Source: Bacteroidota bacterium (GTDB lineage Bacteria > Bacteroidota > Bacteroidia > Chitinophagales > Chitinophagaceae). From it: a stretch of 64,000 nt of DNA. Positions 1-64,000 of the stretch are shown here, one piece after another (position 1 is the stretch's first letter; the number at the start of each line of letters is the position of its first letter). The DNA lies in assembly GCA_016868775.1 (NCBI GenBank), contig VGFT01000003.1, forward strand, positions 62,001-126,000, in the 5' to 3' direction. Below the pieces are notes generated by a model. The model saw nothing but the letters and a program-made list of their open reading frames with translations, was not told the origin of the DNA and did not search any database. A program made the position numbers and the translations under genes.

Positions 1-3000
1 CCAGGGCGAATTTGATTTGATCCATTTTCGGAATGGCTCGAACGGCTGTACTTGTGGCGCATAACTATACCCGATCGCGCCGCGGGTTCTGCGCATCTCA
101 TCCCGCTCGATCAGGGGATTGTGGCTGAGGGTTTGGATATAGGAGTAATTCAGATCAAAATTCGAGAGCGACCAGATCTTGGGTTTTTTATCACCCACCC
201 GCAGTTTCTTGACGTTGGTAAAATTCAGCGTCTTGATGGTCGTGATGTCCTGCGCATCGGTGCGGATAGAATCCCGCTTGTTCGCATCGGCCAACCGCAA
301 CTTGTCTTTTAAGATCAGATCCAGGTCGTACGGATCGTATTCGGGTGTGCTGCTGCGCTGACTGATCGCCGCATACATGGGCAATTGGAGTCCGAGTTGC
401 TTGGGCAGCAATTTACCCAATTCCAGATTCAAGGAGGCATCCAACGTATACACATCCTCCCGACTCCGTTCATTGACGCGTTGCTCCAACGTTCCAAATC
501 CGCGCGAACGGGCCGTACCCGATAAGGAGAGGGTTCCTAAGTCCGCCAACCGAATATCCGTGCGGGCCAAAGCCGACCACCCACCTTTCTCATCCAACTG
601 TTGCAAACGAAGTTCGTTGAACCAGACCTCCGTGCAGAGCGCCTCTTGTATCGTATTCTCTACCCCAAGTAGCATTCCCCGCACCTCTCCCAGGTTCGGA
701 TTTCCGACGATCGCATAAGAACGTCCATTGGGAAGTGTCTCTTTGTAGTACCGCGAGGGGGAAAGTCCGGATTTATTTCGTCGGGTCTTGAGATCGGTCA
801 GTTCCGCTAGGTCAAAGTCCAAATTATTGTCGGCCGGCCAGATCTTCAAACTATCCCGCTCGCCAAAAGGAGTAACCTGAAGTGGAATCTTCACTTCGTA
901 ATAATTACCGGAAAAATCATTACCAATCCGTATCACTGCATTCAATTCACCGAACTGGATCGGCTGAGCCCCCTGTACGCTTTCGGCATGAATGAACATA
1001 GACAGGCGGGCGTACTGACGCATATCGATGTTCATATTCTTGAAGATCCCGCGTGATTCGTGCATCGGCAATCCGCAGACCTGTATGCTCACCGCTTGTT
1101 CATTCAAGAACAGGGCCACATTGTTGTTGCTGAGCTGTTGTTGCCGCTCGATGCCCGGCGGGATCCGGTACACGATCGGTTGCCGCTGATCGTTCTCCTC
1201 TACGTTCACCGCCAATACATTTACATTTACGGGATCGGGCAAAGGAGCGGGAATGAAATTGCCGGTCGTATCAATGTTATTGCGATACTTCCGCCACTGA
1301 TTCCGGACCAGCTCCAGTTTTCCAAAACGTAGCACGATCGAGTCCTGAAAACCGGTCATGAACATTCGGATGAACCGGATCGATTTGAAATCCGGAATAT
1401 TACCCACTTTACGCGAATACTGGCCCACGGGAATCCGGAACAAATACCAGCGCTCGGTGCGGGACTGACCATTGGCCAGCGTAACTGTAGGTGTTCGTAC
1501 GTCCGTAATAAAATTGGTCCCTACACTCATGTTCGGCAAAATATCCACGCGGTACTGAAAATACTCTTCCACTTCGTTCATGGTATTGTCGCGATTCAAC
1601 TCCTCAGCATCCGGATACTGTGTGAAGGCATTGACGAACTGTGTATTGTTGTTGGCTACCGGTGAGTTTCCATGGGGATTGTTGATGTTCTTGTACCGCT
1701 GTAAGATGCCGGCCAGAGGAGTCTGATCAAAACTGGCATCTCGATAGGCCTTGAAATTATCCCCCGACGGATCGTTCAGCGCCTGCTGATAAATGCGGGA
1801 GCCGGCACCGAACGTGGCTTGAAGTGTATTGAGATACGACTGGAATTTGGTCTTCTCATTATCGTCCGTCAATCCATCAAATCCCGCATCCTGATATTGA
1901 CGATCGTCGGGAATGGTGCTAAAGGCATTAGTTACTTGCAAGGGGATCGAAGGAACTTTTCCCCAGTTGGTGGAACTGTCGACCCGCGCATTGTTGGTGG
2001 GGGTGGGCAGGCCGTTTTCGTATTGACGCTTTCCATCGCGCAGAATGTCCTCCGAGATGTTTCCGAGGTTGAAATACAATTGTCCGCCCAACGGATTTCC
2101 CGCATTGGCCAAATACGGATCCTGCAACCAGAACTCGATGTATTCGATGTTGCCGGTCTCAAAATCGATCTGGTCGATGTTGCGCATGAGTCCGCCCCAG
2201 GATTGACGCGGATTCAGCAGCCGGCCGTTGGCATCCACCCGGGTATTGCGCGTTTCAAAATTATAGGGGCCCCGATCCTTCGGATAAAAAGCCAGATCAA
2301 ATGTGGTGAGCAAGCCTTCGCCAAATTGCGTACTTCTTCGAGGAAAGATCTCTTTTTGGAGCACTTGTCGGGTTTCCGGACGGGACAATTCATCCAAGCT
2401 GTTTTGCAGCGGATTATTCGGATTGCGCCGCTCCTGCAAAACGGGTTCGATGTTATACCAAGCCATCTTTGCTCGATTGTATCCGGAAGCCAGGTCATTG
2501 CTCAAGGACGACTCCGGAAACAGCCCATTGTTTTGTGGGATGGAGGCCAGCGTCCAGCTAATCAGGGGGAAACGCAAGTCGATGCCCGCACGGGATCCTT
2601 CAAAATCATCGAGGTAAACTTGTCCCGAACGATCCCTGGACCCATCAGCAGTGGTTCCGTTGATCTGCCGGGCATGTCCGGGTTGCAACACCGCCGCCTC
2701 TGCATACGAAGTGATCGAGGAAGGGGCCTTGGTCGAATAGAAAGGAAGTTTATCGAGCAATTTGGTCAGCCGCGGCACTTCACTGTTGTAATCCAGATCA
2801 AATCCGTACATAGTATTTCGGATCGGATCTTCTCCGTACAGTTGTTTGATGAAGAAGGGACGTTCGCCCAAACGCACAATGGTTCCACCCAGCGTAAGTT
2901 TTTTACTGGCCAGATAATCCAACCGCAATCCTAGAAAATTGCGTTGCTGAAATCCAAAGGCCTGGTTGTTTTCGTAATTAATATTCACCGGCACACCGGA

Positions 3001-5151
3001 GCTAATGATGGCCTGGTTGATCACGCGCAGCGTACCCAAGTCGTAGTTGATCTCGTAATCGACGTTCTCCACCAGCACTTGTCCCCCGGCCGTAACCGTC
3101 ACCGATCCGCGCGGAATATTGAATCCCAGTTGATATTCGGCCGCACCGCCATTGCCCCCCATTCCTCCTACACCGCCCATGCCACTCATTCCACCGGCGC
3201 CTCCCATGCCGGAGGATTTGGACCGTCCCATGATCTTGAATCGGTTCAGGTTTGCATAGGTCTGCGCAATGGCCTTGATGGTGTCATAGAGCGGATAGTA
3301 AAGATATTTATCGCGGATCGTGGCGTTGGGATAGACGTAATCCAGGTCGCGCCCAAAAGGTTCCAGCACGGGGAAGATCACGCGGCTTTGTTGGGAGATC
3401 ACGGTGAATCCTTCTATAAAATCAAAAACACCGTCGGGTTGCGGGTCGTTTTGATTGTTGAGTCGGTCGAGGTTCACCAGCGAAATGATGGGCTGACCTT
3501 TGTATGGATCCACCACATCGGCGGGCGGCAAATAGCGCTTCTCTCCCAAACTGGGTTCTTCATACAGCAGATCGAGGGTGAAATCTTGTCGTTCCAGTTG
3601 ACCAAAGCCCACCGAATACACATTCTTCATCATCAGTTTCCAAATGGGGAGGTTGGTCCGCTGAGAAGTGGCCTTCAGCATTTTCAGAAATAAGATCCGC
3701 TGCGAATTGCCGGTGGTATCGGGGGGAACATCTTGCGAAAACTCGCCCACCTGAAACACGCGGCCGTTGTACGTGTACTGAAACGCCACGCCCAGCACCT
3801 CATCGGGTTGAAGGGGTTGATTCAGGGAGATGAATCCGATCTGTTTGTTGAAATAATAATCGCTCGGTTGCAGTTTTCGGGCAAAGGTCTTTTCAAAGTC
3901 TTGCACCGGGGCGAGTCCCAGTGTATTCAACGCATTCTGCGTAAGCGAGGAATTACGATAGTTCGGGTTGGTGGTCAGGATCCGATACAGATTGTTGGCA
4001 TCGTTGTGGGGAAGCGCATCGCCCGTACCCGCCAGCAGTGGACTATACGGATTGCGTTCGCCCAGGTCCATGAACCCTACCACATCGCGGGTATCGGTGG
4101 TGCTTCCGTTTCGGTTGGTGACCCATACTTCAACGCGTAGGATCTGGATTCGCGAATTCACGATGGGCAATTGCTTCATCGCGGCATTGAAATTCTTGTA
4201 GAAGTATTCGGCCAGCAGAAAGTGACGGTTCTCGTCGTATTCATCTGCCTTGAGCGAAAAGCGCTGTGCGGTGGTGCCTCCCTGTAAACCCAGGCTTTGC
4301 CGTTGAGATTGCTGATTGGCCAGCACGGTTGTCACAAATAATTTTCCGAACTGCAATTGGGTTTTGATCCCGAATAGGGATTGGGCACCGGGGATCAGGG
4401 TACCCTTTGAGGCAAAGGAGGTATTACCGGCCTGGAATTGACGGATGATGTCGTCTTCCTTGCCCTTGAAATCCAGCTTGAGCTGATTCTCAAAATTAAA
4501 GTTGGCCAGTGTATTGTAATTGATCGGCAGTTTGAGCTTCTCACCGATTTGGGCATCCATCTGCAGCTGGGAGTTCATGTTGAAATCGAAACCTCCGTTG
4601 CGACGCGCCCGCTCGGGCAGGGTGGGATTGGCAATGTTCTGTCCTTGATACCCCGCAATAAAATCAACATAGCCCGAAGGATTGATCTCGATCTTCACTT
4701 TTCCGTCAGGCCCCGTTCCCATGATCCGATTGAACCAATCATTCGACATGCGGTACGGTGGTTTATCAAATCGCCGGTTCATGCTAAATAGCAGATCGGC
4801 TCGCTTTCGGAAATAATCGGCCTCGTCCTTTCGCCCCTGCCAGCGACGGTATTCCTCTGCGCTGAGGGAGGTGGTGGGACGATACGCGCGTCGCCCTATT
4901 TTTTCACTTAGGATATACTGCCCGGTTGACGGATCATATTCGATACGACGACGCAGGTAACCCGTATCACGAAAATCAAAGGCATGAGCCCGGCGACCAA
5001 AACTGAATGGATCCCCATACCGATCGTACAAGGGAAAACGCAACGTATCTCGACCGGGAGAATCCGATCGGATCTTTGCGAAGGCATCTCCCAGAAAAAG
5101 AGCCCATAAAAAAGGGCAAAAAAGAAAAATATGTACAGTCCGAAGCTTCAA
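1..5151 (-). CDS. sprA: Cell-surface protein SprA, T9SS translocon (5' part, runs off window)
   Basis: SprA (Sov in Porphyromonas) is the giant outer-membrane beta-barrel through which type IX secretion substrates leave the cell. The first 1717 codons are visible; the 3' end lies before position 1. Translation gives a signal peptide followed by SprA_N-type sequence with the family signatures GYQGQNIANPTLPERARRNG, DEYDENRHFLLAEYFYKNFN and QVYLDDFEGSRAGIDLRFPL. The reading frame is open throughout. No in-frame ATG precedes the signal peptide, so a TTG at 5151 is taken as the start (LKLRTVHIFLFCPFLWALFL). It follows ruvA by 25 nt on the same strand and is probably co-transcribed with it. A Gly/Met-rich insert lies near residues 640-670. 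Family assignment is firm; the start is inferred. Confidence 0.95.
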   Translation of the reverse strand, partial: MKLRTVHIFLFCPFLWALFLGDAFAKIRSDSPGRDTLRFPLYDRYGDPFSFGRRAHAFDFRDTGYLRRRIEYDPSTGQYILSEKIGRRAYRPTTSLSAEEYRRWQGRKDEADYFRKRADLLFSMNRRFDKPPYRMSNDWFNRIMGTGPDGKVKIEINPSGYVDFIAGYQGQNIANPTLPERARRNGGFDFNMNSQLQMDAQIGEKLKLPINYNTLANFNFENQLKLDFKGKEDDIIRQFQAGNTSFASKGTLIPGAQSLFGIKTQLQFGKLFVTTVLANQQSQRQSLGLQGGTTAQRFSLKADEYDENRHFLLAEYFYKNFNAAMKQLPIVNSRIQILRVEVWVTNRNGSTTDTRDVVGFMDLGERNPYSPLLAGTGDALPHNDANNLYRILTTNPNYRNSSLTQNALNTLGLAPVQDFEKTFARKLQPSDYYFNKQIGFISLNQPLQPDEVLGVAFQYTYNGRVFQVGEFSQDVPPDTTGNSQRILFLKMLKATSQRTNLPIWKLMMKNVYSVGFGQLERQDFTLDLLYEEPSLGEKRYLPPADVVDPYKGQPIISLVNLDRLNNQNDPQPDGVFDFIEGFTVISQQSRVIFPVLEPFGRDLDYVYPNATIRDKYLYYPLYDTIKAIAQTYANLNRFKIMGRSKSSGMGGAGGMSGMGGVGGMGGNGGAAEYQLGFNIPRGSVTVTAGGQVLVENVDYEINYDLGTLRVINQAIISSGVPVNINYENNQAFGFQQRNFLGLRLDYLASKKLTLGGTIVRLGERPFFIKQLYGEDPIRNTMYGFDLDYNSEVPRLTKLLDKLPFYSTKAPSSITSYAEAAVLQPGHARQINGTTADGSRDRSGQVYLDDFEGSRAGIDLRFPLISWTLASIPQNNGLFPESSLSNDLASGYNRAKMAWYNIEPVLQERRNPNNPLQNSLDELSRPETRQVLQKEIFPRRSTQFGEGLLTTFDLAFYPKDRGPYNFETRNTRVDANGRLLNPRQSWGGLMRNIDQIDFETGNIEYIEFWLQDPYLANAGNPLGGQLYFNLGNISEDILRDGKRQYENGLPTPTNNARVDSSTNWGKVPSIPLQVTNAFSTIPDDRQYQDAGFDGLTDDNEKTKFQSYLNTLQATFGAGSRIYQQALNDPSGDNFKAYRDASFDQTPLAGILQRYKNINNPHGNSPVANNNTQFVNAFTQYPDAEELNRDNTMNEVEEYFQYRVDILPNMSVGTNFITDVRTPTVTLANGQSRTERWYLFRIPVGQYSRKVGNIPDFKSIRFIRMFMTGFQDSIVLRFGKLELVRNQWRKYRNNIDTTGNFIPAPLPDPVNVNVLAVNVEENDQRQPIVYRIPPGIERQQQLSNNNVALFLNEQAVSIQVCGLPMHESRGIFKNMNIDMRQYARLSMFIHAESVQGAQPIQFGELNAVIRIGNDFSGNYYEVKIPLQVTPFGERDSLKIWPADNNLDFDLAELTDLKTRRNKSGLSPSRYYKETLPNGRSYAIVGNPNLGEVRGMLLGVENTIQEALCTEVWFNELRLQQLDEKGGWSALARTDIRLADLGTLSLSGTARSRGFGTLEQRVNERSREDVYTLDASLNLELGKLLPKQLGLQLPMYAAISQRSSTPEYDPYDLDLILKDKLRLADANKRDSIRTDAQDITTIKTLNFTNVKKLRVGDKKPKIWSLSNFDLNYSYIQTLSHNPLIERDEMRRTRGAIGYSYAPQVQPFEPFRKWIKSNSPW

Positions 5152-5176
5152 AACACAGTCAGTTGGTTCAACCGCC

Positions 5177-5758
5177 TCACACCCCTCTGAGCGCTTTTTT
5201 AATCAACACTTCCACCGAGATGTCGGGTTCTGCCTGACGTACCTTTTCAATGGCTTGAGAGGCCGTGCTTCTAGGAATTCCCAGTGCGGTCAATGCCTCT
5301 AACGCATCTTGATGCAAAGTATTGTGAATCAAGGGAGAAATATTTGATTCGGAAGCTCCTTTACCCAGCTTATCCCGCAGCTCCAAAACCAGGCGCTCTG
5401 CCGTCTTTTTTCCAACGCCCTTCACCCGCTCCAAACTCCGCACATCCCCCTGTACAATACAGCGGGCCAACTCATTCGGGGGCATGAACGATAACATCAT
5501 CCGGGCCGTCGCAGCCCCGATCCCCGAAACGCTAATAAGGTTTATAAACATCTCTTTTTCAACAACTTCAGAAAAACCATAGAGCAAATGAGCATCCTCC
5601 CGGATCACCAAATGGGTATACACCAAGCCTTCGGTCTTCCCGTGGATCTCGGAGTACGTGTGCAGGCTGATGCTGACCTCATAACCGACGCCACCCACCT
5701 CAACGATGAGTTTGGTGGGACTTACTTCCAAAAAGCGGCCGCGTAAGAAAGCGAACAT
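5177..5758 (-). CDS. ruvA: Holliday junction branch migration protein RuvA
   Basis: RuvA binds four-way DNA junctions as a tetramer and loads the RuvB motor during recombinational repair. The 193-residue product has the N-terminal OB fold (MFAFLRGRFLEVSPTKLIVE), the helix-hairpin-helix region (ISVSGIGAATARMMLSF and ERVKGVGKKTAERLVLEL) and a C-terminal RuvB-contact domain ending SVEVLIKKALRGV. The start is placed at 5758, eleven codons inside a longer open frame, because RuvA proteins begin M-x-AFLRG and the promoter box ends just upstream of it. It is the first gene of an apparent ruvA-sprA operon. Confidence 0.95.
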   Translation of the reverse strand: MFAFLRGRFLEVSPTKLIVEVGGVGYEVSISLHTYSEIHGKTEGLVYTHLVIREDAHLLYGFSEVVEKEMFINLISVSGIGAATARMMLSFMPPNELARCIVQGDVRSLERVKGVGKKTAERLVLELRDKLGKGASESNISPLIHNTLHQDALEALTALGIPRSTASQAIEKVRQAEPDISVEVLIKKALRGV

Positions 5759-5762
5759 GACG

Positions 5763-5791
5763 CAATATACCCCCCAGCCTCGATTTAACAA
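5763..5791 (-). promoter_or_regulatory. Putative ruvA-sprA promoter, Bacteroidota type
   Basis: On the minus strand TTG (5789-5791) is followed after 19 nt by TATATTG (5763-5769), close to the Bacteroidota -33/-7 consensus TTG-N19-TAnnTTTG. The box ends 4 nt before the ruvA ATG, so the transcript would have almost no 5' leader. Confidence 0.5.
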
Positions 5792-5877
5792 GGATGGAAC
5801 GTCAGGGCTTTGACAGAACCCGTTCGCGGCAAAAGAAAAAAATTTATCTACCTTACAACATCAAAAATCATCCCTTT

Positions 5878-6717
5878 ATGAAAAGAATTTTTATCCTTTT
5901 AGTCATTGTTTTTCCTAGCCTTTTACTTCACAGCCAACCATTCGAAAGGGAACTAAAAGAGGTAATTCAGCTGGTGATTCCACGCGAGGGAGGGGCCAAC
6001 GCCGCCAACGTGGCCTGGCATCCAATTCAAAAGAAATACTATGCGGCAATGGCCGGCAACATCAGTTTTTCGTTAGCCGTATACGACAATACCGGCAAGC
6101 TTCTCTCCCCTACAGATCAGGAGACGTTATTCGACGTGCGCGGGCTTTGGTACAACCCAACCACCAAGACAATACAAATGAACGGATACAATGATTTCGG
6201 GTGAGCCGAATACAAGTTGAACTCAAAGGGCTTTCCGAGTGATGTGGTCGTATTGCATAAGGGCATGAATCAGCCCAGTGAACAATCGGTGGGGGTCTAC
6301 AACTACAAGGAGAAAGTTTTGTATTTCCTAAACAGCGAGGGAAAGGTTGAAGTGTATGATGCGAAAACAGCCGAATACATAAGCACAATTGAATTGAAAT
6401 TCATGGTAATAGATAGGGAAGATAATGATAACTACGACGAAGACGAAAACATCAACCTCTTCAACGAACAGTACAACAGCACAAGCATGGTCTATACCGG
6501 CATATCCGGAGCGGAGTTGGGTGTTTTGAATCACGAGAAAAACAGAATTGAACTCTACAGCATTCGAAACGGGTGGATGGTCCGACAACTTAACCTTCCA
6601 TATGGTGCACCTGTCAATGAGTGGATGAACTTCGCGTTTGCCAACGGTATTTACTTTTTGTGTGAAAAAACAGAACGCATCTGGTATGGCTACAAATTAG
6701 GGCTAAAAAATCTATAG
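5878..6717 (+). pseudogene. Secreted beta-propeller-like protein gene broken by an in-frame TGA
   Basis: An ATG at 5878 opens a signal peptide (MKRIFILLVIVFPSLLLHSQ) and a mature protein of unknown family. The frame stops at a TGA (6202-6204) after 108 codons, then continues in the same frame to a TAG at 6715-6717. Reading through gives GYNDFG-stop-AEYKLNSKGFP. The upstream part (VAWHPIQKKYYAAMAG, LAVYDNTGK) and downstream part (GVYNYKEKVLYFLNSEGK, VEVYDAKTAEYI) look like strands of one propeller-like fold, so this was one gene of about 279 residues. TGA sits where TGG (Trp) would fit by one base change. It could be a recent nonsense mutation or a sequencing error. The function is unknown. 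Confidence 0.7.
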
Positions 6718-6757
6718 CCGGCAACGGGCAACGAAGCCCACTCCCCTTGCATTTGCT

Positions 6758-6765
6758 TATTTTTG
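6758..6765 (+). promoter_or_regulatory. Putative -7 box for fabH
   Basis: TATTTTTG matches TAnnTTTG exactly and ends 18 nt before the fabH ATG. I see no convincing -33 TTG at the right distance. Confidence 0.4.
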
Positions 6766-6783
6766 CCGGGCTTAAATGTTCGT

Positions 6784-7782
6784 ATGCCGACACGTGTAAC
6801 TGCTGCCATCACCGCCGTTGGGGCTTTTCTTCCGGAGGATAAGTTAACCAACGCAGACCTCGAAAAAATGGTGGACACCACCGACGAATGGATCCGCACC
6901 CGCACCGGCATCTCCGAACGCCGCATCCTCAAAGGGGTGGGTAGAGGAACCTCGGAAATGGTGGCCCCGGCCGTAAAACAACTCTGTGAAAAACGCGGCA
7001 TCGATCCCAAAGAGATCGATTGCCTGATCGTGGCCACCGTTACACCCGACATGGTTTTTCCGGCCACAGCGAACATCGCCTGCGAAAAGATCGGCGCCAC
7101 CAACGCCTTCGGATTTGATCTGTCAGCCGCCTGTTCGGGATTTCTTTTTGCCTTGAGCCAAGGAGCTGCCCTCATTGAAAGCGGCCGATATAAAAAAGTG
7201 GTGGTCTGCGGATCTGATAAAATGAGCTCCATAGTCGACTATACCGACCGCACCACCTGTGTGCTGTTTGGAGATGCCGCGGCAGCGGTTTTGCTGGAAC
7301 CCAATACCGAGGGATATGGACTAATGGACAGCATTCTTCGCTCAGATGGAAGCGGTGCCAATTACCTCCGGATGAAAGCGGGCGGAGCCAAATATCCGGC
7401 CAGCGTCGAAACCGTCATGGCCAAGGAACATTACATCTATCAAGAGGGACAATCCGTTTTCAAGTTCGCCGTAAAAGGCATGGCCGATGTGAGCGCCGAA
7501 CTGATGGAGAAAAATAATTTATCGGCCAACGATGTATCGTGGCTGGTACCGCATCAAGCCAACCTGCGCATCATCGATGCCACGGCCAACCGAATGGGAC
7601 TTTCGCGCGACAAAGTCATGATCAACATCCAGAAATACGGGAATACAACCGCGGCAACCGTTCCGCTCTGTCTGTGGGAATGGGAAAAGCAACTTCACCA
7701 AGGAGAAAACATCGTATTGGCTGCCTTTGGGGGCGGTTTCACGTGGGGTGCCACCTGGGTGAAATGGGCCTATAATTCTTAA
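6784..7782 (+). CDS. fabH: Beta-ketoacyl-ACP synthase III
   Basis: FabH condenses an acyl-CoA primer with malonyl-ACP to start type II fatty acid synthesis in the cytoplasm. The 332-residue product has the thiolase fold with the full Cys-His-Asn triad: Cys117 in SAACSGFLF, His257 in VPHQANLRI and Asn287 in [10 protein letters not shown]. The ATG at 6784 is preferred to an in-frame TTG at 6763 because [18 protein letters not shown] is the usual N-terminus. FabD, the malonyl-ACP supplier, is encoded about 2 kb downstream on the other strand. Chain-length preference cannot be read from the sequence. Confidence 0.95.
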
Positions 7783-7792
7783 AACATTCCAT

Positions 7793-9004
7793 ATGGAAAC
7801 CAAGTTTCCGCTCACGGGTTGGAGTTCCGTTGCCATTCACGGCGGACACCAAAAAGATCCCCGCCACGCACACCTGACTCCCATCTATGCCGGCAGCACC
7901 TACGTGTTCGATACGGCTGAACAAGGGATGAACCGGTTCACGGGAAAAGAACCCGGTTATATCTACGCCCGGTTCGGGAGTCCCACCATCACCGAAGCAG
8001 CCGACAAGATCGCTGCCCTCGAAACATTCGGATTGAATATTCCGGCCAAAGCCATCTTGCATGCCTCCGGCATGGGAGCACTGACCACCTTATTTCTTTC
8101 CAACCTGAAAGCAGGCGAAAAGATTCTAACCCATTTTTCACTCTACGGTGGTACCGAAGAATTGATCCATCGCGTACTGAAAGACCTGAACATCGAAACC
8201 GTAATCACCGATCTGCATGACCTGAACAACGCCGAAGCGATCCTCAAAAATGATCCGTCCATTCGAATGGTCTATCTTGAAACCCCGGCCAATCCCACTC
8301 TGCAGTGCATCGACTTGGAAGGACTGATCGGACTGGCAAAAAAATACGGGAAGAAAGTGGCTTGCGACAACACCTTCGCAACGCCTTACCTACAACAACC
8401 ATTCGCCTTCGGTGCCGATTTTATCATGCACTCCACCACAAAATTTTTGAACGGCCACGGCACTGCCATCAGCGGTGTACTGATCGGTACGGATGTTGAA
8501 TTCATGAGCACCATCGTTACCAAAAAACATCGATTGCTCGGTGCAAATGCCAATCCCTTCGATGCCTTTTTATTGACACAAGGCATCAAAACACTCGAGG
8601 TACGTATGGAACGTCACTGTCACAACGCCATGGAAGTAGCAAATTTTCTGGATACGCACACGGCCGTGGCAAAAGTGAATTATACCGGACTGTCTCATCA
8701 CCCCGACCAAGCCATCGCCAACAAGCAAATGCGACACCCCGGTGCCATGATGAGTTTTGAACTCAAAAAAGGAATGAGCGGAGGTATGGAATTTTTAAAC
8801 CGTTTGCAGATGTGCGTGCGGGCCGTTTCGCTTGGCACCTGCGACACCTTGCTCAGTCACCCTGCTTCCACTACCCATTTCGGTGTGTCCAAGGAAGAAA
8901 GAGAAAAATATGGGATTACGGACGGACTCATCCGCCTAAGCGTAGGCATGGAAAGCATTCAGGATATTTTGCACGACCTCGACCAGGCCCTCTCCACTCA
9001 ATAA
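7793..9004 (+). CDS. Cys/Met-metabolism PLP enzyme (trans-sulfuration family)
   Basis: A 403-residue member of the cystathionine gamma-synthase / methionine gamma-lyase / O-acetylhomoserine sulfhydrylase family, fold-type I PLP enzymes that make or break C-S bonds of sulfur amino acids. The Schiff-base lysine is Lys217 in HSTTKFLNGHG, the pyridine-nitrogen Asp is Asp192 in ACDNTFATP, and GYIYARFGSPT carries the phosphate-binding Tyr/Arg. It starts 10 nt after fabH and may share its transcript. Sequence alone does not decide between synthase and lyase activity, so no symbol is given. Confidence 0.88.
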   Translation: METKFPLTGWSSVAIHGGHQKDPRHAHLTPIYAGSTYVFDTAEQGMNRFTGKEPGYIYARFGSPTITEAADKIAALETFGLNIPAKAILHASGMGALTTLFLSNLKAGEKILTHFSLYGGTEELIHRVLKDLNIETVITDLHDLNNAEAILKNDPSIRMVYLETPANPTLQCIDLEGLIGLAKKYGKKVACDNTFATPYLQQPFAFGADFIMHSTTKFLNGHGTAISGVLIGTDVEFMSTIVTKKHRLLGANANPFDAFLLTQGIKTLEVRMERHCHNAMEVANFLDTHTAVAKVNYTGLSHHPDQAIANKQMRHPGAMMSFELKKGMSGGMEFLNRLQMCVRAVSLGTCDTLLSHPASTTHFGVSKEEREKYGITDGLIRLSVGMESIQDILHDLDQALSTQ

Positions 9005-9009
9005 ATTCA

Positions 9010-9453
9010 ATGCAGATCCGTCGAGCCCGCAAAGAAGATTGTCCCCGCTTGCTGGAACTGATCCGCGAGTTGGCCCTTTACGAGCGGGCACCACAGGAAG
9101 TAACCATTACACTGGAGCATTTTACCGAAAGTGGTTTTGGCGAGAAGCCGGTTTGGTGGGCCTTCGTAGCGGAAGAAAACGGATTCATACACGGCTTTGC
9201 CCTGTACTACATCCGATACTCAACTTGGAAAGGACAGGCCATGTACTTAGAAGACATTCTCGTAACGGAAAAAAGTCGAGGAAAAGGCATTGGAAAATTA
9301 CTGTTCGATCGACTCATTGAAGAAGCAAAAGAAAGAAGTTTCAAATGCATCATCTGGCAAGTCCTGGAATGGAATGAACCCGCGATCAACTTCTATAAAA
9401 AATATAACGCCACCTTCGACCCCGAATGGCTGAACGGATCGATCGATCTGTGA
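9010..9453 (+). CDS. GNAT-family N-acetyltransferase
   Basis: A 147-residue GNAT acetyltransferase that moves acetyl from acetyl-CoA to an amine. The acetyl-CoA loop is visible as VTEKSRGKGIGKLLFDRL, followed by the usual beta-strand and helix (IIWQVLEWNEPAINFYKKY). The length and the N-terminal MQIRRARKEDCPRLLELIRE resemble the spermidine/spermine and thialysine acetyltransferase subgroup, but the substrate is not certain. The ATG at 9010 lies 5 nt after the preceding stop codon, so it is probably the last gene of the fabH transcript. It converges on fabD with a 1-nt gap. Confidence 0.85.
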   Translation: MQIRRARKEDCPRLLELIRELALYERAPQEVTITLEHFTESGFGEKPVWWAFVAEENGFIHGFALYYIRYSTWKGQAMYLEDILVTEKSRGKGIGKLLFDRLIEEAKERSFKCIIWQVLEWNEPAINFYKKYNATFDPEWLNGSIDL

Positions 9454-9454
9454 G

Positions 9455-10333
9455 TTAGCTTACGCCATCCACGACCATTTCTTTGTTGATCTTTTGAACG
9501 AGTCCTTGTAAAACTTTACCCGGACCTACCTCTGTAAACCGAGTAGCCCCGTCCGCGATCATGGCTTGAACGGATTGGGTCCATTTAACGGGCCCTGTCA
9601 ACTGACGAATCAAGTTTTGTTTGATCTCTGAAGGTTCCATCACGGCCTTGGCAACGATGTTTTGATAAACCGCACAGGTTGGCGTATAAAAACTGGCCTT
9701 TTCAATGGCACCGATCAATTCCTCCTTAGCTACTTTCATCAAGGGTGAATGAAACGCTCCTCCTACTGGCAGCAACAAGGCACGTTTTGCACCGGCTTCT
9801 TTCAGGGAAGCACAGGCTTTCTCCACACCCGATTGAGAGCCGCTGATCACGAGTTGGCCGGGACAATTATAATTCGCAGCCACCACAATATCATCAATGG
9901 CCGCACAAACTTCTTCCACTTTTTCATCGGCTAGTCCCAACACGGCCGCCATCGTTCCGGGCTCCTGATCACAAGCTTTTTGCATGGCCCGGGCGCGGGC
10001 CGAAACCAGATTCAATCCGTCTTCGAAACTCAACACCCCGTTGGCCACCAGGGCGGTGAATTCACCCAGGGAATGTCCGGCTACCATATCGGGCTTGGCC
10101 CCATCGATGGAACGAAAGGCAATGATGGAATGCAAAAAAATGGCAGGTTGTGTTACGTTGGTCTGCTTCAATTGCTCCTCACTTCCGTCGAACATGATGT
10201 CGGAGATCCGAAAACCCAGGATCTCATTTGCCTGTTCAACAATTTTTTTGGCGAATGCGCTGTTGGCATAATGATCCTTTGCCATGCCTGGAAATTGGGA
10301 ACCTTGCCCTGGAAAAACAAATGCATGCTTCAT
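9455..10333 (-). CDS. fabD: Malonyl-CoA:ACP transacylase
   Basis: FabD transfers malonyl from CoA to acyl carrier protein for fatty acid elongation. The 292-residue protein shows the oxyanion-hole motif FVFPGQGSQFPGM at the N-terminus, the nucleophile Ser88 in AGHSLGEF, the malonate-binding Arg113 in SARARAMQ and the catalytic His195 in GGAFHSPLM. It is the last gene of an apparent four-gene minus-strand run (two pterin synthases, folE, fabD) and begins 20 nt after folE. Confidence 0.95.
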   Translation of the reverse strand: MKHAFVFPGQGSQFPGMAKDHYANSAFAKKIVEQANEILGFRISDIMFDGSEEQLKQTNVTQPAIFLHSIIAFRSIDGAKPDMVAGHSLGEFTALVANGVLSFEDGLNLVSARARAMQKACDQEPGTMAAVLGLADEKVEEVCAAIDDIVVAANYNCPGQLVISGSQSGVEKACASLKEAGAKRALLLPVGGAFHSPLMKVAKEELIGAIEKASFYTPTCAVYQNIVAKAVMEPSEIKQNLIRQLTGPVKWTQSVQAMIADGATRFTEVGPGKVLQGLVQKINKEMVVDGVS

Positions 10334-10353
10334 AAAAGTATATCGTGCGGTTG

Positions 10354-10950
10354 TTAACTGAGTTTGGAGGCAACGAGTTTCAAGAACTCGCTGCGAGTCG
10401 AATTTTTTTGGAATTCACCATCAAATGCGGAGGTAGTGGTCACCGAGTTCTGCTTTTGTACACCCCGCATCATCATGCAAAGGTGTCGAGCTTCAATCAC
10501 CACCGCCACACCGAGCGGATTGAGGGTTTCCTTAATGGCATCCCTGATCTGCATGGTCAATCGCTCCTGCACCTGCATTCGACGAGAGTACACATCCACC
10601 ACCCGCGCAATCTTGCTCAGTCCGGTGATCCACCCATTGGGAATATAGGCCACATGCGCCTTTCCAAAGAAAGGAAGCAGGTGATGCTCACACATGCTGT
10701 ATACCTCAATGTCCTTAACAACGATCATCTCACTGCCATCCTCATGAAATTTCGCAGAGTTGAGGATATCATGTGCACTGAGCTGATATCCTTGGGTCAT
10801 GTATTGCATGGCCTTGGCCACCCGCTCGGGGGTCTTGATTAATCCCTCGCGCTCGGGATCCTCTCCCAGTTGCGCAATGGCTTCTTTATAATTTTTGACC
10901 AGCAGGGCGGTACAATGCTCGTCGTACTGTTCAATTCTTTTGTAGGCCAT
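10354..10950 (-). CDS. folE: GTP cyclohydrolase I
   Basis: FolE converts GTP to 7,8-dihydroneopterin triphosphate, the entry step of folate and tetrahydropterin synthesis. The 198-residue protein has the zinc and catalytic segment [19 protein letters not shown] and the second signature [14 protein letters not shown]. It lies 11 nt downstream of a 6-pyruvoyl-tetrahydropterin-synthase-type gene, itself 11 nt downstream of another, so enzyme and next-step enzymes appear to be made from one mRNA. Confidence 0.96.
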
Positions 10951-10961
10951 GGTAGTATTTT

Positions 10962-11375
10962 TTAAGCAGGGTATTCAACAAAATTTCGAGGGGTTTCATA
11001 TAAACGGATCTGTAGGTCGAGTTGATCCGACAAATGCGGACGCAGCAAGTCATGAATCACCACAGCGATGTTTTCCGCCGTAGGGTTCAACCTTGCAAAT
11101 TCCGTTGTATCGAGATTGAGATTACGGTGATCGAACCGCTCGATCACCTGTTGTTGGATCAAATCACTCAGCACTTTTAGGTCGATCACATACCCGGTCT
11201 CCGGATCCACCTCGCCCGTCACCTTCACGATCAACTCATAGTTGTGCCCGTGGTAGTTGGGTAAGGCACATTTACCAAATACCCGCGCGTTGGTGGCCTC
11301 GTCCCAGTCGGACCGAAACAACCGATGGGCGGCATTGAAATGCTCTTTTCGATAAACGGCGACACGTGTGGACAT
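10962..11375 (-). CDS. 6-pyruvoyl-tetrahydropterin synthase family protein, copy 1
   Basis: COG0720 enzymes act on dihydroneopterin triphosphate, the product of FolE, giving 6-pyruvoyl-tetrahydropterin (PTPS) or carboxy-tetrahydropterin (QueD). This 137-residue protein keeps the zinc His residues (HFNAAHRL and YHGHNY), the catalytic Cys in [12 protein letters not shown], the Asp-His pair in FDHRNLNLD and the substrate Glu in YETPRN. The Cys to HGH spacing is five residues, as in eukaryotic PTPS (PTPS-II); E. coli QueD has three. The start at 11375 is chosen over an upstream in-frame ATG that would overlap copy 2 heavily. A tetrahydropterin role is more likely than queuosine, though activity is inferred. 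Confidence 0.88.
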
Positions 11376-11386
11376 ACAATAATTTT

Positions 11387-11797
11387 TTACTCCCCGTAAT
11401 ACTCCACGTAGATCCGGGGCGTTTCGATCAGTTTTAAACAGTGCAACTGCACCTGTGGGGGCAGGGTCGGCTCCAACTCTTTCCAGATCGCAATCACAAA
11501 ATTCTCGATCGAACAAAGTTTGCCCATCATGAAGGTTACATCCAGGTTGAGGTTCCGATGATCGACCTTGTCAACGATCCGCTCCCGAATAATAGCTCCC
11601 AATTTCTTGGCATCAAAAATGAATCCGGTCTGCGGATCGGGCTGTCCTTTGATGGTTACGAACAACTCGAAATTATGCCCATGCCAATTGGCGTTTGCGC
11701 ATTTGCCAAAAACCGCATCGTTCTGCTCCTCAGACCAATCGGGATTGTATAAACGGTGGGCGGCATTGAAATGCTCCACCCGGGTTAAGTAAACCAT
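11387..11797 (-). CDS. 6-pyruvoyl-tetrahydropterin synthase family protein, copy 2
   Basis: Tandem paralogue (136 residues) of the adjacent gene, 11 nt upstream of it. It keeps every active-site element: [22 protein letters not shown] with the same five-residue Cys to HGH spacing, VDHRNLNLD and IETPRI. The two copies align end to end but have diverged clearly, so the duplication is not recent. It is the first gene of the pterin-fabD run, with a TAnnTTTG box about 50 nt upstream. One copy may make 6-pyruvoyl-tetrahydropterin and the other may have a different substrate. Confidence 0.88.
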   Translation of the reverse strand: MVYLTRVEHFNAAHRLYNPDWSEEQNDAVFGKCANANWHGHNFELFVTIKGQPDPQTGFIFDAKKLGAIIRERIVDKVDHRNLNLDVTFMMGKLCSIENFVIAIWKELEPTLPPQVQLHCLKLIETPRIYVEYYGE

Positions 11798-11847
11798 GCT
11801 TTACTTTTAATCTTCAGACACAGCATCGGGCGCGACCGAAGGGAGCG

Positions 11848-11855
11848 CAAAGGTA
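11848..11855 (-). promoter_or_regulatory. Putative -7 box for the PTPS-PTPS-folE-fabD run
   Basis: On the minus strand TACCTTTG matches TAnnTTTG exactly. It lies in the 114-nt gap between the divergent pterin operon and mqnB; a TAACTTG sequence faces mqnB at 11895-11901. Confidence 0.42.
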
Positions 11856-11911
11856 CGCATATTCTACCCCATTTCCGTTCCCCTTCTAAATGAGTAACTT
11901 GCCCCATAAGC

Positions 11912-12580
11912 ATGAGCCGAAAACCCGTAAAACGTCTGTTGGTGGTAGCCGCCACGCCACTGGAGATCAATCCTTTTTTAAAACAATGGAAAAGCGGATC
12001 CATCGCCCCTAAAAACTGGGAAGTGGACGTGCTGATAACGGGGATCGGACTCACCGCCACCACCTATTCACTGATCAAACAAATTCATTTCCGTAAACCT
12101 GACCTGATCATTCAGGCCGGTGTAGGCGGATGCTTTGATGAAACCATCCCGCTGGGAGAAGTGGTGCTCGTCAAACAAGAAGCCATCGCCGATCAAAGCG
12201 TGATCGAACTTAATCAACTCAAAACACTCTTCGATCTTCAACTGGTGCCCCAAGATCAATTCCCCTACCAAAAAGGATGGCTGATAAACCGATCACCCGA
12301 ATTAAAAAAACACCCCCTGAAAAAAGTTCGCGGCATATCCGTCAACGAGATCACCACCGATAAAAAGAAAAAAGACTTTTACCGAAAACACTTCAACCCG
12401 CTGGTCGAATCGATGGAAGGCGCAGCACTTCACTATGTAGCCCTACGAGAAAACATACCCTTCCTCCAGCTGCGCAGTTTCAGCAACTACATCGCGGAGC
12501 GAAACAAGAAACGATGGAATATGAAAGCTTCCATCGAAAACTTGAACCGGGGACTGATCCGAATTGTTAAATCGTTATGA
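11912..12580 (+). CDS. mqnB: Futalosine hydrolase MqnB
   Basis: MqnB cleaves hypoxanthine from futalosine to give dehypoxanthinyl futalosine in the alternative (futalosine) menaquinone pathway. The 222-residue protein is of the purine nucleoside phosphorylase / MTA-SAH nucleosidase fold, with VVAATPLEINPFL at the N-terminus, AGVGGCFDE in the purine-binding region and the ribose-binding ESMEGAALHYVA. Its stop overlaps the next start in ATGA, and that next gene is mqnD. This context decides futalosine hydrolase over the very similar MTA/SAH nucleosidases. Confidence 0.9.
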   Translation: MSRKPVKRLLVVAATPLEINPFLKQWKSGSIAPKNWEVDVLITGIGLTATTYSLIKQIHFRKPDLIIQAGVGGCFDETIPLGEVVLVKQEAIADQSVIELNQLKTLFDLQLVPQDQFPYQKGWLINRSPELKKHPLKKVRGISVNEITTDKKKKDFYRKHFNPLVESMEGAALHYVALRENIPFLQLRSFSNYIAERNKKRWNMKASIENLNRGLIRIVKSL

Positions 12581-13407
12581 GCTACACCCTTGGCTTCTCC
12601 CCCTGTCCCAACGACACCTTTCTGTTCGATGCCTGGGTGAACGGAAAAATATCCACTGCCCTGCCGATAACGACTACCCTGGCGGATGTGGAGACGCTGA
12701 ATCAATGGGCCCTCGAAGCGCGGTTAGACATCACCAAACTCAGTTTCCCCGCCCTGTTTCGAAACCTGAATACGTATCGACTGCTGCGGACGGGGGCTGC
12801 GCTGGGAAATGGAGTCGGTCCTCTTCTGATCTCCCGAGCACCCATCGAAGACTTACCAGAAAGCATCCGAGAAAAACGAATCGTTCTACCCGGCAAAACC
12901 ACTACGGCCAATCTGCTTTTCACGTATGCCTACCCCGAGGCAACCCAAAAATCCTATCTCGTTTTTTCGGAGATCGAAGATGCCGTGCTGCAAGGGCAGG
13001 CCGATCTGGGCGTGATCATCCACGAAAACCGATTTACCTATGCCCAAAGAGGATTGCACTTAGTAAAAGACCTGGGCACGCATTGGGAGACTCAAACCGG
13101 TTGCGCTGTGCCCCTGGGTTGCATTGCCCTGAAACGATCGATGGGCGAAAGACTTGCCGAACAAGTGACGCAGTGTATACAAAAGAGTCTGAAACAGGCA
13201 TGGGACCAACTGCCTACACTCCCCAACTACGTAAAAGATAATGCGCAAGAGATGGAAGAGTCGGTCATGCGACAACACATCGATCTGTATGTGAATGCAC
13301 ATACCAATGAATTATCGGAGTTTGATATCGAATCGATTCAAACCCTGTGCCGGGTTTATTGCCAAGTTGAGCAAATCAAACAATCGGGCCCGGCCTTACT
13401 TTTTTAA
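12577..13407 (+). CDS. mqnD: 1,4-dihydroxy-6-naphthoate synthase MqnD
   Basis: MqnD turns cyclic dehypoxanthinyl futalosine into 1,4-dihydroxy-6-naphthoate, a late step of the futalosine menaquinone pathway. The 276-residue protein has the family's N-terminal MSYTLGFSPCPNDTFLFDA, the ligand segment LGNGVGPLLISR, and a periplasmic-binding-protein-like two-lobed layout. The ATG overlaps the mqnB stop by 4 nt, suggesting coupled translation. Its 3' end overlaps the convergent photolyase gene by 12 nt. MqnA and MqnC are not in the window. Confidence 0.93.
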   Translation: MSYTLGFSPCPNDTFLFDAWVNGKISTALPITTTLADVETLNQWALEARLDITKLSFPALFRNLNTYRLLRTGAALGNGVGPLLISRAPIEDLPESIREKRIVLPGKTTTANLLFTYAYPEATQKSYLVFSEIEDAVLQGQADLGVIIHENRFTYAQRGLHLVKDLGTHWETQTGCAVPLGCIALKRSMGERLAEQVTQCIQKSLKQAWDQLPTLPNYVKDNAQEMEESVMRQHIDLYVNAHTNELSEFDIESIQTLCRVYCQVEQIKQSGPALLF

Positions 13408-14709
13408 GGCAACCGCATAGGTTGCTAAGCAACGCTTGCGCGCCTCTTCATGCACCACGATCGGTTTGGGATAACTAAACTCCTCCCACTCGGGCACCCA
13501 TTTGCGTATGTAACGGAATTCCGGATCGAATTTCTGTGTTTGCAGATAGGGATTGAATACGCGGAAATACGGCGCCGCGTCACAACCACTTCCCGCAGCC
13601 CATTGCCAACCGCCGTTGTTTGCGGCCAGATCAAAATCCAATAGCTTCTTGGCGAAGTAGGCCTCCCCCCAACGCCAATCGATCAGCAAATGCTTGGTCA
13701 GGAAACTGGCTACGATCATACGCACCCGGTTGTGCATGTATCCCGTTGCATTCAGTTCGCGCATGCCTGCATCCACGATCGGATATCCGGTGCGACCGGC
13801 GCACCAGGCATCGAACTCCTTAGTATTGTTTCGCCATTGAATACGATCGTACTCGGGTTTGAAAGATTGATGAACGATCTGTGGAAAATGCCAGAGGATC
13901 ATGTGATAAAAATCCCGCCAGATCAATTCGTTCACAAAGGATTCACTGAGGGATGCGGTTTCCTTGGCCAATTGCCGAACAGAGATCGTCCCAAATCGTA
14001 GATGCACGCCCAGTCGGCTGGTCCCCTCCACCCCCGGCAAATCGCGTTGCTGCTTGTATTGCTGAATGACTTTTTTATTCCACCGATCCGGAGGAAAAGC
14101 AAGCTCCGCCGCCTGAAATCCCATCGACTTCAAGGAAGGAATAGCCAATGGCTTTTGGGGATAAAACGCATTTAATTTTTTCTCAGACCCAAAGGAACGG
14201 ATCGGATGTTGCAGCAAATGTGCACGCCATTTACGGGAGTAAGGAGTAAATACGGTGTAAGGTTTGCCGTCATCTTTTACCACTTCCTGTTTGGCAAAAA
14301 TGACCTGATCCTTGTATGCATGAAACTCGATGCCATTCTTTTGGAGCCACTTGGCTATCTGCTCATCCCGCTGACGGGCATAGGGTTCATAATCTTCATT
14401 GGTATAAACCGATCGAACGGAGTATTGTTTGCAAAGTTTTTGGATGATGGCCAGGGGTTTACCATGCCGCACATCGAGGGTAGCACCGCATTCGGTCAGC
14501 ACTTCTTGCATTCGCTCCAGCGCCTGATGAATGAATTGCACCCGCCTGTCTTCTTTATCCTCCAATTCTTCCAAGATCTCGGTATCGAAAATAAAAATGG
14601 GTTGAACCGGCAAGCCGCTGTTCAGGGCCGCAAAAAGTCCGACGTTATCGGCCAGCCGCAGATCGCGCCGAAACCAAAATAAAACTACGGGGGTAGACAT
14701 ATTTTGCAA
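13396..14709 (-). CDS. phr: Deoxyribodipyrimidine photolyase (cryptochrome/photolyase family)
   Basis: A flavoprotein that uses blue light to split cyclobutane pyrimidine dimers. Residues 1-130 form the antenna-binding Rossmann domain (VVLFWFRRDLRLADNVGLF). The FAD-binding C-terminal domain contains GRTGYPIVDAGMRELNATG, YMHNRVRMIVASFL and the FAD-contact stretch DFDLAANNGGWQW. At 437 residues it is a class I-sized enzyme. Translation may start at 14709 or three codons later at 14700. It follows the class IV aminotransferase gene by 6 nt and is probably co-transcribed with it. A cryptochrome-like photoreceptor role cannot be excluded. Confidence 0.9.
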   Translation of the reverse strand: MQNMSTPVVLFWFRRDLRLADNVGLFAALNSGLPVQPIFIFDTEILEELEDKEDRRVQFIHQALERMQEVLTECGATLDVRHGKPLAIIQKLCKQYSVRSVYTNEDYEPYARQRDEQIAKWLQKNGIEFHAYKDQVIFAKQEVVKDDGKPYTVFTPYSRKWRAHLLQHPIRSFGSEKKLNAFYPQKPLAIPSLKSMGFQAAELAFPPDRWNKKVIQQYKQQRDLPGVEGTSRLGVHLRFGTISVRQLAKETASLSESFVNELIWRDFYHMILWHFPQIVHQSFKPEYDRIQWRNNTKEFDAWCAGRTGYPIVDAGMRELNATGYMHNRVRMIVASFLTKHLLIDWRWGEAYFAKKLLDFDLAANNGGWQWAAGSGCDAAPYFRVFNPYLQTQKFDPEFRYIRKWVPEWEEFSYPKPIVVHEEARKRCLATYAVALKK

Positions 14710-14715
14710 ACAAGC

Positions 14716-15549
14716 TTAGGGGAAAATGGTTCGTAGATGCCGCTGATAGAGCGTTTGAGAAAGGATATTTTGATAAGATCTGTCCCCGATCCGTCCCACC
14801 CAACGAATCCCAAACAAGGCGTTAGTGAGAAATACCTCATCGGCCTTCAGCAGATCGTTTGGCAAGATGCGGCCGCGTAGAACGGGCATGGTGGATGATA
14901 ATTGATCAATCCACCACGCCTGCATCACTCCTTCTACAGCGCCTTGATCGGAATCGGTCGTGAAGAGCTTGCCTTCTTTTACCAAAAACAAATTGGCGAG
15001 GCAACTGTCCGCCAACGCACCCTCGGCATTGAACACCAGGGCATCGTTCCATTTTTGTTGTTTGGCGAATTGAGCCGCCTGAGTATAGAGAAGTGCACTA
15101 GTCGATTTGCACCGGGATAACGCATCGGTTGATTTTTGTCCCCCTTCAAAAATTCCCATCACCCACCCATTGGTATTGAATTCTTTTCGGGAGGGATCTA
15201 ACGGCCAGGTCTCGATGAGCACATTTATTTTTCGATCGCCGTCGAATAACCCGCCCTCGCCATGGGTGAGTGTAACGCGCACGCGGACGGAGCCGCTCAA
15301 TTTATTTTTTTGGATGGTTTGGATGATTTCCGCCTGCAACCGATCGGGGGTCAGCAGGGCGGGAAGCGACCAGTTGAGGATGGTTAGGGAACGGGTTAGC
15401 CGTCTGAGGTGCCGATCCCACAGCGGAGCCCGGTCGTTTTCGAAGCGAATGGTTTCAAACAACCCCGCCCCATAGCGAAACCCTCTGTCCGCTATGGAAA
15501 CCGAGCCGAAAGAAGAATCGATCCATTTGCCGTTGAGTCGAGCCTGCAT
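14716..15549 (-). CDS. Class IV aminotransferase (BCAT / aminodeoxychorismate lyase type)
   Basis: A 277-residue fold-type IV PLP enzyme. It has the N-terminal DRGFRYGAGLFETIRFEND with the usual arginine-tyrosine segment, the probable PLP lysine in SRCKSTSALLYTQA, and the phosphate loop region NAEGALADSCLANLFLV. Family members are branched-chain aminotransferases, D-amino-acid transaminases and 4-amino-4-deoxychorismate lyase (PabC, folate). Length and weak core similarity favour a PabC-like enzyme, but the substrate is undecided. It is the first gene of a two-gene unit with the photolyase. Confidence 0.82.
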   Translation of the reverse strand: MQARLNGKWIDSSFGSVSIADRGFRYGAGLFETIRFENDRAPLWDRHLRRLTRSLTILNWSLPALLTPDRLQAEIIQTIQKNKLSGSVRVRVTLTHGEGGLFDGDRKINVLIETWPLDPSRKEFNTNGWVMGIFEGGQKSTDALSRCKSTSALLYTQAAQFAKQQKWNDALVFNAEGALADSCLANLFLVKEGKLFTTDSDQGAVEGVMQAWWIDQLSSTMPVLRGRILPNDLLKADEVFLTNALFGIRWVGRIGDRSYQNILSQTLYQRHLRTIFP

Positions 15550-15607
15550 GATTTAAAAAAGCCATCTCCAAAAGGAAATGGCCACACGAAGGTATTGGGA
15601 AAACAGA

Positions 15608-15690
15608 TCAGTTCGGTTGTTCCACGATGCCGGCTTTTACGGCGTACAGGATCAGTCCGGCCCCGGATCCTGCTGAAAAAATCGCATGCC
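15608..15690 (-). pseudogene. Remnant of a LuxR-type response regulator C-terminus
   Basis: On the minus strand the short frame ending at the TGA 15608-15610 reads SAGSGAGLILYAVKAGIVE then QPN. This closely resembles the last helix of NarL/LuxR response regulators common in Bacteroidota (TGLVLYAIKNGIV). No HTH or receiver domain precedes it; homology fades near 15690, just where the oppositely oriented remnant begins. It is read as the stump of a disrupted gene. Similarity over about 20 residues could still be chance. Confidence 0.4.
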
Positions 15691-15699
15691 CGTTCCAAG

Positions 15700-15918
15700 T
15701 TGACCCCAAATTTGAAAAATGAGATCGTGCTGACTGAAAAGGAGCGGGATGTGCTTAGAAATATTTATATGGAATACACCGCAGCGGAGATTGCCGAGAA
15801 GATGGGGATCAGTCCCCGTACGGTTGAAGCCATAAAAGATCGGTTGATGGATCGCTTCAGCACCAAGAATACGGCCGGATTGGTCTTCTTTGCGGTAAAA
15901 AATGATCTGATCGATTGA
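15700..15918 (+). pseudogene. Truncated LuxR-type response regulator (HTH domain only)
   Basis: About 73 codons encode a complete GerE/LuxR helix-turn-helix: VLTEKERDVLRNIYMEYTAA, EIAEKMGISPRTVEAIKDRL, then NTAGLVFFAVKNDLID and TGA. The phosphoacceptor receiver domain that should precede it is missing, and the only nearby starts are TTG codons (15700 or 15711). Upstream sequence instead belongs to an opposite-strand remnant of the same family. It is probably a fragment, although a stand-alone HTH protein from TTG is possible. Its stop abuts the scoB stop on the other strand. Confidence 0.6.
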
Positions 15919-16575
15919 TCAAAATTCGATCTCGGGCACATCGCCCAACACCACCAGTTCCCCGGCAGTTTTTTCACGGATATAATCGACCGACACCCCC
16001 GGGGCCCGTTCCAATAAATGAAATTTTCCGTCGTGTATATCCAGCACGGCCAGATCGGAGACAACTCGTTTGATGCAACGACGGCCGGTAAGCGGCAACA
16101 TACAGGCGGGCAACAATTTGGATTCTCCTTTGGGATTGGTGTGCATCATGGCTACGATGATGTTGCGGGCGCTGGCAACCAAGTCCATCGCCCCGCCCAT
16201 TCCTTTTACCAGTTTGCCCGGGATCTTCCAGTTCGCGATGTCGCCGTCTTGGCTGACTTCCATGGCACCCAATACGGTAAGATCCACTTTTCCAGCCCGA
16301 ATCATACCGAAGCTCATGGCGGAATCAAAAAAAGCGGAACCGGGAACAGTGGTAATGGTTTGCTTCCCGGCATTGATCAAGTCGGCGTCTTCTTCGCCGG
16401 CATACGGAAAAGGGCCCATTCCCAACAAGCCATTCTCGCTTTGTAGCGCAACATTCATCCCGGCTGGAATGTAATTAGCCACCAAGGTTGGAATGCCGAT
16501 TCCAAGGTTTACGTAATATCCGTCGCGCAATTCGCGGGCAATACGTTGAGCGATCTGTTCTTTGGTCATAGCCAT
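15919..16575 (-). CDS. scoB: 3-oxoacid CoA-transferase subunit B
   Basis: Subunit B of the heteromeric CoA-transferase that moves CoA between succinyl-CoA (or acetyl-CoA) and acetoacetate or other short acids. The 218-residue protein carries the catalytic glutamate in ALQSENGLLGMGP and the glycine-rich segments NLGIGIPTLVANYIP and GKLVKGMGGAMDLV. The start at 16575 (MAMTKEQIAQRIAREL) is the family's usual N-terminus. Subunit A is encoded 10 nt upstream. Acceptor specificity is not certain. Confidence 0.92.
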   Translation of the reverse strand: MAMTKEQIAQRIARELRDGYYVNLGIGIPTLVANYIPAGMNVALQSENGLLGMGPFPYAGEEDADLINAGKQTITTVPGSAFFDSAMSFGMIRAGKVDLTVLGAMEVSQDGDIANWKIPGKLVKGMGGAMDLVASARNIIVAMMHTNPKGESKLLPACMLPLTGRRCIKRVVSDLAVLDIHDGKFHLLERAPGVSVDYIREKTAGELVVLGDVPEIEF

Positions 16576-16585
16576 AAAAAATTCT

Positions 16586-17281
16586 TTAACGCGTCCGCGC
16601 GGTTCGTTGCTCAATCCGTTTTTCGTAATTGGATCCCTGAAAGATCCGATGCACGTAGATACCGGGTGTATGAACATGGTCGGGCTCCAGTTGACCGGCA
16701 GGTACCAGTTCTTCTACTTCGGCGATCGTGATCTTTCCGGCCATGGCCATTAGGGGATTAAAATTGCGGGAGGTGGCCCGGAAGATCAGGTTTCCGTGTG
16801 TATCGCCTTTCCAGGCCTTTACGATCGCAAAGTCGGCTGCAAAGGCCATTTCCATCAGGTATTCTTTACCATTGAATACGCGTGTCTCTTTTCCGGCGGC
16901 CACTTCCGTTCCTACGCCGGCGGGTGTGTAGATTGCCGGCATCCCATATCCGGCGGCGAGGCATCGGGTAGCCAGGGTTCCTTGCGGGATGAGTTCAACT
17001 TCGAGTTCGCCGGACAGAAGCTGTCGCTCGAACTCCGCATTCTCACCCACATAGGAGGAGATCATTTTTTTTACTTGTCGCTGTTGAAGCATCAATCCTA
17101 TCCCAAAATCGTCTACCCCGGCATTGTTGGAGATACACGTAAGGTCTTTGACTTTTTTGCGCACCAGCGCAGCAATGCAGTTTTCTGGAATGCCACAGAG
17201 ACCAAAACCGCCCAGCATCAATATGGCACCATCTGAAACATCGGCAATGGCCTGGTCGGCACCGGCTACCACTTTATTCAT
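16586..17281 (-). CDS. scoA: 3-oxoacid CoA-transferase subunit A
   Basis: Subunit A of the same CoA-transferase, 231 residues. Visible family features are GAILMLGGFGLCGIPENCI, the CoA-binding NNAGVDDFGIGLML, LIPQGTLATRCLAAGYGMPA and the C-terminal NFNPLMAMAGKITIAEVEEL. It precedes scoB by 10 nt on the same strand, the standard A-B order. The pair probably serves ketone-body, acetoacetate or branched-chain acid metabolism. Confidence 0.92.
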   Translation of the reverse strand: MNKVVAGADQAIADVSDGAILMLGGFGLCGIPENCIAALVRKKVKDLTCISNNAGVDDFGIGLMLQQRQVKKMISSYVGENAEFERQLLSGELEVELIPQGTLATRCLAAGYGMPAIYTPAGVGTEVAAGKETRVFNGKEYLMEMAFAADFAIVKAWKGDTHGNLIFRATSRNFNPLMAMAGKITIAEVEELVPAGQLEPDHVHTPGIYVHRIFQGSNYEKRIEQRTARTR

Positions 17282-17324
17282 ATCCGTACACTTGTTCGTG
17301 TGAAATTAGTCAAGAAAATCGGAA

Positions 17325-17804
17325 CTAATATTCCATAGGCTTGGGAGAGAAATTAGGACGCTTGTTGCTTGGCGTAGGTTCAGGGGCAGGCGGGGTAGGA
17401 CTGATTGTTGGTTGGGATTTGGGTTGGGAATCGACCGGAGTGGTTGGAGGCAAGGTTGTCATCGGGGTTGGTGCCGGAGGAGCTTGTTGTCCGATTGAAT
17501 CCAAAATCGGTTGAAGTTGCTGCGGGTGTTTCTTATAATATTCGAGGTTGACTTGGAACAAGGAATCGGTCAACCCATGTTTCTTTAAGATTGCGGCATA
17601 CAGTTGGGGGCCTTTTGCTTTTGCCGCCAGTGAACTGTCGCGGCCCACTACATAAGTGGACACGAATTGCTCGGCGCGTAACAGATCCCACAATACTGCT
17701 TCCATTTTTTCGGCAGGTAAGATGCCCGAGGGTACGTTGCTTTTTCCGGAACAGGCCAGTAAGGAAAGGCTAAGTACCGACAGGAAAATCGGGAGGCGAT
17801 TCAT
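17325..17804 (-). CDS. DUF4296-type lipoprotein with proline-rich tail
   Basis: A 159-residue predicted lipoprotein: signal peptide with lipobox SLSLLACSGK, then a helical domain of the DUF4296 type (LPAEKMEAVLWDLLRAEQF, KHGLTDSLFQVNLEYYKKHP). From about residue 105 it becomes a Pro/Thr/Ser-rich tail (PTPMTTLPPTTPVDSQP) that probably spans periplasmic space or cell wall. The start overlaps the porD stop by 4 nt, so the two are translationally coupled. The molecular function is unknown. Confidence 0.75.
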   Translation of the reverse strand: MNRLPIFLSVLSLSLLACSGKSNVPSGILPAEKMEAVLWDLLRAEQFVSTYVVGRDSSLAAKAKGPQLYAAILKKHGLTDSLFQVNLEYYKKHPQQLQPILDSIGQQAPPAPTPMTTLPPTTPVDSQPKSQPTISPTPPAPEPTPSNKRPNFSPKPMEY

Positions 17805-18733
17805 CGGAGTTCCTTGTATAGATTGGCGTTGGTGATATCCAATTTGGAGAGCAGTTCCCGGGCGCGGGACTTTTGTTCTCCATTTGCCTTAGAAAATATT
17901 TTGACCATTTCATTTCCTTTTCCTTGGAAGAATAAGGGCAGCACCATGGTAATGGGGTTTTCGGTTTGGATGGTCTGTAGGAAACTCAAGGCGTTCAGAA
18001 TACCGGATCGGCCCGCCTCTTCATTTTCGTAAAATACGTCGAGTCCGGTTCGATAATAGGCATACAGGGCGTCGTGTACCAGGGCCATTCGATTGTTGTT
18101 GAAATTTTCGGCCAACCAGTATCGGTTGCGAAGTCCGTCGAAAGATTTCCAACCGGTGATATCCCGGCTGTCGGGTGCGTTGTTAACGATATTCCAGGTG
18201 CGTAAAAAATATGGCTCACCGCCGCGCAGGGAGAAGGAGTCGTAATCGAGACCCAGGATCAAATTCACATAATAGGCCAGGATTGCGGTCAGGTTGGCCA
18301 CCAGCGGGTCATTGCCCTGTACCCGGTTTTCGTTGAATTCAATCGGCTGGAATTCGATGTATTTAAATACAACATTGTCGTCTTGAAAATTAAGGAGTGG
18401 GGAATCGTAGGAGGTGTTGTAGGCGGGGCGGGCGGCCTGGATGGTCAACCTGCCTTTAAAAATATTGTTGCCCAGGTCTTGTTCGATGTTGAGTACAAAG
18501 CTGCATTGGATCCGCTCGGCGGGTTGAAAGACATCGTTTGTCCACTTGCGTGTATTGAGAAAATTTGTGATGCCATTTTGCAGTGTCTGAAAGATCTTTT
18601 TATCGACTTGTGTACTGACCTTACTGGAGTTCACCGAAAACCGGGCAAAGATCTCCTGTGCGCTGACGGGTTGCACCAAGAGCATGCCAAATAAACCGGT
18701 CAATAGAAATTTTTGGAGGAGGAGTCGCATCAT
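17801..18733 (-). CDS. porD: DUF4835 family protein, T9SS-associated PorD
   Basis: A 310-residue secreted protein of the DUF4835 family, the family of P. gingivalis PorD, which is needed for type IX secretion. It has a signal peptide (LLQKFLLTGLFGMLLVQPVS, then AQ), the N-terminal QEIFARFSVNSSKVSTQVDK and the conserved centre NLILGLDYDSFSLRGGEPYF. Two adjacent ATGs (18733, 18730) can serve as start; both follow a TAAATTTG box. It is downstream of bamD-rpoZ, as in many Bacteroidota, but separated from rpoZ by a terminator. The coaBC gene often found between them is absent. Confidence 0.85.
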   Translation of the reverse strand: MMRLLLQKFLLTGLFGMLLVQPVSAQEIFARFSVNSSKVSTQVDKKIFQTLQNGITNFLNTRKWTNDVFQPAERIQCSFVLNIEQDLGNNIFKGRLTIQAARPAYNTSYDSPLLNFQDDNVVFKYIEFQPIEFNENRVQGNDPLVANLTAILAYYVNLILGLDYDSFSLRGGEPYFLRTWNIVNNAPDSRDITGWKSFDGLRNRYWLAENFNNNRMALVHDALYAYYRTGLDVFYENEEAGRSGILNALSFLQTIQTENPITMVLPLFFQGKGNEMVKIFSKANGEQKSRARELLSKLDITNANLYKELR

Positions 18734-18741
18734 TGCAAACT

Positions 18742-18749
18742 CAAATTTA
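18742..18749 (-). promoter_or_regulatory. Putative -7 box for porD-DUF4296
   Basis: Minus-strand TAAATTTG (exact TAnnTTTG) ends 8 nt before the porD ATG. A TTTG about 23 nt upstream, inside the T-run of the rpoZ terminator, may be the -33 element. Confidence 0.45.
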
Positions 18750-18772
18750 CCCGCTTTCACAGATTTGGACCA

Positions 18773-18801
18773 CAAAAAAACCGATGGCTTGCCATCGGTT
18801 T
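18773..18801 (-). terminator. Rho-independent terminator after rpoZ
   Basis: On the minus strand AAACCGATGG pairs with CCATCGGTTT around a 4-nt loop (stem 18778-18801), followed by a run of seven T. It ends the bamD-rpoZ transcript before the porD promoter. Confidence 0.8.
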
Positions 18802-18820
18802 AACAAAAGATAGGGTTTGA

Positions 18821-19162
18821 TCAGCTGAATAGGTTCTCGTCGTTTTGACGGAAATAGACCTTATCGTCCAGAAACTCATGGGTTGCCTGCAGGGCCGGGT
18901 TGGGCATTCGCTCATAAGCCCGGGAGATCTCGATTTGTTCTTTGTTCTCGTGGATCTCTTCCATGCTTTCGGTGTGGCTGGCAAACTCTTCCAGCTTGTT
19001 ATGCAGTTCTTCTTTGATGGCAATATTGATCTGGTTGGCTCGCTTTCCTACGATGGCAATGGAGGCATAAAGGTTCCCAGTCTTGGCTTTCAGATCTTCC
19101 AAGTTGCGGGTTTCCACATTGTTGGTGATGCCGGCACTCAGCTGGCGACGAAGTTTACTCAT
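18821..19162 (-). CDS. rpoZ: RNA polymerase omega subunit (Bacteroidota type)
   Basis: A 113-residue omega subunit that helps assemble RNA polymerase by holding beta-prime. The core reads NLEDLKAKTGNLYASIAIVG, KRANQINIAIKEELHNKLEE, with the acidic IHENKEQIEISRAYERMPNP and a C-terminal extension typical of Bacteroidota. The start overlaps the bamD stop by 8 nt, so the two are co-transcribed and probably translationally coupled. A strong terminator follows. Confidence 0.82.
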   Translation of the reverse strand: MSKLRRQLSAGITNNVETRNLEDLKAKTGNLYASIAIVGKRANQINIAIKEELHNKLEEFASHTESMEEIHENKEQIEISRAYERMPNPALQATHEFLDDKVYFRQNDENLFS

Positions 19163-19970
19163 TGGTCAGGTTTTTAATATTTGTCTTTGAATTCGTTAAA
19201 AAATCCTCGGCTTCTTTACGAAGCTTGCTATCGGGGAATCGGTCTACAAACTCATAGCATTCGCTGATCACTCGCTCGAAACGCTCCACTTTTTTCTCTT
19301 CTACGCTCATCTCCGCATAACGGAAATAAGACTTTATGATCATCAATTTGTATGCATCCGCACGATCTGATTCCGGGTAATTATTAAGCAAGGCCGTGAA
19401 GGCCACACCGGCGGCCCGGAATTGACTCAGGTCATAATACAACTGGGCACTTTTTTGGTCCTTCAGTTCCAATTTGGCGCGACAGATATCAAGGATCTCA
19501 TTTGCCTGCTTGTTGCGCTCCGAACCGGGATGGGTATTGATGAAGGTCTGCATCATCCCCATGGTACGAAGGGTATTGGTCTGGTCTAGTTCAGCCTTGG
19601 GGGACTGCTTATAGAATGAATACGCCCGCATGTAATCGATCTCTTCGGCTTTGGAGCTGTTTGGAAAGATCTCCAGATAGCTTTTGAAAAGATTCTCGGC
19701 GTTCATGAAATCGCGCAGGTTATAGGCACAATAAGCGTATTTGTAGTAGATGTCCTCGAACTCCTTACTGGCCTTGTAATAAGGCATAACATCTTCATAC
19801 ACCTGTTGGGCCTTGATGTACTGCTCTTTGGCAAAGAACTGTTCCGCCATGCGCAACTTGTAAGCCGGGTCGGGATTTTTAAGCAATTTGGCCATGCTGT
19901 TGCTACAAGCAGTCAGCACGCCCAATGCCCAGAAGCCCATTATCCAATATCCTACGATGCGTTGTGACAT
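19155..19970 (-). CDS. bamD: Outer membrane assembly lipoprotein BamD
   Basis: BamD is the essential lipoprotein partner of BamA in folding outer-membrane beta-barrels. The 271-residue product has a lipoprotein signal (WALGVLTACSNS) and TPR-type helices throughout (YKLRMAEQFFAKEQYIKAQQ, YYKYAYCAYNLRDFMNAENL, NSSKAEEIDYMRAYSFYKQS). The start at 19970 is preferred to an upstream in-frame ATG because it opens the lipoprotein signal and sits 8 nt after a promoter box. It leads the bamD-rpoZ operon. Confidence 0.92.
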   Translation of the reverse strand: MSQRIVGYWIMGFWALGVLTACSNSMAKLLKNPDPAYKLRMAEQFFAKEQYIKAQQVYEDVMPYYKASKEFEDIYYKYAYCAYNLRDFMNAENLFKSYLEIFPNSSKAEEIDYMRAYSFYKQSPKAELDQTNTLRTMGMMQTFINTHPGSERNKQANEILDICRAKLELKDQKSAQLYYDLSQFRAAGVAFTALLNNYPESDRADAYKLMIIKSYFRYAEMSVEEKKVERFERVISECYEFVDRFPDSKLRKEAEDFLTNSKTNIKNLTNE

Positions 19971-19978
19971 AGGGGAGG

Positions 19979-19986
19979 CAAAGTTA
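19979..19986 (-). promoter_or_regulatory. Putative -7 box for bamD-rpoZ
   Basis: Minus-strand TAACTTTG (exact TAnnTTTG) ends 8 nt before the bamD ATG, predicting a very short leader. No clear -33 TTG is seen at 17-23 nt. Confidence 0.42.
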
Positions 19987-20057
19987 ACGTTTCCGGGGCA
20001 AATCTGGGGGAAAATTACGTTCAATGGATCGGAGCTCCGTCAAGGTTATGGTAAAGG

Positions 20058-20089
20058 GAAAAAGAAGTCCCGCCGGCTGGCGGGACTTC
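20058..20089 (-). terminator. Rho-independent terminator after the OmpA-like gene
   Basis: GAAGTCCCGCC pairs with GGCGGGACTTC (11 bp, 4-nt loop, 20064-20089), followed on the minus strand by TTTTTCCCTTT. The same stem core recurs in the terminator at 25976-26000. Confidence 0.85.
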
Positions 20090-20110
20090 CCATATGAATG
20101 ATTTGATCGA

Positions 20111-21829
20111 TTAGTTCTTTCGCAGGTTGGGGTGTGGAGGCTCCACGCGGTTGGGACCTGTTTCTCCTTCGCCGGCAGCACGCAAATCCACCGTATCGCA
20201 ATCGCCTCCGAGCTGACCATAGTTGAAGATGAATCGATTCACGTTGATCCCCTCTTTGTCTACAAAGTAATTGATCACGGCATTGACATGATCCCAGCTC
20301 ATCTGCTGCTCTTTTTTGCTGGTGGCACAGTAACCGATCACTACCACTTTGCATCCGGGGTTGTTGCGGATGGCCACTGCTGCAACAGAAAGGGCTGATT
20401 TCGCATCATCGCTCAGGGTGTTGGTACCTGGCTTAAAGGCTATGCTGGGGAGTGAACCCATTGCTGCTGCACAGGTTGCAGTCGTAGGCGGACCTTGCAC
20501 TTTGCAGTCCTCCGGACAGGGGCATTTGCCCACACCGTCGGCATCAACATTCTGCTGGCAGTAAGTAGGAGTGATCAGTTCTTTATCCTTGCAATCGGGC
20601 ACTCCATCGCCATCGGTATCCAAACTAACGCCGTGGCTGTCAACCGGACATCCTGCAGGGGTCTGCTCCCGATCAAATTGGTCGGTCACCCCATCACCGT
20701 CCGTATCCGGTAAAACAGGTTTAGGAAATTTCATCAGACGGGGGTTGCGGATCTCGCTGTAGGCATAATCCAGCGGATTGATCCACCACAAGGGTTCCAC
20801 GGAGCGACCACCCAGATTGATGTTCAATCCCACACTCAAATAATTATACGAATCAAAATCGCGCGTCAGGACCGCATCACCCCAAGCGTGTTCCTGCCAG
20901 CGCTGACCATCCAATAGGTCGTCGCGAACGATCGTCAAACGATCCTCGATCGCCAGATTCAATCGATCATTCAATTTGAAAGCTACGCCCATCCCAATGG
21001 TTCCCGTCGGGCGAAGCGTTTTTCCTGCAATCTTCGGGCGGGTTGTTCCGTGGTCTTCGGCAGGCGTCTCGAAATCGTCATCCAAGACATTGTTGCGCAT
21101 GTTTTTCAAGAACGACCGACGGTCTTTGTACGTAGAAGAGCTAAGGGTCTGGAAATTGTATTTCTGACTTCCATTCAATGCATTCACAAAAGTCTCGTAG
21201 ATCATTGCCCCGCCACCCGCTATCAGATAAAGATTCATGCCGGTGTTGGACTTATGGAACCGAACGTTGTTGAGGGTGAAGATGCCCTGCAAACTCAATT
21301 CTTGCACATTGGTTTTATAATTGTAGAAAACCTGCTCCCAAGGCCGGTTGGGTTGCCCGGTTGAGGAGGTTATCACAAGGGCACCACCAGGACCTGGTTG
21401 TGCCAACGGAGCGGAATAACGCTGACTGGGATTGGAGATGTTCCTACCCCAAGCCGGATTTTTGCCATAATTGCCGGAGGCAGTATAAGCATACCCTTTT
21501 GCCACACCGTTCATGAACTCGGCCCGCAGGGAGAAAATATATCCGAAGGCTTTGCGCACATGTAAGCCAAAACCAGGCGAAAGGAACTGCGCATGAACGT
21601 CTCCGTTGATCTGAAACAAGCCTCCTTTTAACCCGATTTCCCATTGGTTGCGGGGCTTGGAGGGAAAATTGTAAATTCCATTCAAAAACTCGGTATGCTG
21701 GGGCATCCGCTTATTGGGAATCAAGGAAGAATCCCGCAAGTCAAATCCACCTCCCACATTTTGGGCGAACGCAGTGGATACCAGCGAAACGGCCGTTAGG
21801 CAAGAAATACTGAAAAGGTTGGTTTGCAT
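20111..21829 (-). CDS. OmpA-like outer membrane protein with thrombospondin type 3 repeats
   Basis: A 572-residue envelope protein with signal peptide (CLTAVSLVSTAFAQ), an N-terminal beta-barrel of about 370 residues (NQWEIGLKGGLFQING, NLNLGGRS-type strands), two calcium-binding TSP3 units (DTDGDGVTDQFD and DTDGDGVPDCKD), a Cys-rich linker and a C-terminal OmpA-like domain (SDDAKSALSVAAVAIRNNP). OmpA domains normally tether the outer membrane to peptidoglycan. Here the usual LSxxRAxxV motif reads MSWDHVNAVINYF, without the peptidoglycan-binding arginine, so tethering may be altered. It has its own good promoter and terminator and is probably abundant. Confidence 0.85.
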   Translation of the reverse strand: MQTNLFSISCLTAVSLVSTAFAQNVGGGFDLRDSSLIPNKRMPQHTEFLNGIYNFPSKPRNQWEIGLKGGLFQINGDVHAQFLSPGFGLHVRKAFGYIFSLRAEFMNGVAKGYAYTASGNYGKNPAWGRNISNPSQRYSAPLAQPGPGGALVITSSTGQPNRPWEQVFYNYKTNVQELSLQGIFTLNNVRFHKSNTGMNLYLIAGGGAMIYETFVNALNGSQKYNFQTLSSSTYKDRRSFLKNMRNNVLDDDFETPAEDHGTTRPKIAGKTLRPTGTIGMGVAFKLNDRLNLAIEDRLTIVRDDLLDGQRWQEHAWGDAVLTRDFDSYNYLSVGLNINLGGRSVEPLWWINPLDYAYSEIRNPRLMKFPKPVLPDTDGDGVTDQFDREQTPAGCPVDSHGVSLDTDGDGVPDCKDKELITPTYCQQNVDADGVGKCPCPEDCKVQGPPTTATCAAAMGSLPSIAFKPGTNTLSDDAKSALSVAAVAIRNNPGCKVVVIGYCATSKKEQQMSWDHVNAVINYFVDKEGINVNRFIFNYGQLGGDCDTVDLRAAGEGETGPNRVEPPHPNLRKN

Positions 21830-21871
21830 AGTATATTGTTAAGAATTTTTAAGAATTATTGCTTGTTTGTA

Positions 21872-21903
21872 CAAAATTACGTCCGCCAAGGGACTTTCCA
21901 AAA
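21872..21903 (-). promoter_or_regulatory. Putative promoter of the OmpA-like gene
   Basis: On the minus strand TTTTG (21899-21903) is followed by 19 nt and TAATTTTG (21872-21879), a near-perfect Bacteroidota promoter. It predicts a leader of about 38 nt. Confidence 0.6.
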
Positions 21904-22025
21904 TTTCCTTCGTTTATTTGCAAGGATATCCCATTAACTTTCAATTACTTAATTGAAATTTTGAAGTTGAAGGTTGAGGGCGAAAACAGCAAGAATTCAC
22001 ATCATTCAACCCGCTGACACCCCGC

Positions 22026-22988
22026 ATGAGGCTTCCCACGCATCTTATCGAATCGGAGTTGAAAGAATTCGACAAGCGGTTTAAAGCAGCCGTTCGAAGC
22101 GATGCGCCCCTGCTTGATCAGATCATGCGCTACGTGGTCAACCGAAAAGGCAAGCAGATCCGTCCCATGTTTGTGCTGCTTTCCGCAAAGCTCTGTGGAT
22201 CCGTCAACGAAAAAACATACCGGGCTGCTTCGCTGGTTGAAATCCTCCATACGGCAACGCTGGTACACGACGACGTGGTAGACGATTCGCTGGAACGAAG
22301 AGGCTTCTTTTCTACCTACGCACTCTGGAAAGCCAAAGCCAATGTACTGATTGGCGACTACCTGCTGGCTAAAGGACTTCTTTTGTCACTCGACCACGGC
22401 GATTACCGCATTCTCCATATCCTCTCCGACGCAGTACGCAAAATGAGTGAAGGAGAACTTCTTCAACTCGAAAAGGCCCGTGGCCTCAACCTGCGCGAAG
22501 AGGTATATTTTGAGATCATTCAAAACAAAACGGCTTCACTGTTGGCCTCCGCCTGCTCGGCCGGAGCCTGGTCGGCCACAGAAGATGAATCCCTTACTGA
22601 AAAACTCCGCGTTTTTGGAGAAACAACCGGAATGGCCTTTCAAATAAAAGATGACCTGTTCGACTATACACAGGAACGGGTGGGAAAACCAACCGGGAAT
22701 GACATCAAAGAAAAAAAACTAAGCCTCCCGCTGATCTATACATTACAACAAGCAGAAAGGTCGATCCGAAAAAAATTGATCTACATCCTAAAGAATGAGA
22801 ACACCCAGTCAGATCGTGTTGAGTGGGTAATTCATACCGTAAAAGAGTATGGGGGGATTGACTATGCGACCGACAAAATGAATACATTTAAAGCGCAGGC
22901 CTTGGAACAACTGCACCAATTTCCGGAAAGTCCCATTCGACAAGGACTGGAAGATATGGTCCGTTTTGTCACCGAGCGAAAATTCTAG
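22026..22988 (+). CDS. Trans-isoprenyl diphosphate synthase
   Basis: A 320-residue polyprenyl synthase that adds isopentenyl units to an allylic diphosphate, giving the side chain of menaquinone or other prenyls. Both Asp-rich motifs are present: HDDVVDDSLERRG near residues 80-92 and KDDLFDYTQERVGKPTGND near 210-228, along with KQIRPMFVLLSAKL. The size and motif context fit IspB-like long-chain enzymes more than farnesyl diphosphate synthase, consistent with menaquinone production. RecJ starts 10 nt after its stop codon. Confidence 0.9.
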   Translation: MRLPTHLIESELKEFDKRFKAAVRSDAPLLDQIMRYVVNRKGKQIRPMFVLLSAKLCGSVNEKTYRAASLVEILHTATLVHDDVVDDSLERRGFFSTYALWKAKANVLIGDYLLAKGLLLSLDHGDYRILHILSDAVRKMSEGELLQLEKARGLNLREEVYFEIIQNKTASLLASACSAGAWSATEDESLTEKLRVFGETTGMAFQIKDDLFDYTQERVGKPTGNDIKEKKLSLPLIYTLQQAERSIRKKLIYILKNENTQSDRVEWVIHTVKEYGGIDYATDKMNTFKAQALEQLHQFPESPIRQGLEDMVRFVTERKF

Positions 22989-22998
22989 TCCCTCGACC

Positions 22999-24705
22999 AT
23001 GCAGAAACGCTGGATACACCAACCACCCGACCCGGAGGCCGTGGCCCGCCTGCGCGCGCAACTTAACCTACAGCCTGCGTTATTGGAATTACTGGTCAAA
23101 CGCGGCATCCAAGACCTGGACACAGCCCGCAGCTTTTTTCGTCCCGACCCCGATCGCCTGCACGCACCCTGGCTAATGAAGGATATGAAGAAGGCCGTTG
23201 ACCGAATTGAACATGCCTTACAGAATAAAGAATCCATTCTCATTTACGGCGATTACGATGTGGACGGCACCACCTCCGTGGCCAGTATGTATTGCTTTCT
23301 TCGAAAGCACCATGCACCACTCGACTTTTACATTCCCCATCGCTACCGCGAAGGATACGGACTCAGTCAGGCTGGTATTGACTATGCGATCCAACAAAAA
23401 GTTCAACTCATTATTACCCTGGACTGCGGCATTAAATCCGTGGACCTGATCAAACAAGCGAAGGACCAAGGGATCGATGTCATCATTTGCGATCACCACT
23501 TACCAGATCCAATCCTGCCACCCGCTTACGCCATCCTGAATGCCAAGCAACCCGATTGTACCTACCCCTTCAAAGAATTATGTGGCTGTGGGGTGGGATA
23601 CAAACTGATGACAGCACTCTGCGAACAAATAAACTGGCCCCAGTCAGAAGCCGATGAATACCTCGACCTGCTGGCAACCGCCATCGCGGCGGACATTGTA
23701 TCGATGAGCGACGAAAACCGGGTGCTAACGTATATGGGGCTTGAAAAGGCCAACAAAAATCCGAACCTCGGAATTCAGGCACTGGCTAAGATCAGCGGAC
23801 TTACCAAAACCCTGCACATCCAAAACCTGGTATTCATGATCGCTCCAAGGGTGAATGCAGCGGGACGAATGGATGATGCCAAAAAAGCCGTTCGGCTCTT
23901 TACCGCCGAAAGCGAAGAGGCCGCAATGGAATTTGCCAAGGCCCTGCACGCCGACAACGATGAACGGAAACAAACGGATCGCTCCATCACCCAAGAAGCC
24001 CTCCGACAAATCGAAGCCAATCCCCATTGGAAAGAACGGGTCACCACCGTGGTCTTCCATCCCGATTGGCACAAAGGCGTGGTCGGAATCGTTGCCTCCC
24101 GTCTGATTGAACACCATTACAAACCTACCATCGTCCTCACCCGATCCGGGGAAGAAGCATCCGGCAGTGCGCGCAGCGTACCGGGATTTAACTTATACGA
24201 GGCGATTTATGCTTGCCGGGAATTGCTCACCCGCTACGGCGGACACATGGCCGCCGCCGGCATGAGCCTCCCACTGGAAAAAGTGGATGATTTCCGAGAA
24301 CAATTTGAGCAAGCCGTACAACGCACGCTCGATCCGGCACTGCTCACCCCCAGCATCCGGGTAGATGCCGAGATCCGACTGGCCGACATCCATCAAAAAC
24401 TTATGGATATCCTTAATCAAATGGAACCCTTTGGTCCCGATAACGAACCCCCTGTTTTTTTGATCCGAAACGTTACGGATACCGGCAATTCAAAAGTGGT
24501 GAAGGAAGACCATCTTCGCTTTGTGATCAAACAAGACAAACACCGCATTACGGGCATCGGCTTTTGTCTAGCTAAAAAAAGCAGCCTTTTGCTCAAGGGA
24601 ACACCGATCGATCTGGTCTGTCACATCGAGGAAAATGAATACCAAGGAAACACCACGCTGCAGATCCGTGTGCTCGACATCCGATCCGCTGAGTCAGCCC
24701 GTTAA
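22999..24705 (+). CDS. recJ: Single-stranded-DNA-specific exonuclease RecJ
   Basis: RecJ degrades single-stranded DNA 5' to 3' in recombination and mismatch repair. The 568-residue protein shows the DHH phosphoesterase motifs in order: YGDYDVDGTTSVASM, ITLDCGIKS, VIICDHHLPDP and CGCGVGYKLMTALC. They are followed by the DHHA1 domain (RYGGHMAAAGMSLP) and the C-terminal OB-like domain. The ATG at 22999 is preferred because MQKRWIHQPPDPEAVARL is the usual N-terminus. It is probably co-transcribed with the prenyl synthase. Confidence 0.95.
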   Translation: MQKRWIHQPPDPEAVARLRAQLNLQPALLELLVKRGIQDLDTARSFFRPDPDRLHAPWLMKDMKKAVDRIEHALQNKESILIYGDYDVDGTTSVASMYCFLRKHHAPLDFYIPHRYREGYGLSQAGIDYAIQQKVQLIITLDCGIKSVDLIKQAKDQGIDVIICDHHLPDPILPPAYAILNAKQPDCTYPFKELCGCGVGYKLMTALCEQINWPQSEADEYLDLLATAIAADIVSMSDENRVLTYMGLEKANKNPNLGIQALAKISGLTKTLHIQNLVFMIAPRVNAAGRMDDAKKAVRLFTAESEEAAMEFAKALHADNDERKQTDRSITQEALRQIEANPHWKERVTTVVFHPDWHKGVVGIVASRLIEHHYKPTIVLTRSGEEASGSARSVPGFNLYEAIYACRELLTRYGGHMAAAGMSLPLEKVDDFREQFEQAVQRTLDPALLTPSIRVDAEIRLADIHQKLMDILNQMEPFGPDNEPPVFLIRNVTDTGNSKVVKEDHLRFVIKQDKHRITGIGFCLAKKSSLLLKGTPIDLVCHIEENEYQGNTTLQIRVLDIRSAESAR

Positions 24706-24711
24706 TTTCTC

Positions 24712-24719
24712 CTACATTT
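24712..24719 (+). promoter_or_regulatory. Putative -7 box for the T9SS nuclease gene
   Basis: TACATTTG (exact TAnnTTTG) ends 7 nt before the ATG at 24727, predicting a leaderless or 2-4-nt-leader mRNA. Confidence 0.42.
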
Positions 24720-24726
24720 GTCAGTC

Positions 24727-25974
24727 ATGAGCCAAAAGTCAATTGGAATTTTTCTACTGCCCCTGCTTGCTACAGGCCTGATGCTGCTCTCCGCCATCCC
24801 CGCGCATACACAAAGCTCCGCCAACACCTTGGATGTGATCGGTTGGAATATCGAATATTTCGGTGCACCATACAACTCTGGCCCGCCAAACAAAGACCTG
24901 CAAGAGCTAAACGTCAAACGCATCATGCGCATGTTGGACGCAGATATTTACGGCGTCTTAGAGGTAGTAGATACCCTCCGGTTTCGCCGCTTGGTCGACT
25001 CGCTGGGGCAAGGCGAATATGCGTATGTCATCGCCCCCTATTGCTCGAGCAATACGACCGGAACGGGAAATAGCTGGACCAGCGGACAAAAACAAGCCTA
25101 CATCTACCGACGCTCCATATTCTCCAACATTAGTACTCGAGGTATGATGCGAAACAGCAGTGCCGCGTATACCAATTGGGGCTCGGGACGCTTTCCTTTT
25201 CAACTCAGTGCTACCGCGACGATCAACGGCGTCAGCCGAAACCTGAATTTTATTTTGCTGCATGGAAAAGCCGGCTCCACGCAATCGGACTACGATCGCC
25301 GGTTCGCCGCTGCACAGGAACTCAAGGATACACTCGATGCCTATTTCAATAACACCCTCAGCCTGATCATCGGAGATTATAACGATGCGCTGAATACCTC
25401 CATCTTTCCCGGCGCTTCTACGAGCAGCTACATTTCCATCGTAGCCGATAGTACCGATGCCGATAGCTATAAATCGATCACGCTGCCCCTGGGTGCGGCC
25501 GGACAAACCACCATGATCAACTTTCCCAATGTCATAGACAACCACGTCATCTCCAATGAAGTGATTCCTTTTTATGTGCCCAATTCGGCCAAAGTCCGAA
25601 CCGACGTAACCAGCATTGTGCCGGACTATGTAACCGCCAGCAACACCTCCGACCACTATCCGGTATTCTCTCAGTATAATTTATCCGGAGTGGTTACGTA
25701 TGTGCCCCCGTCTCCCGCCACTGAATGGGGACTCCAACTTTTTCCAAACCCGGGCCAATCTTCTTATTATTTAAAAATAACCCAAAACCTTCCGGCCTCC
25801 CCGGCCCGATTGTTTTCTGCCGGCGGACAACTAGTCTGGGAAGGCCGCCTCCCCAGACTAAATGCCGGAACGCATTATCCGCTGCCACTACCTCCCTTGG
25901 CCAATGGCAGCTATTATCTGGAGATCTATCCCGGTAACAAACGAACGCAATTACAACTGATTGAATTGAAATAA
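24727..25974 (+). CDS. Secreted EEP-family nuclease with T9SS sorting domain
   Basis: A 415-residue protein with signal peptide (LLPLLATGLMLLSAIPAHTQ), an endonuclease/exonuclease/phosphatase catalytic domain and a C-terminal T9SS type A sorting domain. The EEP motifs are intact: VIGWNIEYFG (Asn/Glu), YGVLEVVDT (metal Glu), FILLHGKAGS (His region), LIIGDYNDAL (Asp-Asn) and NTSDHYPVFS (Asp-His). From about residue 335 the sorting domain reads WGLQLFPNPGQSS and ends in NGSYYLEIYPGNKR. It is therefore probably exported to the cell surface, acting on nucleic acid or another phosphoester. It converges on the T9SS repeat-protein operon and shares a bidirectional terminator with it. Confidence 0.87.
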   Translation: MSQKSIGIFLLPLLATGLMLLSAIPAHTQSSANTLDVIGWNIEYFGAPYNSGPPNKDLQELNVKRIMRMLDADIYGVLEVVDTLRFRRLVDSLGQGEYAYVIAPYCSSNTTGTGNSWTSGQKQAYIYRRSIFSNISTRGMMRNSSAAYTNWGSGRFPFQLSATATINGVSRNLNFILLHGKAGSTQSDYDRRFAAAQELKDTLDAYFNNTLSLIIGDYNDALNTSIFPGASTSSYISIVADSTDADSYKSITLPLGAAGQTTMINFPNVIDNHVISNEVIPFYVPNSAKVRTDVTSIVPDYVTASNTSDHYPVFSQYNLSGVVTYVPPSPATEWGLQLFPNPGQSSYYLKITQNLPASPARLFSAGGQLVWEGRLPRLNAGTHYPLPLPPLANGSYYLEIYPGNKRTQLQLIELK

Positions 25975-25975
25975 A

Positions 25976-26000
25976 AAAGTCCCGCCGGTTGCGGGACTTT
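25976..26000. terminator. Bidirectional terminator between two T9SS-protein genes
   Basis: AAAGTCCCGC pairs with GCGGGACTTT around a 5-nt loop. T-rich sequence follows on the plus strand (TTTCTGTTTGTTTA) and A/T flanks on the other, so it can serve both convergent genes. Confidence 0.8.
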
Positions 26001-26030
26001 CTGTTTGTTTATTTTATTTACTCAATCTGC

Positions 26031-29000
26031 TTACTGAAGTATGATCCGCTGACGGCCCAACTCCTTCTCAAAATTCACCAAGCGAACCTCATAAATACCC
26101 AGGGGCAAATGCGCCGGAATGGTGAAGTTTTGATCGATGAAATTTCCCTGCACATTCATGTGATGAACATGCACCATTCTGCCCAATGCATCATAGAATT
26201 GCAAACCATGATAGCCGGGGTTCAATCCGGTTAGCGAAACCGTCAGGTTAACCGACTGACCCGGAAGCATGGGTGAAGGGAAAATCCGGAATCCGGCACC
26301 GATCGAACTCAGCGTAAAGGAACGCTGTAGTCCATAAGCGGTACCGCCACTGCTGGTAGCATAGGCTTTGTAATAATAAGTTGCTCCCTGCAGCAGGCCG
26401 GATACACCGGACTGGAAAGAACCGCCGGAGAGATTCGTTGACGGCACCTTGGTACCCGATCCATCAGCAAAGCCGTTGATCGAGCTATATTCAATACCAT
26501 AGGCCGTAACATTTGAGCAGCCCGTTGCAGCGATCGAACCCGCCAACGTAGCCCCGCGGGTAGTGATGGCCGAAGCGGCACCGGTCGTCGCCGTAGCGGG
26601 CGTATTCACCCCAGCTCCCGAAGCAGCCACAAATACCGATGAAGCCCCACCGCCGGAAATGGGGATCGATCCATTGTAGGACTGAACCGCCGTCGGATTA
26701 AAGCGAACAAAGATGGTGTAGCTCTGCGTTCCACCTGGATTTATGATGCCAATCGTATTGTTGTAACTGCCTCCGGAAGTTTGAGAAAAACTATATCCCG
26801 CCAAAGGCCCAACCGTGATCAATGAAGCTGTCAGGTTGCTGCCATTGATGGTGAAGGAATTGGGACCGGCCAGGGCATTCACACACACTGAACCAAAGGA
26901 TGCCAAGGGAGTAGCCGTCAACTGCGGTGGCGGCGGAGCTGTCGTCGTAAAACTTTGCTGCGCTCCATATGCCGTACCGCCACCATTCGTAGCATAGGAT
27001 TTGTAATAATAGGTAGTACCCGGAGTAAGACCTGTTAAGGCGGACGTAAAGCTTCCGGCATTCAGGTTGGAAGAAACCACTTGGGTACCGCTTCCATTTG
27101 CAAAACCATTAACCGTACTGTACTCAATGCCGTAAACGGAAACAGAGGTACAACCATTAGCTGAAATGGATCCACCTGCGGTTGCGGTGTTCGTCGTCAC
27201 AGAAGAGGAAGAACCCGTAACAACAGAAGGTGGCGTACTGATGCCAGCACCGGTAACCGAAACAGAGATCGAAGAGGAGATACCTCCACCACTCACCTGA
27301 ATAGTTCCGTTGTACGATTGCACCGCCGTGGGTGTAAACTGAACAAACACTTGCTGCGTGAACGATCCGCCCGGCTGAGAAATAGACAGACTGGCAGTAA
27401 ATGTTCCAGTCGATGTGGTGGAGAAAGCATATCCGGCAAGTGATCCCACTACCACATTTGCTGTCGATAAATTGCTTCCAGTGAGCGTAAATGAGTTGGC
27501 GGAAGTAGTTGTATTGATACACACATTTCCAAATCCGGTTAATGTAGAGGCAGTCATCGAAGGAGAAACGGTGGTAAAGCTTTGTTGAGTACCCCAAGTG
27601 GTTCCACCTCCATTGGTGGCAAAGGCCTTATAATAATACGTGGTGGCTGGTGTTAACCCGGTCAAGGCAGAAGTGAAACTACCGCCGGAAAGATTCGAAG
27701 AAGATATCTGCGTACCCGATCCATTCGAAAAACCGTTGGTAGTACTGTATTCAATACCGTAGGCGGAGACCGCCGAACATCCAATCGATGTGATAGAACC
27801 AGATGCAACTGCACCGCTTGCTGTGATTGAAGAAGCTGAACCGGTGGTTACCGCCGCTGCCGTGTTAATGCCAGCTCCAGTTACCGCTACGTTCAATGCC
27901 GTTGCCCCTCCACCACTAACGGAAATATTTCCATTGTAGGAAATGGCCGTCGTAGGAGTGAATTGTACAAAGATCTGTTGCGAATATGCCCCACCCGACT
28001 GCGTAAGATTGAGGCTGCTGGTATAAGCTCCACCGGAGGTAATGGAAAAGGTATAACCCGTAAGCGGACCCACAACAATATTCGCTGCAGTCAGGTTAGT
28101 ACCCGTAATAGTGAAAGAGTTCGGCCCGCCTACCGCATTCAAACAAACATTTCCAAATCCGGTAAGTGAACTCGCCGTGAGCAGCGGATTCGGAGAAGAT
28201 GTGGTGAAAGAACCTTCTGTACTATATGCCGTGCCGCCGCCATTGGTAGCAAAGGAATGATAATAATAAGTTGTGCCTTGCGTCAATCCGCTCAGTGCTG
28301 AAGAGAAACTTCCGGCCGACAAATTCGTAGAAGCAACTGCCGTTCCGCTTCCGTTGGCAAACCCGGAAGTGGTACTGTATTCGATTCCATAAGCCGTTAC
28401 GGAGGAACAACCATTGCTCGAGATCGATCCGGCTACTGTTGCGGAGGTTTGTGTAACCGGCGAGGCCGACCCGGCCGCAACGGTTGCCAAGGTATTGACG
28501 CCGGCCCCGCTGGCTGCCACTTGAATAGCTGTAGCCCCACCCCCGCTCACAGGAATGTTTCCGTTGTACGATTGTACCGCAGTGGGCAGTAGTTGCACAA
28601 ATACTTGCTGGGAGAAAGAACCTCCCGTTTGAGTCAGGTTCAAGGAAGTACTGTAAGTACCGCCTGCCGTGGTGGCGAATTGATAGCCAGCAAGGGGACC
28701 AACCGTAACATTCGCCGTAGACAAATTGGTGCCCGTGATAGTAAATGAATTGGTGGTAGAAGCCACATTCAAACACACGTTACCAAATGCCGAAAGGGTA
28801 GTCGCACTCAGGCTTGCAGAGGGGGCAGCAGTAGTAATGGCCGTAATCTCATTGGAGTTTGCAGAGGTCGAAACGCCATTGGTTGCGCGCACTACATAAT
28901 AATACGTGGTGCTGGAGGTGAGTCCGGTTACCGGATAGCTGGTTACATTACCCACATTCAAATTCTGCTGGACATAAGTATTTACGAAGCCGTTGACTTG

Positions 29001-30743
29001 TCCTTTCACATAGATTGCTGAGGTCCGACTGGTTCCACCGGCGGCAACCGGAGATGCGTTGATTGCGTCGTTGGATGTCATGATCCAACGCAGGAAAACC
29101 GAAGCTTGATTATTAGCTGCTGCAGGCAAGGCTACATCGGTCAGTGCACCCCAGGTGGTCAAATTCCCGGCAACAACCGCGATGGTAAGCGCTACTGTTC
29201 CCCCAGTTACATCGGCCCAAGTTCCAGATGATCCAACTTTGTATTGCAGTTTAAAATCTTTTGGTCCCGTTGAAGAAGATCCCTGCAAGGAGGATACCGT
29301 GATGTTTGTAGCACCCGTAGTATTTACCTCCACTTGCCAGAATTTAGTGTTCAGTCCACCATCCCACCCATTCGCCGAAACGGAATAAGGATTGGGCGTT
29401 CCATTGGCACCCGAAGGGCCAGACTGATAAGATATCGTTCCTGAAGATCCCTGCAAACTGATTGTCTGAATGTTGAGGTTATTAATATTGCCTGCATCGG
29501 CTGTCTGACTCGCAGAAGTAGCAGTTGCACAATTCCATCCGGCCAATGTTTCGTTAACCAATCCGGGCACTTTGGTATACACATCCAAAAAATACCCGGT
29601 GGCACCTGTGACGGCATTCCAATTCGCCGTGAATCCGGTACTGCCAACGGCGGAAGCAGCAGTGGCCACAGGAGCATCGATGGATGTTCCGGTTCCGGAT
29701 ACAGCAAGGGTACCGGTTGCTCCGCCTCCGCTTAAACTAACGTTACCGGATTTTAGTCCGTTCGATTGTGGCGTGAACCGAACATAAAAAGATGTAGCCG
29801 CAAGGGTTGCGGAGGTATAAGCAATCGTAGTACTCGCACCCCAAGAGGTATTGTTATTCGATACCTGAAAATCAGTGTTGGGCGCAGTGATGGTAATGTT
29901 GCCGGGTGCCCCGGTGAGGTTTGCCCCGGAAAGAGAGATGGTTTGTGAAGCAGAACTGGATCCGGTTACAACTGAGCCAAAGGAATTGATCGTCCCAATT
30001 GTTAGAGCTGGCGAGGCTGCCGAACCACCGGGTGTAACAGAGGCCCAAGTGGTGCCAGCTAAAATAGCATCAATTTGTTGGGTGGAAGCTGAACTGGCTG
30101 ACCCTTGACGCAAATAAACGGCACCAATACTGGTCGCATCTGTTATCGTGGCAGCGGTAACATTGGGAATGGTTGCCGTGGTTTCCGCTCCTCCCAATGC
30201 CGGATTCACCCAAAGATCAACAACGTCATCGGTCGTGGTGCCAGCATTGAAGGTATACTTGACCACCACTAAATAGGTTGTCCCAAATGTACGTGAAGCA
30301 GTTTCATAGGTGGCAGTTGAGTTGCTCTTTCCCACACCAAATTGAAATCCTCCTGTTCCGTCAGACTTGGCATAAACTCTTATCGGAAAAATCGTAGAGG
30401 TTTGATACAATCCAATAAAATAATCACCTCCTTGTGCCGCACTGACGTTTATCAGAAAAGACATATAAACACTTCCCGTGGTGGTACTGGTAAAGGTTCG
30501 ATTTGCATCTTCTCCGGATGTCGTCATGGTCACTGCGTTACCTACACCCGATCCGGGGTGACCGGTATAGGTCAGCCCGGGAGTGGTAACGATTAGTGCA
30601 TTGGTCCCGGCACCGGAGTGAGCCGACCATCCATTGGCGGTCAACAATTGCCCGGCGGCATAGGTAAAATCCTCCGTCAGCAATTGCCCATAAGAGGAAA
30701 AGGAAAGCACAACAGCGACCCAGACAGCTATAATTTTTTTCAT
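26031..30743 (-). CDS. Large secreted repeat protein with T9SS sorting domain
   Basis: A 1570-residue exported protein. In order: signal peptide (MKKIIAVWVAVVLSFSSYGQ); a concanavalin-like beta-sandwich (about 21-235); an Ig-like module (about 245-350); a fibronectin-III-like module split by a beta-sandwich insert (about 352-637); four tandem units of about 210 residues (about 638-1478); and a T9SS type A sorting domain (from FRIFPSPMLPGQSVNLTVSL). No catalytic motif is visible, so it looks like a surface adhesin or binding scaffold. It is the last gene of the TonB receptor-DUF5689-DUF5689 operon, 38 nt after the second lipoprotein gene. Confidence 0.85.
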   Translation of the reverse strand: MKKIIAVWVAVVLSFSSYGQLLTEDFTYAAGQLLTANGWSAHSGAGTNALIVTTPGLTYTGHPGSGVGNAVTMTTSGEDANRTFTSTTTGSVYMSFLINVSAAQGGDYFIGLYQTSTIFPIRVYAKSDGTGGFQFGVGKSNSTATYETASRTFGTTYLVVVKYTFNAGTTTDDVVDLWVNPALGGAETTATIPNVTAATITDATSIGAVYLRQGSASSASTQQIDAILAGTTWASVTPGGSAASPALTIGTINSFGSVVTGSSSASQTISLSGANLTGAPGNITITAPNTDFQVSNNNTSWGASTTIAYTSATLAATSFYVRFTPQSNGLKSGNVSLSGGGATGTLAVSGTGTSIDAPVATAASAVGSTGFTANWNAVTGATGYFLDVYTKVPGLVNETLAGWNCATATSASQTADAGNINNLNIQTISLQGSSGTISYQSGPSGANGTPNPYSVSANGWDGGLNTKFWQVEVNTTGATNITVSSLQGSSSTGPKDFKLQYKVGSSGTWADVTGGTVALTIAVVAGNLTTWGALTDVALPAAANNQASVFLRWIMTSNDAINASPVAAGGTSRTSAIYVKGQVNGFVNTYVQQNLNVGNVTSYPVTGLTSSTTYYYVVRATNGVSTSANSNEITAITTAAPSASLSATTLSAFGNVCLNVASTTNSFTITGTNLSTANVTVGPLAGYQFATTAGGTYSTSLNLTQTGGSFSQQVFVQLLPTAVQSYNGNIPVSGGGATAIQVAASGAGVNTLATVAAGSASPVTQTSATVAGSISSNGCSSVTAYGIEYSTTSGFANGSGTAVASTNLSAGSFSSALSGLTQGTTYYYHSFATNGGGTAYSTEGSFTTSSPNPLLTASSLTGFGNVCLNAVGGPNSFTITGTNLTAANIVVGPLTGYTFSITSGGAYTSSLNLTQSGGAYSQQIFVQFTPTTAISYNGNISVSGGGATALNVAVTGAGINTAAAVTTGSASSITASGAVASGSITSIGCSAVSAYGIEYSTTNGFSNGSGTQISSSNLSGGSFTSALTGLTPATTYYYKAFATNGGGTTWGTQQSFTTVSPSMTASTLTGFGNVCINTTTSANSFTLTGSNLSTANVVVGSLAGYAFSTTSTGTFTASLSISQPGGSFTQQVFVQFTPTAVQSYNGTIQVSGGGISSSISVSVTGAGISTPPSVVTGSSSSVTTNTATAGGSISANGCTSVSVYGIEYSTVNGFANGSGTQVVSSNLNAGSFTSALTGLTPGTTYYYKSYATNGGGTAYGAQQSFTTTAPPPPQLTATPLASFGSVCVNALAGPNSFTINGSNLTASLITVGPLAGYSFSQTSGGSYNNTIGIINPGGTQSYTIFVRFNPTAVQSYNGSIPISGGGASSVFVAASGAGVNTPATATTGAASAITTRGATLAGSIAATGCSNVTAYGIEYSSINGFADGSGTKVPSTNLSGGSFQSGVSGLLQGATYYYKAYATSSGGTAYGLQRSFTLSSIGAGFRIFPSPMLPGQSVNLTVSLTGLNPGYHGLQFYDALGRMVHVHHMNVQGNFIDQNFTIPAHLPLGIYEVRLVNFEKELGRQRIILQ
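26310..28835 (-). repeat. Four tandem ~630-bp coding repeats
   Basis: Four in-frame units, with boundaries near 28835, 28205, 27575, 26945 and 26310, each encode two modules. The first is about 105 residues (from xFGNVCLN to SGAG). The second is about 100 residues, fibronectin-like (from AYGIEYST to GTAYGxQxSFTT). Units keep a constant length but differ at many positions, so they are diverged rather than freshly copied. Confidence 0.85.
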
Positions 30744-30781
30744 GCCGATTTTGTATTAAACGTTTTGATTTTTCGATAGCA

Positions 30782-32914
30782 TTAATTCCAACTCAATTGA
30801 AGGTCGTCAATTGCAGAGGACGGCCGATTACCACTTCCGGTAGTAGCGCTCAGCGACACCACGCGGATCCAAACTTTTTGGTTCAGGTTATTCAGCGAGG
30901 CGCCAAAGTTGACGGTGGCCGTGGTGCCCCCAAACGTGGGTGTAGTGGTGAGGGTAGCCGGTGTGGTGTTTACAGGAGTAAAAGAAGTCGGAGTATCGCC
31001 CAGGCCATAATCGACGATCCAGGTTGTGGTTCTGCCCGAAGTATTGTCGAGCGATTGCAATTGAAAACTCAATTGAAAATTCGTTTTACCCGTGGTGTTG
31101 TCGAGCAGGATCACAAAGGCGGAGCCGGGATCGTATCCGGTAGCGCTGGTTTGACGAATTCCAAAAGCCCGGTTGGTGGCGGCGCCTTGTGCCGTAGCAT
31201 CTGCCGCGGCGGTTAGTCCCGTTGCCGAGGCAAAATTCTTGGCCCCGGCCGTGACGTTGTTCCAAACCGTCGGCGCCCATGCTCCAACGGGTGTCATATC
31301 TCCGGTTCCGATCGAACTGGCGGTGGCACCCACTTTAGCAGAGAATCCGGCGGGCAAACCGGCAGAGATTCCGTCAAAATTTTGTGTGTACGGTGAGGTG
31401 GTGAGGGGGAGTCCTGAACCGGAGGGAGGCGGCGGACCGCTGCCTGCCACCACATCATTCGTTGGATTGCGTATGCCGATCTGAAAGGTGGCCGCGAATG
31501 GCGTCAGGTATCCAACCAGCGAACTGGCTGTATTGGGATAAGTTGAATTGGCAAAACTGGCAGATGCCAATGTAAAGGCAACGATGGATCCGGTAGCATC
31601 CGTCAAATTCACACTGCCATTCCACCTTCCGGAAGTACCTCCGGTAAGGGAATTGATGTTGACGGTGCGCACAAGAGTAGATTCCCAATTTTCAAAATTG
31701 GCGATGATGTTGGCGATGGTAGCCTGACGCGGCGTGATTGATTTTCCGGTTGCGCGAACCGCGGCATAGGAAAGGGGAACGTTATTCAACTGAAGCAATC
31801 CATTAAACTCGGAGAGTTCCATGCCCGTTACATTTACATCGATCGAATCGCCCAGGTTAAATGAATGGTTTGCGTCGAAACGAACAACGATGCCGGCCAA
31901 ACCGTCTCCCTGCTGCAAATAGATGTTGCGGGCATTCAGGTTGTTGGTGGATCGATCACTGATTACTACTCCCGTAATGCGTTTAGAATTTGGTCCGTAT
32001 GTAATTGCTCCCGTATACAAGGCGCGCAGATCGGAGGTGTTCATTAATGTGGTAGGACCCGTTCCGCAGCGAGCCCCGTTGAATTGAACATCGTTCTCAT
32101 CGCGGACGGTAAGTTGTTTGGTGCTGCCGAAATAAGAATAAACACCAACGATGTCCCCGTTGCCATTGGGCAAATTCAGTGTCGCAAACTTGGAATAATT
32201 ACTGGTGCGTAGCGTGATTCGGTTTCCGGAGGGATTCGCACAACCCTGTACGATCCGATTTCCGGATTGATCGGCATCGGCAAATGGCTTGGATGTATCG
32301 GCCGCATTGAATTCATGTCCCACCAATTTGATCAGCGTGCTCACATAGCGGTCTTGTAAAGTGGTGGTCAGTTGAGAAACGTTCACCACCACCGGGTCGA
32401 TGGGTTGATTCAGCGCTCCACGTACAATATAGTCAGGCAACAAGTTTTGGGCGATCAGGGTCACGCCCCCTAGACTGAGGTAGTTGGAATCCAATCCGCC
32501 ACCCAGTTGAAGGGTGCCATTGTATTGTCCGAGGTAAAGTCCCTTGCACTTGACATACAATTTCCTTCCCACTGGATAGCTCGTATAATGGTTACTGCCG
32601 GCGATCCGAAGTAAAACGCCACCGGTACCATCTTGAATGGCGATCTGCTGATAATAATTTCCGCTTCGGTCGTCGCAAGAAACGATGCCTTCGATCACGA
32701 TATTATCGTTGATCGGCAGCGCTTGCCCTCCATTGTAACGGGCTTTTAATGCCTGAATAGAGGTGTTGGCGGTAATACCTGCGTCGCCAAGTACGGGTGG
32801 CTCAGCAATTTTTTTGGTACAACTGAGTTGCGTGAACAAGAGGGCCACTCCGATCAGCCCGGGCGCCCGTAGAAAAAGTGTTGTATGTTTCATATTCATT
32901 AGAATCGTATTCAT
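30782..32914 (-). CDS. DUF5689 lipoprotein with two DUF5689-like domains and a beta-sandwich
   Basis: A 710-residue predicted surface lipoprotein: signal with lipobox LLFTQLSCTKK; a first DUF5689 domain at about 45-285 (NIVIEGIVSCDDRSGNYYQQ, then IAIQDGTGGVLLRIAG); a second related domain at about 290-490 (ITGVVISDRSTNNLNARNIY); and a C-terminal jelly-roll-like domain at about 505-710 ending SSAIDDLQLSWN. DUF5689 resembles OB-fold modules; ligand binding is inferred, not shown. The second domain closely matches the neighbouring 236-residue lipoprotein, suggesting duplication. Several in-frame starts exist (TTG 32926, ATG 32914, 32899, 32893); 32914 is the first ATG past the upstream stop. Confidence 0.8.
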   Translation of the reverse strand: MNTILMNMKHTTLFLRAPGLIGVALLFTQLSCTKKIAEPPVLGDAGITANTSIQALKARYNGGQALPINDNIVIEGIVSCDDRSGNYYQQIAIQDGTGGVLLRIAGSNHYTSYPVGRKLYVKCKGLYLGQYNGTLQLGGGLDSNYLSLGGVTLIAQNLLPDYIVRGALNQPIDPVVVNVSQLTTTLQDRYVSTLIKLVGHEFNAADTSKPFADADQSGNRIVQGCANPSGNRITLRTSNYSKFATLNLPNGNGDIVGVYSYFGSTKQLTVRDENDVQFNGARCGTGPTTLMNTSDLRALYTGAITYGPNSKRITGVVISDRSTNNLNARNIYLQQGDGLAGIVVRFDANHSFNLGDSIDVNVTGMELSEFNGLLQLNNVPLSYAAVRATGKSITPRQATIANIIANFENWESTLVRTVNINSLTGGTSGRWNGSVNLTDATGSIVAFTLASASFANSTYPNTASSLVGYLTPFAATFQIGIRNPTNDVVAGSGPPPPSGSGLPLTTSPYTQNFDGISAGLPAGFSAKVGATASSIGTGDMTPVGAWAPTVWNNVTAGAKNFASATGLTAAADATAQGAATNRAFGIRQTSATGYDPGSAFVILLDNTTGKTNFQLSFQLQSLDNTSGRTTTWIVDYGLGDTPTSFTPVNTTPATLTTTPTFGGTTATVNFGASLNNLNQKVWIRVVSLSATTGSGNRPSSAIDDLQLSWN

Positions 32915-32922
32915 GGAAGGGA

Positions 32923-33633
32923 TCAATTGGCATCCGACGCAGCGCGCAAGGCCAATTGCTTGGTTGTATTGAAGGGGGTAAGGTAGCCGGTGATGCGTTG
33001 GGGGTTGCTGGGATAGACAACGCCTGCGAAGCCGGCAAAATATGAGGTAAAGATGATCAGGCTGTTAGCACCGCTGTTGATGGTAACGCTGCCCGACCAG
33101 GTTCCATTCGATCCGCCGGTGATTGAGGTAATACCGGTGATCTGAACCAGTGTCGATTCCCATGCCTCATAATTAGTATTGATGTCAGCGATGGTGGTGG
33201 ACCTTGGGGTGATGGATTTCCCGGAGGCGACCAGGCTGGCATAACTAAGGGGTACGTTGTTAACCTGCAACAATCCGCGGTACTCAGAAATTTCTTGTCC
33301 CGATACCTCCACGTCGATCGAATCGCCCAGGTTGAAGGCATGTGAAGCGGTGAAACGAACACAGATACCTGCTTTGCCGGTGCCCTGCTGCAAATAAATA
33401 TTTTGTCCGTTGATATTTCCGGTAGTGCGATCGCTGATTACGATACCGGTGATCTTGCGTCCGTTGGGTGCTGCGGTGGTTGATCCGGTAAAAAGAGCAC
33501 GCAACTCAGCCGTGTTGATCAGGGCTGCGGGATCGGGACCTTGGGGACCGACGGGTTCCTTACTGCAAGCGGTTAGCAATGCACCAAAACCGATCAAACA
33601 GCAGAGGACTCGAAGCGTATAAGTATGTTGCAT
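32923..33633 (-). CDS. DUF5689-type lipoprotein
   Basis: A 236-residue predicted lipoprotein with signal and lipobox FGALLTACSKE and one DUF5689-like domain (ITGIVISDRTTGNINGQNIY, FNLGDSIDVEVSGQEISEYR, GLLQVNNVPLSYASL). Its domain is the near twin of the second domain of the next gene. It follows the TonB receptor gene by 28 nt. In receptor operons such lipoproteins often sit on the cell surface and deliver ligand to the receptor; that role is inferred here. Confidence 0.8.
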   Translation of the reverse strand: MQHTYTLRVLCCLIGFGALLTACSKEPVGPQGPDPAALINTAELRALFTGSTTAAPNGRKITGIVISDRTTGNINGQNIYLQQGTGKAGICVRFTASHAFNLGDSIDVEVSGQEISEYRGLLQVNNVPLSYASLVASGKSITPRSTTIADINTNYEAWESTLVQITGITSITGGSNGTWSGSVTINSGANSLIIFTSYFAGFAGVVYPSNPQRITGYLTPFNTTKQLALRAASDAN

Positions 33634-33661
33634 AAGAGATAAATGAGTATGTATCGAAAAA

Positions 33662-36256
33662 TTAAAAACGAAGGGTTACACTGGAAAAGAAGTTGATGCC
33701 GTAGGCGTAGAACAAACGGGGCGGAAACTTACCCACTTGCATCGGATCGGTCGGTGCCAATTGCGGATCATACCGTAACTGTTCGAAACCACCGGTCACA
33801 ATTCCCTGATTGTTGAGCAGGTTGTTCACGCCCACATTGAATACCAAAAAGGTGGATTTCCCTTGGATTTCATACGCCTTGGGCAATTTCCAGGAGTAAC
33901 CACCGAAGAAATCGAGGGTTTGCTGGGCATCGAATTTGGTCTGACCAAACACCGCATTGTAATCGGTCGATCCGGGGGTGAGGTATTTCAAGGCATCCCA
34001 GGTGCGACGAACGGGATTGAAACTCAAATAGGATTGATCAAAATAATTTCCGGTCAGACTAACGAACCAGAATTTGGGGGAGCGGTAACTGAGCCCCACG
34101 CTATATGCCTCCATGGGCGTTGAGGGAATACGGAAATTCTCGGCGTAAATGATCTGCTGTCCCAGTAGCAAGGCACTGTTGTCGACCGTTATGGTTGCTT
34201 TTTGACGGCTGTCAAAATAATATCGTCCCAGGGCTGCCGCACCCGTCAGGGTCAAGGTGGAGGAAAGCTTGGCCTCGATACCCAGCTCGCCGCCGAAGTG
34301 GAGTTTGTCGATCCCGGTAGTGGCGTAGTTAACAAAGTTCTGGTACGTATCGTGGTAGAACGTAACCACGTCCATTCCACCTATGAACTGCGTGTAGTAC
34401 CCGCCGAGGTGGATCTTCAAACGCGGTGCATTCAACACGTAGCTTCCCTCGATGGTGCGAATGGTTTCAGAAGTTACCAGATCTTGTTGGGCATGGCGGG
34501 TACGAGGAGAAACGTATACATTCTCAAAATAGGGAGGGCGGGTTTGCTGAGAAGCATTTACGTAAACATAATTACGACCATCGATCTTGTAGGTAATGCC
34601 GGCTTTGACGCCGTAATTGAAAAAGTCGTTGACAGTGCCTTTCCCAAAAGAGTTGTTGGGAAAAAGACCGTGACGGGTATTGCCCTGTCGATAGAAGGAG
34701 GTTTGGGAGGCTGTGCCCGATAGGAAGAAATCGACCTTATTGAATTTAAATACGGCTTGAGCCCAAGCGGCAGCGCGACTGATGTTGATGTTGTAATCGT
34801 ATCCGTACGTATCCCCTTTTTTCAGGATGCGGTTGGGGTTGTTCAAATCGAATTGATTGGAAGAATTATCCGCTGGGAAATCGCGCTCGGCGAATTGATT
34901 GATGTTGACATAAAAATCACCCCCCAACAGGTCATCCACAAGCAGGTAGTAGTGGTTGCGCTGGTTTTGATACGATACACCGGCCGTCACATCGATGAAG
35001 CCGGCAAGTTGGGTGTTGAGTACCGAGTTGAAATTGTAACGCTGGGTATTGATGACGCGGTCTTGCAAGACATAGAGGGAACGCCGACCGCTTACATTAT
35101 TTCCCGGCGTACCATTGGCATTGGCGATGGTAGCAAAATTGGCGCGGTTCACATCGTACAAGCGTTGCCAGTTAATCTGACGAAGGTTGATATCGGCTTT
35201 CATCCGATCGCGGAGCAGTTGTCCTTGAATCGGATCGGTGGTGCTGGCCCAGGTAGAAGTATAACTGGGGAGATAGCGGTAGTAATCGGGGCGCGGATCG
35301 GGGGCGTTATACCAATCAAGGGCGGTTACGCTGCGGTCACCAAACGAGAAACCGGCGGCAGTGGTCCACGTAGTCTTGTTATTCAACCGATAATCATGCG
35401 TGAGCAGGATAACGGGTTGGTGGGTTCGGCCGATGCTGGCGTTGTGTTTGATGCCGTTTTGATATCCCCAGTTTGGGTTGTAGTAGTTGGTGCCGGCCAA
35501 GTCGAGCATTTCCCGAACGGAAGATCCTTGTCGACCGTTCTCGGTGGGCGCGCCAAAGGCGGTGAAGGAGAGCAGGTGTTTTTGTCTGATGCGTTTATCA
35601 ACGGCAGCAAAGTATCCCCATCCATTATAGAATGTACCGGGCACATATCCTTCTCCGGCCCAGCGGCGGCTGGCGCTAAACGAAAAGGCCCAGCCTTTTT
35701 TACTGAGTCCGGTTGAATGCGTGATCATCAGCCGATTGTTGTAGTTGCGGTTGGAGGAGGCATAGCCAATGCTGGTCTGGGCCCGTTGTTTGCTGGCGCG
35801 GGCATCGATCTGCATGTTGCCGCCGATGTCTCCGAACGTGAACGTGGTGTTGCGGAGTCCCCAGGTTTGTTCTCGGTTGCGCATCACGTCGTTGAGTCCG
35901 CCCCAAAGTCCGAACGGCGTAAATCCGTTATCCAGGTTATCCATCGGGATCCCGTTCATAAAGGTGCTGAAATGGTCGTTGTCGTAGCCGCGGATCCGAA
36001 AGCGAACGGCACTGAAATTGAAGGTGGCGGCGGAGTAGAACGGGTCGCGACCGGCGCTGAGCAAGGAAGAGGTGCTGGTGCTTCCGCCGTCGCCCAAGTC
36101 ATTGTCATCTGCCGAAACCACGGGAATGTTATCCAGCACACCATCCTTCAACTCCTCCACAATGGTGGTGTCAACCTTGATGATGGTTGTATCTTTTTGA
36201 GCGTGCAGGGAAAACAGGCAACAACTGAGTAAGCTGAGCAGCAGAATTCGGCGCAT
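33662..36256 (-). CDS. TonB-dependent outer membrane receptor
   Basis: An 864-residue TonB-dependent receptor for energised uptake across the outer membrane. It has a signal peptide (MRRILLLSLLSCCLFSLHAQ), a plug domain starting after a possible TonB box (TTIVEELKDGVLDNIPVVSA), the plug strand VRFRIRGYDNDHFSTFMNG, and a 22-strand-type barrel ending with aromatic FFSSVTLRF. It lacks the N-terminal carboxypeptidase-like domain of SusC proteins. The start at 36256 is chosen for the signal peptide. It is first in an operon with two DUF5689 lipoproteins and a T9SS repeat protein, divergent from a secreted EEP nuclease. The substrate is unknown. Confidence 0.9.
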   Translation of the reverse strand: MRRILLLSLLSCCLFSLHAQKDTTIIKVDTTIVEELKDGVLDNIPVVSADDNDLGDGGSTSTSSLLSAGRDPFYSAATFNFSAVRFRIRGYDNDHFSTFMNGIPMDNLDNGFTPFGLWGGLNDVMRNREQTWGLRNTTFTFGDIGGNMQIDARASKQRAQTSIGYASSNRNYNNRLMITHSTGLSKKGWAFSFSASRRWAGEGYVPGTFYNGWGYFAAVDKRIRQKHLLSFTAFGAPTENGRQGSSVREMLDLAGTNYYNPNWGYQNGIKHNASIGRTHQPVILLTHDYRLNNKTTWTTAAGFSFGDRSVTALDWYNAPDPRPDYYRYLPSYTSTWASTTDPIQGQLLRDRMKADINLRQINWQRLYDVNRANFATIANANGTPGNNVSGRRSLYVLQDRVINTQRYNFNSVLNTQLAGFIDVTAGVSYQNQRNHYYLLVDDLLGGDFYVNINQFAERDFPADNSSNQFDLNNPNRILKKGDTYGYDYNINISRAAAWAQAVFKFNKVDFFLSGTASQTSFYRQGNTRHGLFPNNSFGKGTVNDFFNYGVKAGITYKIDGRNYVYVNASQQTRPPYFENVYVSPRTRHAQQDLVTSETIRTIEGSYVLNAPRLKIHLGGYYTQFIGGMDVVTFYHDTYQNFVNYATTGIDKLHFGGELGIEAKLSSTLTLTGAAALGRYYFDSRQKATITVDNSALLLGQQIIYAENFRIPSTPMEAYSVGLSYRSPKFWFVSLTGNYFDQSYLSFNPVRRTWDALKYLTPGSTDYNAVFGQTKFDAQQTLDFFGGYSWKLPKAYEIQGKSTFLVFNVGVNNLLNNQGIVTGGFEQLRYDPQLAPTDPMQVGKFPPRLFYAYGINFFSSVTLRF

Positions 36257-36389
36257 GATAAGCAGTTTTTTGAGAGACCTGCAAAGTACTAGGATTCTTA
36301 TGGATAACGATAAAAAAGTATACACATAACAATCCCTTCATATTTCAAGAAGATCCAGCCATAAATCACAAATTGCCTAACTTGTACCG

Positions 36390-37451
36390 ATGTTTCGAAT
36401 CCTGCTTTTGCTGCTGGGAATGTGGGGCTGTTCCGCCTCCTTAATGGCGCAGTCAAAATCCTATAAAGTAGCCATCGTGGGCTTTTACAATCTGGAAAAT
36501 TTATTTGACACCATCAACGATCCGGGGGTGGATGACGAGGAGTTTTCGCCGGATGGTCCACGCCGCTACAGTGGGGAGATCTACCGCGATAAACTAACCA
36601 AACTGGCCACGGTGATCTCGCAAATGGGAACGGAGATCAATCCGGACGGACCCGGTATTTTGGGCGTTGCTGAAGTGGAAAATGCCGGGGTTTTGGAAGA
36701 CCTGGTCAAACATCCGCTGATCGAGAAAAGGGGCTATAAGGTAATCCATTACAACTCACCGGATGCCCGGGGGATTGACGTAGGGCTTCTCTACAATCCC
36801 AAGTATTTTACCCCAGAAAAAAGCAATAAGCTTTTCGTCCTGCTCCCGTCCGGAAGCAAGGATGCCTATTACACCCGGGACGTATTATGGGTAAAGGGCA
36901 AACTCGACGGCGAGGACATTCACGTTTACGTGAATCACTGGCCCAGCAGAAGCGGGGGCGAAAAAAGAAGCGAACCCGGACGAATGGCGGCGGCGCAAGT
37001 GTGCCGCAACCACATGGATTCGATTGCCCGGCTGGAAAAATTTCCAAAAGTGGTGCTGATGGGTGACCTGAACGATGACCCCATCAACAAAAGTGTCAGC
37101 CAAGTGATCGGCGCTCAGGCCGATAAAGACGAGGTGATGTGCGGAGGAATGTACAACCCATGGACCGACCTCTATAAAAAAGGATACGGCACCCTGGCCT
37201 ATCAGGATGCCTGGGGACTGTTCGACCAGATCCTGATCTCCCAACCCTGGTTACCTGAAAACCAAAGTGGATTTTTCCTCAAATCGGCCCGCATCTTTAA
37301 CAAGGAATATATGGTCGAGAACCGGGGCCGATACAAAGGCTACCCAATGCGCACTTGGGACGGCCTCACCTACCGCGGCGGATACAGCGATCACTTTCCT
37401 GCCTACTTGGTGCTGCTTAAAGAGACCGCGCCGGTTAAGAAGAGCTTCTGA
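36390..37451 (+). CDS. Secreted EEP-family nuclease/phosphatase
   Basis: A 353-residue endonuclease/exonuclease/phosphatase protein with signal peptide (ILLLLLGMWGCSASLMAQ). Catalytic motifs are intact: VGFYNLENLFD, LGVAEVENAGVLE, VYVNHWPSRSGGEKRSEPGR, VVLMGDLNDDP and GGYSDHFPAYLVLL. There is no T9SS sorting domain, so it is probably periplasmic or outer-membrane associated, unlike the other EEP protein in the cluster. The CSASLMAQ region could be read as a weak lipobox. It diverges from the TonB receptor gene across 133 nt and so may be co-regulated with it. The likely substrate is nucleic acid or another phosphodiester. Confidence 0.88.
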   Translation: MFRILLLLLGMWGCSASLMAQSKSYKVAIVGFYNLENLFDTINDPGVDDEEFSPDGPRRYSGEIYRDKLTKLATVISQMGTEINPDGPGILGVAEVENAGVLEDLVKHPLIEKRGYKVIHYNSPDARGIDVGLLYNPKYFTPEKSNKLFVLLPSGSKDAYYTRDVLWVKGKLDGEDIHVYVNHWPSRSGGEKRSEPGRMAAAQVCRNHMDSIARLEKFPKVVLMGDLNDDPINKSVSQVIGAQADKDEVMCGGMYNPWTDLYKKGYGTLAYQDAWGLFDQILISQPWLPENQSGFFLKSARIFNKEYMVENRGRYKGYPMRTWDGLTYRGGYSDHFPAYLVLLKETAPVKKSF

Positions 37452-37463
37452 CTCCTTACGGAA

Positions 37464-37568
37464 GTTTGGTCAGTTTGGTCAGTTTGGGTATTTAAGTGGC
37501 TGACAATCAGCTCGTAAATGGGAATAATGCCGAACTGTCCAAACTGACCAAACTATCCAAACTTTTTT
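37464..37568. repeat. Inverted pair of 3x9-bp GTTTG repeat arrays (hairpin)
   Basis: Plus strand 37464-37490 holds GTTTGGTCA, GTTTGGTCA, GTTTGGGTA. The reverse complement of 37536-37562 reads GTTTGGATA, GTTTGGTCA, GTTTGGACA. The arms can pair over about 23 of 27 positions around a 45-nt loop, and TTTTTT follows (37563-37568). It may terminate the EEP nuclease transcript. A related array lies at 51570-51644. Confidence 0.75.
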
Positions 37569-37571
37569 CCC

Positions 37572-37579
37572 TACTTTTG
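37572..37579 (+). promoter_or_regulatory. Putative -7 box for rpsF-rpsR-rplI
   Basis: TACTTTTG (exact TAnnTTTG) lies 81 nt before the rpsF ATG, leaving a leader of roughly 80 nt that contains a hairpin. Confidence 0.5.
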
Positions 37580-37606
37580 CCCCCCAAATCTGGTTTCGCA
37601 GATTCT

Positions 37607-37625
37607 TTCCCGGGGATTCCGGGAA
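37607..37625 (+). promoter_or_regulatory. Hairpin in rpsF leader, possible S6:S18 autoregulatory element
   Basis: TTCCCGG pairs with CCGGGAA around the 5-nt loop GGATT, 36 nt upstream of the rpsF start. In many bacteria the S6:S18 complex represses its own mRNA through a leader hairpin with an exposed CCG. CCG occurs here, but agreement with that structure is not demonstrated. Confidence 0.4.
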
Positions 37626-37660
37626 TGTCCATTGGGAAAACCGAAAAAACCTAAACAGGT

Positions 37661-38017
37661 ATGAACAATTACGAACTGATGGTGATCTTCACCCCGGTTC
37701 TGAGCGAAGACGACTTCAAAGTCGCGCAGAAGAAATTTGCGAAACTGGTCGTTGACAACGGAGGTTCCGTTGTGGCTGAGAATGCGTGGGGACTCAAAGC
37801 TCTTGCTTATCCCATCCAAAAAAAGACAACCGGGTTGTATTGGGTAATGGAATTTACCGCTGCACCCGAATCCATGGAAAGGCTGAAAATTCAGCTGTTG
37901 CGTGACGAAAGTGTCCTTCGTCACCTCTGTACCAAACTCGATAAATACGCCGTCGAGTACAATGCCCGCAAGAAAAGTGGTGTAAAGACCGGTAACGAAA
38001 AAATGATGGAGAGCTAA
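37661..38017 (+). CDS. rpsF: 30S ribosomal protein S6
   Basis: S6 binds the central domain of 16S rRNA together with S18. The 118-residue protein has the family N-terminus MNNYELMVIFTPVLSEDDFK, the central GLKALAYPIQKKTTGLYWVM and LLRDESVLRHLCTKLDKYAV. It is first in an rpsF-rpsR-rplI operon with 3- and 65-nt gaps, the common order minus ssb/priB. Confidence 0.96.
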   Translation: MNNYELMVIFTPVLSEDDFKVAQKKFAKLVVDNGGSVVAENAWGLKALAYPIQKKTTGLYWVMEFTAAPESMERLKIQLLRDESVLRHLCTKLDKYAVEYNARKKSGVKTGNEKMMES

Positions 38018-38020
38018 GCC

Positions 38021-38284
38021 ATGGCAAAGAACGAAATCAAATACCTCACCGCGATCAAGACCGACAAACGGGTCAAGAAATTCTGCCGCTTCAAGAAATA
38101 CGGCATGCGGTATGTCGACTACAAAGACATTGAATTCCTGAAAAAATTTCTGAACGATCAAGGAAAGTTGTTGCCCCGCCGACTCAGCGGCAACAGCCTG
38201 AAATATCAGCGGAAAGTATCCGACGCGGTGAAGAAAGCCCGTCAGATGGCCCTGCTGCCCTACGTAACAGATCTATTGAAATAA
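38021..38284 (+). CDS. rpsR: 30S ribosomal protein S18
   Basis: S18, the partner of S6 on the platform of the 30S subunit. The 87-residue basic protein has [40 protein letters not shown] and [12 protein letters not shown]. It starts 3 nt after rpsF, consistent with joint S6:S18 regulation. Confidence 0.97.
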
Positions 38285-38349
38285 CCGCACCCTAACTCTT
38301 CTGTAGGAAGAAGACAGTGGTCCATTCACTGGGTGCACAAAACAAACAC

Positions 38350-38796
38350 GTGGAAATCATTCTCATCAAAGACGTAGACAACTTGGGTGGTGTCAACGAA
38401 GTTGTAAAAGTAAAGAACGGATACGCCCGCAATTTCCTCATCCCCCGTAAACTGGCCGTAGAGTGCAGTCCCAGCAACCTCAAACAGCTGGAGGAGCGCC
38501 TGAGGCAAGTGCGGAAGAAAGAGGAGCTGATGCTGGCGGAGATCAATAACGTGATCGCCAAACTGAATGAAGGTCCGCTGAAGATCGGCGTCAAAACCGG
38601 TACCAGCGGAAGGATCTTCGGAAGTGTTACCGCGCCCCAGATCAGCCGCGCCATCCGCGAACAGCGCGGGTACGAGATCGACCGACGCAAGATTAATTTG
38701 CCCGAGGATATCAAAGAAAAGGGAACCTATCAGGCTTCCATTGATTTCGGCAACGGCAAGAGCGCCGAAGTTTCCTTCGAACTCATTTCTGAGTAA
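38350..38796 (+). CDS. rplI: 50S ribosomal protein L9 (GTG start)
   Basis: L9 binds domain V of 23S rRNA. The 148-residue protein shows an N-terminal domain (MEIILIKDVDNLGGVNEVVK, NGYARNFLIPRKLA), a long connecting helix and a C-terminal domain (FGSVTAPQISRAIREQRGYE). L9 normally begins M-x-V/I-ILL, so the GTG at 38350 is the probable start; a GTG at 38317 would add 11 unsupported residues. A hairpin that may terminate the operon follows at 38818. Confidence 0.95.
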   Translation: MEIILIKDVDNLGGVNEVVKVKNGYARNFLIPRKLAVECSPSNLKQLEERLRQVRKKEELMLAEINNVIAKLNEGPLKIGVKTGTSGRIFGSVTAPQISRAIREQRGYEIDRRKINLPEDIKEKGTYQASIDFGNGKSAEVSFELISE

Positions 38797-38817
38797 GCAT
38801 TTAGTGGATAAAAAGAG

Positions 38818-38860
38818 GAGGGGTTGAGGAATATCCCTAACGCTCATCCCCTCAACTTTT
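38818..38860 (+). terminator. Probable terminator of the rpsF-rpsR-rplI operon
   Basis: GAGGGGTTGAG pairs with CTCATCCCCTC (one internal mismatch, 14-nt loop), followed by AACTTTT. It lies 22 nt after the rplI stop. The rest of the 288-nt gap to the RRM gene holds only that gene's promoter and leader. Confidence 0.5.
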
Positions 38861-38972
38861 CACCCGCCAAAGCATTAGCGAAGGGGCCCCAACTCGCAAA
38901 TCCCTGTTTTTCATTTAATTACGCGGCCTTTTAGGCGTCTAAAATTTAATTCGGCGCGTCCCCAAAAAGGTA

Positions 38973-38980
38973 TAACTTTG
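38973..38980 (+). promoter_or_regulatory. Putative -7 box for the RRM gene, long leader
   Basis: TAACTTTG (exact TAnnTTTG), 104 nt before the ATG. The implied leader of about 100 nt is U-rich, as in cold-inducible mRNAs. Confidence 0.5.
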
Positions 38981-39084
38981 TAAAAATCGGTGTTCTTTCA
39001 GTTTCACAGACCGGTATCATTCGCTTTTTCGGCATGTTCACGGGGTTGTTTACTGTTGACACTATCATTTAAAAACATCTCACG

Positions 39085-39459
39085 ATGAACATTTATGTTG
39101 GAAACCTCAGCTGGAATCTGAAAGACGGAGATCTGGCTAATCTTTTCGCCCAGTATGGCGAAGTAACTTCTGCCAAAATCATTACGGACAAATTCACCGG
39201 CCGCAGCAAGGGCTTTGGATTTGTTGAAATGGCCAATGACGAGCAGGCGCAAGCCGCCATCGCTGCTATGAATGGCAGTGCCGTTGATGGCCGGAACATT
39301 GTGGTGAACGAAAGCCGTCCCAAGCCGGAAGGCGAGTACAAAAAGCGCCCCTTCAATGGTGGTGGCGGTGGCGGCGGATTCCGTCGCGGTGGCGGTGGCT
39401 ACAACCGTGGCAACCGTAACGACAGCTACGATGGTGGTGGGTTCGATGGCGGATATTAA
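39085..39459 (+). CDS. RRM-type RNA-binding protein with Gly-rich tail
   Basis: A 124-residue protein with one RNA recognition motif (RNP2 NIYVGNLSW at the N-terminus, RNP1 SKGFGFVEM near residue 50) and a Gly/Arg/Tyr/Asn tail from about residue 92 (NGGGGGGGFRRGGGGYNRGN). Such proteins are RNA chaperones, often cold-induced, in cyanobacteria and Bacteroidota. The long 5' leader, the strong terminator downstream and the lack of operon partners suggest an abundant, independently controlled mRNA. Confidence 0.92.
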   Translation: MNIYVGNLSWNLKDGDLANLFAQYGEVTSAKIITDKFTGRSKGFGFVEMANDEQAQAAIAAMNGSAVDGRNIVVNESRPKPEGEYKKRPFNGGGGGGGFRRGGGGYNRGNRNDSYDGGGFDGGY

Positions 39460-39476
39460 TCCCTAACAAACTGCAC

Positions 39477-39515
39477 TCAAAAAATGTCTGACTCCGTCGG
39501 ACATTTTTATTTTTA
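39477..39515 (+). terminator. Rho-independent terminator after the RRM gene
   Basis: AAAATGTCTGAC pairs with GTCGGACATTTT (one T-G pair, 3-nt loop, 39481-39507), followed by a T-rich run. Confidence 0.85.
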
Positions 39516-39553
39516 CCCAAACCCGACACGCACATTCAGTAACTTAGCTCCGC

Positions 39554-41092
39554 ATGACGGAAAAGATTCTGATCCTCGACTTTGGATCGCAGTACACTCA
39601 ACTCATCGCCCGGGCCGTTCGGGAAGCCAATGTCTACTGCGAGATCATTCCCTACCACCAACCCTTCTCGTTTACGGATGACCTTCGCGGCATCATCCTT
39701 TCGGGTTCTCCGTGCTCCGTCAACGATGCCCAAGCCCCAGCAGTCAACATACGCAGCTTCGCTGAAAAAAGACCCGTGCTCGGCATCTGCTATGGAGCTC
39801 AACTGACCGCAAAACAGTTTGGAGGGCACGTAGCCAAAAGCAACAAACGAGAATATGGACGCACTTCGCTCCAAACAAAGACCGAAGACCCGATCCTGAA
39901 AAATATTCCATCCTCCTCGCAGGTGTGGATGAGCCACAGCGATAGCATTCAACAATTACCCGATGGATTTATCCTACTGGCCGATACGGAAAGTATACCC
40001 GTAGCGGCTTTCCGCTCAGGCAGCTCGGCCGTTCATCATCCGATCTACGGCGTGCAATTTCATCCGGAAGTGTATCACTCGACGGACGGAAAGAAATTAC
40101 TCAAAAATTTCTTGACCGACATATGTGGATGTGCAGGAGATTGGACACCGGCCCATTTCATTTCCGACACCGTTGAGCAATTGCACCAACAGATCGGTAC
40201 GCGAAAAGTGATCATGGCCCTTAGCGGAGGAGTGGACTCCACCGTGGCCGCCACCCTCATTCACCGCGCCGTTGGCAATCAATTCCACGGCATCTTCGTC
40301 GACAATGGCGTGCTTCGGTATAAAGAATTCGATCAGGTGATGGAAACCTATCGTTCACTCGGACTCAACATCACCGGCATCGATGCCCGGCAACGGTTTT
40401 ATACGGAATTGGCCGGGTTAACTGATCCGGAAACCAAACGAAAAACCATCGGCCGGCTTTTCATCGATGTGTTTCAGGAAGAAGCCAAGAAGATCGAAGG
40501 CGTGCAGGGCCTGGGACAAGGAACCATCTATCCCGATGTGATCGAAAGCGTATCGGTGCACGGTCCTTCTGCCACCATCAAATCCCATCACAACGTCGGC
40601 GGATTACCCGAACACCTTCACTTGGAATTAATCGAACCGCTTCGATTCCTTTTCAAAGATGAGGTTCGTAACGTGGGCAGAGAACTCGGGATCCCATCTG
40701 CCTTGATTGATCGACATCCTTTTCCGGGTCCCGGACTCGCCATACGAATCCTCGGCGAGGTGAACGAAGAAAAAGTTTCCTTACTACAACGGGCAGATCA
40801 TATTTATATCAACGCCCTGAAAGAATCCGGCCTCTATGATCAAGTCTGGCAGGCCGGCACCATCCTGCTTCCGGTAAAATCGGTTGGGGTTATGGGCGAT
40901 GAACGAACCTATGAATATTCAGTGGCGCTGCGCGCTGTTACCAGTGTAGATGGAATGACAGCAGATTGGGCACATCTGCCTCATTCATTTTTAGCAGAAG
41001 TTTCCAATTCGATTATCAACCAAGTACGCGGAATCAATCGAGTTGTTTACGATATTAGCAGTAAACCACCCGCCACCATCGAATGGGAATAA
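39554..41092 (+). CDS. guaA: GMP synthase (glutamine-hydrolysing)
   Basis: GuaA converts XMP to GMP using ATP and ammonia drawn from glutamine. The 512-residue protein has the class I glutamine amidotransferase domain (Cys79 in VLGICYGAQ, His in [10 protein letters not shown]), the ATP pyrophosphatase P-loop [15 protein letters not shown] near residue 223, and the dimerisation domain ending [26 protein letters not shown] box ends 6 nt before the ATG. Its 3' end overlaps the next gene by 10 nt. Confidence 0.97.
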
Positions 41093-42276
41093 ACCAACAT
41101 CTCATTGGGGCTTTGCTGACGGGGATGAGCTTCCTGGCTCCGCCAGCGAATGCACAAACGATCCCCCCAACAGAGACGGAAAAAGTCGTCTTGTTTCTTC
41201 CTTTATACTTGGACAGTATATTCGATGAAAAACAGGAATTCAAATACAATAAAGGTGAATTTCCTCGATTTGTGGGTGGCCCCTTAGAATTTTACCAGGG
41301 ATTTGAACAAGCCCTCGACTCCCTAAAAAAAAGAAAAGGGAACATAGATGTAATCGTAGTCGATACCCGAGCCAATAATTTATCCTTGCCCACGCTGCTG
41401 GAAAAAGACTCAATAAGCAAGGCGAAAGCCTGGTTGCTGTTAGGGAACGCCGTTGAAAGTAGGCAGCTCGCCGAGTTGGCAAAAGCCTTTCAGGTTCCTC
41501 TTTTCAACATTAATCTTCCCAATGACGCCGGCATACAGGAGAATCCCTATTACTTCATGTGCAATACCACATTGAAAACCCAATGTGAGAGCATCTATCA
41601 GTTCCTGCAAAAAAATTATCCCCTATACCGTATTCTGTTTGTTCGGAAAAAAGGGAATATGGAAGATAAAATTCTCAATTACTGGCAGCAACTGGGGGAG
41701 GAAACAGCAGGCGTACCCATCACCTACTCCCTCATCGAAACAAGTGATACGATCACCTCAAAGGAACTCAACATGGGGTTGGATACATTTCAGAAAGTCT
41801 TACTAGTAGGTGCTAGCCTGGAGGAACGCTTTGCCCGAAACTTGGCAACAGCCGCTACTGAAATGAAAAAAAGTGGCTACAAAATTGAACTGATGGGTAT
41901 GTCGACCTGGGACATCGTTCGTGAATTCAATACCAACCGCTACCGCAATGTAGAGATTACCATTCCAACTCCCTTCCACTACCCCAAAACGGATGCTTTG
42001 AGCAAATGGCTTCAAATACGGTTCCAAGACCAGAACTATGGAAAGATAAGTGATCCGTATGTACGCGGATATGAGCTGGCATGGTTCCTGCATCCATATT
42101 TACAATCTTCCTCACCCCCTTTGTCCTCCTTCTTGCCGGGCAAAAGAAAACTTCTATTTGCCGAAATAGATTGGCAACCCGCAATGAATCAGGCGCTTGG
42201 GCAGATCGATTACTATGAGAATAAGAAACTCTATTTTGTAAAACGCGTGGACGGACTCATCCGTTCCGTTCGATAA
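41083..42276 (+). CDS. Secreted periplasmic-binding-protein-like protein
   Basis: A 397-residue exported protein (signal about 1-24, [14 protein letters not shown]) with the two-lobed type I periplasmic-binding fold of branched-chain amino acid / ANF receptors. Visible pieces are [53 protein letters not shown] and [15 protein letters not shown]. In Bacteroidota such proteins are often joined to LysM domains; none is present here and there is no ABC transporter nearby. The start overlaps guaA by 10 nt. The ligand is unknown. Confidence 0.7.
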
Positions 42277-42281
42277 CCCAA

Positions 42282-42932
42282 ATGATTGAACCGGTCCCGC
42301 TTCTGATCCGATCCCAATCCTGCTGGCTCTCTCCCGCCCGTTGCCTTTTTTGGGAAGAAAATAAAACACTGGTGGCAGGCGCGTTTCAGCTGGGGCGGAT
42401 GGCCGAACCAACAACGGCTTCTTCAGAACGATCCAGTCTCGACCGACTACAAGAACAAATACTTTTTTTCAAGGCAGAACGCGTTTTGCTACTGAGCGGC
42501 TTTGCCCTTCCGGAAAGTAATCGGTATCTGGATGAATTTATCCGTTGGCGAAAGCAATTTCCCTCCCTATCCCTCGTTTGTATTCTTCCCAAAAGCAGTC
42601 CCGTTGTCGAATCACTATTGGCAACAATGGGAATTGAAGTGCAGCTGGATGAATTGACAGAAGGACCATTTTGTTAGATAGCCAGCCGAACAGCAGCAGA
42701 GAAGTGGGAGGCGCGTCGAGCAACCGAATTCATGATGAGTGGGTACCAAGACCCAGGCTATAAAAATTACGACGCCCCTCGGCAAGCGGCAGGGACGCCC
42801 TGCTTTTTCCTGACACCAGACCATGCACTCCTTCCAGCCTTCAGCAAACCCAAGGGGGTTGATTCCGTAAAACCCGGAAAGGATCAATTGGTCTGGCTCT
42901 GTCAATCCGATATCCTGGAACGAAAAACCTAG
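42282..42932 (+). pseudogene. PdeM-like metallophosphoesterase, metal ligands lost, in-frame TAG
   Basis: The frame starts at ATG 42282, meets TAG at 42675-42677 and continues open in the same frame to TAG 42930-42932 (about 216 codons). Read through, it follows the layout of the ligase-associated phosphoesterase PdeM: CLFWEENKTLVAGAFQLGR (family LLxADLHLGK), RVLLLSGFALPESNRYLDEF (family VLGDLFHS), VCILPKSSP (family RGNHD), SGYQDPGY (family GHIHPG), and PCFFLTPDHALLPAFSKPKG (family PCFxF...LPAFSxFTG). Every metal-binding Asp and His position is replaced. It lies 5 nt after the previous gene and overlaps the convergent DUF5916 gene by 4 nt. Homology is recognised by eye. Confidence 0.6.
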
Positions 42933-45385
42933 GGGCGGCGGCGAAAACGCTCCGCATCCAAAAAATAGATCAAGCGAACACTGAGTTCATGCCCGTGTCG
43001 CAAATCAAAACTGCCCGCCAAATTGTCGAAATAGGGACACTTGGACAAGGAAAGTGGCAAACGGTCCAATTCGGTCAACCAGTTTTTATAACCTACGATC
43101 AATCGACTGCCCAGTCGATAGTCCCACGTCAAAAACGCATCTACATTGAATAGATTAACATTGTTGTCACGACCCGATAAAAAAGGATGAGAAGAAATGT
43201 CTCCGCGTGTATCCACGCGGTGAAAAGAAGAGTAAGTAACCTGATTCCAATAATGCCGAATCCGAAGCGAAAGATTCAGCCGATAGGCAAAATGATAGAT
43301 GCCGGTTAACAAGTTAGTGACTTCCTGGTTTCGGCGAAAGCCAACGAGCGGGCTCCCATTCGGCTCCCGTACAAAGGCATTTCCCAATTGATTTTCTTCC
43401 AATTTGGAGTCGGACTGCAGCTCGAGTAAAAAGCGATTGCTGAACCGAAAGCGTAGTCCACTTCCAAACAAAAAATATTCATTGTCAAATTTTGGGGCCC
43501 GCGCGAGGACCAAACTATATCGCCAAAATAATTTTTTACGGCTGTCAGTACTTCCCGATACTTCAACGTATACATTGGGAGGCAATCGCAACACCCGACC
43601 GGATGTGCGCAACTCGAAATAATCGTTGGTCCATACCGGTGAGATCCCCACGTTGACTCTGGCATCCCAGAAATTCTTAAACCACCAAAAGCCCTCAAAC
43701 CGTATATCCGTTGATACGAACCGGCGGGGATTATACAAATACTGCAAACGGGGATTGATCGAGTAACTGAACGAGTTGAAACGCTTGGTGGGTCGTTGCT
43801 CCCGATACGCCAGGTTAGCAAAAAAATTCATTTCGTTGGGGGCCAGTAAAAATCCCAGATCGTTTGGATCATAGTTCTTAGACTCAATATTGGTAGTGAG
43901 GTCGTACTGCCAAAGTCCACTGATCTTGGAAAACTTCAGATTTCCCATCCACCCGGACTTATTAATAGCATCCCACACCTGGCTGTAGCGCGCCTTTGAC
44001 CGCAACACATGCACGTTTCTTTTGTCGAATAAGGCCAAGTCCAACCCCATCACATTGGCATCACGTGCCGAGCCGTTCCGCACCACATTGGTATTGGTGA
44101 AGGTCAGCGAGGAGCGGTTTTTGAGGGCCTGGTCCAATACCACAATATTGTAATTCGCCAATGGCTCGGTAAGAATACTGGAATCTTTTCCGTTGGAGCG
44201 TCGACGGATACGTGCCTCCATCGGCGCGGTGATGGCATTGAATACGCCTATCCCCAATTTGTTTTGATCTCTTCCGGAAAATTTTAAGGCATTGTAGAGT
44301 TGCGTCCGGATCGGATTGTGCCGGATCTCCCAATCCGGATTGGCCTGCACAAATCCGTTGACCGCATTGTATCCCTTAGGAATCGCCCCGACCCGACGCG
44401 AATAAAACAAACGTGCTTTGTTGAACAACTCGGTTCCCTCGGTAAAAAAGGGACGGTTCTCCTGGAACTGTACTTCGAACGGTGTCAAGTTGTTGATGAC
44501 ATTGTCGGAGATAACCTGACCAAAATCGGGAACAAGCGTCATGTCAAGCGTGAAACTTTCATTCACGCCTACTCTCAAATCCATCCCCCCATTTTGAAAC
44601 CCATCTCGCTCAAACCCGCCGGGTGCCGGAGAGCGGGCATACCCGGCCGATACATAAGGCGATAAACTCAGTCGCAATGGAGGCTCGATCGCTGTTAGTC
44701 CGGTTAGTACCCCGAACTGATTGGCAAATCCATCCAGCTGCGGATCGATCGGATTCCAAAAACTTCTTTCGTTGTTCCGACGGGTAAAACGCAAGGCTTG
44801 TATGCCCCAATCCTGTACGTCCTGCTTGGCAAACCGCAACGCACTGTAAGGAATCATCATTTCTACGGTCCACCCTCGATCGTGTATGCGCACCCGACTA
44901 TCCCAAACCGCATCCCAGGATTTGTCCCCGTACATCCCGAAGGAACCCGTAAAGGCCGGCGTGATCCGGGCATCGGTTTGCACATTCACGGTGGTTACAC
45001 CAAACTGAAATCCGTTTTGCTTGTCGTTATACGTATCAAAAAAAATGGAAAAGAAGTCAACATCCGCCTGCCCCTCCGCATCCCGGGGCGTGAACTGCTT
45101 GCGGATCAAACGAGGATCATCCGTCAACTCCGCTCCCACGTAGATCGCCTGATTATCGTACACGATCCGTACCGTAGCCGATTGCGGAGCCGGTGCACCC
45201 AGCTGCGGAAAAACCTGTATAAAATCGGTCAACGAAGCAGCCTGACTCCACACGGAGTCGGTAAGCAGTCCATCCAGTTTCGGAGCGCGGGCTACACAAA
45301 CCGCCGAAGCTTTTTTGGGGGCCGGCTGGGCCAGGGCCAACTGAGAAAAACCCGCCAGGAGAAACAACAGTGGAAATATCCGCAT
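42929..45385 (-). CDS. DUF5916 outer-membrane protein with CBM9-like domain
   Basis: An 818-residue exported protein with signal peptide (RIFPLLFLLAGFSQLALAQP). Residues about 30-225 form a family 9 carbohydrate-binding-like domain (APKLDGLLTDSVWSQAASL, VRIVYDNQAIYVGAELTDD). The DUF5916 region follows and looks like an outer-membrane barrel (ENRPFFTEGTELFNKARLFY, LFYSRRVGAIP). Function in this family is not established; many members sit near outer-membrane transport genes. A TACTTTTG box ends 7 nt before the start. Confidence 0.85.
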   Translation of the reverse strand: MRIFPLLFLLAGFSQLALAQPAPKKASAVCVARAPKLDGLLTDSVWSQAASLTDFIQVFPQLGAPAPQSATVRIVYDNQAIYVGAELTDDPRLIRKQFTPRDAEGQADVDFFSIFFDTYNDKQNGFQFGVTTVNVQTDARITPAFTGSFGMYGDKSWDAVWDSRVRIHDRGWTVEMMIPYSALRFAKQDVQDWGIQALRFTRRNNERSFWNPIDPQLDGFANQFGVLTGLTAIEPPLRLSLSPYVSAGYARSPAPGGFERDGFQNGGMDLRVGVNESFTLDMTLVPDFGQVISDNVINNLTPFEVQFQENRPFFTEGTELFNKARLFYSRRVGAIPKGYNAVNGFVQANPDWEIRHNPIRTQLYNALKFSGRDQNKLGIGVFNAITAPMEARIRRRSNGKDSSILTEPLANYNIVVLDQALKNRSSLTFTNTNVVRNGSARDANVMGLDLALFDKRNVHVLRSKARYSQVWDAINKSGWMGNLKFSKISGLWQYDLTTNIESKNYDPNDLGFLLAPNEMNFFANLAYREQRPTKRFNSFSYSINPRLQYLYNPRRFVSTDIRFEGFWWFKNFWDARVNVGISPVWTNDYFELRTSGRVLRLPPNVYVEVSGSTDSRKKLFWRYSLVLARAPKFDNEYFLFGSGLRFRFSNRFLLELQSDSKLEENQLGNAFVREPNGSPLVGFRRNQEVTNLLTGIYHFAYRLNLSLRIRHYWNQVTYSSFHRVDTRGDISSHPFLSGRDNNVNLFNVDAFLTWDYRLGSRLIVGYKNWLTELDRLPLSLSKCPYFDNLAGSFDLRHGHELSVRLIYFLDAERFRRRP

Positions 45386-45392
45386 GAAGATG

Positions 45393-45400
45393 CAAAAGTA
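45393..45400 (-). promoter_or_regulatory. Putative -7 box for the DUF5916 gene
   Basis: Minus-strand TACTTTTG (exact TAnnTTTG) ends 7 nt before the ATG at 45385. Confidence 0.42.
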
Positions 45401-45457
45401 GAAAAAGAAAGCAAGCCGGTCATACCAACTTGCGGTAAAAGGATCAAACCCCTTTAA

Positions 45458-46207
45458 CTAATTCAAACGCTTCTTCAGCGAGCTGACTTGTTGTTGAAGT
45501 CCGTTGACCACATTGGCTAGCTGCGACATATCCCATCGATTCTGTGCCGGAGGACGGGAAATGACCACCTGCGCCTGCCACATTTCAATCACTTCCTCAG
45601 TGCTGACGGTGTATGGATGAAAAGAAGGATTGTCACTAACCAGCGTAAGCTTGTTTCTCTGTCGGCCGTTTTTCTGCACCCGCTTGTATACAATCCCTTC
45701 GTTTCGCGACACCACGATGCAAGGCGTATCGTTCTTTACTTCCTCCAGGTCGTTTACCTTCTCTCCTACGATCACCGATCCACTCGGCGTTGGCAACATC
45801 GAATCGCCCACGATCTCAAAAGCCCGATAACTACCGCCCGCCAGCATTGGAAGCGTAAAGGTGTTCAACTCATCGATGAACTCCGGATCGGCATAACCGG
45901 CTAAATAACCCGCGGCCGCCTTAACCGGCACAAAAGGGATTTCCGTTCGAGTACCCGCCATTTTCAGGGCGCGGCGCTTGGATAAATACGTTCCCTTCTG
46001 CTCGCTAAGGTCCTTTCGCAAAAGATCATCCAAGGTCAATTTGAACATGTCCCCGATCTGCTCCAAAACATCGATCCGAGGCTCAGCCCGCTCTTCCTCA
46101 TAAGCGCCCAACAAGGAACGTTTGATGTTGAGTTTGTTGGCGAACTCCTCCTGCGTCCAGCCACGGAGCTTGCGTAAATACCGAAGGTTTTGATTTGCGT
46201 AGGCCAT
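45458..46207 (-). CDS. XRE/S24 (LexA/CI-like) transcriptional regulator
   Basis: A 249-residue repressor. Residues 1-65 are an HTH_3 domain (LRKLRGWTQEEFANKLNIKR SLLGAYEEERAEP). Residues about 90-215 are an S24 peptidase/dimerisation domain with a possible self-cleavage Ala-Gly (VKAAAGYLAGYADPEF), the Ser nucleophile in VGDSMLPTPSG and the general-base Lys in GIVYKRVQ. A short coiled coil (VVNGLQQQVSSLKKRLN) ends the protein. A cluster of TTTAG/CTAAA half-sites 14-40 nt upstream suggests autorepression. Such regulators can respond to DNA damage, but the target is unknown here. Confidence 0.88.
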   Translation of the reverse strand: MAYANQNLRYLRKLRGWTQEEFANKLNIKRSLLGAYEEERAEPRIDVLEQIGDMFKLTLDDLLRKDLSEQKGTYLSKRRALKMAGTRTEIPFVPVKAAAGYLAGYADPEFIDELNTFTLPMLAGGSYRAFEIVGDSMLPTPSGSVIVGEKVNDLEEVKNDTPCIVVSRNEGIVYKRVQKNGRQRNKLTLVSDNPSFHPYTVSTEEVIEMWQAQVVISRPPAQNRWDMSQLANVVNGLQQQVSSLKKRLN

Positions 46208-46220
46208 AAAACCTAATTTA

Positions 46221-46247
46221 TTTAGTGCAATATGCTAAATATTTTAG
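46221..46247. promoter_or_regulatory. Putative operator of TTTAG/CTAAA half-sites
   Basis: TTTAG (46221-46225), CTAAA (46235-46239) and TTTAG (46243-46247) form two overlapping inverted repeats, with N9 and N3 spacing, immediately upstream of the XRE/S24 gene and about 65 nt from surE. This is a natural binding site for the repressor itself. Confidence 0.5.
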
Positions 46248-46297
46248 AATTCTCCAAAAGATTTTTTGAGCGGCGGGCGATTACGGCAGGGGAATGA

Positions 46298-46305
46298 TAA
46301 ATTTG
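46298..46305 (+). promoter_or_regulatory. Putative -7 box for surE
   Basis: TAAATTTG (exact TAnnTTTG) ends 5 nt before the surE ATG, predicting a leaderless transcript. Confidence 0.45.
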
Positions 46306-46310
46306 GGCAC

Positions 46311-47111
46311 ATGAAAAAGCCCGTTGCCCCTAAAAAACCCTCCTCTCGGAAACCCATTATTCTCATTACCAATGACGATGGGATCACGGCACCGGGCATT
46401 CAAAATCTGGTCGAGGCCGTGCGCGACCTGGGGCTGATCGTTGTGGTGGCGCCCGACAAACCTCAGTCGGGCATGGGGCATGCCATTACGGTGGGACACC
46501 TGCTCCGCCTACACAAATCGCATCAATTCGGTGAGATCGAGGCATACTCGTGCACCGGCACCCCGGTGGACTGCGTGAAATTGGCGGTAGATAAAGTTCT
46601 CCATCGTAAACCCGACCTCTGTTTATCCGGCATCAATCACGGGGGCAATCACAGCATCAATGTCATTTACTCCGGTACCATGTCGGCCGCCGTCGAGGCC
46701 GCCATCGAAAGCATTCCGGCTGCGGGATTTTCCTTGCTCGACTACAGCATTGAAGCGGATTTTACCGCCGCCCGGCACTATGCCCGCGAGCTGGTTCAAC
46801 ACATGCTCAATACCAAATTGGATCCACACACAGTATTCAATGTCAACGTTCCGGCTAAACCGTTGGAAACATTAAAGGGACTGCGTCTATGTCGTCAGGC
46901 CTATGCGAAATACGAGGAGGATTTCATGGAGCGACACGACCCTTACGGCAAACCCTATTATTGGCTGACCGGGGAATTCGTGAACCACGACAAGGGAAAA
47001 GATACCGACGTTTGGGCCCTGGAACACAATTATGTAAGTGTTGTGCCCGTTCAATATGATCTGACGCGCTTTGAACAACTCGAGCGACTCAAGAAAACCT
47101 GGAAATTATGA
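46311..47111 (+). CDS. surE: 5'/3'-nucleotidase SurE
   Basis: SurE is a metal-dependent survival-protein phosphatase that removes 5' or 3' phosphate from nucleotides. The 266-residue protein has the metal site ILITNDDGITAPGIQNL, the catalytic region SGTPVDCVKLAV and DLCLSGINHGGNHSINVIYS. ATG 46311 is preferred to an in-frame TTG at 46266 because the -7 box lies between them. The gene overlaps the next by 4 nt (ATGA) and heads a surE-orf98-lpxB run. Confidence 0.95.
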   Translation: MKKPVAPKKPSSRKPIILITNDDGITAPGIQNLVEAVRDLGLIVVVAPDKPQSGMGHAITVGHLLRLHKSHQFGEIEAYSCTGTPVDCVKLAVDKVLHRKPDLCLSGINHGGNHSINVIYSGTMSAAVEAAIESIPAAGFSLLDYSIEADFTAARHYARELVQHMLNTKLDPHTVFNVNVPAKPLETLKGLRLCRQAYAKYEEDFMERHDPYGKPYYWLTGEFVNHDKGKDTDVWALEHNYVSVVPVQYDLTRFEQLERLKKTWKL

Positions 47112-47404
47112 TCCTGAAAAAAGATAATCTGCGACTTGGACTGACCTTGGGATTGGTTGGGCCCCTCCTCGGTCTGGTGATCATCTGGTTCTTGAAATTT
47201 GATCAGATCACCTTTGTCGAATTTTTGGAACAATATCTTTCCAGCAACCGACTCATCACCTCCATCGGCTCGCTGAGCCTACTGGCCAATGCCGTACTTT
47301 TCACGCTGTACATCAATACCGAGCGCGACGAAACCGCAAAAGGTATTTTTATTTCCACCGTGATCTACGGCATCGGGATCCTGGTCTTGAAAATCTTCAA
47401 CTGA
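47108..47404 (+). CDS. Small membrane protein, three predicted helices
   Basis: A 98-residue protein with three hydrophobic segments (about 9-28, LGLTLGLVGPLLGLVIIW; about 50-67, ITSIGSLSLLANAVLFTL; about 79-95, IFISTVIYGIGILVL) and short charged loops. It overlaps surE by 4 nt and precedes lpxB by 4 nt, so it is made from the same mRNA. The family is not recognised with certainty; the function is unknown. Confidence 0.8.
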   Translation: MILKKDNLRLGLTLGLVGPLLGLVIIWFLKFDQITFVEFLEQYLSSNRLITSIGSLSLLANAVLFTLYINTERDETAKGIFISTVIYGIGILVLKIFN

Positions 47405-47408
47405 TCCC

Positions 47409-48515
47409 TTGAAGTATTACATCATCGCCGGAGAAGCTTCAGGCGACCTTCAAGGCCGCTACTTGGTTCGCGCCCTGCGGCAACAAGATCCCCTGGCACA
47501 GATCCGCTGCTGGGGGGGCGATGGCATGAAAGAAGAAGGTGCCACCTTGGTCAAACATTTTCGCGACCTGGCCTTCATGGGATTTTTCGAGGTACTCCGC
47601 AACCTCCCCACCATCCTCCGAAATTTGAGCTTTTGCAAAAAAGATATCCAATCCTTTCATCCCGATGTAGTGGTGCTGATCGATTATCCCGGGTTCAACC
47701 TCCGCATCGCCCAATGGGCCAAATACGCCGGATATAAAGTTGTCTATTACATATCCCCCCAAGTATGGGCCTGGAAAGCAAACCGAGTGAACAGGATGAA
47801 AGAATGCATCGATCGCCTGCTGGTGATCCTGCCCTTTGAAGATGAATACTACCGAAAACACTGGAATTGGGAAGTCGACTATGTCGGTCACCCACTGGCA
47901 CAAGTAACCGCCGAAAAACTGGCCACCCATCCACCCGTCGCCCATCCATCGAGCCAAGTGGCCCTGCTACCCGGCAGCCGCAAACAAGAGATACAAAAAA
48001 AATTACCGGTGATGCTGGCAGTCACCCGCCACTTCCCCCACCACCGATTCGTGGTGGCGGCAGCACCCGGATTGGACATGGAATTTTATCAATCCTTCCT
48101 GCACGGCTATTCCAATGTGGAGATCCGACAAGGGCATACCTATGACATTTTATTGGGATCAGACGCTGCGCTTGTTACCAGCGGCACGGCCACCCTGGAA
48201 ACCGCGCTGCTCGGCATCCCGGAAGCCGTATGCTATAAAGGCAATCCGCTCAGCTATGCCATCGCCAAACGACTGGTTAAAATACCGTACATATCCCTCG
48301 TCAACCTGATCCTGGGTAAACCCGCGGTCAAGGAGTTCGTACAACATCAAATGAATGAGGAAAATCTTCGAAACGAATTGGATCAACTGCTGAATAACGA
48401 AGGAAGAAGAGTAGATATGAAAGCCGACTTTCAGACACTGCGATCGCAGCTGGAAATAGGCGGCGCCGCCGCTGAAAATGCCGCGCGGATCATTGTTCGG
48501 GAATTAGCGAAGTAA
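47409..48515 (+). CDS. lpxB: Lipid-A-disaccharide synthase (TTG start)
   Basis: LpxB joins UDP-2,3-diacylglucosamine and lipid X to give the lipid A disaccharide at the inner membrane. The 368-residue GT19 protein has the N-terminal YYIIAGEASGDLQGRYLVRA, YYISPQVWAWKANRV, the acceptor segment YVGHPLAQV, the donor loop VALLPGSRKQEIQKKLPVML and VTSGTATLETALLGIPEAV. The TTG at 47409 is the only start compatible with the conserved N-terminus. Its 3' end overlaps the convergent small gene by 12 nt. Confidence 0.95.
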   Translation: MKYYIIAGEASGDLQGRYLVRALRQQDPLAQIRCWGGDGMKEEGATLVKHFRDLAFMGFFEVLRNLPTILRNLSFCKKDIQSFHPDVVVLIDYPGFNLRIAQWAKYAGYKVVYYISPQVWAWKANRVNRMKECIDRLLVILPFEDEYYRKHWNWEVDYVGHPLAQVTAEKLATHPPVAHPSSQVALLPGSRKQEIQKKLPVMLAVTRHFPHHRFVVAAAPGLDMEFYQSFLHGYSNVEIRQGHTYDILLGSDAALVTSGTATLETALLGIPEAVCYKGNPLSYAIAKRLVKIPYISLVNLILGKPAVKEFVQHQMNEENLRNELDQLLNNEGRRVDMKADFQTLRSQLEIGGAAAENAARIIVRELAK

Positions 48516-48665
48516 CTTGACGGCCAAAATAACAAGACACAACAAAAAGATCAATAAGCTAATCCGATTGATGCCGTGCATGTAGCCGATCCACGCACTT
48601 TTGGGCCGATTGGGATCTTTTTTTCGCAAGTACAGATACTCCGCCAATTGTTTGATTACACTCAT
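48504..48665 (-). CDS. 53-residue membrane protein (DUF6728-like)
   Basis: A short frame on the minus strand begins ATG at 48665 and ends TAA at 48504-48506. The product has a basic N-terminal half (LAEYLYLRKKDPNRPKSAWI), then GYMHGINRISLLIFLL and a single transmembrane helix ending VILAVKLLR. The YLYLRKKDPNxP and MHGINRIS segments match a small Bacteroidota family I recall as DUF6728; the number is from memory. It overlaps the lpxB 3' end by 12 nt in the opposite direction. The function is unknown. Strong protein-like character and a clean start support a real gene. Confidence 0.75.
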   Translation of the reverse strand: MSVIKQLAEYLYLRKKDPNRPKSAWIGYMHGINRISLLIFLLCLVILAVKLLR

Positions 48666-48704
48666 TATACAAATGTAACAAGCGATGGTTACGTTGGTTT
48701 ACCC

Positions 48705-48712
48705 TATCTTTG
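48705..48712 (+). promoter_or_regulatory. Putative -7 box for the DEAD-box helicase gene
   Basis: TATCTTTG (exact TAnnTTTG), 127 nt before the GTG start, leaving a leader of about 120 nt. The leader ends with ATCATTTAA, also present near the end of the RRM gene leader (39064-39072). Confidence 0.45.
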
Positions 48713-48838
48713 TATTTCTTCTGTTAGCTCACATTGGGTACCCGCGGTTCCTTCCGCTTCTCGTTAGGGCATAATTGAAGGCGGATAATGGATCTCTTGA
48801 TCGCCTTATCACATTTTTTTACTTAAATCATTTAACCA

Positions 48839-50362
48839 GTGAGTTTTCAACCCCTGGGGCTGATCGATCCGATCTTACAAGCCCTGCAACAACAAGGATA
48901 CACCCATCCTACCCCCATTCAGGAAAAAGCCATCCCGGCCATCCTGCAACAACGTGACCTGCTCGGTTGCGCGCAAACCGGCACCGGAAAAACGGCTGCC
49001 TTCGTGCTGCCCGTGCTGCAACTGCTGCACGTGTCACCACCCTCTGCCGCCAAACGTCCCCCGATCCGAACCTTGATCCTGACCCCTACCCGTGAGTTGG
49101 CCATCCAGATCGGCGATAACATTGCCGCCTACGGAAAGAACCTTCCCCTTAAACACCTGGTGATCTTTGGAGGCGTGGGACAACAACCACAAGTAGACGG
49201 ACTCAAACGAGGCATCGACATCCTAGTGGCTACACCGGGCCGTTTGCTTGATCTCATGCAACAAGGTTTTGTACACTTGAACGATATCCGATTCTTTATT
49301 CTGGACGAGGCCGATCGCATGCTCGACATGGGATTCATTCACGACGTACGCAAAGTGATCGCCAAACTACCGGTAAAACGACAAACCTTATTTTTCTCAG
49401 CTACCATGCCCCCGGAAATTCAACAACTCGCCGGAGAATTGTTGACCGATCCGATAAAAGTGGAAGTTACACCCGTCTCCTCCACCGCCGAGATGATCCA
49501 ACAACACGTGTATCACACCAACCGTCAGACCAAAAAAGATTTGCTGATTCACTTGCTGGAGGATAAAAATCTTCGCTCCGTACTGGTCTTCACCCAAATG
49601 AAACATGCGGCGAATCGCCTGTGTGAACAACTCAGCAAAGCGGGTATCCGCGCCGAGGCCATTCACGGAAACAAATCACAAACCGCCCGCGTACAGGCCT
49701 TGGAGAATTTCAAGAGCCGTAAAACACGCGTGCTGGTGGCTACCGATATTGCTGCCCGCGGAATTGATATTGATGAGCTCAGTCACGTTGTGAACTTCGA
49801 CCTGCCGAACATTCCGGAAACCTATGTGCATCGAATCGGAAGAACCGGTCGCGCCGGTGTCAGCGGCGTAGCCATCTCCTTGTGCGAGCCCGCCGAAAAA
49901 CCATTTTTGCGCGATATCGAAAAATTGATTCGCAAGCATGTTCCCGTCGTAGCCGATCATCCTTATCCGGTTGATCCGAATGCGCCTGTTGAAGTAGCCG
50001 CAGCGTTGCAGCGCGTACCGCATGGAGGAAGACAAAAACGTCCGGTGTCCGGTGTCCGGAGTCCAATGAGAGAGCAAAAGCGTCCAATGAACAATGGCCA
50101 ACGTCCAATATCAGAAAAGAAACGTCCGGTGTCCGGTGACCAAAAACGTCCGGTGTCCGGTGACCGGAGTCCGATGAGAGATAGAAATGGTTCGGTGTCA
50201 AACCAACCGACCCTGCCGCGTCGCAAACAGAACCGGGAGGCGGAAATGCCAAAACCCAATCCAATCAAGCAAGCCCCGCGTAACAACCAATCATCCGGTC
50301 ATACCAATCCGAATGCGCCGTGGAATAAGCAGCAATTCGATGATCAGGTGGATCGGTGGTAG
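48839..50362 (+). CDS. DEAD-box RNA helicase (RhlE type) with repeat-built tail
   Basis: A 507-residue ATP-dependent RNA helicase. All motifs are present: Q-motif ([17 protein letters not shown]), I ([12 protein letters not shown]), Ia ([12 protein letters not shown]), II ([11 protein letters not shown]), III ([14 protein letters not shown]), V ([17 protein letters not shown]) and VI ([12 protein letters not shown]). The core ends near residue 375. The tail is basic and low-complexity, with repeated KRPVSG and RSPMR elements at about 398-455, typical in charge for RNA contact but unusual in being encoded by short DNA repeats. The start codon is GTG. The long leader suggests cold-regulated expression. 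Confidence 0.93.
50032..50181 (+). repeat. Short repeats within the helicase C-terminal coding region
   Basis: The motif ACGTCCGGTGTCCGGTG occurs at about 50037, 50122 and 50146, within near-identical blocks of about 40 bp (50032-50072 and 50141-50181) that continue CGGAGTCC-RATGAGAGA. The inner unit is a 7-bp GGTGTCC period. It encodes the KRPVSG...RSPMR tail. Confidence 0.8.
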
Positions 50363-50366
50363 AGGC

Positions 50367-50397
50367 TTGGCAAGTATGCGTTGACTTGGTATATTTG
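50367..50397 (+). promoter_or_regulatory. Putative promoter of tRNA-Ala
   Basis: TTG (50367-50369), 20-nt spacer, TATATTTG (50390-50397): an excellent match to the Bacteroidota consensus, 8 nt before the tRNA 5' end. Confidence 0.6.
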
Positions 50398-50405
50398 CAC
50401 CCCTT

Positions 50406-50479
<74 letters not shown>

Positions 50480-50481
50480 CT

Positions 50482-50508
50482 AAGCCTGCGTTGAGATGCA
50501 GGCTTTTT
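50482..50508 (+). terminator. Rho-independent terminator after tRNA-Ala
   Basis: AAGCCTGC pairs with GCAGGCTT around an 8-nt loop and is followed by TTTTT. Confidence 0.85.
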
Positions 50509-50938
50509 TATGTCATTTTTTGTTTGAGAGAGTCCCGATTCTGCTTCAGACGTACTCCTTTTGGTCATTGAACGTGTGCTGGACCAGCTGTTGTTGCAAC
50601 ACAAAAATCCGGTGCAACTTTTAGACATCACGAGTAACGATAGCAATAGTTTAAATCATAAAATCTGACGCACATAGAAAATTAATCTTTTCCCGAGGGA
50701 CGCAACCTCCACCCTGACCGGAAAACATTACAGGCAAACATGCTTCAAAATTCATGTAATCACGGAGCGGATGTTTGCCTATTCAGATGAAGACAACTAC
50801 CTAACCCATTGGCATAATGATTTAATTATGAATATATTGTGGCATAAAAAAGATGAATTATAACACCGCTGCAACAGTAAATTCGGACAGCAATGATGAA
50901 GTTGACAAAGATTTTGCTAAACTTGTATACATAAAAAA
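50509..50938. other. A+T-rich gap without a recognisable gene
   Basis: About 430 nt between the tRNA-Ala terminator and an orphan lipoprotein gene. Two plus-strand stretches are open but lack a plausible start: about 46 codons ending at the TGA near 50668 (ends LLDITSNDSNSLNHKI), and about 62 codons ending near 50863 (contains FAYSDEDNYLTHWHNDL). They could be gene debris. No integrase, direct repeat of the tRNA 3' end or IS end was found by eye. Confidence 0.4.
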
Positions 50939-51547
50939 ATGTTCATGAAAACAAATTCAACAGTTTGGAAATTAATGCTGTTCGCATCCTTGACGTTTAT
51001 TCTAACAGGTTGCTTAGAAACAGAAGTGCCCTTATCAAACAAAGCCGACAGAGTTCCTTCTAGTATTATGGGGACTTGGATCAAATCGGATCAGCTTAAC
51101 GAAAAGGACAAGGACATTACAAAATTTAAAGTGGCACTTCTTCCCGGAAACCAAAACATCATCAAGATCGAAGAAATATCCTACTCCAAGGAAATGGAAA
51201 GTTGGAGCACAGATAGAACTTATGTAGGCCATCTTACCCGTATTGGCGATGATTTGTTTATTAGTTATTGCGAACCGGATGCTTCGGTGCTAGAAAGCGC
51301 CTACACAATGAGCGAGCATTTAACGAATACAAGCTGGAGAATTTGTAAGATAAGTTCTCGATTCAACCCATTCTACGTCCAATCGAAAAGTGATAACGTA
51401 TCCATGATGAAACTTCGTTGGGTAACCGAAAACATATTGGACGAGATAAAAGAAATTCCTGTTCTATACAACTTGGTCGCCAGCCACAAAGATCTTAGCT
51501 GGTTCTACGACAAAGACGACGATCTGGTTTGGATCAAGTCAGAATAA
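50939..51547 (+). CDS. Orphan predicted lipoprotein
   Basis: A 202-residue protein with a lipoprotein signal (MLFASLTFILTGCLETE). The mature part includes IMGTWIKSDQLNEKDKDITK, VALLPGNQNIIKIEEISYSK and ends DLSWFYDKDDDLVWIKSE. It reads like a small lipocalin-like or quality-control lipoprotein (a G-x-W near the mature N-terminus), but no family is recognised. Start may be ATG 50939 or 50945. Codon use and flanks are A+T-richer than neighbours, and it follows a tRNA gene, so horizontal origin is possible. The function is unknown. Confidence 0.7.
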   Translation: MFMKTNSTVWKLMLFASLTFILTGCLETEVPLSNKADRVPSSIMGTWIKSDQLNEKDKDITKFKVALLPGNQNIIKIEEISYSKEMESWSTDRTYVGHLTRIGDDLFISYCEPDASVLESAYTMSEHLTNTSWRICKISSRFNPFYVQSKSDNVSMMKLRWVTENILDEIKEIPVLYNLVASHKDLSWFYDKDDDLVWIKSE

Positions 51548-51569
51548 TGATGCCCAAAACGCGCATATG

Positions 51570-51644
51570 ACTCAAACAAAAAATTTTTTTGTTTGAGTAG
51601 TTTGAAAAGTTTGAGAAGTTTGAATAGCTTAAGAGGTTGAAGAG
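51570..51644. repeat. Palindrome plus 6x9-bp GTTTG repeat array
   Basis: ACTCAAACAAAAAA and TTTTTTGTTTGAGT (51570-51583, 51585-51598) form a perfect 14-bp inverted repeat around one base. From 51591 six 9-bp units follow: GTTTGAGTA, GTTTGAAAA, GTTTGAGAA, GTTTGAATA, GCTTAAGAG, GTTGAAGAG, decaying toward gltA. The element lies between convergent genes and may act as a terminator. Confidence 0.8.
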
Positions 51645-51647
51645 TTA

Positions 51648-52973
51648 TTACTCTCCCCAAATGCTTTCCTTACCGGCCAGCCACTGTTTTACATTGTCGG
51701 TGGTGACGGACTTGGGCCGCTCCAATGGGAATCCCAGAGCACGATCCCAGCAAAGACTGCTCAATACACCCAATGCGCGGCTTACTGCGAACAACACGGT
51801 ATAAAATTCATACTCCACCATGCCATAGTGCACCAGCAAAGCGCCGCTGTGTGCATCGACGTTTGGCCAGGGATTCTTGATCTTGCCCAGCGATTGCAAA
51901 ATGGGCGGAACAGTATCGTATATGTTCCAAACCGTATTCACCAACTTATCATCGGGCATGTGTTTTTTTCCAAATTCCATCTGCGCAGTGAAACGCGGAT
52001 CGGTCTTGCGCAGTACAGCATGACCATATCCCGGAACCACTTTCCCCTCGCTCAAGGTTTTCTTTACATAGTCCGCAATCTGCTCCTTGGAAGGAAGATC
52101 TGTTTGTAGTTCGGCTTGCATTTCAAAGATCCACTTGATCACTTCTTGGTTGGCCAAGCCGTGCAGGGGACCCGCCAAACCGTTCATACCGGCCGCATAG
52201 CTCAGGTAGGGATCGCTCAGGGCCGAACCAACCAGATGCGTCGTATGTGCCGATACGTTACCACCCTCATGATCGGCGTGGATGGTCATGTATAACCGCA
52301 TCAATTCCTTGAAACTCTCATCGCTGTAACCCAACATATGCGCAAAGTTTCCCGCCCAATCCAACATTCCATTGGGTTGAATGTGTTCGCTGTTCTTGTA
52401 TTTACGGCGGTAAATATAGGCGGCGATGCGGGGTAAGCGGGATAAGAGGATGATGCTGTCGTCAAAAATGGGCAGCCAATAATCTTTTTTATTGATGCCC
52501 TCTGCATATTTCTGCTGAAAATAGCTCTCGGTCTGCAAGGCCATCACACCAACTACGAACATGGTCATGGGATGGGTGCTGATCGGAAGCGCATCGATGG
52601 CTTCAAACACATGCGTGGGCACATGGCTTCGGCGTTGCAAGACGGAGGTGACGTGATTGGCCTCGTCCTCCGTTGGCAAATCTCCCACGAGCATCAAATA
52701 AAACAATCCCTCGGGAAGCGGTTCCTGTCCACCGGGTGCCTTGGGCAGTTTTTTTTGCAGCTCGGGAATCGAGTACCCACGAAACCGGATACCCTCTTGC
52801 GCATCCAACAAGGATGTTTCTGTGACCAAGCCGGTGATGCCCCGCATACCTTGGTAGATCTGTGCAAGGGTAACCTCCCCAAGCACTTTATTTCCATGCT
52901 CTTTGAGCAAATCTTTGATCTCCAGCGCAAGGGCATCGGCTTTTGCCTTGAAGCGGTCTTTTATGATTCCCAT
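51648..52973 (-). CDS. gltA: Citrate synthase, mitochondrial-like type
   Basis: Condenses acetyl-CoA and oxaloacetate to citrate, the first TCA-cycle step. The 441-residue protein carries the catalytic His residues in LAGPLHGLANQEV and PGYGHAVLRKTDPRF and the catalytic Asp in WPNVDAHSGALL. RGYSIPELQKKLPKA and HADHEGGNVSAHTTHLVGSA match the eukaryotic mitochondrial enzyme type found in many Bacteroidota, rather than the hexameric E. coli type. It is monocistronic in appearance. Confidence 0.95.
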   Translation of the reverse strand: MGIIKDRFKAKADALALEIKDLLKEHGNKVLGEVTLAQIYQGMRGITGLVTETSLLDAQEGIRFRGYSIPELQKKLPKAPGGQEPLPEGLFYLMLVGDLPTEDEANHVTSVLQRRSHVPTHVFEAIDALPISTHPMTMFVVGVMALQTESYFQQKYAEGINKKDYWLPIFDDSIILLSRLPRIAAYIYRRKYKNSEHIQPNGMLDWAGNFAHMLGYSDESFKELMRLYMTIHADHEGGNVSAHTTHLVGSALSDPYLSYAAGMNGLAGPLHGLANQEVIKWIFEMQAELQTDLPSKEQIADYVKKTLSEGKVVPGYGHAVLRKTDPRFTAQMEFGKKHMPDDKLVNTVWNIYDTVPPILQSLGKIKNPWPNVDAHSGALLVHYGMVEYEFYTVLFAVSRALGVLSSLCWDRALGFPLERPKSVTTDNVKQWLAGKESIWGE

Positions 52974-53072
52974 GGGACGAAAATTTTAATCTTGACAAGC
53001 ACCCGGAAACGGGTACGCGAAATTACTAAAGACCGAATCGGGAAAAAAATATCTTGATACCGAGAAACGGAA

Positions 53073-54170
53073 TTATTTGGGTGTGCGCCGATACATCCAA
53101 AGAGCTACCCCACCAAAGACCAGATTAGGCAACCAGGCAGCCAGGAGCGGTGAAAAATTTCCCTTTACCGCAAAGACCGTGGAAAATCGGTCGGAGAGGA
53201 TGTACAAGGATGCGATGGCGATTCCGATGGCCAGGTGCACACCGCTCCCGCCCCGCGTTTTTCGGCTGGCCACCACCACTCCAATGAGGGTCAGCAAGAC
53301 CACGCTCACCGGTGTAGCCGTTCGCCGGTACCACTCCACCTCCATGCTGCTGAGTCCCTCCGTCCCCCGTAACCGCTCCCGATGGATCAAAGCCTTCAAT
53401 TCCGGAGTGGTGAGCTTGTCTTTCAGATAGTCATCCCGTCGGAGCTCCTCGGGCCGCAGGGTCATGGCCAGCACCATCGTGTCGAGGTATCGGATCCGCT
53501 CGCCTACCGAATCCACATTCCGCTCCACCACCCGGTAAAGCTTCCACTTAAGCAGCGAGGTGTCCCAAGTCATAGTTTCGCCACGCAAATTGTAATAAAC
53601 CCGATTCCCCCTGATCCGCTCCAGAAAAAATCCCCGGGCGGTACGGCTGGCGGTATCGTAATCGCGTATGCCCACAAACGTGTTGGTGTCAATGCGCCGG
53701 TAAAAGCAATGCGCGCAGGTACTGAGTAATGCATTGCGGGTGGGATCGTTTTGATCGATGTACTTGGACTGAAATTCCGCGCGTATGATGTTGGCCTTCG
53801 GGATCCAATACCGACTGCCAAACCATAACAACAGGGCCAACAGTATGCCTCCCAACCAATAGGGCCGGAGAAAGCGATTATAGGGTGTGCCACTGGCTAA
53901 AATGGCTATGATCTCCGAGCGGGCCGCCATCCGGCTGGTGAAGAAGATGACCGCAATGAAGACAAACAACGGAAACAGCAAACTCCAGATATAGGGCACA
54001 AATCCGAAATAGTATTTCTCTAGGATCTGTCTCGTATTGAATTTTGCCCGCACAAAATCATCGGCGTGCTCGCTGCTGTCCACCGCCACAGCTACCAAGG
54101 TGAATAGCACCAGGCAGAAAAAGAAGGTGACCAGAAATTTTTTGAGGATATACCAGTCGATTCGTTGCAC
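53073..54170 (-). CDS. LptF/LptG-family LPS export permease
   Basis: A 365-residue inner-membrane permease of the YjgP/YjgQ family, which with LptB and LptC extracts LPS from the inner membrane. Three helices flank each side of a periplasmic jelly-roll: DWYILKKFLVTFFFCLVLFT at the start, IWSLLFPLFVFIAVIFFTSR, then PVSVVLLTLIGVVVASRKTR and WLPNLVFGGVALWMYR at the end. It begins 47 nt after tgt on the same strand. Whether it is the LptF or LptG paralogue is not decided by context, so no symbol is given. Confidence 0.9.
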   Translation of the reverse strand: MQRIDWYILKKFLVTFFFCLVLFTLVAVAVDSSEHADDFVRAKFNTRQILEKYYFGFVPYIWSLLFPLFVFIAVIFFTSRMAARSEIIAILASGTPYNRFLRPYWLGGILLALLLWFGSRYWIPKANIIRAEFQSKYIDQNDPTRNALLSTCAHCFYRRIDTNTFVGIRDYDTASRTARGFFLERIRGNRVYYNLRGETMTWDTSLLKWKLYRVVERNVDSVGERIRYLDTMVLAMTLRPEELRRDDYLKDKLTTPELKALIHRERLRGTEGLSSMEVEWYRRTATPVSVVLLTLIGVVVASRKTRGGSGVHLAIGIAIASLYILSDRFSTVFAVKGNFSPLLAAWLPNLVFGGVALWMYRRTPK

Positions 54171-54217
54171 GAGGGCAAATCTAATCCAAAAACCGGCGGC
54201 CAGCCGTTAAAATCGAC

Positions 54218-55351
54218 TCAACATTTTTGACGGAGACGGACCACCATTTCTGCTTTCCAGGAGGAGAAGTCGCCCGCCACGATATGCATCCGTGCCTCCC
54301 GCACCAACCACATATAAAAAGCCAAATTATGAACGCTGGCCAACGTGTAGGCGAGATACTCCTTTGCCTTGAACAAATGCCGTAAGTAGGCCTTGGTGTA
54401 TTGCTGACTGACCGGATTGGACAAACCCGGGTCCAAGGGCGAAAAATCTTTCTCCCATTTTTGATTGTCAATGTTCACGACTCCTTCTGTTGTAAAAAGC
54501 ATCGCATTGCGCCCATTTCGGGTGGGCATCACACAATCGAACATGTCTACGCCCAGCGCAATACACTCTAAAATGTTCCAAGGCGTACCCACTCCCATCA
54601 GGTAACGAGGCCGGTTTTGCGGCAAGTGCTCGCAACACCATCCACAGATTTCATACATCACCGGCTCGGGCTCCCCCACACTCAATCCCCCAATGGCATT
54701 TCCCACCGCCTGCTTTGAGTCGATGTAGTCGCAGGACTCCTTCCGCAAATCTTTGAACGTTCCTCCTTGTACAATGGGAAACAGATTCTGTGAATAGCCG
54801 TATTTCGGGGGAGTCTGATGAAAATGTTGCCAGCACCGGTCCAACCAGCGATGGGTCAGCTCCATCGAACGCTTTGCATAAGCATGATTGCAGGCACCCG
54901 GCGGACACTCATCAAAAGCCATGAGAATATCGCCGCCGATCGTTCGCTGAATATCCATTACCCGCTCCGGGGTGAATAGGTGTCGGCTTCCATCGATGTG
55001 TGACTGAAACGTAACGCCCTCTTCCTCGATTTTTCGGGTACCGGAAAGGGAAAACACCTGATACCCCCCACTGTCGGTTAAAATGGGCCTGTCCCACCCA
55101 TTGAACCGATGCAAGCCGCCGGCCGCCTCCAATACGTCTAACCCCGGACGCAAATAAAGATGGTAGGTATTTCCCAGTATGATGGAAGCGTTTACCTCTT
55201 CCCGCAGTTGTTGTTGGGTGACGGCCTTTACGCTTCCCACCGTACCCACCGGCATAAAGATGGGTGTCTCGATGCAACCGTGATCCGTTTCCATCACACC
55301 AGCTCGGGCGGCAGAAAGCAGATCGGTATGCACGCACTGAAAAGAAAGCAT
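54218..55351 (-). CDS. tgt: tRNA-guanine transglycosylase
   Basis: Tgt exchanges guanine-34 of GUN-anticodon tRNAs for preQ1 on the way to queuosine. The 377-residue protein has LTDSGGYQVFSLSGTRKIEE, the catalytic/binding aspartates in DILMAFDECPPG and LGVDMFDCVMPTRNGR, and GGLSVGEPEPVMYEI. The zinc-binding C-x-C-x2-C of the C-terminal region is absent: the segment reads DPGLSNPVSQQYTKAYLRHL, although the fourth ligand His in ASVHNLAFYM is kept. I recall this cysteine loss as a Bacteroidota variant. The start at 55351 gives the usual N-terminus; 55357 is possible. Confidence 0.93.
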   Translation of the reverse strand: MLSFQCVHTDLLSAARAGVMETDHGCIETPIFMPVGTVGSVKAVTQQQLREEVNASIILGNTYHLYLRPGLDVLEAAGGLHRFNGWDRPILTDSGGYQVFSLSGTRKIEEEGVTFQSHIDGSRHLFTPERVMDIQRTIGGDILMAFDECPPGACNHAYAKRSMELTHRWLDRCWQHFHQTPPKYGYSQNLFPIVQGGTFKDLRKESCDYIDSKQAVGNAIGGLSVGEPEPVMYEICGWCCEHLPQNRPRYLMGVGTPWNILECIALGVDMFDCVMPTRNGRNAMLFTTEGVVNIDNQKWEKDFSPLDPGLSNPVSQQYTKAYLRHLFKAKEYLAYTLASVHNLAFYMWLVREARMHIVAGDFSSWKAEMVVRLRQKC

Positions 55352-55396
55352 TGGCATAAAGGTAAAGTTCGTTGATGCGGACGGAAGCACAGCATT

Positions 55397-56578
55397 GTGG
55401 AAAGCTTTTTCGAAGAAATGTTTTTCTGGCTGACCTCGATATTTACTTTTGTGCCCATGCCAATAGAGAACTGGGGAGCGATCATCTTTTACATATTTGC
55501 GAGCATCAGTGGGATCCAGCTATTTTACTACTCCTGGTTTTTCGCCCGCGTCGCCTTCTACAAGAAAAAATCCCGCAGCGGAACGATCCAACACCCGGTG
55601 TCGGTCGTGATCTGTGCACGGGACGAAGACGAAAACCTGGCCCGCAACCTGCCCGGCGTGCTGGTACAGAAATACCCCACCACCCATGAAGTCGTGGTGG
55701 TAAACGACAATTCAGTAGATGACTCCAAGTACATTTTACAGGAACTAAAAAAAACATTTCGCTCGCTACACGTGGTCGATCTCACACAAGAAGCAAAACT
55801 CATCTCGGGAAAAAAATATCCCCTCTCCATCGGTATCCGGGAAGCAAAACATGAGATCCTGTTGCTGACCGATGCCGATTGTGTGCCCTCCAGCGAGGAC
55901 TGGATGTTCAAAATGCAAGATGCCTACGACGAAGGCATTGAAGTAGTACTGGGATACGGGGCTTACCACCGAAAAAAAGGACTGCTGAACAAGCTCATCC
56001 GGTTTGAAACCTTCCACACGGCCCTGCAATATCTTTCCTATGCCCTGGCCGGAATTCCCTACATGGGCGTCGGCAGAAATCTCTCTTACAAAAAAGATCT
56101 TTTCCTGCGCAACCGCGGATTCTCCTCCATCAACCACATCCCCAGCGGCGACGACGACTTGTTCATTAATCGCGTGGCTACAAAGAAAAATACCCGCGTC
56201 GTGCTCGATCCAGATGCCATCACCCGTTCCATTCCCAAAACCACCTGGTCGGGTTGGTTGCGACAAAAATCACGCCACTATACCACTGCGAAATTTTACA
56301 AGCCCAAGCATAAATTCTTACTTGGTCTTTATTTCATCACCCAATTCATCTATTACCCCCTATTTATTCTGGCCCTCTGCTTCTTCGACTGGCGCTGGGT
56401 ATTGGGCGTTTTTGGCATTCGATTCCTATGGCAGACAATCGTCCTCTACCGATCCATGCGTAAATTAGGAGAAGGCGATCTCTGGCCTTGGTTCCTGCTA
56501 CTGGACATGTGGATGTTCTTCTATTATCTCATCTTTGCCCCAGCCCTCTGGCGTCGGCCTACCCGCAGCTGGAATTAG
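55397..56578 (+). CDS. Family 2 glycosyltransferase, membrane-bound
   Basis: A 393-residue processive-type GT2 with an N-terminal helix (IIFYIFASISGIQLFYYSWF), a GT-A domain (VSVVICARDEDENLARNLPG, VVVNDNSVDDSKY, the DxD-type LLLTDADCVPSSEDW, acceptor SGDDDLFINR and the RQKSRH variant of QxxRW), and three C-terminal helices from about residue 305. It probably adds sugars to a cell-surface glycan or lipid. Start is GTG 55397, or ATG 55418. It is divergent from tgt across 45 nt and 4 nt ahead of rsmG. The product is unknown. Confidence 0.87.
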   Translation: MESFFEEMFFWLTSIFTFVPMPIENWGAIIFYIFASISGIQLFYYSWFFARVAFYKKKSRSGTIQHPVSVVICARDEDENLARNLPGVLVQKYPTTHEVVVVNDNSVDDSKYILQELKKTFRSLHVVDLTQEAKLISGKKYPLSIGIREAKHEILLLTDADCVPSSEDWMFKMQDAYDEGIEVVLGYGAYHRKKGLLNKLIRFETFHTALQYLSYALAGIPYMGVGRNLSYKKDLFLRNRGFSSINHIPSGDDDLFINRVATKKNTRVVLDPDAITRSIPKTTWSGWLRQKSRHYTTAKFYKPKHKFLLGLYFITQFIYYPLFILALCFFDWRWVLGVFGIRFLWQTIVLYRSMRKLGEGDLWPWFLLLDMWMFFYYLIFAPALWRRPTRSWN

Positions 56579-56582
56579 ATAC

Positions 56583-57215
56583 ATGGACATCCTCCTGAAA
56601 TATTTTTCGGATTTCACACCCCAACAAACCGAACAGTTTGCGGCATTGGAAGAACATTACCGCGACTGGAATCAAAAGATCAACGTCATCTCCCGAAAAG
56701 ATATTGACGCCCTCTACGAACGCCACGTGCTTCACTCCCTGAGCATCGCCGCTGCTTTTGACTGGATGCCCGGTACCAGCGTGATCGACATTGGGTGCGG
56801 CGGCGGATTTCCGGGACTGCCCCTCGCCATCTACTACCCCCACGTGACATTTCACCTGGTTGACAGCATCGCCAAAAAACTCACCGTAGTAAACCAGATC
56901 GCCGAAGCCATCGGCCTCCAAAACCTAACCACCCAACACGCCCGGGCCGAATCCATCCGCGATCGAACATTCGACTTCGCCGTCTCCCGCGCCGTGGCCG
57001 CTCTCCCCGAACTTTGGTCCTGGGCCAAACCCCTGCTCAAATCCCCCAACAAAACGCTTCCCGGCAATCACCCACCCGGATTGATCTGCCTGAAAGGCGG
57101 TGACCTGAATGAGGAAATACAACAAAGCGGTAGCCTCCCCTGTATCGTGCGCGTCAAAGATCTTTTTCCGGAACCCTTCTTCGAAGACAAATACCTGCTC
57201 TATCTAGCAAAATAG
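56583..57215 (+). CDS. rsmG: 16S rRNA (guanine-527-N7)-methyltransferase RsmG
   Basis: RsmG methylates N7 of G527 in 16S rRNA using SAM. The 210-residue protein has the SAM site SVIDIGCGGGFPGLPLAIYY, HVLHSLSIAAAF, VDSIAKKLTVVNQIAEAIGL and FDFAVSRAVAALPEL. The ATG at 56583 follows the glycosyltransferase stop by 4 nt, so the two are co-transcribed. The gidA/mnmG partner common elsewhere is not here. Confidence 0.95.
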   Translation: MDILLKYFSDFTPQQTEQFAALEEHYRDWNQKINVISRKDIDALYERHVLHSLSIAAAFDWMPGTSVIDIGCGGGFPGLPLAIYYPHVTFHLVDSIAKKLTVVNQIAEAIGLQNLTTQHARAESIRDRTFDFAVSRAVAALPELWSWAKPLLKSPNKTLPGNHPPGLICLKGGDLNEEIQQSGSLPCIVRVKDLFPEPFFEDKYLLYLAK

Positions 57216-57267
57216 TCTACCGCAAAGTAGTATATTGAATTCTCGGCGAGAGACTGAATTTTACCCC

Positions 57268-57915
57268 ATGAGTAAGATCGGCGTTGTACTAGTGGAGGAC
57301 CAGGCGGACATGCGTTCGGTGGTTAAAGACATTATCAATCTTTCGGCGGATTGCATTTGTTTGGGTGCGGCTGGTACGCCTGCGGAGGCGCGGGAATTTA
57401 CTCTAACGATGAAACCAGAGGTGGTGTTGATGGATGTGCACCTGAATGCATCGGAGAACGGGATCGATCTGATCCGCGAATTGAAGCAGAAGTTACCTGA
57501 AACACAATTCATGATCTTTTCTGTTTTTGAGGATGAGGACACGATCTTCGATGCGTTGCAGGTCGGAGCGACGGGTTATCTGATCAAGCAAACCGATCCA
57601 CCCGACATGCTGGAGGCCATCAAGGATTTATCGCAAGGGGGTGCGCCCATGAGTGGCACGATCGCTCGCAAAGTGATCGCCAATTTTCAAGCGCAGCCCG
57701 ATCGAAAAATTTCATCGAAATCCGCCGACATGCATACCTTAACCATACGCGAGCGGGAGATATTAGAGCAATTGGCCAGGGGCCTCATTTACAAAGAGAT
57801 CGCGGCGAACGTAAATTTATCGCCGGAAACGGTTCGCAAGCACGTGTATAATATCTATCTGAAACTGCACGTGTCCAACCGCGTAGAGGCCGTCAATCGG
57901 TTTTACGGTCGCTGA
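57268..57915 (+). CDS. NarL/LuxR-family response regulator
   Basis: A 215-residue two-component response regulator. The receiver domain shows the acidic pair VEDQADMRS, the phosphoacceptor Asp in VVLMDVHLNASENG, the Ser in MIFSVFEDED and the Lys in GYLIKQTDPPD. The GerE/LuxR HTH is LTIREREILEQLARGLIYKE, IAANVNLSPETVRKHVYNIY. No sensor kinase is adjacent, so it is an orphan here. The ATG at 57268 is preferred over an in-frame start 33 nt upstream. Its stop abuts the convergent peptidase gene. Confidence 0.92.
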   Translation: MSKIGVVLVEDQADMRSVVKDIINLSADCICLGAAGTPAEAREFTLTMKPEVVLMDVHLNASENGIDLIRELKQKLPETQFMIFSVFEDEDTIFDALQVGATGYLIKQTDPPDMLEAIKDLSQGGAPMSGTIARKVIANFQAQPDRKISSKSADMHTLTIREREILEQLARGLIYKEIAANVNLSPETVRKHVYNIYLKLHVSNRVEAVNRFYGR

Positions 57916-59751
57916 TCACCAACTCAGGGACAGTTTATTGTTACTTCGGTTGATGTCCGCCATACGCAGCGAAGCGTCGATCTCCAACAGCCGAATATCT
58001 GCCAATTTTCGATTACACGTCAGCGTATATACCTCGTGCGTCCATTTCCAGGGAGCGTACGAAAAACGGGCGATAGAATCCTCTGCCGGTTTTTGTCCAT
58101 ACATCAGATCCAGCGGGATGTAATGGTTCTCGACTGAGTTATCGGTAAATCGAATTTGCAAATCGATGGGCATTGGCATGAGTCCGATGCGACGTAAGCG
58201 GATCTTGGTCTGCCCGTCTACTTCATAGAGCGAATCAATGCTGTAATCAATGGTTTTTGTAGAGTATACCCAATACTCTTTATACCAATCCAATTTCAAG
58301 CCGCTTCGCTTTTCAGCCAAGCGTATAAAATCCGATGCGTTCGGATGCTTGAAGCGCCATTGCTGATAATAATCCAGCAACAATTGATCGCGCCTAGCTG
58401 CGCCCATGACATATCCCAGTTGCTCCAGGAACACGGCTCCTTTTATATAAGCGGCGGCGGAGTAAGCGGAATTGGTATTGAAATGGTCGGCGTGTGTAGT
58501 GAGGGGCTCCTCTCTTCCACTCTTCACCAAACTTAGATACCCTTGATAACTTCCTTCGTACGCAAATCCTGTATTTCCCTCTAGTAGCGCGCTGATTCGG
58601 TCTTCGGAATAGGAGGTAAAGCCCTCGTCCATCCAGGCATAGAGCAATTCGTTTGTTGCCATTAATCCGTGATACCAATTGTGCAGCCACTCGTGCAACC
58701 AGGCACCCGGCCCAACCAGTAAGGTAGCCATTGGATATTCCATTCCCCCATCCCCGCCGTGAATGAAGGAATATTGACGATATGGATACACGCCAAAGGT
58801 TTTTTCGATCATTGGAAACGCCCGTGCTGCATCGTCCAATACTTTTTCCCATTGAGCCGGAGTCGCGTTACTCATTTTGTACAGTAAATGCAACGTAACG
58901 CTGTCGTTGACCTTTCGGGTTTTATGGATGTACTCAGGATCTGCCGCCCACATAAAATCATGTACGTTGGGCGCATTAAATCGCCACGTCAGCTTAGGGG
59001 TAGCGGGACGTTTCACGACGGCCTTCTCCGGCTCGTAGCCGTACCCGATCTCCAGAGGGTTTTGCAAATACCCCGTTCCGCCCAGAATGTAATTTCGATC
59101 GATCGAGATATTCACCTCATAATCGCCCCAGACCCCATAGAATTCCCTTCCTACATAGGGAGTCGGATGCCAACCCTCATAGTCGTATTCACAGAGCTTG
59201 GGATACCACTGACTCATGGAATAGCGAACCTTGGAGGTCGCGTTATCCCGACCACTGCGCCGGATCTGTAAAGGCACCTGCGCTTCAAACTCCATCTCCA
59301 ACTTTACCTTGGTATGCGGCAAGATGGGTTTGTCCAACGTTACCTCTAAAATAGTCTCCCACTCTTGGTAAGCTTGTGCCCGTCCATTCATTTTCAAGGA
59401 AAGTACCTTCTGGTAGCCAATCTCATTGGGACGAAGGTTGGCAATCCGATCGCGCACGCGCATGTCCCAGTCGGCGCCACGCCCAGTTGGAATGGTTCCC
59501 TGACGGCGACTCCGCACATCCATCATGCTGCCCGGTTGAAACGCATTGAAATAAAGATGATAGAATAACTTATACAGGGTATCCGGAGAATTATTCCAGT
59601 ATTCAAGCTGTTGCTTTCCGGTGAATCGGTTAGTCGCAACATCCATATCAATATCCATCTTGTACTTCACGCGCTGTTGCCAACGATCGGGTTGTGCCAG
59701 TACCGACTGAGAAATCAAGCAGCATGCAAAAAATAGTATTGAGGACCGCAT
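57916..59751 (-). CDS. Secreted M1-family metallopeptidase
   Basis: A 611-residue exported zinc peptidase of the M1 (aminopeptidase N-like) family. It has a signal peptide (SILFFACCLISQSVLAQ), an N-terminal beta domain (VATNRFTGKQQLEYWNNSP), the exopeptidase motif variant GGDGGMEYPMATL, and the zinc site LHEWLHNWYHG followed by the Glu of WMDEGFTSYSED, which is HEXXH-18-E. It lies 22 nt after rsmI, last in the pepP-pssA-purS-rsmI run. It probably trims peptides in the periplasm or at the surface; there is no T9SS domain. Confidence 0.92.
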   Translation of the reverse strand: MRSSILFFACCLISQSVLAQPDRWQQRVKYKMDIDMDVATNRFTGKQQLEYWNNSPDTLYKLFYHLYFNAFQPGSMMDVRSRRQGTIPTGRGADWDMRVRDRIANLRPNEIGYQKVLSLKMNGRAQAYQEWETILEVTLDKPILPHTKVKLEMEFEAQVPLQIRRSGRDNATSKVRYSMSQWYPKLCEYDYEGWHPTPYVGREFYGVWGDYEVNISIDRNYILGGTGYLQNPLEIGYGYEPEKAVVKRPATPKLTWRFNAPNVHDFMWAADPEYIHKTRKVNDSVTLHLLYKMSNATPAQWEKVLDDAARAFPMIEKTFGVYPYRQYSFIHGGDGGMEYPMATLLVGPGAWLHEWLHNWYHGLMATNELLYAWMDEGFTSYSEDRISALLEGNTGFAYEGSYQGYLSLVKSGREEPLTTHADHFNTNSAYSAAAYIKGAVFLEQLGYVMGAARRDQLLLDYYQQWRFKHPNASDFIRLAEKRSGLKLDWYKEYWVYSTKTIDYSIDSLYEVDGQTKIRLRRIGLMPMPIDLQIRFTDNSVENHYIPLDLMYGQKPAEDSIARFSYAPWKWTHEVYTLTCNRKLADIRLLEIDASLRMADINRSNNKLSLSW

Positions 59752-59773
59752 AAAAAAAGATTTAATGATTAGG

Positions 59774-60439
59774 TTATTCGTTTCCGGCAACGACGATCAC
59801 GAGCTCGCCTTTGACGCCTTTGTTTTTAAAATGCTCAGCCACTTCCTCCAAAGTACCGCGTGCGGTTTCCTCGTGCAACTTGGTGAGTTCTCGACTCACC
59901 GAGCAGCGCCGCTGCGCCCCGAACACCGCTTGAAACTCGTGGAGGGTTTTTTCCAGTCGGTGAGGCGATTCATAAAAAATCAAGGTACGAGACTCCTCTG
60001 CCAATTGTTTCAGCAGGGTTTGCCTTCCTTTTTTCTGTGGAAGAAATCCTTCGAAACAAAATCGGTTGGATGGAATACCGCTGTTCACCAATGCCGGCAC
60101 AAAAGCGGTGGCTCCGGGCAGTGTTTCGACGGGGATGCCCACGCGGATCGCTTCGCGTACCAACAAAAAGGCCGGGTCAGAGATCCCGGGCGTACCCGCA
60201 TCGGTGATCAAGGCCATTTTTTTTCCACTCATCAGCTGATTCACCAAATGCGTCAAGACTTGATGCTCATTGTGCTGGTGGTACGGCGTGATCGGCTTCT
60301 CGATCGAATAATGCTTTAATAATACAGAACTGGTTCGGGTATCCTCGGCTAGTATGAGGTCTACCGTGCGAAGAACCTCCAAAGCTCGAAGGGTAATATC
60401 TTGGAGGTTACCGATGGGTGTTGGAACCAGATAAAGCAT
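59774..60439 (-). CDS. rsmI: 16S rRNA (cytidine-1402-2'-O)-methyltransferase RsmI
   Basis: RsmI adds the 2'-O-methyl group to C1402 in the ribosomal P site. The 221-residue protein has the SAM tetrapyrrole-methylase fold: LYLVPTPIGNLQDITLRALE, LILAEDTRTSSVLLKHYSI, LITDAGTPGISDPAFLLV, GATAFVPALVNSG and FYESPHRLEKTL. It begins 2 nt after purS stops, within a tight operon. Confidence 0.96.
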   Translation of the reverse strand: MLYLVPTPIGNLQDITLRALEVLRTVDLILAEDTRTSSVLLKHYSIEKPITPYHQHNEHQVLTHLVNQLMSGKKMALITDAGTPGISDPAFLLVREAIRVGIPVETLPGATAFVPALVNSGIPSNRFCFEGFLPQKKGRQTLLKQLAEESRTLIFYESPHRLEKTLHEFQAVFGAQRRCSVSRELTKLHEETARGTLEEVAEHFKNKGVKGELVIVVAGNE

Positions 60440-60441
60440 GG

Positions 60442-60690
60442 CTATGAATCAACGTGTACCTCGTAATACTCCATCACCGCATTGCAAAGCAATTGCTTGG
60501 CACAAGAATCCGCTACGGCGCGGGCCTGGTCTATATTGGCCGCCTCCACATTCAACGTGATCTTTTTCCCTATACGAACGTCTTTAACCCCCGTGATGCC
60601 CAAGCTGGACAGTCCACCCAGGACTGCCTTTCCTTGAGGATCCAGCAAATCTTTCAGTGGCATAACGTGTACGTGAACCGTAAAATTCAT
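60442..60690 (-). CDS. purS: Phosphoribosylformylglycinamidine synthase subunit PurS
   Basis: PurS (82 residues) is the small structural subunit of the PurLQS complex of purine synthesis, shuttling ammonia between PurQ and PurL. The sequence MNFTVHVHVMPLKDLLDPQG, KAVLGGLSSLGITGVKDVRI, GKKITLNVEA matches the family. The start overlaps the pssA stop by 4 nt. Its presence predicts separate PurL and PurQ elsewhere; neither is in the window. Confidence 0.92.
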   Translation of the reverse strand: MNFTVHVHVMPLKDLLDPQGKAVLGGLSSLGITGVKDVRIGKKITLNVEAANIDQARAVADSCAKQLLCNAVMEYYEVHVDS

Positions 60691-61451
60691 CGGATTCGTT
60701 TTTGGAAAAACAAAGATACGAGAACGTAGGTGGCAAAAATGGGTAGTGCAGCCGACCACCTCATCCAAAACGTCAAGCCCACACCGATTCCTAGGAATAG
60801 GTATCGAGCCTGATTTTCTTTCCAACCAAACGAATGCATTTTGATGTTCATCATGGGCAATCGAACCACCATGGCCGCCGAAAGAATGAAGGAAATCAAG
60901 TACAAAAACCATGGTTCCTGCAACCAGCGTACCAGCCAGGATCGACCCTCCATCCAATACGCGAGCGGGAAGGAAGCAACGGTTAATCCCACCATCGGCG
61001 AAGGCACCCCTTCAAAATGATCCAACTTCGGCGGGGTGATATTGAAACGAGCCAACCGCCATGCAGCGGCCAACGGTATCAGAAAAGCCGGTAATAAATT
61101 CAAGACGGAGGCATCCATAGCCGTCTGCTCGGTCGACCAACCCAGTCGAAAAAAAGAAAATAAGATCATCCCCGGCGCAACGCCAAACGTAACTACATCC
61201 GCCAGCGAATCCAACTGAATCCCCATCGCCGAGTCAGCCTTTAATAACCGAGCCAATCGACCATCAAAGAAATCCAATACCGCCGCAACGCCTATGAATA
61301 CAGAAGCCATCCCAATCGAAGCCGGTAAATCGAAAAAAAGAGTACCCTGATCCGTTGAAACCAGCACCATGCCTTCGGTCAACAAAAAAGCAATGGCCAG
61401 ACAACCACATAGCAAATTCAGCAGGGTAAGTAAATTGGGTATGAATTTCAT
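60687..61451 (-). CDS. pssA: CDP-diacylglycerol-serine O-phosphatidyltransferase
   Basis: PssA makes phosphatidylserine, the precursor of phosphatidylethanolamine, in the inner membrane. The 254-residue protein has the CDP-alcohol phosphatidyltransferase motif, read as VLDFFDGRLARLLKADS then MGIQLDSLADVVTFGVAPG, and about eight hydrophobic helices (PNLLTLLNLLCGCLAIAFLL onward). It overlaps pepP upstream and purS downstream by 4 nt each, indicating coupled translation. Confidence 0.94.
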   Translation of the reverse strand: MKFIPNLLTLLNLLCGCLAIAFLLTEGMVLVSTDQGTLFFDLPASIGMASVFIGVAAVLDFFDGRLARLLKADSAMGIQLDSLADVVTFGVAPGMILFSFFRLGWSTEQTAMDASVLNLLPAFLIPLAAAWRLARFNITPPKLDHFEGVPSPMVGLTVASFPLAYWMEGRSWLVRWLQEPWFLYLISFILSAAMVVRLPMMNIKMHSFGWKENQARYLFLGIGVGLTFWMRWSAALPIFATYVLVSLFFQKRIR

Positions 61452-62746
61452 CGAGTCGACTTTTTCATGCAGGTTTCAATATCGTCCACGGTGATGGGAA
61501 TGTTTTTCATTAGGTCCTGATTCCCCGACCGGGTAATCCATACATTGTTTTCGATCCGGACCCCCATTTTCTCTTCCTCTATATAAATGCCGGGTTCTAC
61601 CGTAAACAACATGCCCGCCTGAATGGGCGCCGTACGCGTGCCCAGGTCGTGTACATCAATGCCCAAATGATGCGAGATGCCGTGGTAAAGATATTTCCGG
61701 TAGGCCCGATTCTCCGGATCCTCATTTTTGACATCCGATTTGCGCAACAACCCAATCTTGAGGAATTGCTGCGTGGCCGCCTCCCCTACTTTGTCCGTAT
61801 AATCCAAAATAGTGATGCCGGGCTTCAACAACGATTTGGCATAATCATGCAAATGCAAACAAGCATTGTATACGGTTTTTTGGCGACGCGTGAATTTCCC
61901 ATTCACCGGAACGGTCCGGGTCAGATCGGCACAATACCCGCCATACTCCGCCCCAAAATCCATCAACAACAATTCGCCGTCGCGGCATTCCTGATTGTTG
62001 CTAACATAGTGCAACGTACGGGCCCGATCACCGCTGGCGATGATGCTGCCATAAGCCGGACCGGTAGCGCGCTGCGATAAGAATGAATGCCAGATCTCGG
62101 CTTCGATCTCGTATTCCATCACCCCCGGACGAATAAATTCCATTACCCGGCGAAACGTTTTATCGGTGATCTGAATGGCTTTTTTTACCACCTCTACCTC
62201 CTCGCGGGTTTTAATGGCACGCAGGTCTTTCATCAGCACCGCCGCCCGCTGGTATTGATGCAGCGGATAACGGGCCTTCATCTCATCGATGAACCGATAC
62301 TCGCGCGTTCGAAGCAAACTGGACTTCCGATCGTTTTCATTGCTGTCCAAATAAATGTACTCCGCCAAATGAATCCAAGGTTGAAGAAGCGCATCAACGC
62401 TATCCAGCCAAACAATGGTCTGTATGCCGCTGATGTCCCTCGCTTCGCCGGCACGGAGCCGCTTCCCATCCCATTTCTCCTTGAGCTCGTTGGGGCGGAC
62501 CAACACCAATACCTCGCGGTACTTGGGATCGGGATTGTCGGGAAACAAGATCACCATCGAATCTTCCTGTGTTACGCCCGATAGCCAAAACAAATCACTG
62601 TTCTGCTTGAACGGATAATGGGCATCGGCATTGACAGGCACTTCGTCGTTGCTGACGAAAATGGCAATGGCGTTTTTCTTCATTCGGGACTGAAATCGAG
62701 CCCGGTTCCGGACAAAAAGGGCCGAATCCAATGGTGTGTATTTCAT
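61448..62746 (-). CDS. pepP: Xaa-Pro aminopeptidase
   Basis: An M24B metallopeptidase that removes N-terminal residues linked to proline. The 432-residue protein has an N-terminal creatinase-like domain (YPFKQNSDLFWLSGVTQEDS) and the pita-bread catalytic domain with all five metal ligands: Asp in LLMDFGAEYGGYCADLTRTV (two Asp), His in YHGISHHLGIDVHD, Glu in FTVEPGIYIEEE and Glu in VRIENNVWIT. No signal peptide is seen, so it is cytoplasmic. It is first of the five-gene operon. Confidence 0.95.
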   Translation of the reverse strand: MKYTPLDSALFVRNRARFQSRMKKNAIAIFVSNDEVPVNADAHYPFKQNSDLFWLSGVTQEDSMVILFPDNPDPKYREVLVLVRPNELKEKWDGKRLRAGEARDISGIQTIVWLDSVDALLQPWIHLAEYIYLDSNENDRKSSLLRTREYRFIDEMKARYPLHQYQRAAVLMKDLRAIKTREEVEVVKKAIQITDKTFRRVMEFIRPGVMEYEIEAEIWHSFLSQRATGPAYGSIIASGDRARTLHYVSNNQECRDGELLLMDFGAEYGGYCADLTRTVPVNGKFTRRQKTVYNACLHLHDYAKSLLKPGITILDYTDKVGEAATQQFLKIGLLRKSDVKNEDPENRAYRKYLYHGISHHLGIDVHDLGTRTAPIQAGMLFTVEPGIYIEEEKMGVRIENNVWITRSGNQDLMKNIPITVDDIETCMKKSTR

Positions 62747-62840
62747 GTCAAAATTTTATAACTCATTCAAAATTAACGGAAAAAACAAGTAAAAACCAGG
62801 CATCACACAGGCCTGATCCGTTAAAAATCAATCCCATTTG

Positions 62841-62872
62841 TTGAACGGGTGTTCGGAAATCCGGTAGATTTA
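62841..62872 (+). promoter_or_regulatory. Putative pckA promoter
   Basis: TTG (62841-62843), 21-nt spacer, TAGATTTA (62865-62872), one base from TAnnTTTG. The box ends 18 nt before the pckA ATG. Confidence 0.4.
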
Positions 62873-62890
62873 CCGTCCAAATACGAACGA

Positions 62891-64000
62891 ATGTCAGCAC
62901 GTATAATCCAACTCCCGGAATGGCAAATTCAACAAGATACCACGATACACTACCAGTCCGCTCCCGATACCTTGGTTCAGGATACACTCCGAATGCAGGA
63001 AGGAACGCTGGCCGACTCAGGAGCACTGGTGATCAAGACCGGAGAATTCACCGGACGATCTCCCAAGGATAAATTTCTAGTCAAGGATAGCCTGACCGAG
63101 CAAACGGTGAACTGGAACGATTTCAACCAGGCCATATCTCCGCAATCATACGGATGTATCCGCGACGATGTCAAAACCTACCTGAGCACCTTGAAGGAAG
63201 TGTGGGTGCGGGATTGTTTTGTGTGTGCCGATCCGCGCTACCGGTTGAAGGTGCGGGTGATCTCGGAAAAACCGTGGACCAACTTGTTCGCTTATAATAT
63301 GTTTATTCGTCCCGCTGAGTCGGATCTGGAAGGATTTGCACCGGACTGGACCGTTGTATCCGTTCCCGGTCTGCACCTCGATGCCAAACGATGCGGTACG
63401 CGCCAGCACAATGCCTCGGTGGTTTCGATGAGCGACAAGCAGATCCTGATCGCCGGAAGTGGATACACGGGAGAAACCAAAAAAGGTGTCTTTACGATCT
63501 TAAACTATGTACTGGTAAAAGAACAGGGTGTGCTGAGCATGCATTGTAGCGCCAATCTGGGTCCGGCCGGCGATACCGCCATTTTCTTTGGATTAAGCGG
63601 AACGGGGAAAACCACCCTGAGTGCCGATCCAAACCGAAAATTGATCGGCGACGATGAACATGGCTGGTCGAACGACGGCATCTTCAATTTTGAAGGAGGA
63701 TGTTATGCGAAGACCATCAACCTCACTGAGGAAAAAGAACCCGAGATCTTTCATGCCATCCGCCCGGGGGCACTGCTAGAGAACATCAACTTCTTTCCCG
63801 GCACCAACCGCGTAAATTTCGATGATGCCGGTATCACCGAGAACACGCGGGTATCCTATCCGCTGCATTACATCAGCAATGCAGTAGAGCCCTCGGTTGG
63901 CAGATTGCCCAAAAATATTTTCTTCCTGACCTGTGATGCATACGGAGTTCTGCCTCCGATCTCCAAATTGACCCCCGGCCAAGCGATGTATCAGTTCATA
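62891..64000 (+). CDS. pckA: Phosphoenolpyruvate carboxykinase (ATP), 5' part
   Basis: PckA converts oxaloacetate and ATP to phosphoenolpyruvate, the first committed step of gluconeogenesis. The first 370 codons are present and run off the window end. Visible are the substrate-binding GEFTGRSPKDKFLV near residue 55, the GSGYTGETKKG region, and the ATP-type kinase P-loop FFGLSGTGKTTLSADP near residue 240, followed by LIGDDEHGWSNDGIFNFEGG with metal-binding Asp residues. The P-loop wording marks the ATP-dependent class, not the GTP class. Confidence 0.96.
   Translation, partial: MSARIIQLPEWQIQQDTTIHYQSAPDTLVQDTLRMQEGTLADSGALVIKTGEFTGRSPKDKFLVKDSLTEQTVNWNDFNQAISPQSYGCIRDDVKTYLSTLKEVWVRDCFVCADPRYRLKVRVISEKPWTNLFAYNMFIRPAESDLEGFAPDWTVVSVPGLHLDAKRCGTRQHNASVVSMSDKQILIAGSGYTGETKKGVFTILNYVLVKEQGVLSMHCSANLGPAGDTAIFFGLSGTGKTTLSADPNRKLIGDDEHGWSNDGIFNFEGGCYAKTINLTEEKEPEIFHAIRPGALLENINFFPGTNRVNFDDAGITENTRVSYPLHYISNAVEPSVGRLPKNIFFLTCDAYGVLPPISKLTPGQAMYQFI

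Follow-up and report, generated by a model that had tools for sequence, protein, structure and literature searches.

The locus described here, in a 64,000-nucleotide stretch of DNA (the window), probably encodes a receptor module for DNA uptake of the type required for natural transformation in Riemerella anatipestifer, accompanied by a candidate nuclease. Capture of extracellular nucleic acid, which the initial annotation had proposed, is well supported because deletions of orthologues have a transformation phenotype, because the module is conserved and because its DUF5689 lipoproteins have a predicted HIN-200-like fold. The same annotation had also suggested two-stage cleavage; as a main reading, nutritional digestion of this kind is not supported. 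Digestion of DNA as food is possible, but it is not the best-supported purpose given that the orthologues are known for a transformation phenotype, and two of the proteins on which that reading drew were found only in loci of one genus.

The receptor and its lipoproteins

An ORF check of the window recovered all six genes in the order and on the strands previously annotated (Table 1). A DUF5689 lipoprotein gene lies directly 3' of the receptor on the same strand and shares 4 bases with the second DUF5689 gene. The true start of the receptor is probably an internal ATG at 36256, judging from its signal peptide; if the receptor instead begins at 36325, 64 bases separate it from the divergent EEP gene. 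The region between the two genes is likely a shared regulatory region. Spacing between the divergent genes ranges from -42 to 414 bases, with many values near 138 (107 pairs, longest ORFs), and a search of the receptor-EEP intergenic region for a sigma-70-like promoter found none.

Table 1. Genes and intergenic region of the locus (positions in the window).
Feature	Positions	Strand	Length	Remarks
Second EEP enzyme	24718..25974	+	418 aa	T9SS-type tail weak in window copy
Exported fn3/choice-of-anchor-D repeat protein	26031..30743	-	1570 aa	Co-directional with receptor operon
DUF5689 surface lipoprotein a	30782..32926	-	714 aa	DUF5689 present twice; OB-type folds predicted
DUF5689 surface lipoprotein b	32923..33633	-	236 aa	One DUF5689 domain
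TonB-dependent receptor	33662..36325	-	887 aa	Reciprocal best hits with RA0C_RS04915 (Riemerella); tree and fold model
Divergent intergenic region	36257..36389			Between probable receptor start and 353-aa EEP gene
Sec-exported EEP enzyme (Exo_endo_phos_3)	36390..37451	+	353 aa	Divergent from receptor

The identity of the receptor is settled by its predicted model. The Pfam Plug match is weak (16.8 bits, under the cut-off of 23.9), but all 50 PDB matches listed for the model are TonB-dependent receptors and the model contains both plug and beta-barrel, bearing out the original assignment. Among the matches listed, siderophore, copper and PQQ receptors come nearest in fold, at 9–13% identity; such matches say only that the protein is a TonB-dependent receptor. 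PDB sequence searches returned nothing useful for the receptor or for either EEP enzyme.

These fold matches could be taken to indicate an ordinary locus for a glycan (SusCD-like), a siderophore or a vitamin, and the genes described here do share with SusCD and PusCD loci a TonB receptor, a surface lipoprotein and an exported hydrolase. We regard this explanation as very improbable. It is opposed by the low identity of the matches and by the orthology of the receptor to a transformation receptor. The locus also differs from them in having no SusD, glycosidase or phosphatase enzyme set; the absence of SusD and glycosidases, noted at the outset, holds among the Pfam matches, and a glycan/SusCD locus was rejected on this ground.

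In the R. anatipestifer genome, the window receptor finds the receptor beside comEC, RA0C_RS04915, at 33% identity and 368 bits (next best there, 98.6 bits). The two are reciprocal best hits, and orthology is also supported by the tree, with identity to Riemerella of 33–34%. Clean deletion of RA0C_RS04915 or of RA0C_RS04920, a relative of the window's DUF5689 lipoproteins, abolishes natural transformation, as described in an excerpt of PMC8459023. Mutants of tonBA and tonBB show reduced transformation, without an iron defect in the case of tonBA (PMC8383284, excerpt). The Riemerella gene order, with recA recognised by eye, is recA, four genes, comEC, two genes, and then the EEP gene diverging from the receptor and DUF5689 genes. 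This order fits the published RS04870, RS04895, RS04910, RS04915 and RS04920, with tags in steps of five. The locus resembles that of Riemerella: the receptor is orthologous, a DUF5689 lipoprotein gene comes next, and an EEP gene (RS04910 in Riemerella) lies in the same divergent position. The two bacteria come from separate orders within one class, and the locus differs from that of Riemerella in encoding two DUF5689 lipoproteins, an additional T9SS-type EEP enzyme and a repeat protein, with no comEC nearby. The window receptor also lacks the N-terminal CarboxypepD_reg domain, which the receptor at the Riemerella locus carries, in agreement with the domain named in the excerpted PMC8459023. 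Since L081, a relative from the same order as the window, lacks this region too, we do not take it as a defining feature.

On the distribution of these genes, the excerpt of PMC8459023 places RS04915 homologues in Flavobacteriaceae only in one passage and describes the four new genes as widespread in Bacteroidetes in another. Among the open-access matches listed, PMC8459023 alone carries the RA0C_RS04915 tag, and the term DUF5689 occurs in a single open-access paper. Open-access listings on Bacteroidota transformation, on scavenging of DNA or phosphate and on HIN-like bacterial lipoproteins showed no title or abstract start on RS04910 or on HIN-like DUF5689. Our comparison links the transposon-screen result from Riemerella, which infects ducks, to a module that several families of this class possess.

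The presence of two DUF5689 lipoproteins in the receptor operon was upheld by Pfam: the 714-aa protein has two matches to the domain (7.5e-84) and the 236-aa protein one (1.1e-30). Lipoprotein-type signals were judged by eye at the start of both. The larger protein is related to RA0C_RS04920 (73 bits). The OB-fold-like character suggested earlier held at the level of fold. In a Foldseek comparison of the DUF5689 model with the PDB, all 15 matches at E<=0.001 were HIN-200 entries, nine of them explicitly by title and the other six as judged from their titles. HIN-200 domains (AIM2, IFI16, p204) are tandem OB folds that bind DNA, and several of the matched structures were solved with DNA according to their titles. 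The fold of DUF5689 is plausibly DNA-binding and HIN-200-like as modelled. The TM-scores are low (target-normalised 0.24–0.42 in the best 15), and tRNA-synthetase matches further down the list show that ligands other than DNA are also bound by OB folds. In contrast to HIN-200 proteins, the DUF5689 proteins are bacterial surface lipoproteins, and Pfam gives only DUF5689 for them, with no HIN-200 sequence-family match. An NCBIfam match to lipo_M949_1556 was not taken as evidence of orthology, since it scored 119 bits where the cut-off is 475; M949_1556 is described as an antigenicity and virulence gene (PMC12566107, excerpt).

Pairing of the receptor with an EEP enzyme

Co-occurrence of receptor, DUF5689 and EEP genes across relatives, a check set beforehand, revealed conserved linkage. 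In loci of named records, DUF5689 directly follows the receptor in 80/80, and an EEP gene adjoins the receptor in 72 of the 78 with known upstream sequence (6/78 without). Out of 14 ORFs in the Riemerella region, only receptor, DUF5689 and EEP recur in more than three of 122 loci; comEC lies inside the compared stretch in just two of these, both from the genus Riemerella.

The 353-aa EEP enzyme is a strong Exo_endo_phos_3 match in Pfam (1.4e-113) and is homologous to RA0C_RS04910 (281 bits). Its conserved acidic, Asn and His positions are identical in 110/110 receptor-linked homologues, the window copy included. The claim of intact catalytic motifs in both EEP enzymes accordingly stands for this one, while in the 418-aa enzyme the motifs (GDYND, SDH) were read by eye only. 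BLASTP detected no meaningful similarity between the two. The pairing of EEP and receptor is more than chance because the 2.03-Mb genome yielded a single Exo_endo_phos_3 gene, which lies immediately divergent from the receptor, and because the same arrangement is seen at loci that have lost the neighbouring synteny.

Whether this pairing reflects a shared function is a separate matter. The EEP enzyme might be an unrelated neighbour acting on lipids, cyclic nucleotides or other phosphodiesters, with the receptor and DUF5689 proteins alone taking up DNA. Consistent with such independence, eight genomes in other families of the order have a full-strength EEP match and no receptor match, four receptor-positive genomes carry the EEP gene on a different contig from the receptor, the six loci noted above have none beside the receptor, and no solved relative was found by PDB sequence search at E<=0.01. 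We nevertheless consider an unrelated neighbour unlikely, given that receptor/EEP adjacency is kept across families whose synteny is otherwise lost and that, within the genus, full-strength EEP matches occur in 28/28 receptor-positive and 0/7 receptor-negative genomes. Among these seven, three have weak EEP matches of 20–57 bits and two are only 72% and 87% complete.

Against the transformation reading, Flavobacterium johnsoniae was not transformable in PMC7965970 (excerpt), even though its authors count the homologues as present. The idea that EEP loss causes Flavobacterium non-competence was dropped: an EEP gene is present elsewhere in 4/4 checked genomes without an adjacent one (G258 and those of loci L160, L165 and L146; the L146 match came in two parts of a single frame).

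Accessory proteins and the proposed route of DNA import

The two remaining proteins appear to be later additions to the module in the sense that they were found only in loci of the window's genus, making them genus-restricted accessories. The 418-aa enzyme has a weak Exo_endo_phos match in Pfam (20.8 bits; cut-off 24.5). Its closest named model is the membrane nuclease MnuA, with the ExeM/NucH DNase closest in two relatives, all weak similarities that fall far under the family cut-offs. A T9SS domain on this enzyme had been annotated; Por_Secre_tail falls short in the window copy (18.5 bits against 23) and exceeds the cut-off in 5/6 relatives examined. With the T9SS component SprA also found in this genome, the sequences suggest that the enzyme is probably exported by T9SS in the genus. 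T9SS export of the 1570-aa protein could not be maintained, as it has no Por_Secre_tail match at E<=1; its repeats include phosphatase-type fn3-like ones.

We propose that the surface DUF5689 lipoproteins would bind double-stranded DNA via their OB folds and that the TonB-energised receptor would pass it over the outer membrane. The Sec-exported EEP enzyme may then cut DNA in the periplasm, either one strand or surplus DNA, which would allow single strands to enter through ComEC. No beta-lactamase domain was found at E<=0.1 in four ComEC frames (Riemerella, and two intact and one interrupted from the window's genus), in which DUF4131 and Competence were found. The 353-aa enzyme is predicted to fill the role of the missing strand-degrading nuclease in Bacteroidota transformation. 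No deletion of RA0C_RS04910 is reported in the excerpt of PMC8459023. In Streptococcus pneumoniae, EndA is a separate nuclease able to replace a missing or inactive ComEC nuclease domain (PMC12455585, excerpt). The likeness lies in a separate nuclease standing in for that domain, a role only predicted for the EEP enzyme here. EndA and EEP presumably belong to unrelated enzyme families. In the window's genus, the probably T9SS-exported EEP enzyme and the repeat protein might shorten or release surface DNA. Imported DNA could serve recombination, and probably nutrition where recombination genes fail.

Type IV pili are held to import DNA in most Gram-negative bacteria (PMC8383284, introduction, excerpt). 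More speculatively, and with considerable doubt, we suggest that DNA import in many Bacteroidota is TonB-powered and independent of pili, the work of a machine in which HIN-like OB-fold lipoproteins grip double-stranded DNA, the receptor lets it through and an EEP nuclease dedicated to this task in the periplasm performs strand degradation for a ComEC without a nuclease domain; that the window's genus gained a surface nuclease; and that in this strain the machine may serve feeding alone. The proposal puts forward a candidate strand-degrading nuclease that can be tested and bears on DNA import in Bacteroidota, a process relevant to the movement of genes, including resistance genes, among these bacteria.

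Feeding and the competence genes of this genome

The same parts could import or digest extracellular DNA for phosphate, nucleosides or carbon, without recombination. Several observations are compatible with scavenging of this kind. In this genome, comEC is interrupted by an in-frame stop roughly 70 codons ahead of its usual end, and dprA, which contains one stop, is split across two frames. The module genes, by contrast, are intact, and the receptor, the larger DUF5689 protein and the EEP enzyme look constrained on this branch (12 nonsynonymous against 113 synonymous changes in the receptor, 3 against 47 in the 353-aa EEP gene). The genus has a second, probably surface-exported EEP enzyme, and Flavobacterium responds to low phosphate by inducing TonB transporters together with secreted nucleases (PMC8115612, excerpt). 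Because comEC and dprA are each interrupted, present competence of this genome is uncertain, and the strain may not transform at present.

Feeding as the function of the module nonetheless seems to us improbable. The sole orthologue phenotype found is loss of transformation (PMC8459023, excerpt), and no phosphatase or nucleosidase family appears in the Pfam matches of eight proteins, save the fn3-like repeats of the 1570-aa protein. Branch counts gave no sign that constraint is relaxed in dprA or across the 271 comEC codons compared. Given this result, and since the interruptions look isolated, they may be recent or assembly errors, and decay of competence genes is weakened as proof of a feeding role. 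In these counts, codons were scored only where two sisters agree and stops only at codons both sisters share; DUF5689b (14 codons aligned, wrong reference frame) and recJ (no G007 partner) were left out. Co-occurrence of the receptor with comEC or dprA was uninformative as a test, both genes being near-universal (52/58 relatives each: 31/34 strong receptor-positive and 21/24 others).

An ORF comparison with a sister genome over about 120 kb, excluding frames at stretch ends, below 55% identity or partly covered, found 5/72 frames apparently disrupted here and 4/73 in the reverse direction; some of these are probably spurious ORFs. Besides essential genes such as recA and comF, transformation of the Riemerella type involves an HhH DNA-binding protein and a DUF1343 protein, and the window's genome has family matches to both.

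Gene layout and linkage of the module

A TonB-dependent receptor, two DUF5689 lipoproteins and a repeat protein lie on one strand of the locus, with two EEP enzymes opposite (Table). Gene calls and coordinates bear out this layout, which had been described in the initial annotation as a possible system for nucleic-acid capture and digestion. Successive minus-strand genes are separated by 28, −4 and 38 bases (from coordinates), as in an operon. The receptor has a weak Pfam match, and TonB-dependent receptors account for all 50 PDB rows listed for its predicted model (mean pLDDT 77).

Table. Features of the locus and of related regions. Positions refer to the window unless prefixed by contigs of the window's genome (G000; 2.03 Mb, 10 contigs) or by a typed receptor locus (L).
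Feature	Position	Strand
TonB-dependent receptor	33662-36325	minus
DUF5689 lipoprotein, 236 aa	32923-33633	minus
DUF5689 lipoprotein, 714 aa	30782-32926	minus
Repeat protein, 1570 aa	26031-30743	minus
EEP enzyme, 353 aa, divergent from receptor	36390-37451	plus
Second EEP enzyme, 418 aa, converging from recJ side	24718-25974	plus
sprA (T9SS translocon gene)	1-5151	minus
818-aa protein	42929-45385	minus
comEC (outside window)	G000:C1:161490-162944	
dprA (outside window)	G000:C3:48805-49411	
cas-like genes, Riemerella genus	L183:1590-7031	
cas-like genes, Riemerella genus	L185:1310-6752	

The initial annotation had suggested looking for linkage of receptor, DUF5689 and EEP genes in relatives, and such linkage was found. 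We typed 122 loci, each spanning at most 23 kb and all selected by receptor, so that the counts test linkage rather than frequency. In the named-record set (the best 80 of at least 588 confirmed receptor matches), a DUF5689 gene lies downstream of the receptor in 80/80 loci, and the EEP sits divergently next to it on the upstream side in 72 of the 78 having upstream sequence; it is not beside the receptor in L146, L154, L155, L159, L160 and L165. Within the window's genus (20 loci), the EEP adjoins the receptor in 19, the exception having a split receptor frame, and DUF5689 follows within two genes in 19, the exception ending at a contig edge. Across 20 loci sampled from the order and phylum, the EEP adjoins the receptor in 16 (misses L080, L085, L086 and L099; co-directional in L090 and L091) and DUF5689 does so in 19 (miss L085). 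Of the 20 genus loci, some of which end early, 8 carry the 418-aa EEP and 13 the repeat protein; neither was found in any of the 20 order and phylum loci.

A strong receptor match was found in 28 of 35 genomes of the genus, and exactly the same 28 carry a full-strength EEP match. Among the seven receptor-negative genomes, four gave no EEP match and the remaining three only weak ones (20-57 bits, long frames); two of the seven are 72% and 87% complete. Because receptor and EEP genes are neighbours, single deletions could account for this co-loss. Two findings speak against a tight receptor-EEP bond: a full-strength EEP occurs without a receptor match in eight genomes from other families of the order, and in four receptor-positive genomes the EEP is on another contig.

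In several Flavobacterium-type loci (L146, L159, L160, L165 and L099), a co-directional gene of ~405 aa takes the EEP's place beside the receptor; an EEP lies elsewhere in 4/4 such genomes checked. L126, from a record titled 'Candidatus Nitrotoga' MAG, contains the module in a Flavobacteriia-like gene order and probably comes from a Bacteroidota contig that strayed into the assembly.

Relation to Riemerella transformation genes

PMC8459023 describes a transposon screen in Riemerella anatipestifer in which natural transformation dropped below the detection limit on clean deletion of either RA0C_RS04915, which encodes an outer-membrane protein containing a CarboxypepD_reg domain, or RA0C_RS04920, which encodes a DUF5689 protein. 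We picked a Riemerella genome by exact match to the published comEC primer (2 of 320 family genomes match, both of one genus). Its region reads recA (which we take by eye to be this gene), four genes, comEC, two genes, EEP (397 aa), the divergent receptor (935 aa) and DUF5689, the order and spacing that locus tags RS04870, RS04895, RS04910, RS04915 and RS04920 demand. The receptor carries CarboxypepD_reg, in agreement with PMC8459023, and DUF4131 and Competence domains are found in comEC.

The window and Riemerella receptors are reciprocal best matches (33% identity, 368 bits each way); the next best match of the window receptor in the Riemerella genome scores 98.6 bits. A tree was built from 43 receptors, 32 from the module and 11 others; if it is rooted on the side family that also lies near the module in some Flavobacteriaceae, the module receptors stand apart from that family. 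Position and similarity in one-way searches (281 and 73 bits) suggest that the EEP and DUF5689 are also orthologous to their Riemerella counterparts. Of the 14 ORFs in the Riemerella stretch, the EEP recurs in 110 of the 122 loci, the receptor in 122 and DUF5689 in 119; the other 11 recur in 2 or 3 loci each, counting both Riemerella-genus loci. We consider it likely that the locus is a DNA-uptake module related to this genetically proven transformation system; modules of this kind are known but little studied.

Related receptors of a second family, about 850-910 aa long, are encoded a few genes away from the module in several Flavobacteriaceae loci (L128, L129, L096, L176 and others). Chryseobacterium/Kaistella-type loci hold two receptor lineages, L100-L107 (72-85% identity to one query) and L108-L124 (42-47% to the same query), whose DUF5689 partners measure about 700 and about 440-520 aa, respectively; the Riemerella receptor groups with the latter. 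Genes that we judged by eye to be cas9-, cas1- and cas2-like lie near the DNA-uptake locus in both Riemerella-genus genomes, with cas9-like frames of 1145 and 1400 aa.

Predicted roles of DUF5689 and the EEP

In the proposed mechanism, DUF5689 would bind DNA, the receptor would pass it, and the EEP would cut it in the periplasm. The model of the 714-aa lipoprotein is mostly at pLDDT 79-97 over residues about 51-400 and below 50 over residues 415-714. At E≤0.001 it gives 15 PDB matches, every one of them to HIN-200: nine are so named in their titles, and the other six (4jbj, 4jbk, 4jbm, 4qgu, 3rn2 and 3rn5; two with two chains) we judge to be HIN-200 as well. The top match is p204 HINab bound to double-stranded DNA (E 1.3e-7). 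Since TM-scores are low (0.24-0.42 by target), the model, which agrees with the OB-fold-like character initially ascribed to DUF5689, suggests an OB-fold arrangement similar to that of HIN-200 rather than HIN family membership.

The catalytic motifs of the 353-aa EEP had been judged intact, and residues N34, E95, E97, H183, D226, N228, D334 and H335, whose predicted catalytic roles are those of DNase I, are identical in 110/110 receptor-linked EEPs. A lipobox-like start occurs in only 3 of these 110, which suggests that the majority are exported in soluble form.

PMC8383284 reports reduced transformation in tonBA and tonBB mutants and no iron defect in the tonBA mutant. The Riemerella authors assign the double- to single-strand step to some protein left unnamed, and their main text names RS04910 once, as a neighbour with unaffected transcription (PMC8459023). 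A beta-lactamase nuclease domain was not found at E≤0.1 in four ComEC frames scanned (Riemerella, G014 and G003 of the window's genus and, as far as its stop, the interrupted frame in the window's genome). In pneumococcus this role belongs to a separate nuclease, EndA (PMC12455585). On this basis we tentatively predict, at somewhat less than even chances, that the EEP does the double- to single-strand job in Bacteroidota.

Interrupted comEC and dprA

An ordinary SusCD-like nutrient locus was considered and rejected. In the window's genome an early in-frame stop interrupts comEC, and dprA is split; both frames are open in sister genomes G007 and G014. If the interruptions are real, the strain keeps an uptake module with no working route to recombination, which would favour feeding on nucleic acid, the idea of the initial annotation. 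The module looks constrained, and the interruptions look isolated, either recent losses or assembly errors. Both assessments follow from nonsynonymous versus synonymous counts on this genome's branch (outgroup G014): receptor 12 vs 113, 714-aa DUF5689 16 vs 79, divergent EEP 3 vs 47, 418-aa EEP 8 vs 34, repeat protein 21 vs 138, dprA 9 vs 34 and the compared part of comEC 2 vs 15, alongside housekeeping guaA 11 vs 61 and purH 10 vs 73. Across relatives, comEC and dprA are each present in 31/34 strong receptor-positive genomes (E<1e-50) and 21/24 others; this near-equal presence therefore neither supports nor opposes a link to the receptor.

Elsewhere in the window, sprA extends past the left edge (open frame in the genome, 2481 codons), and the 818-aa protein has DUF5916 and a CBM9-like domain.
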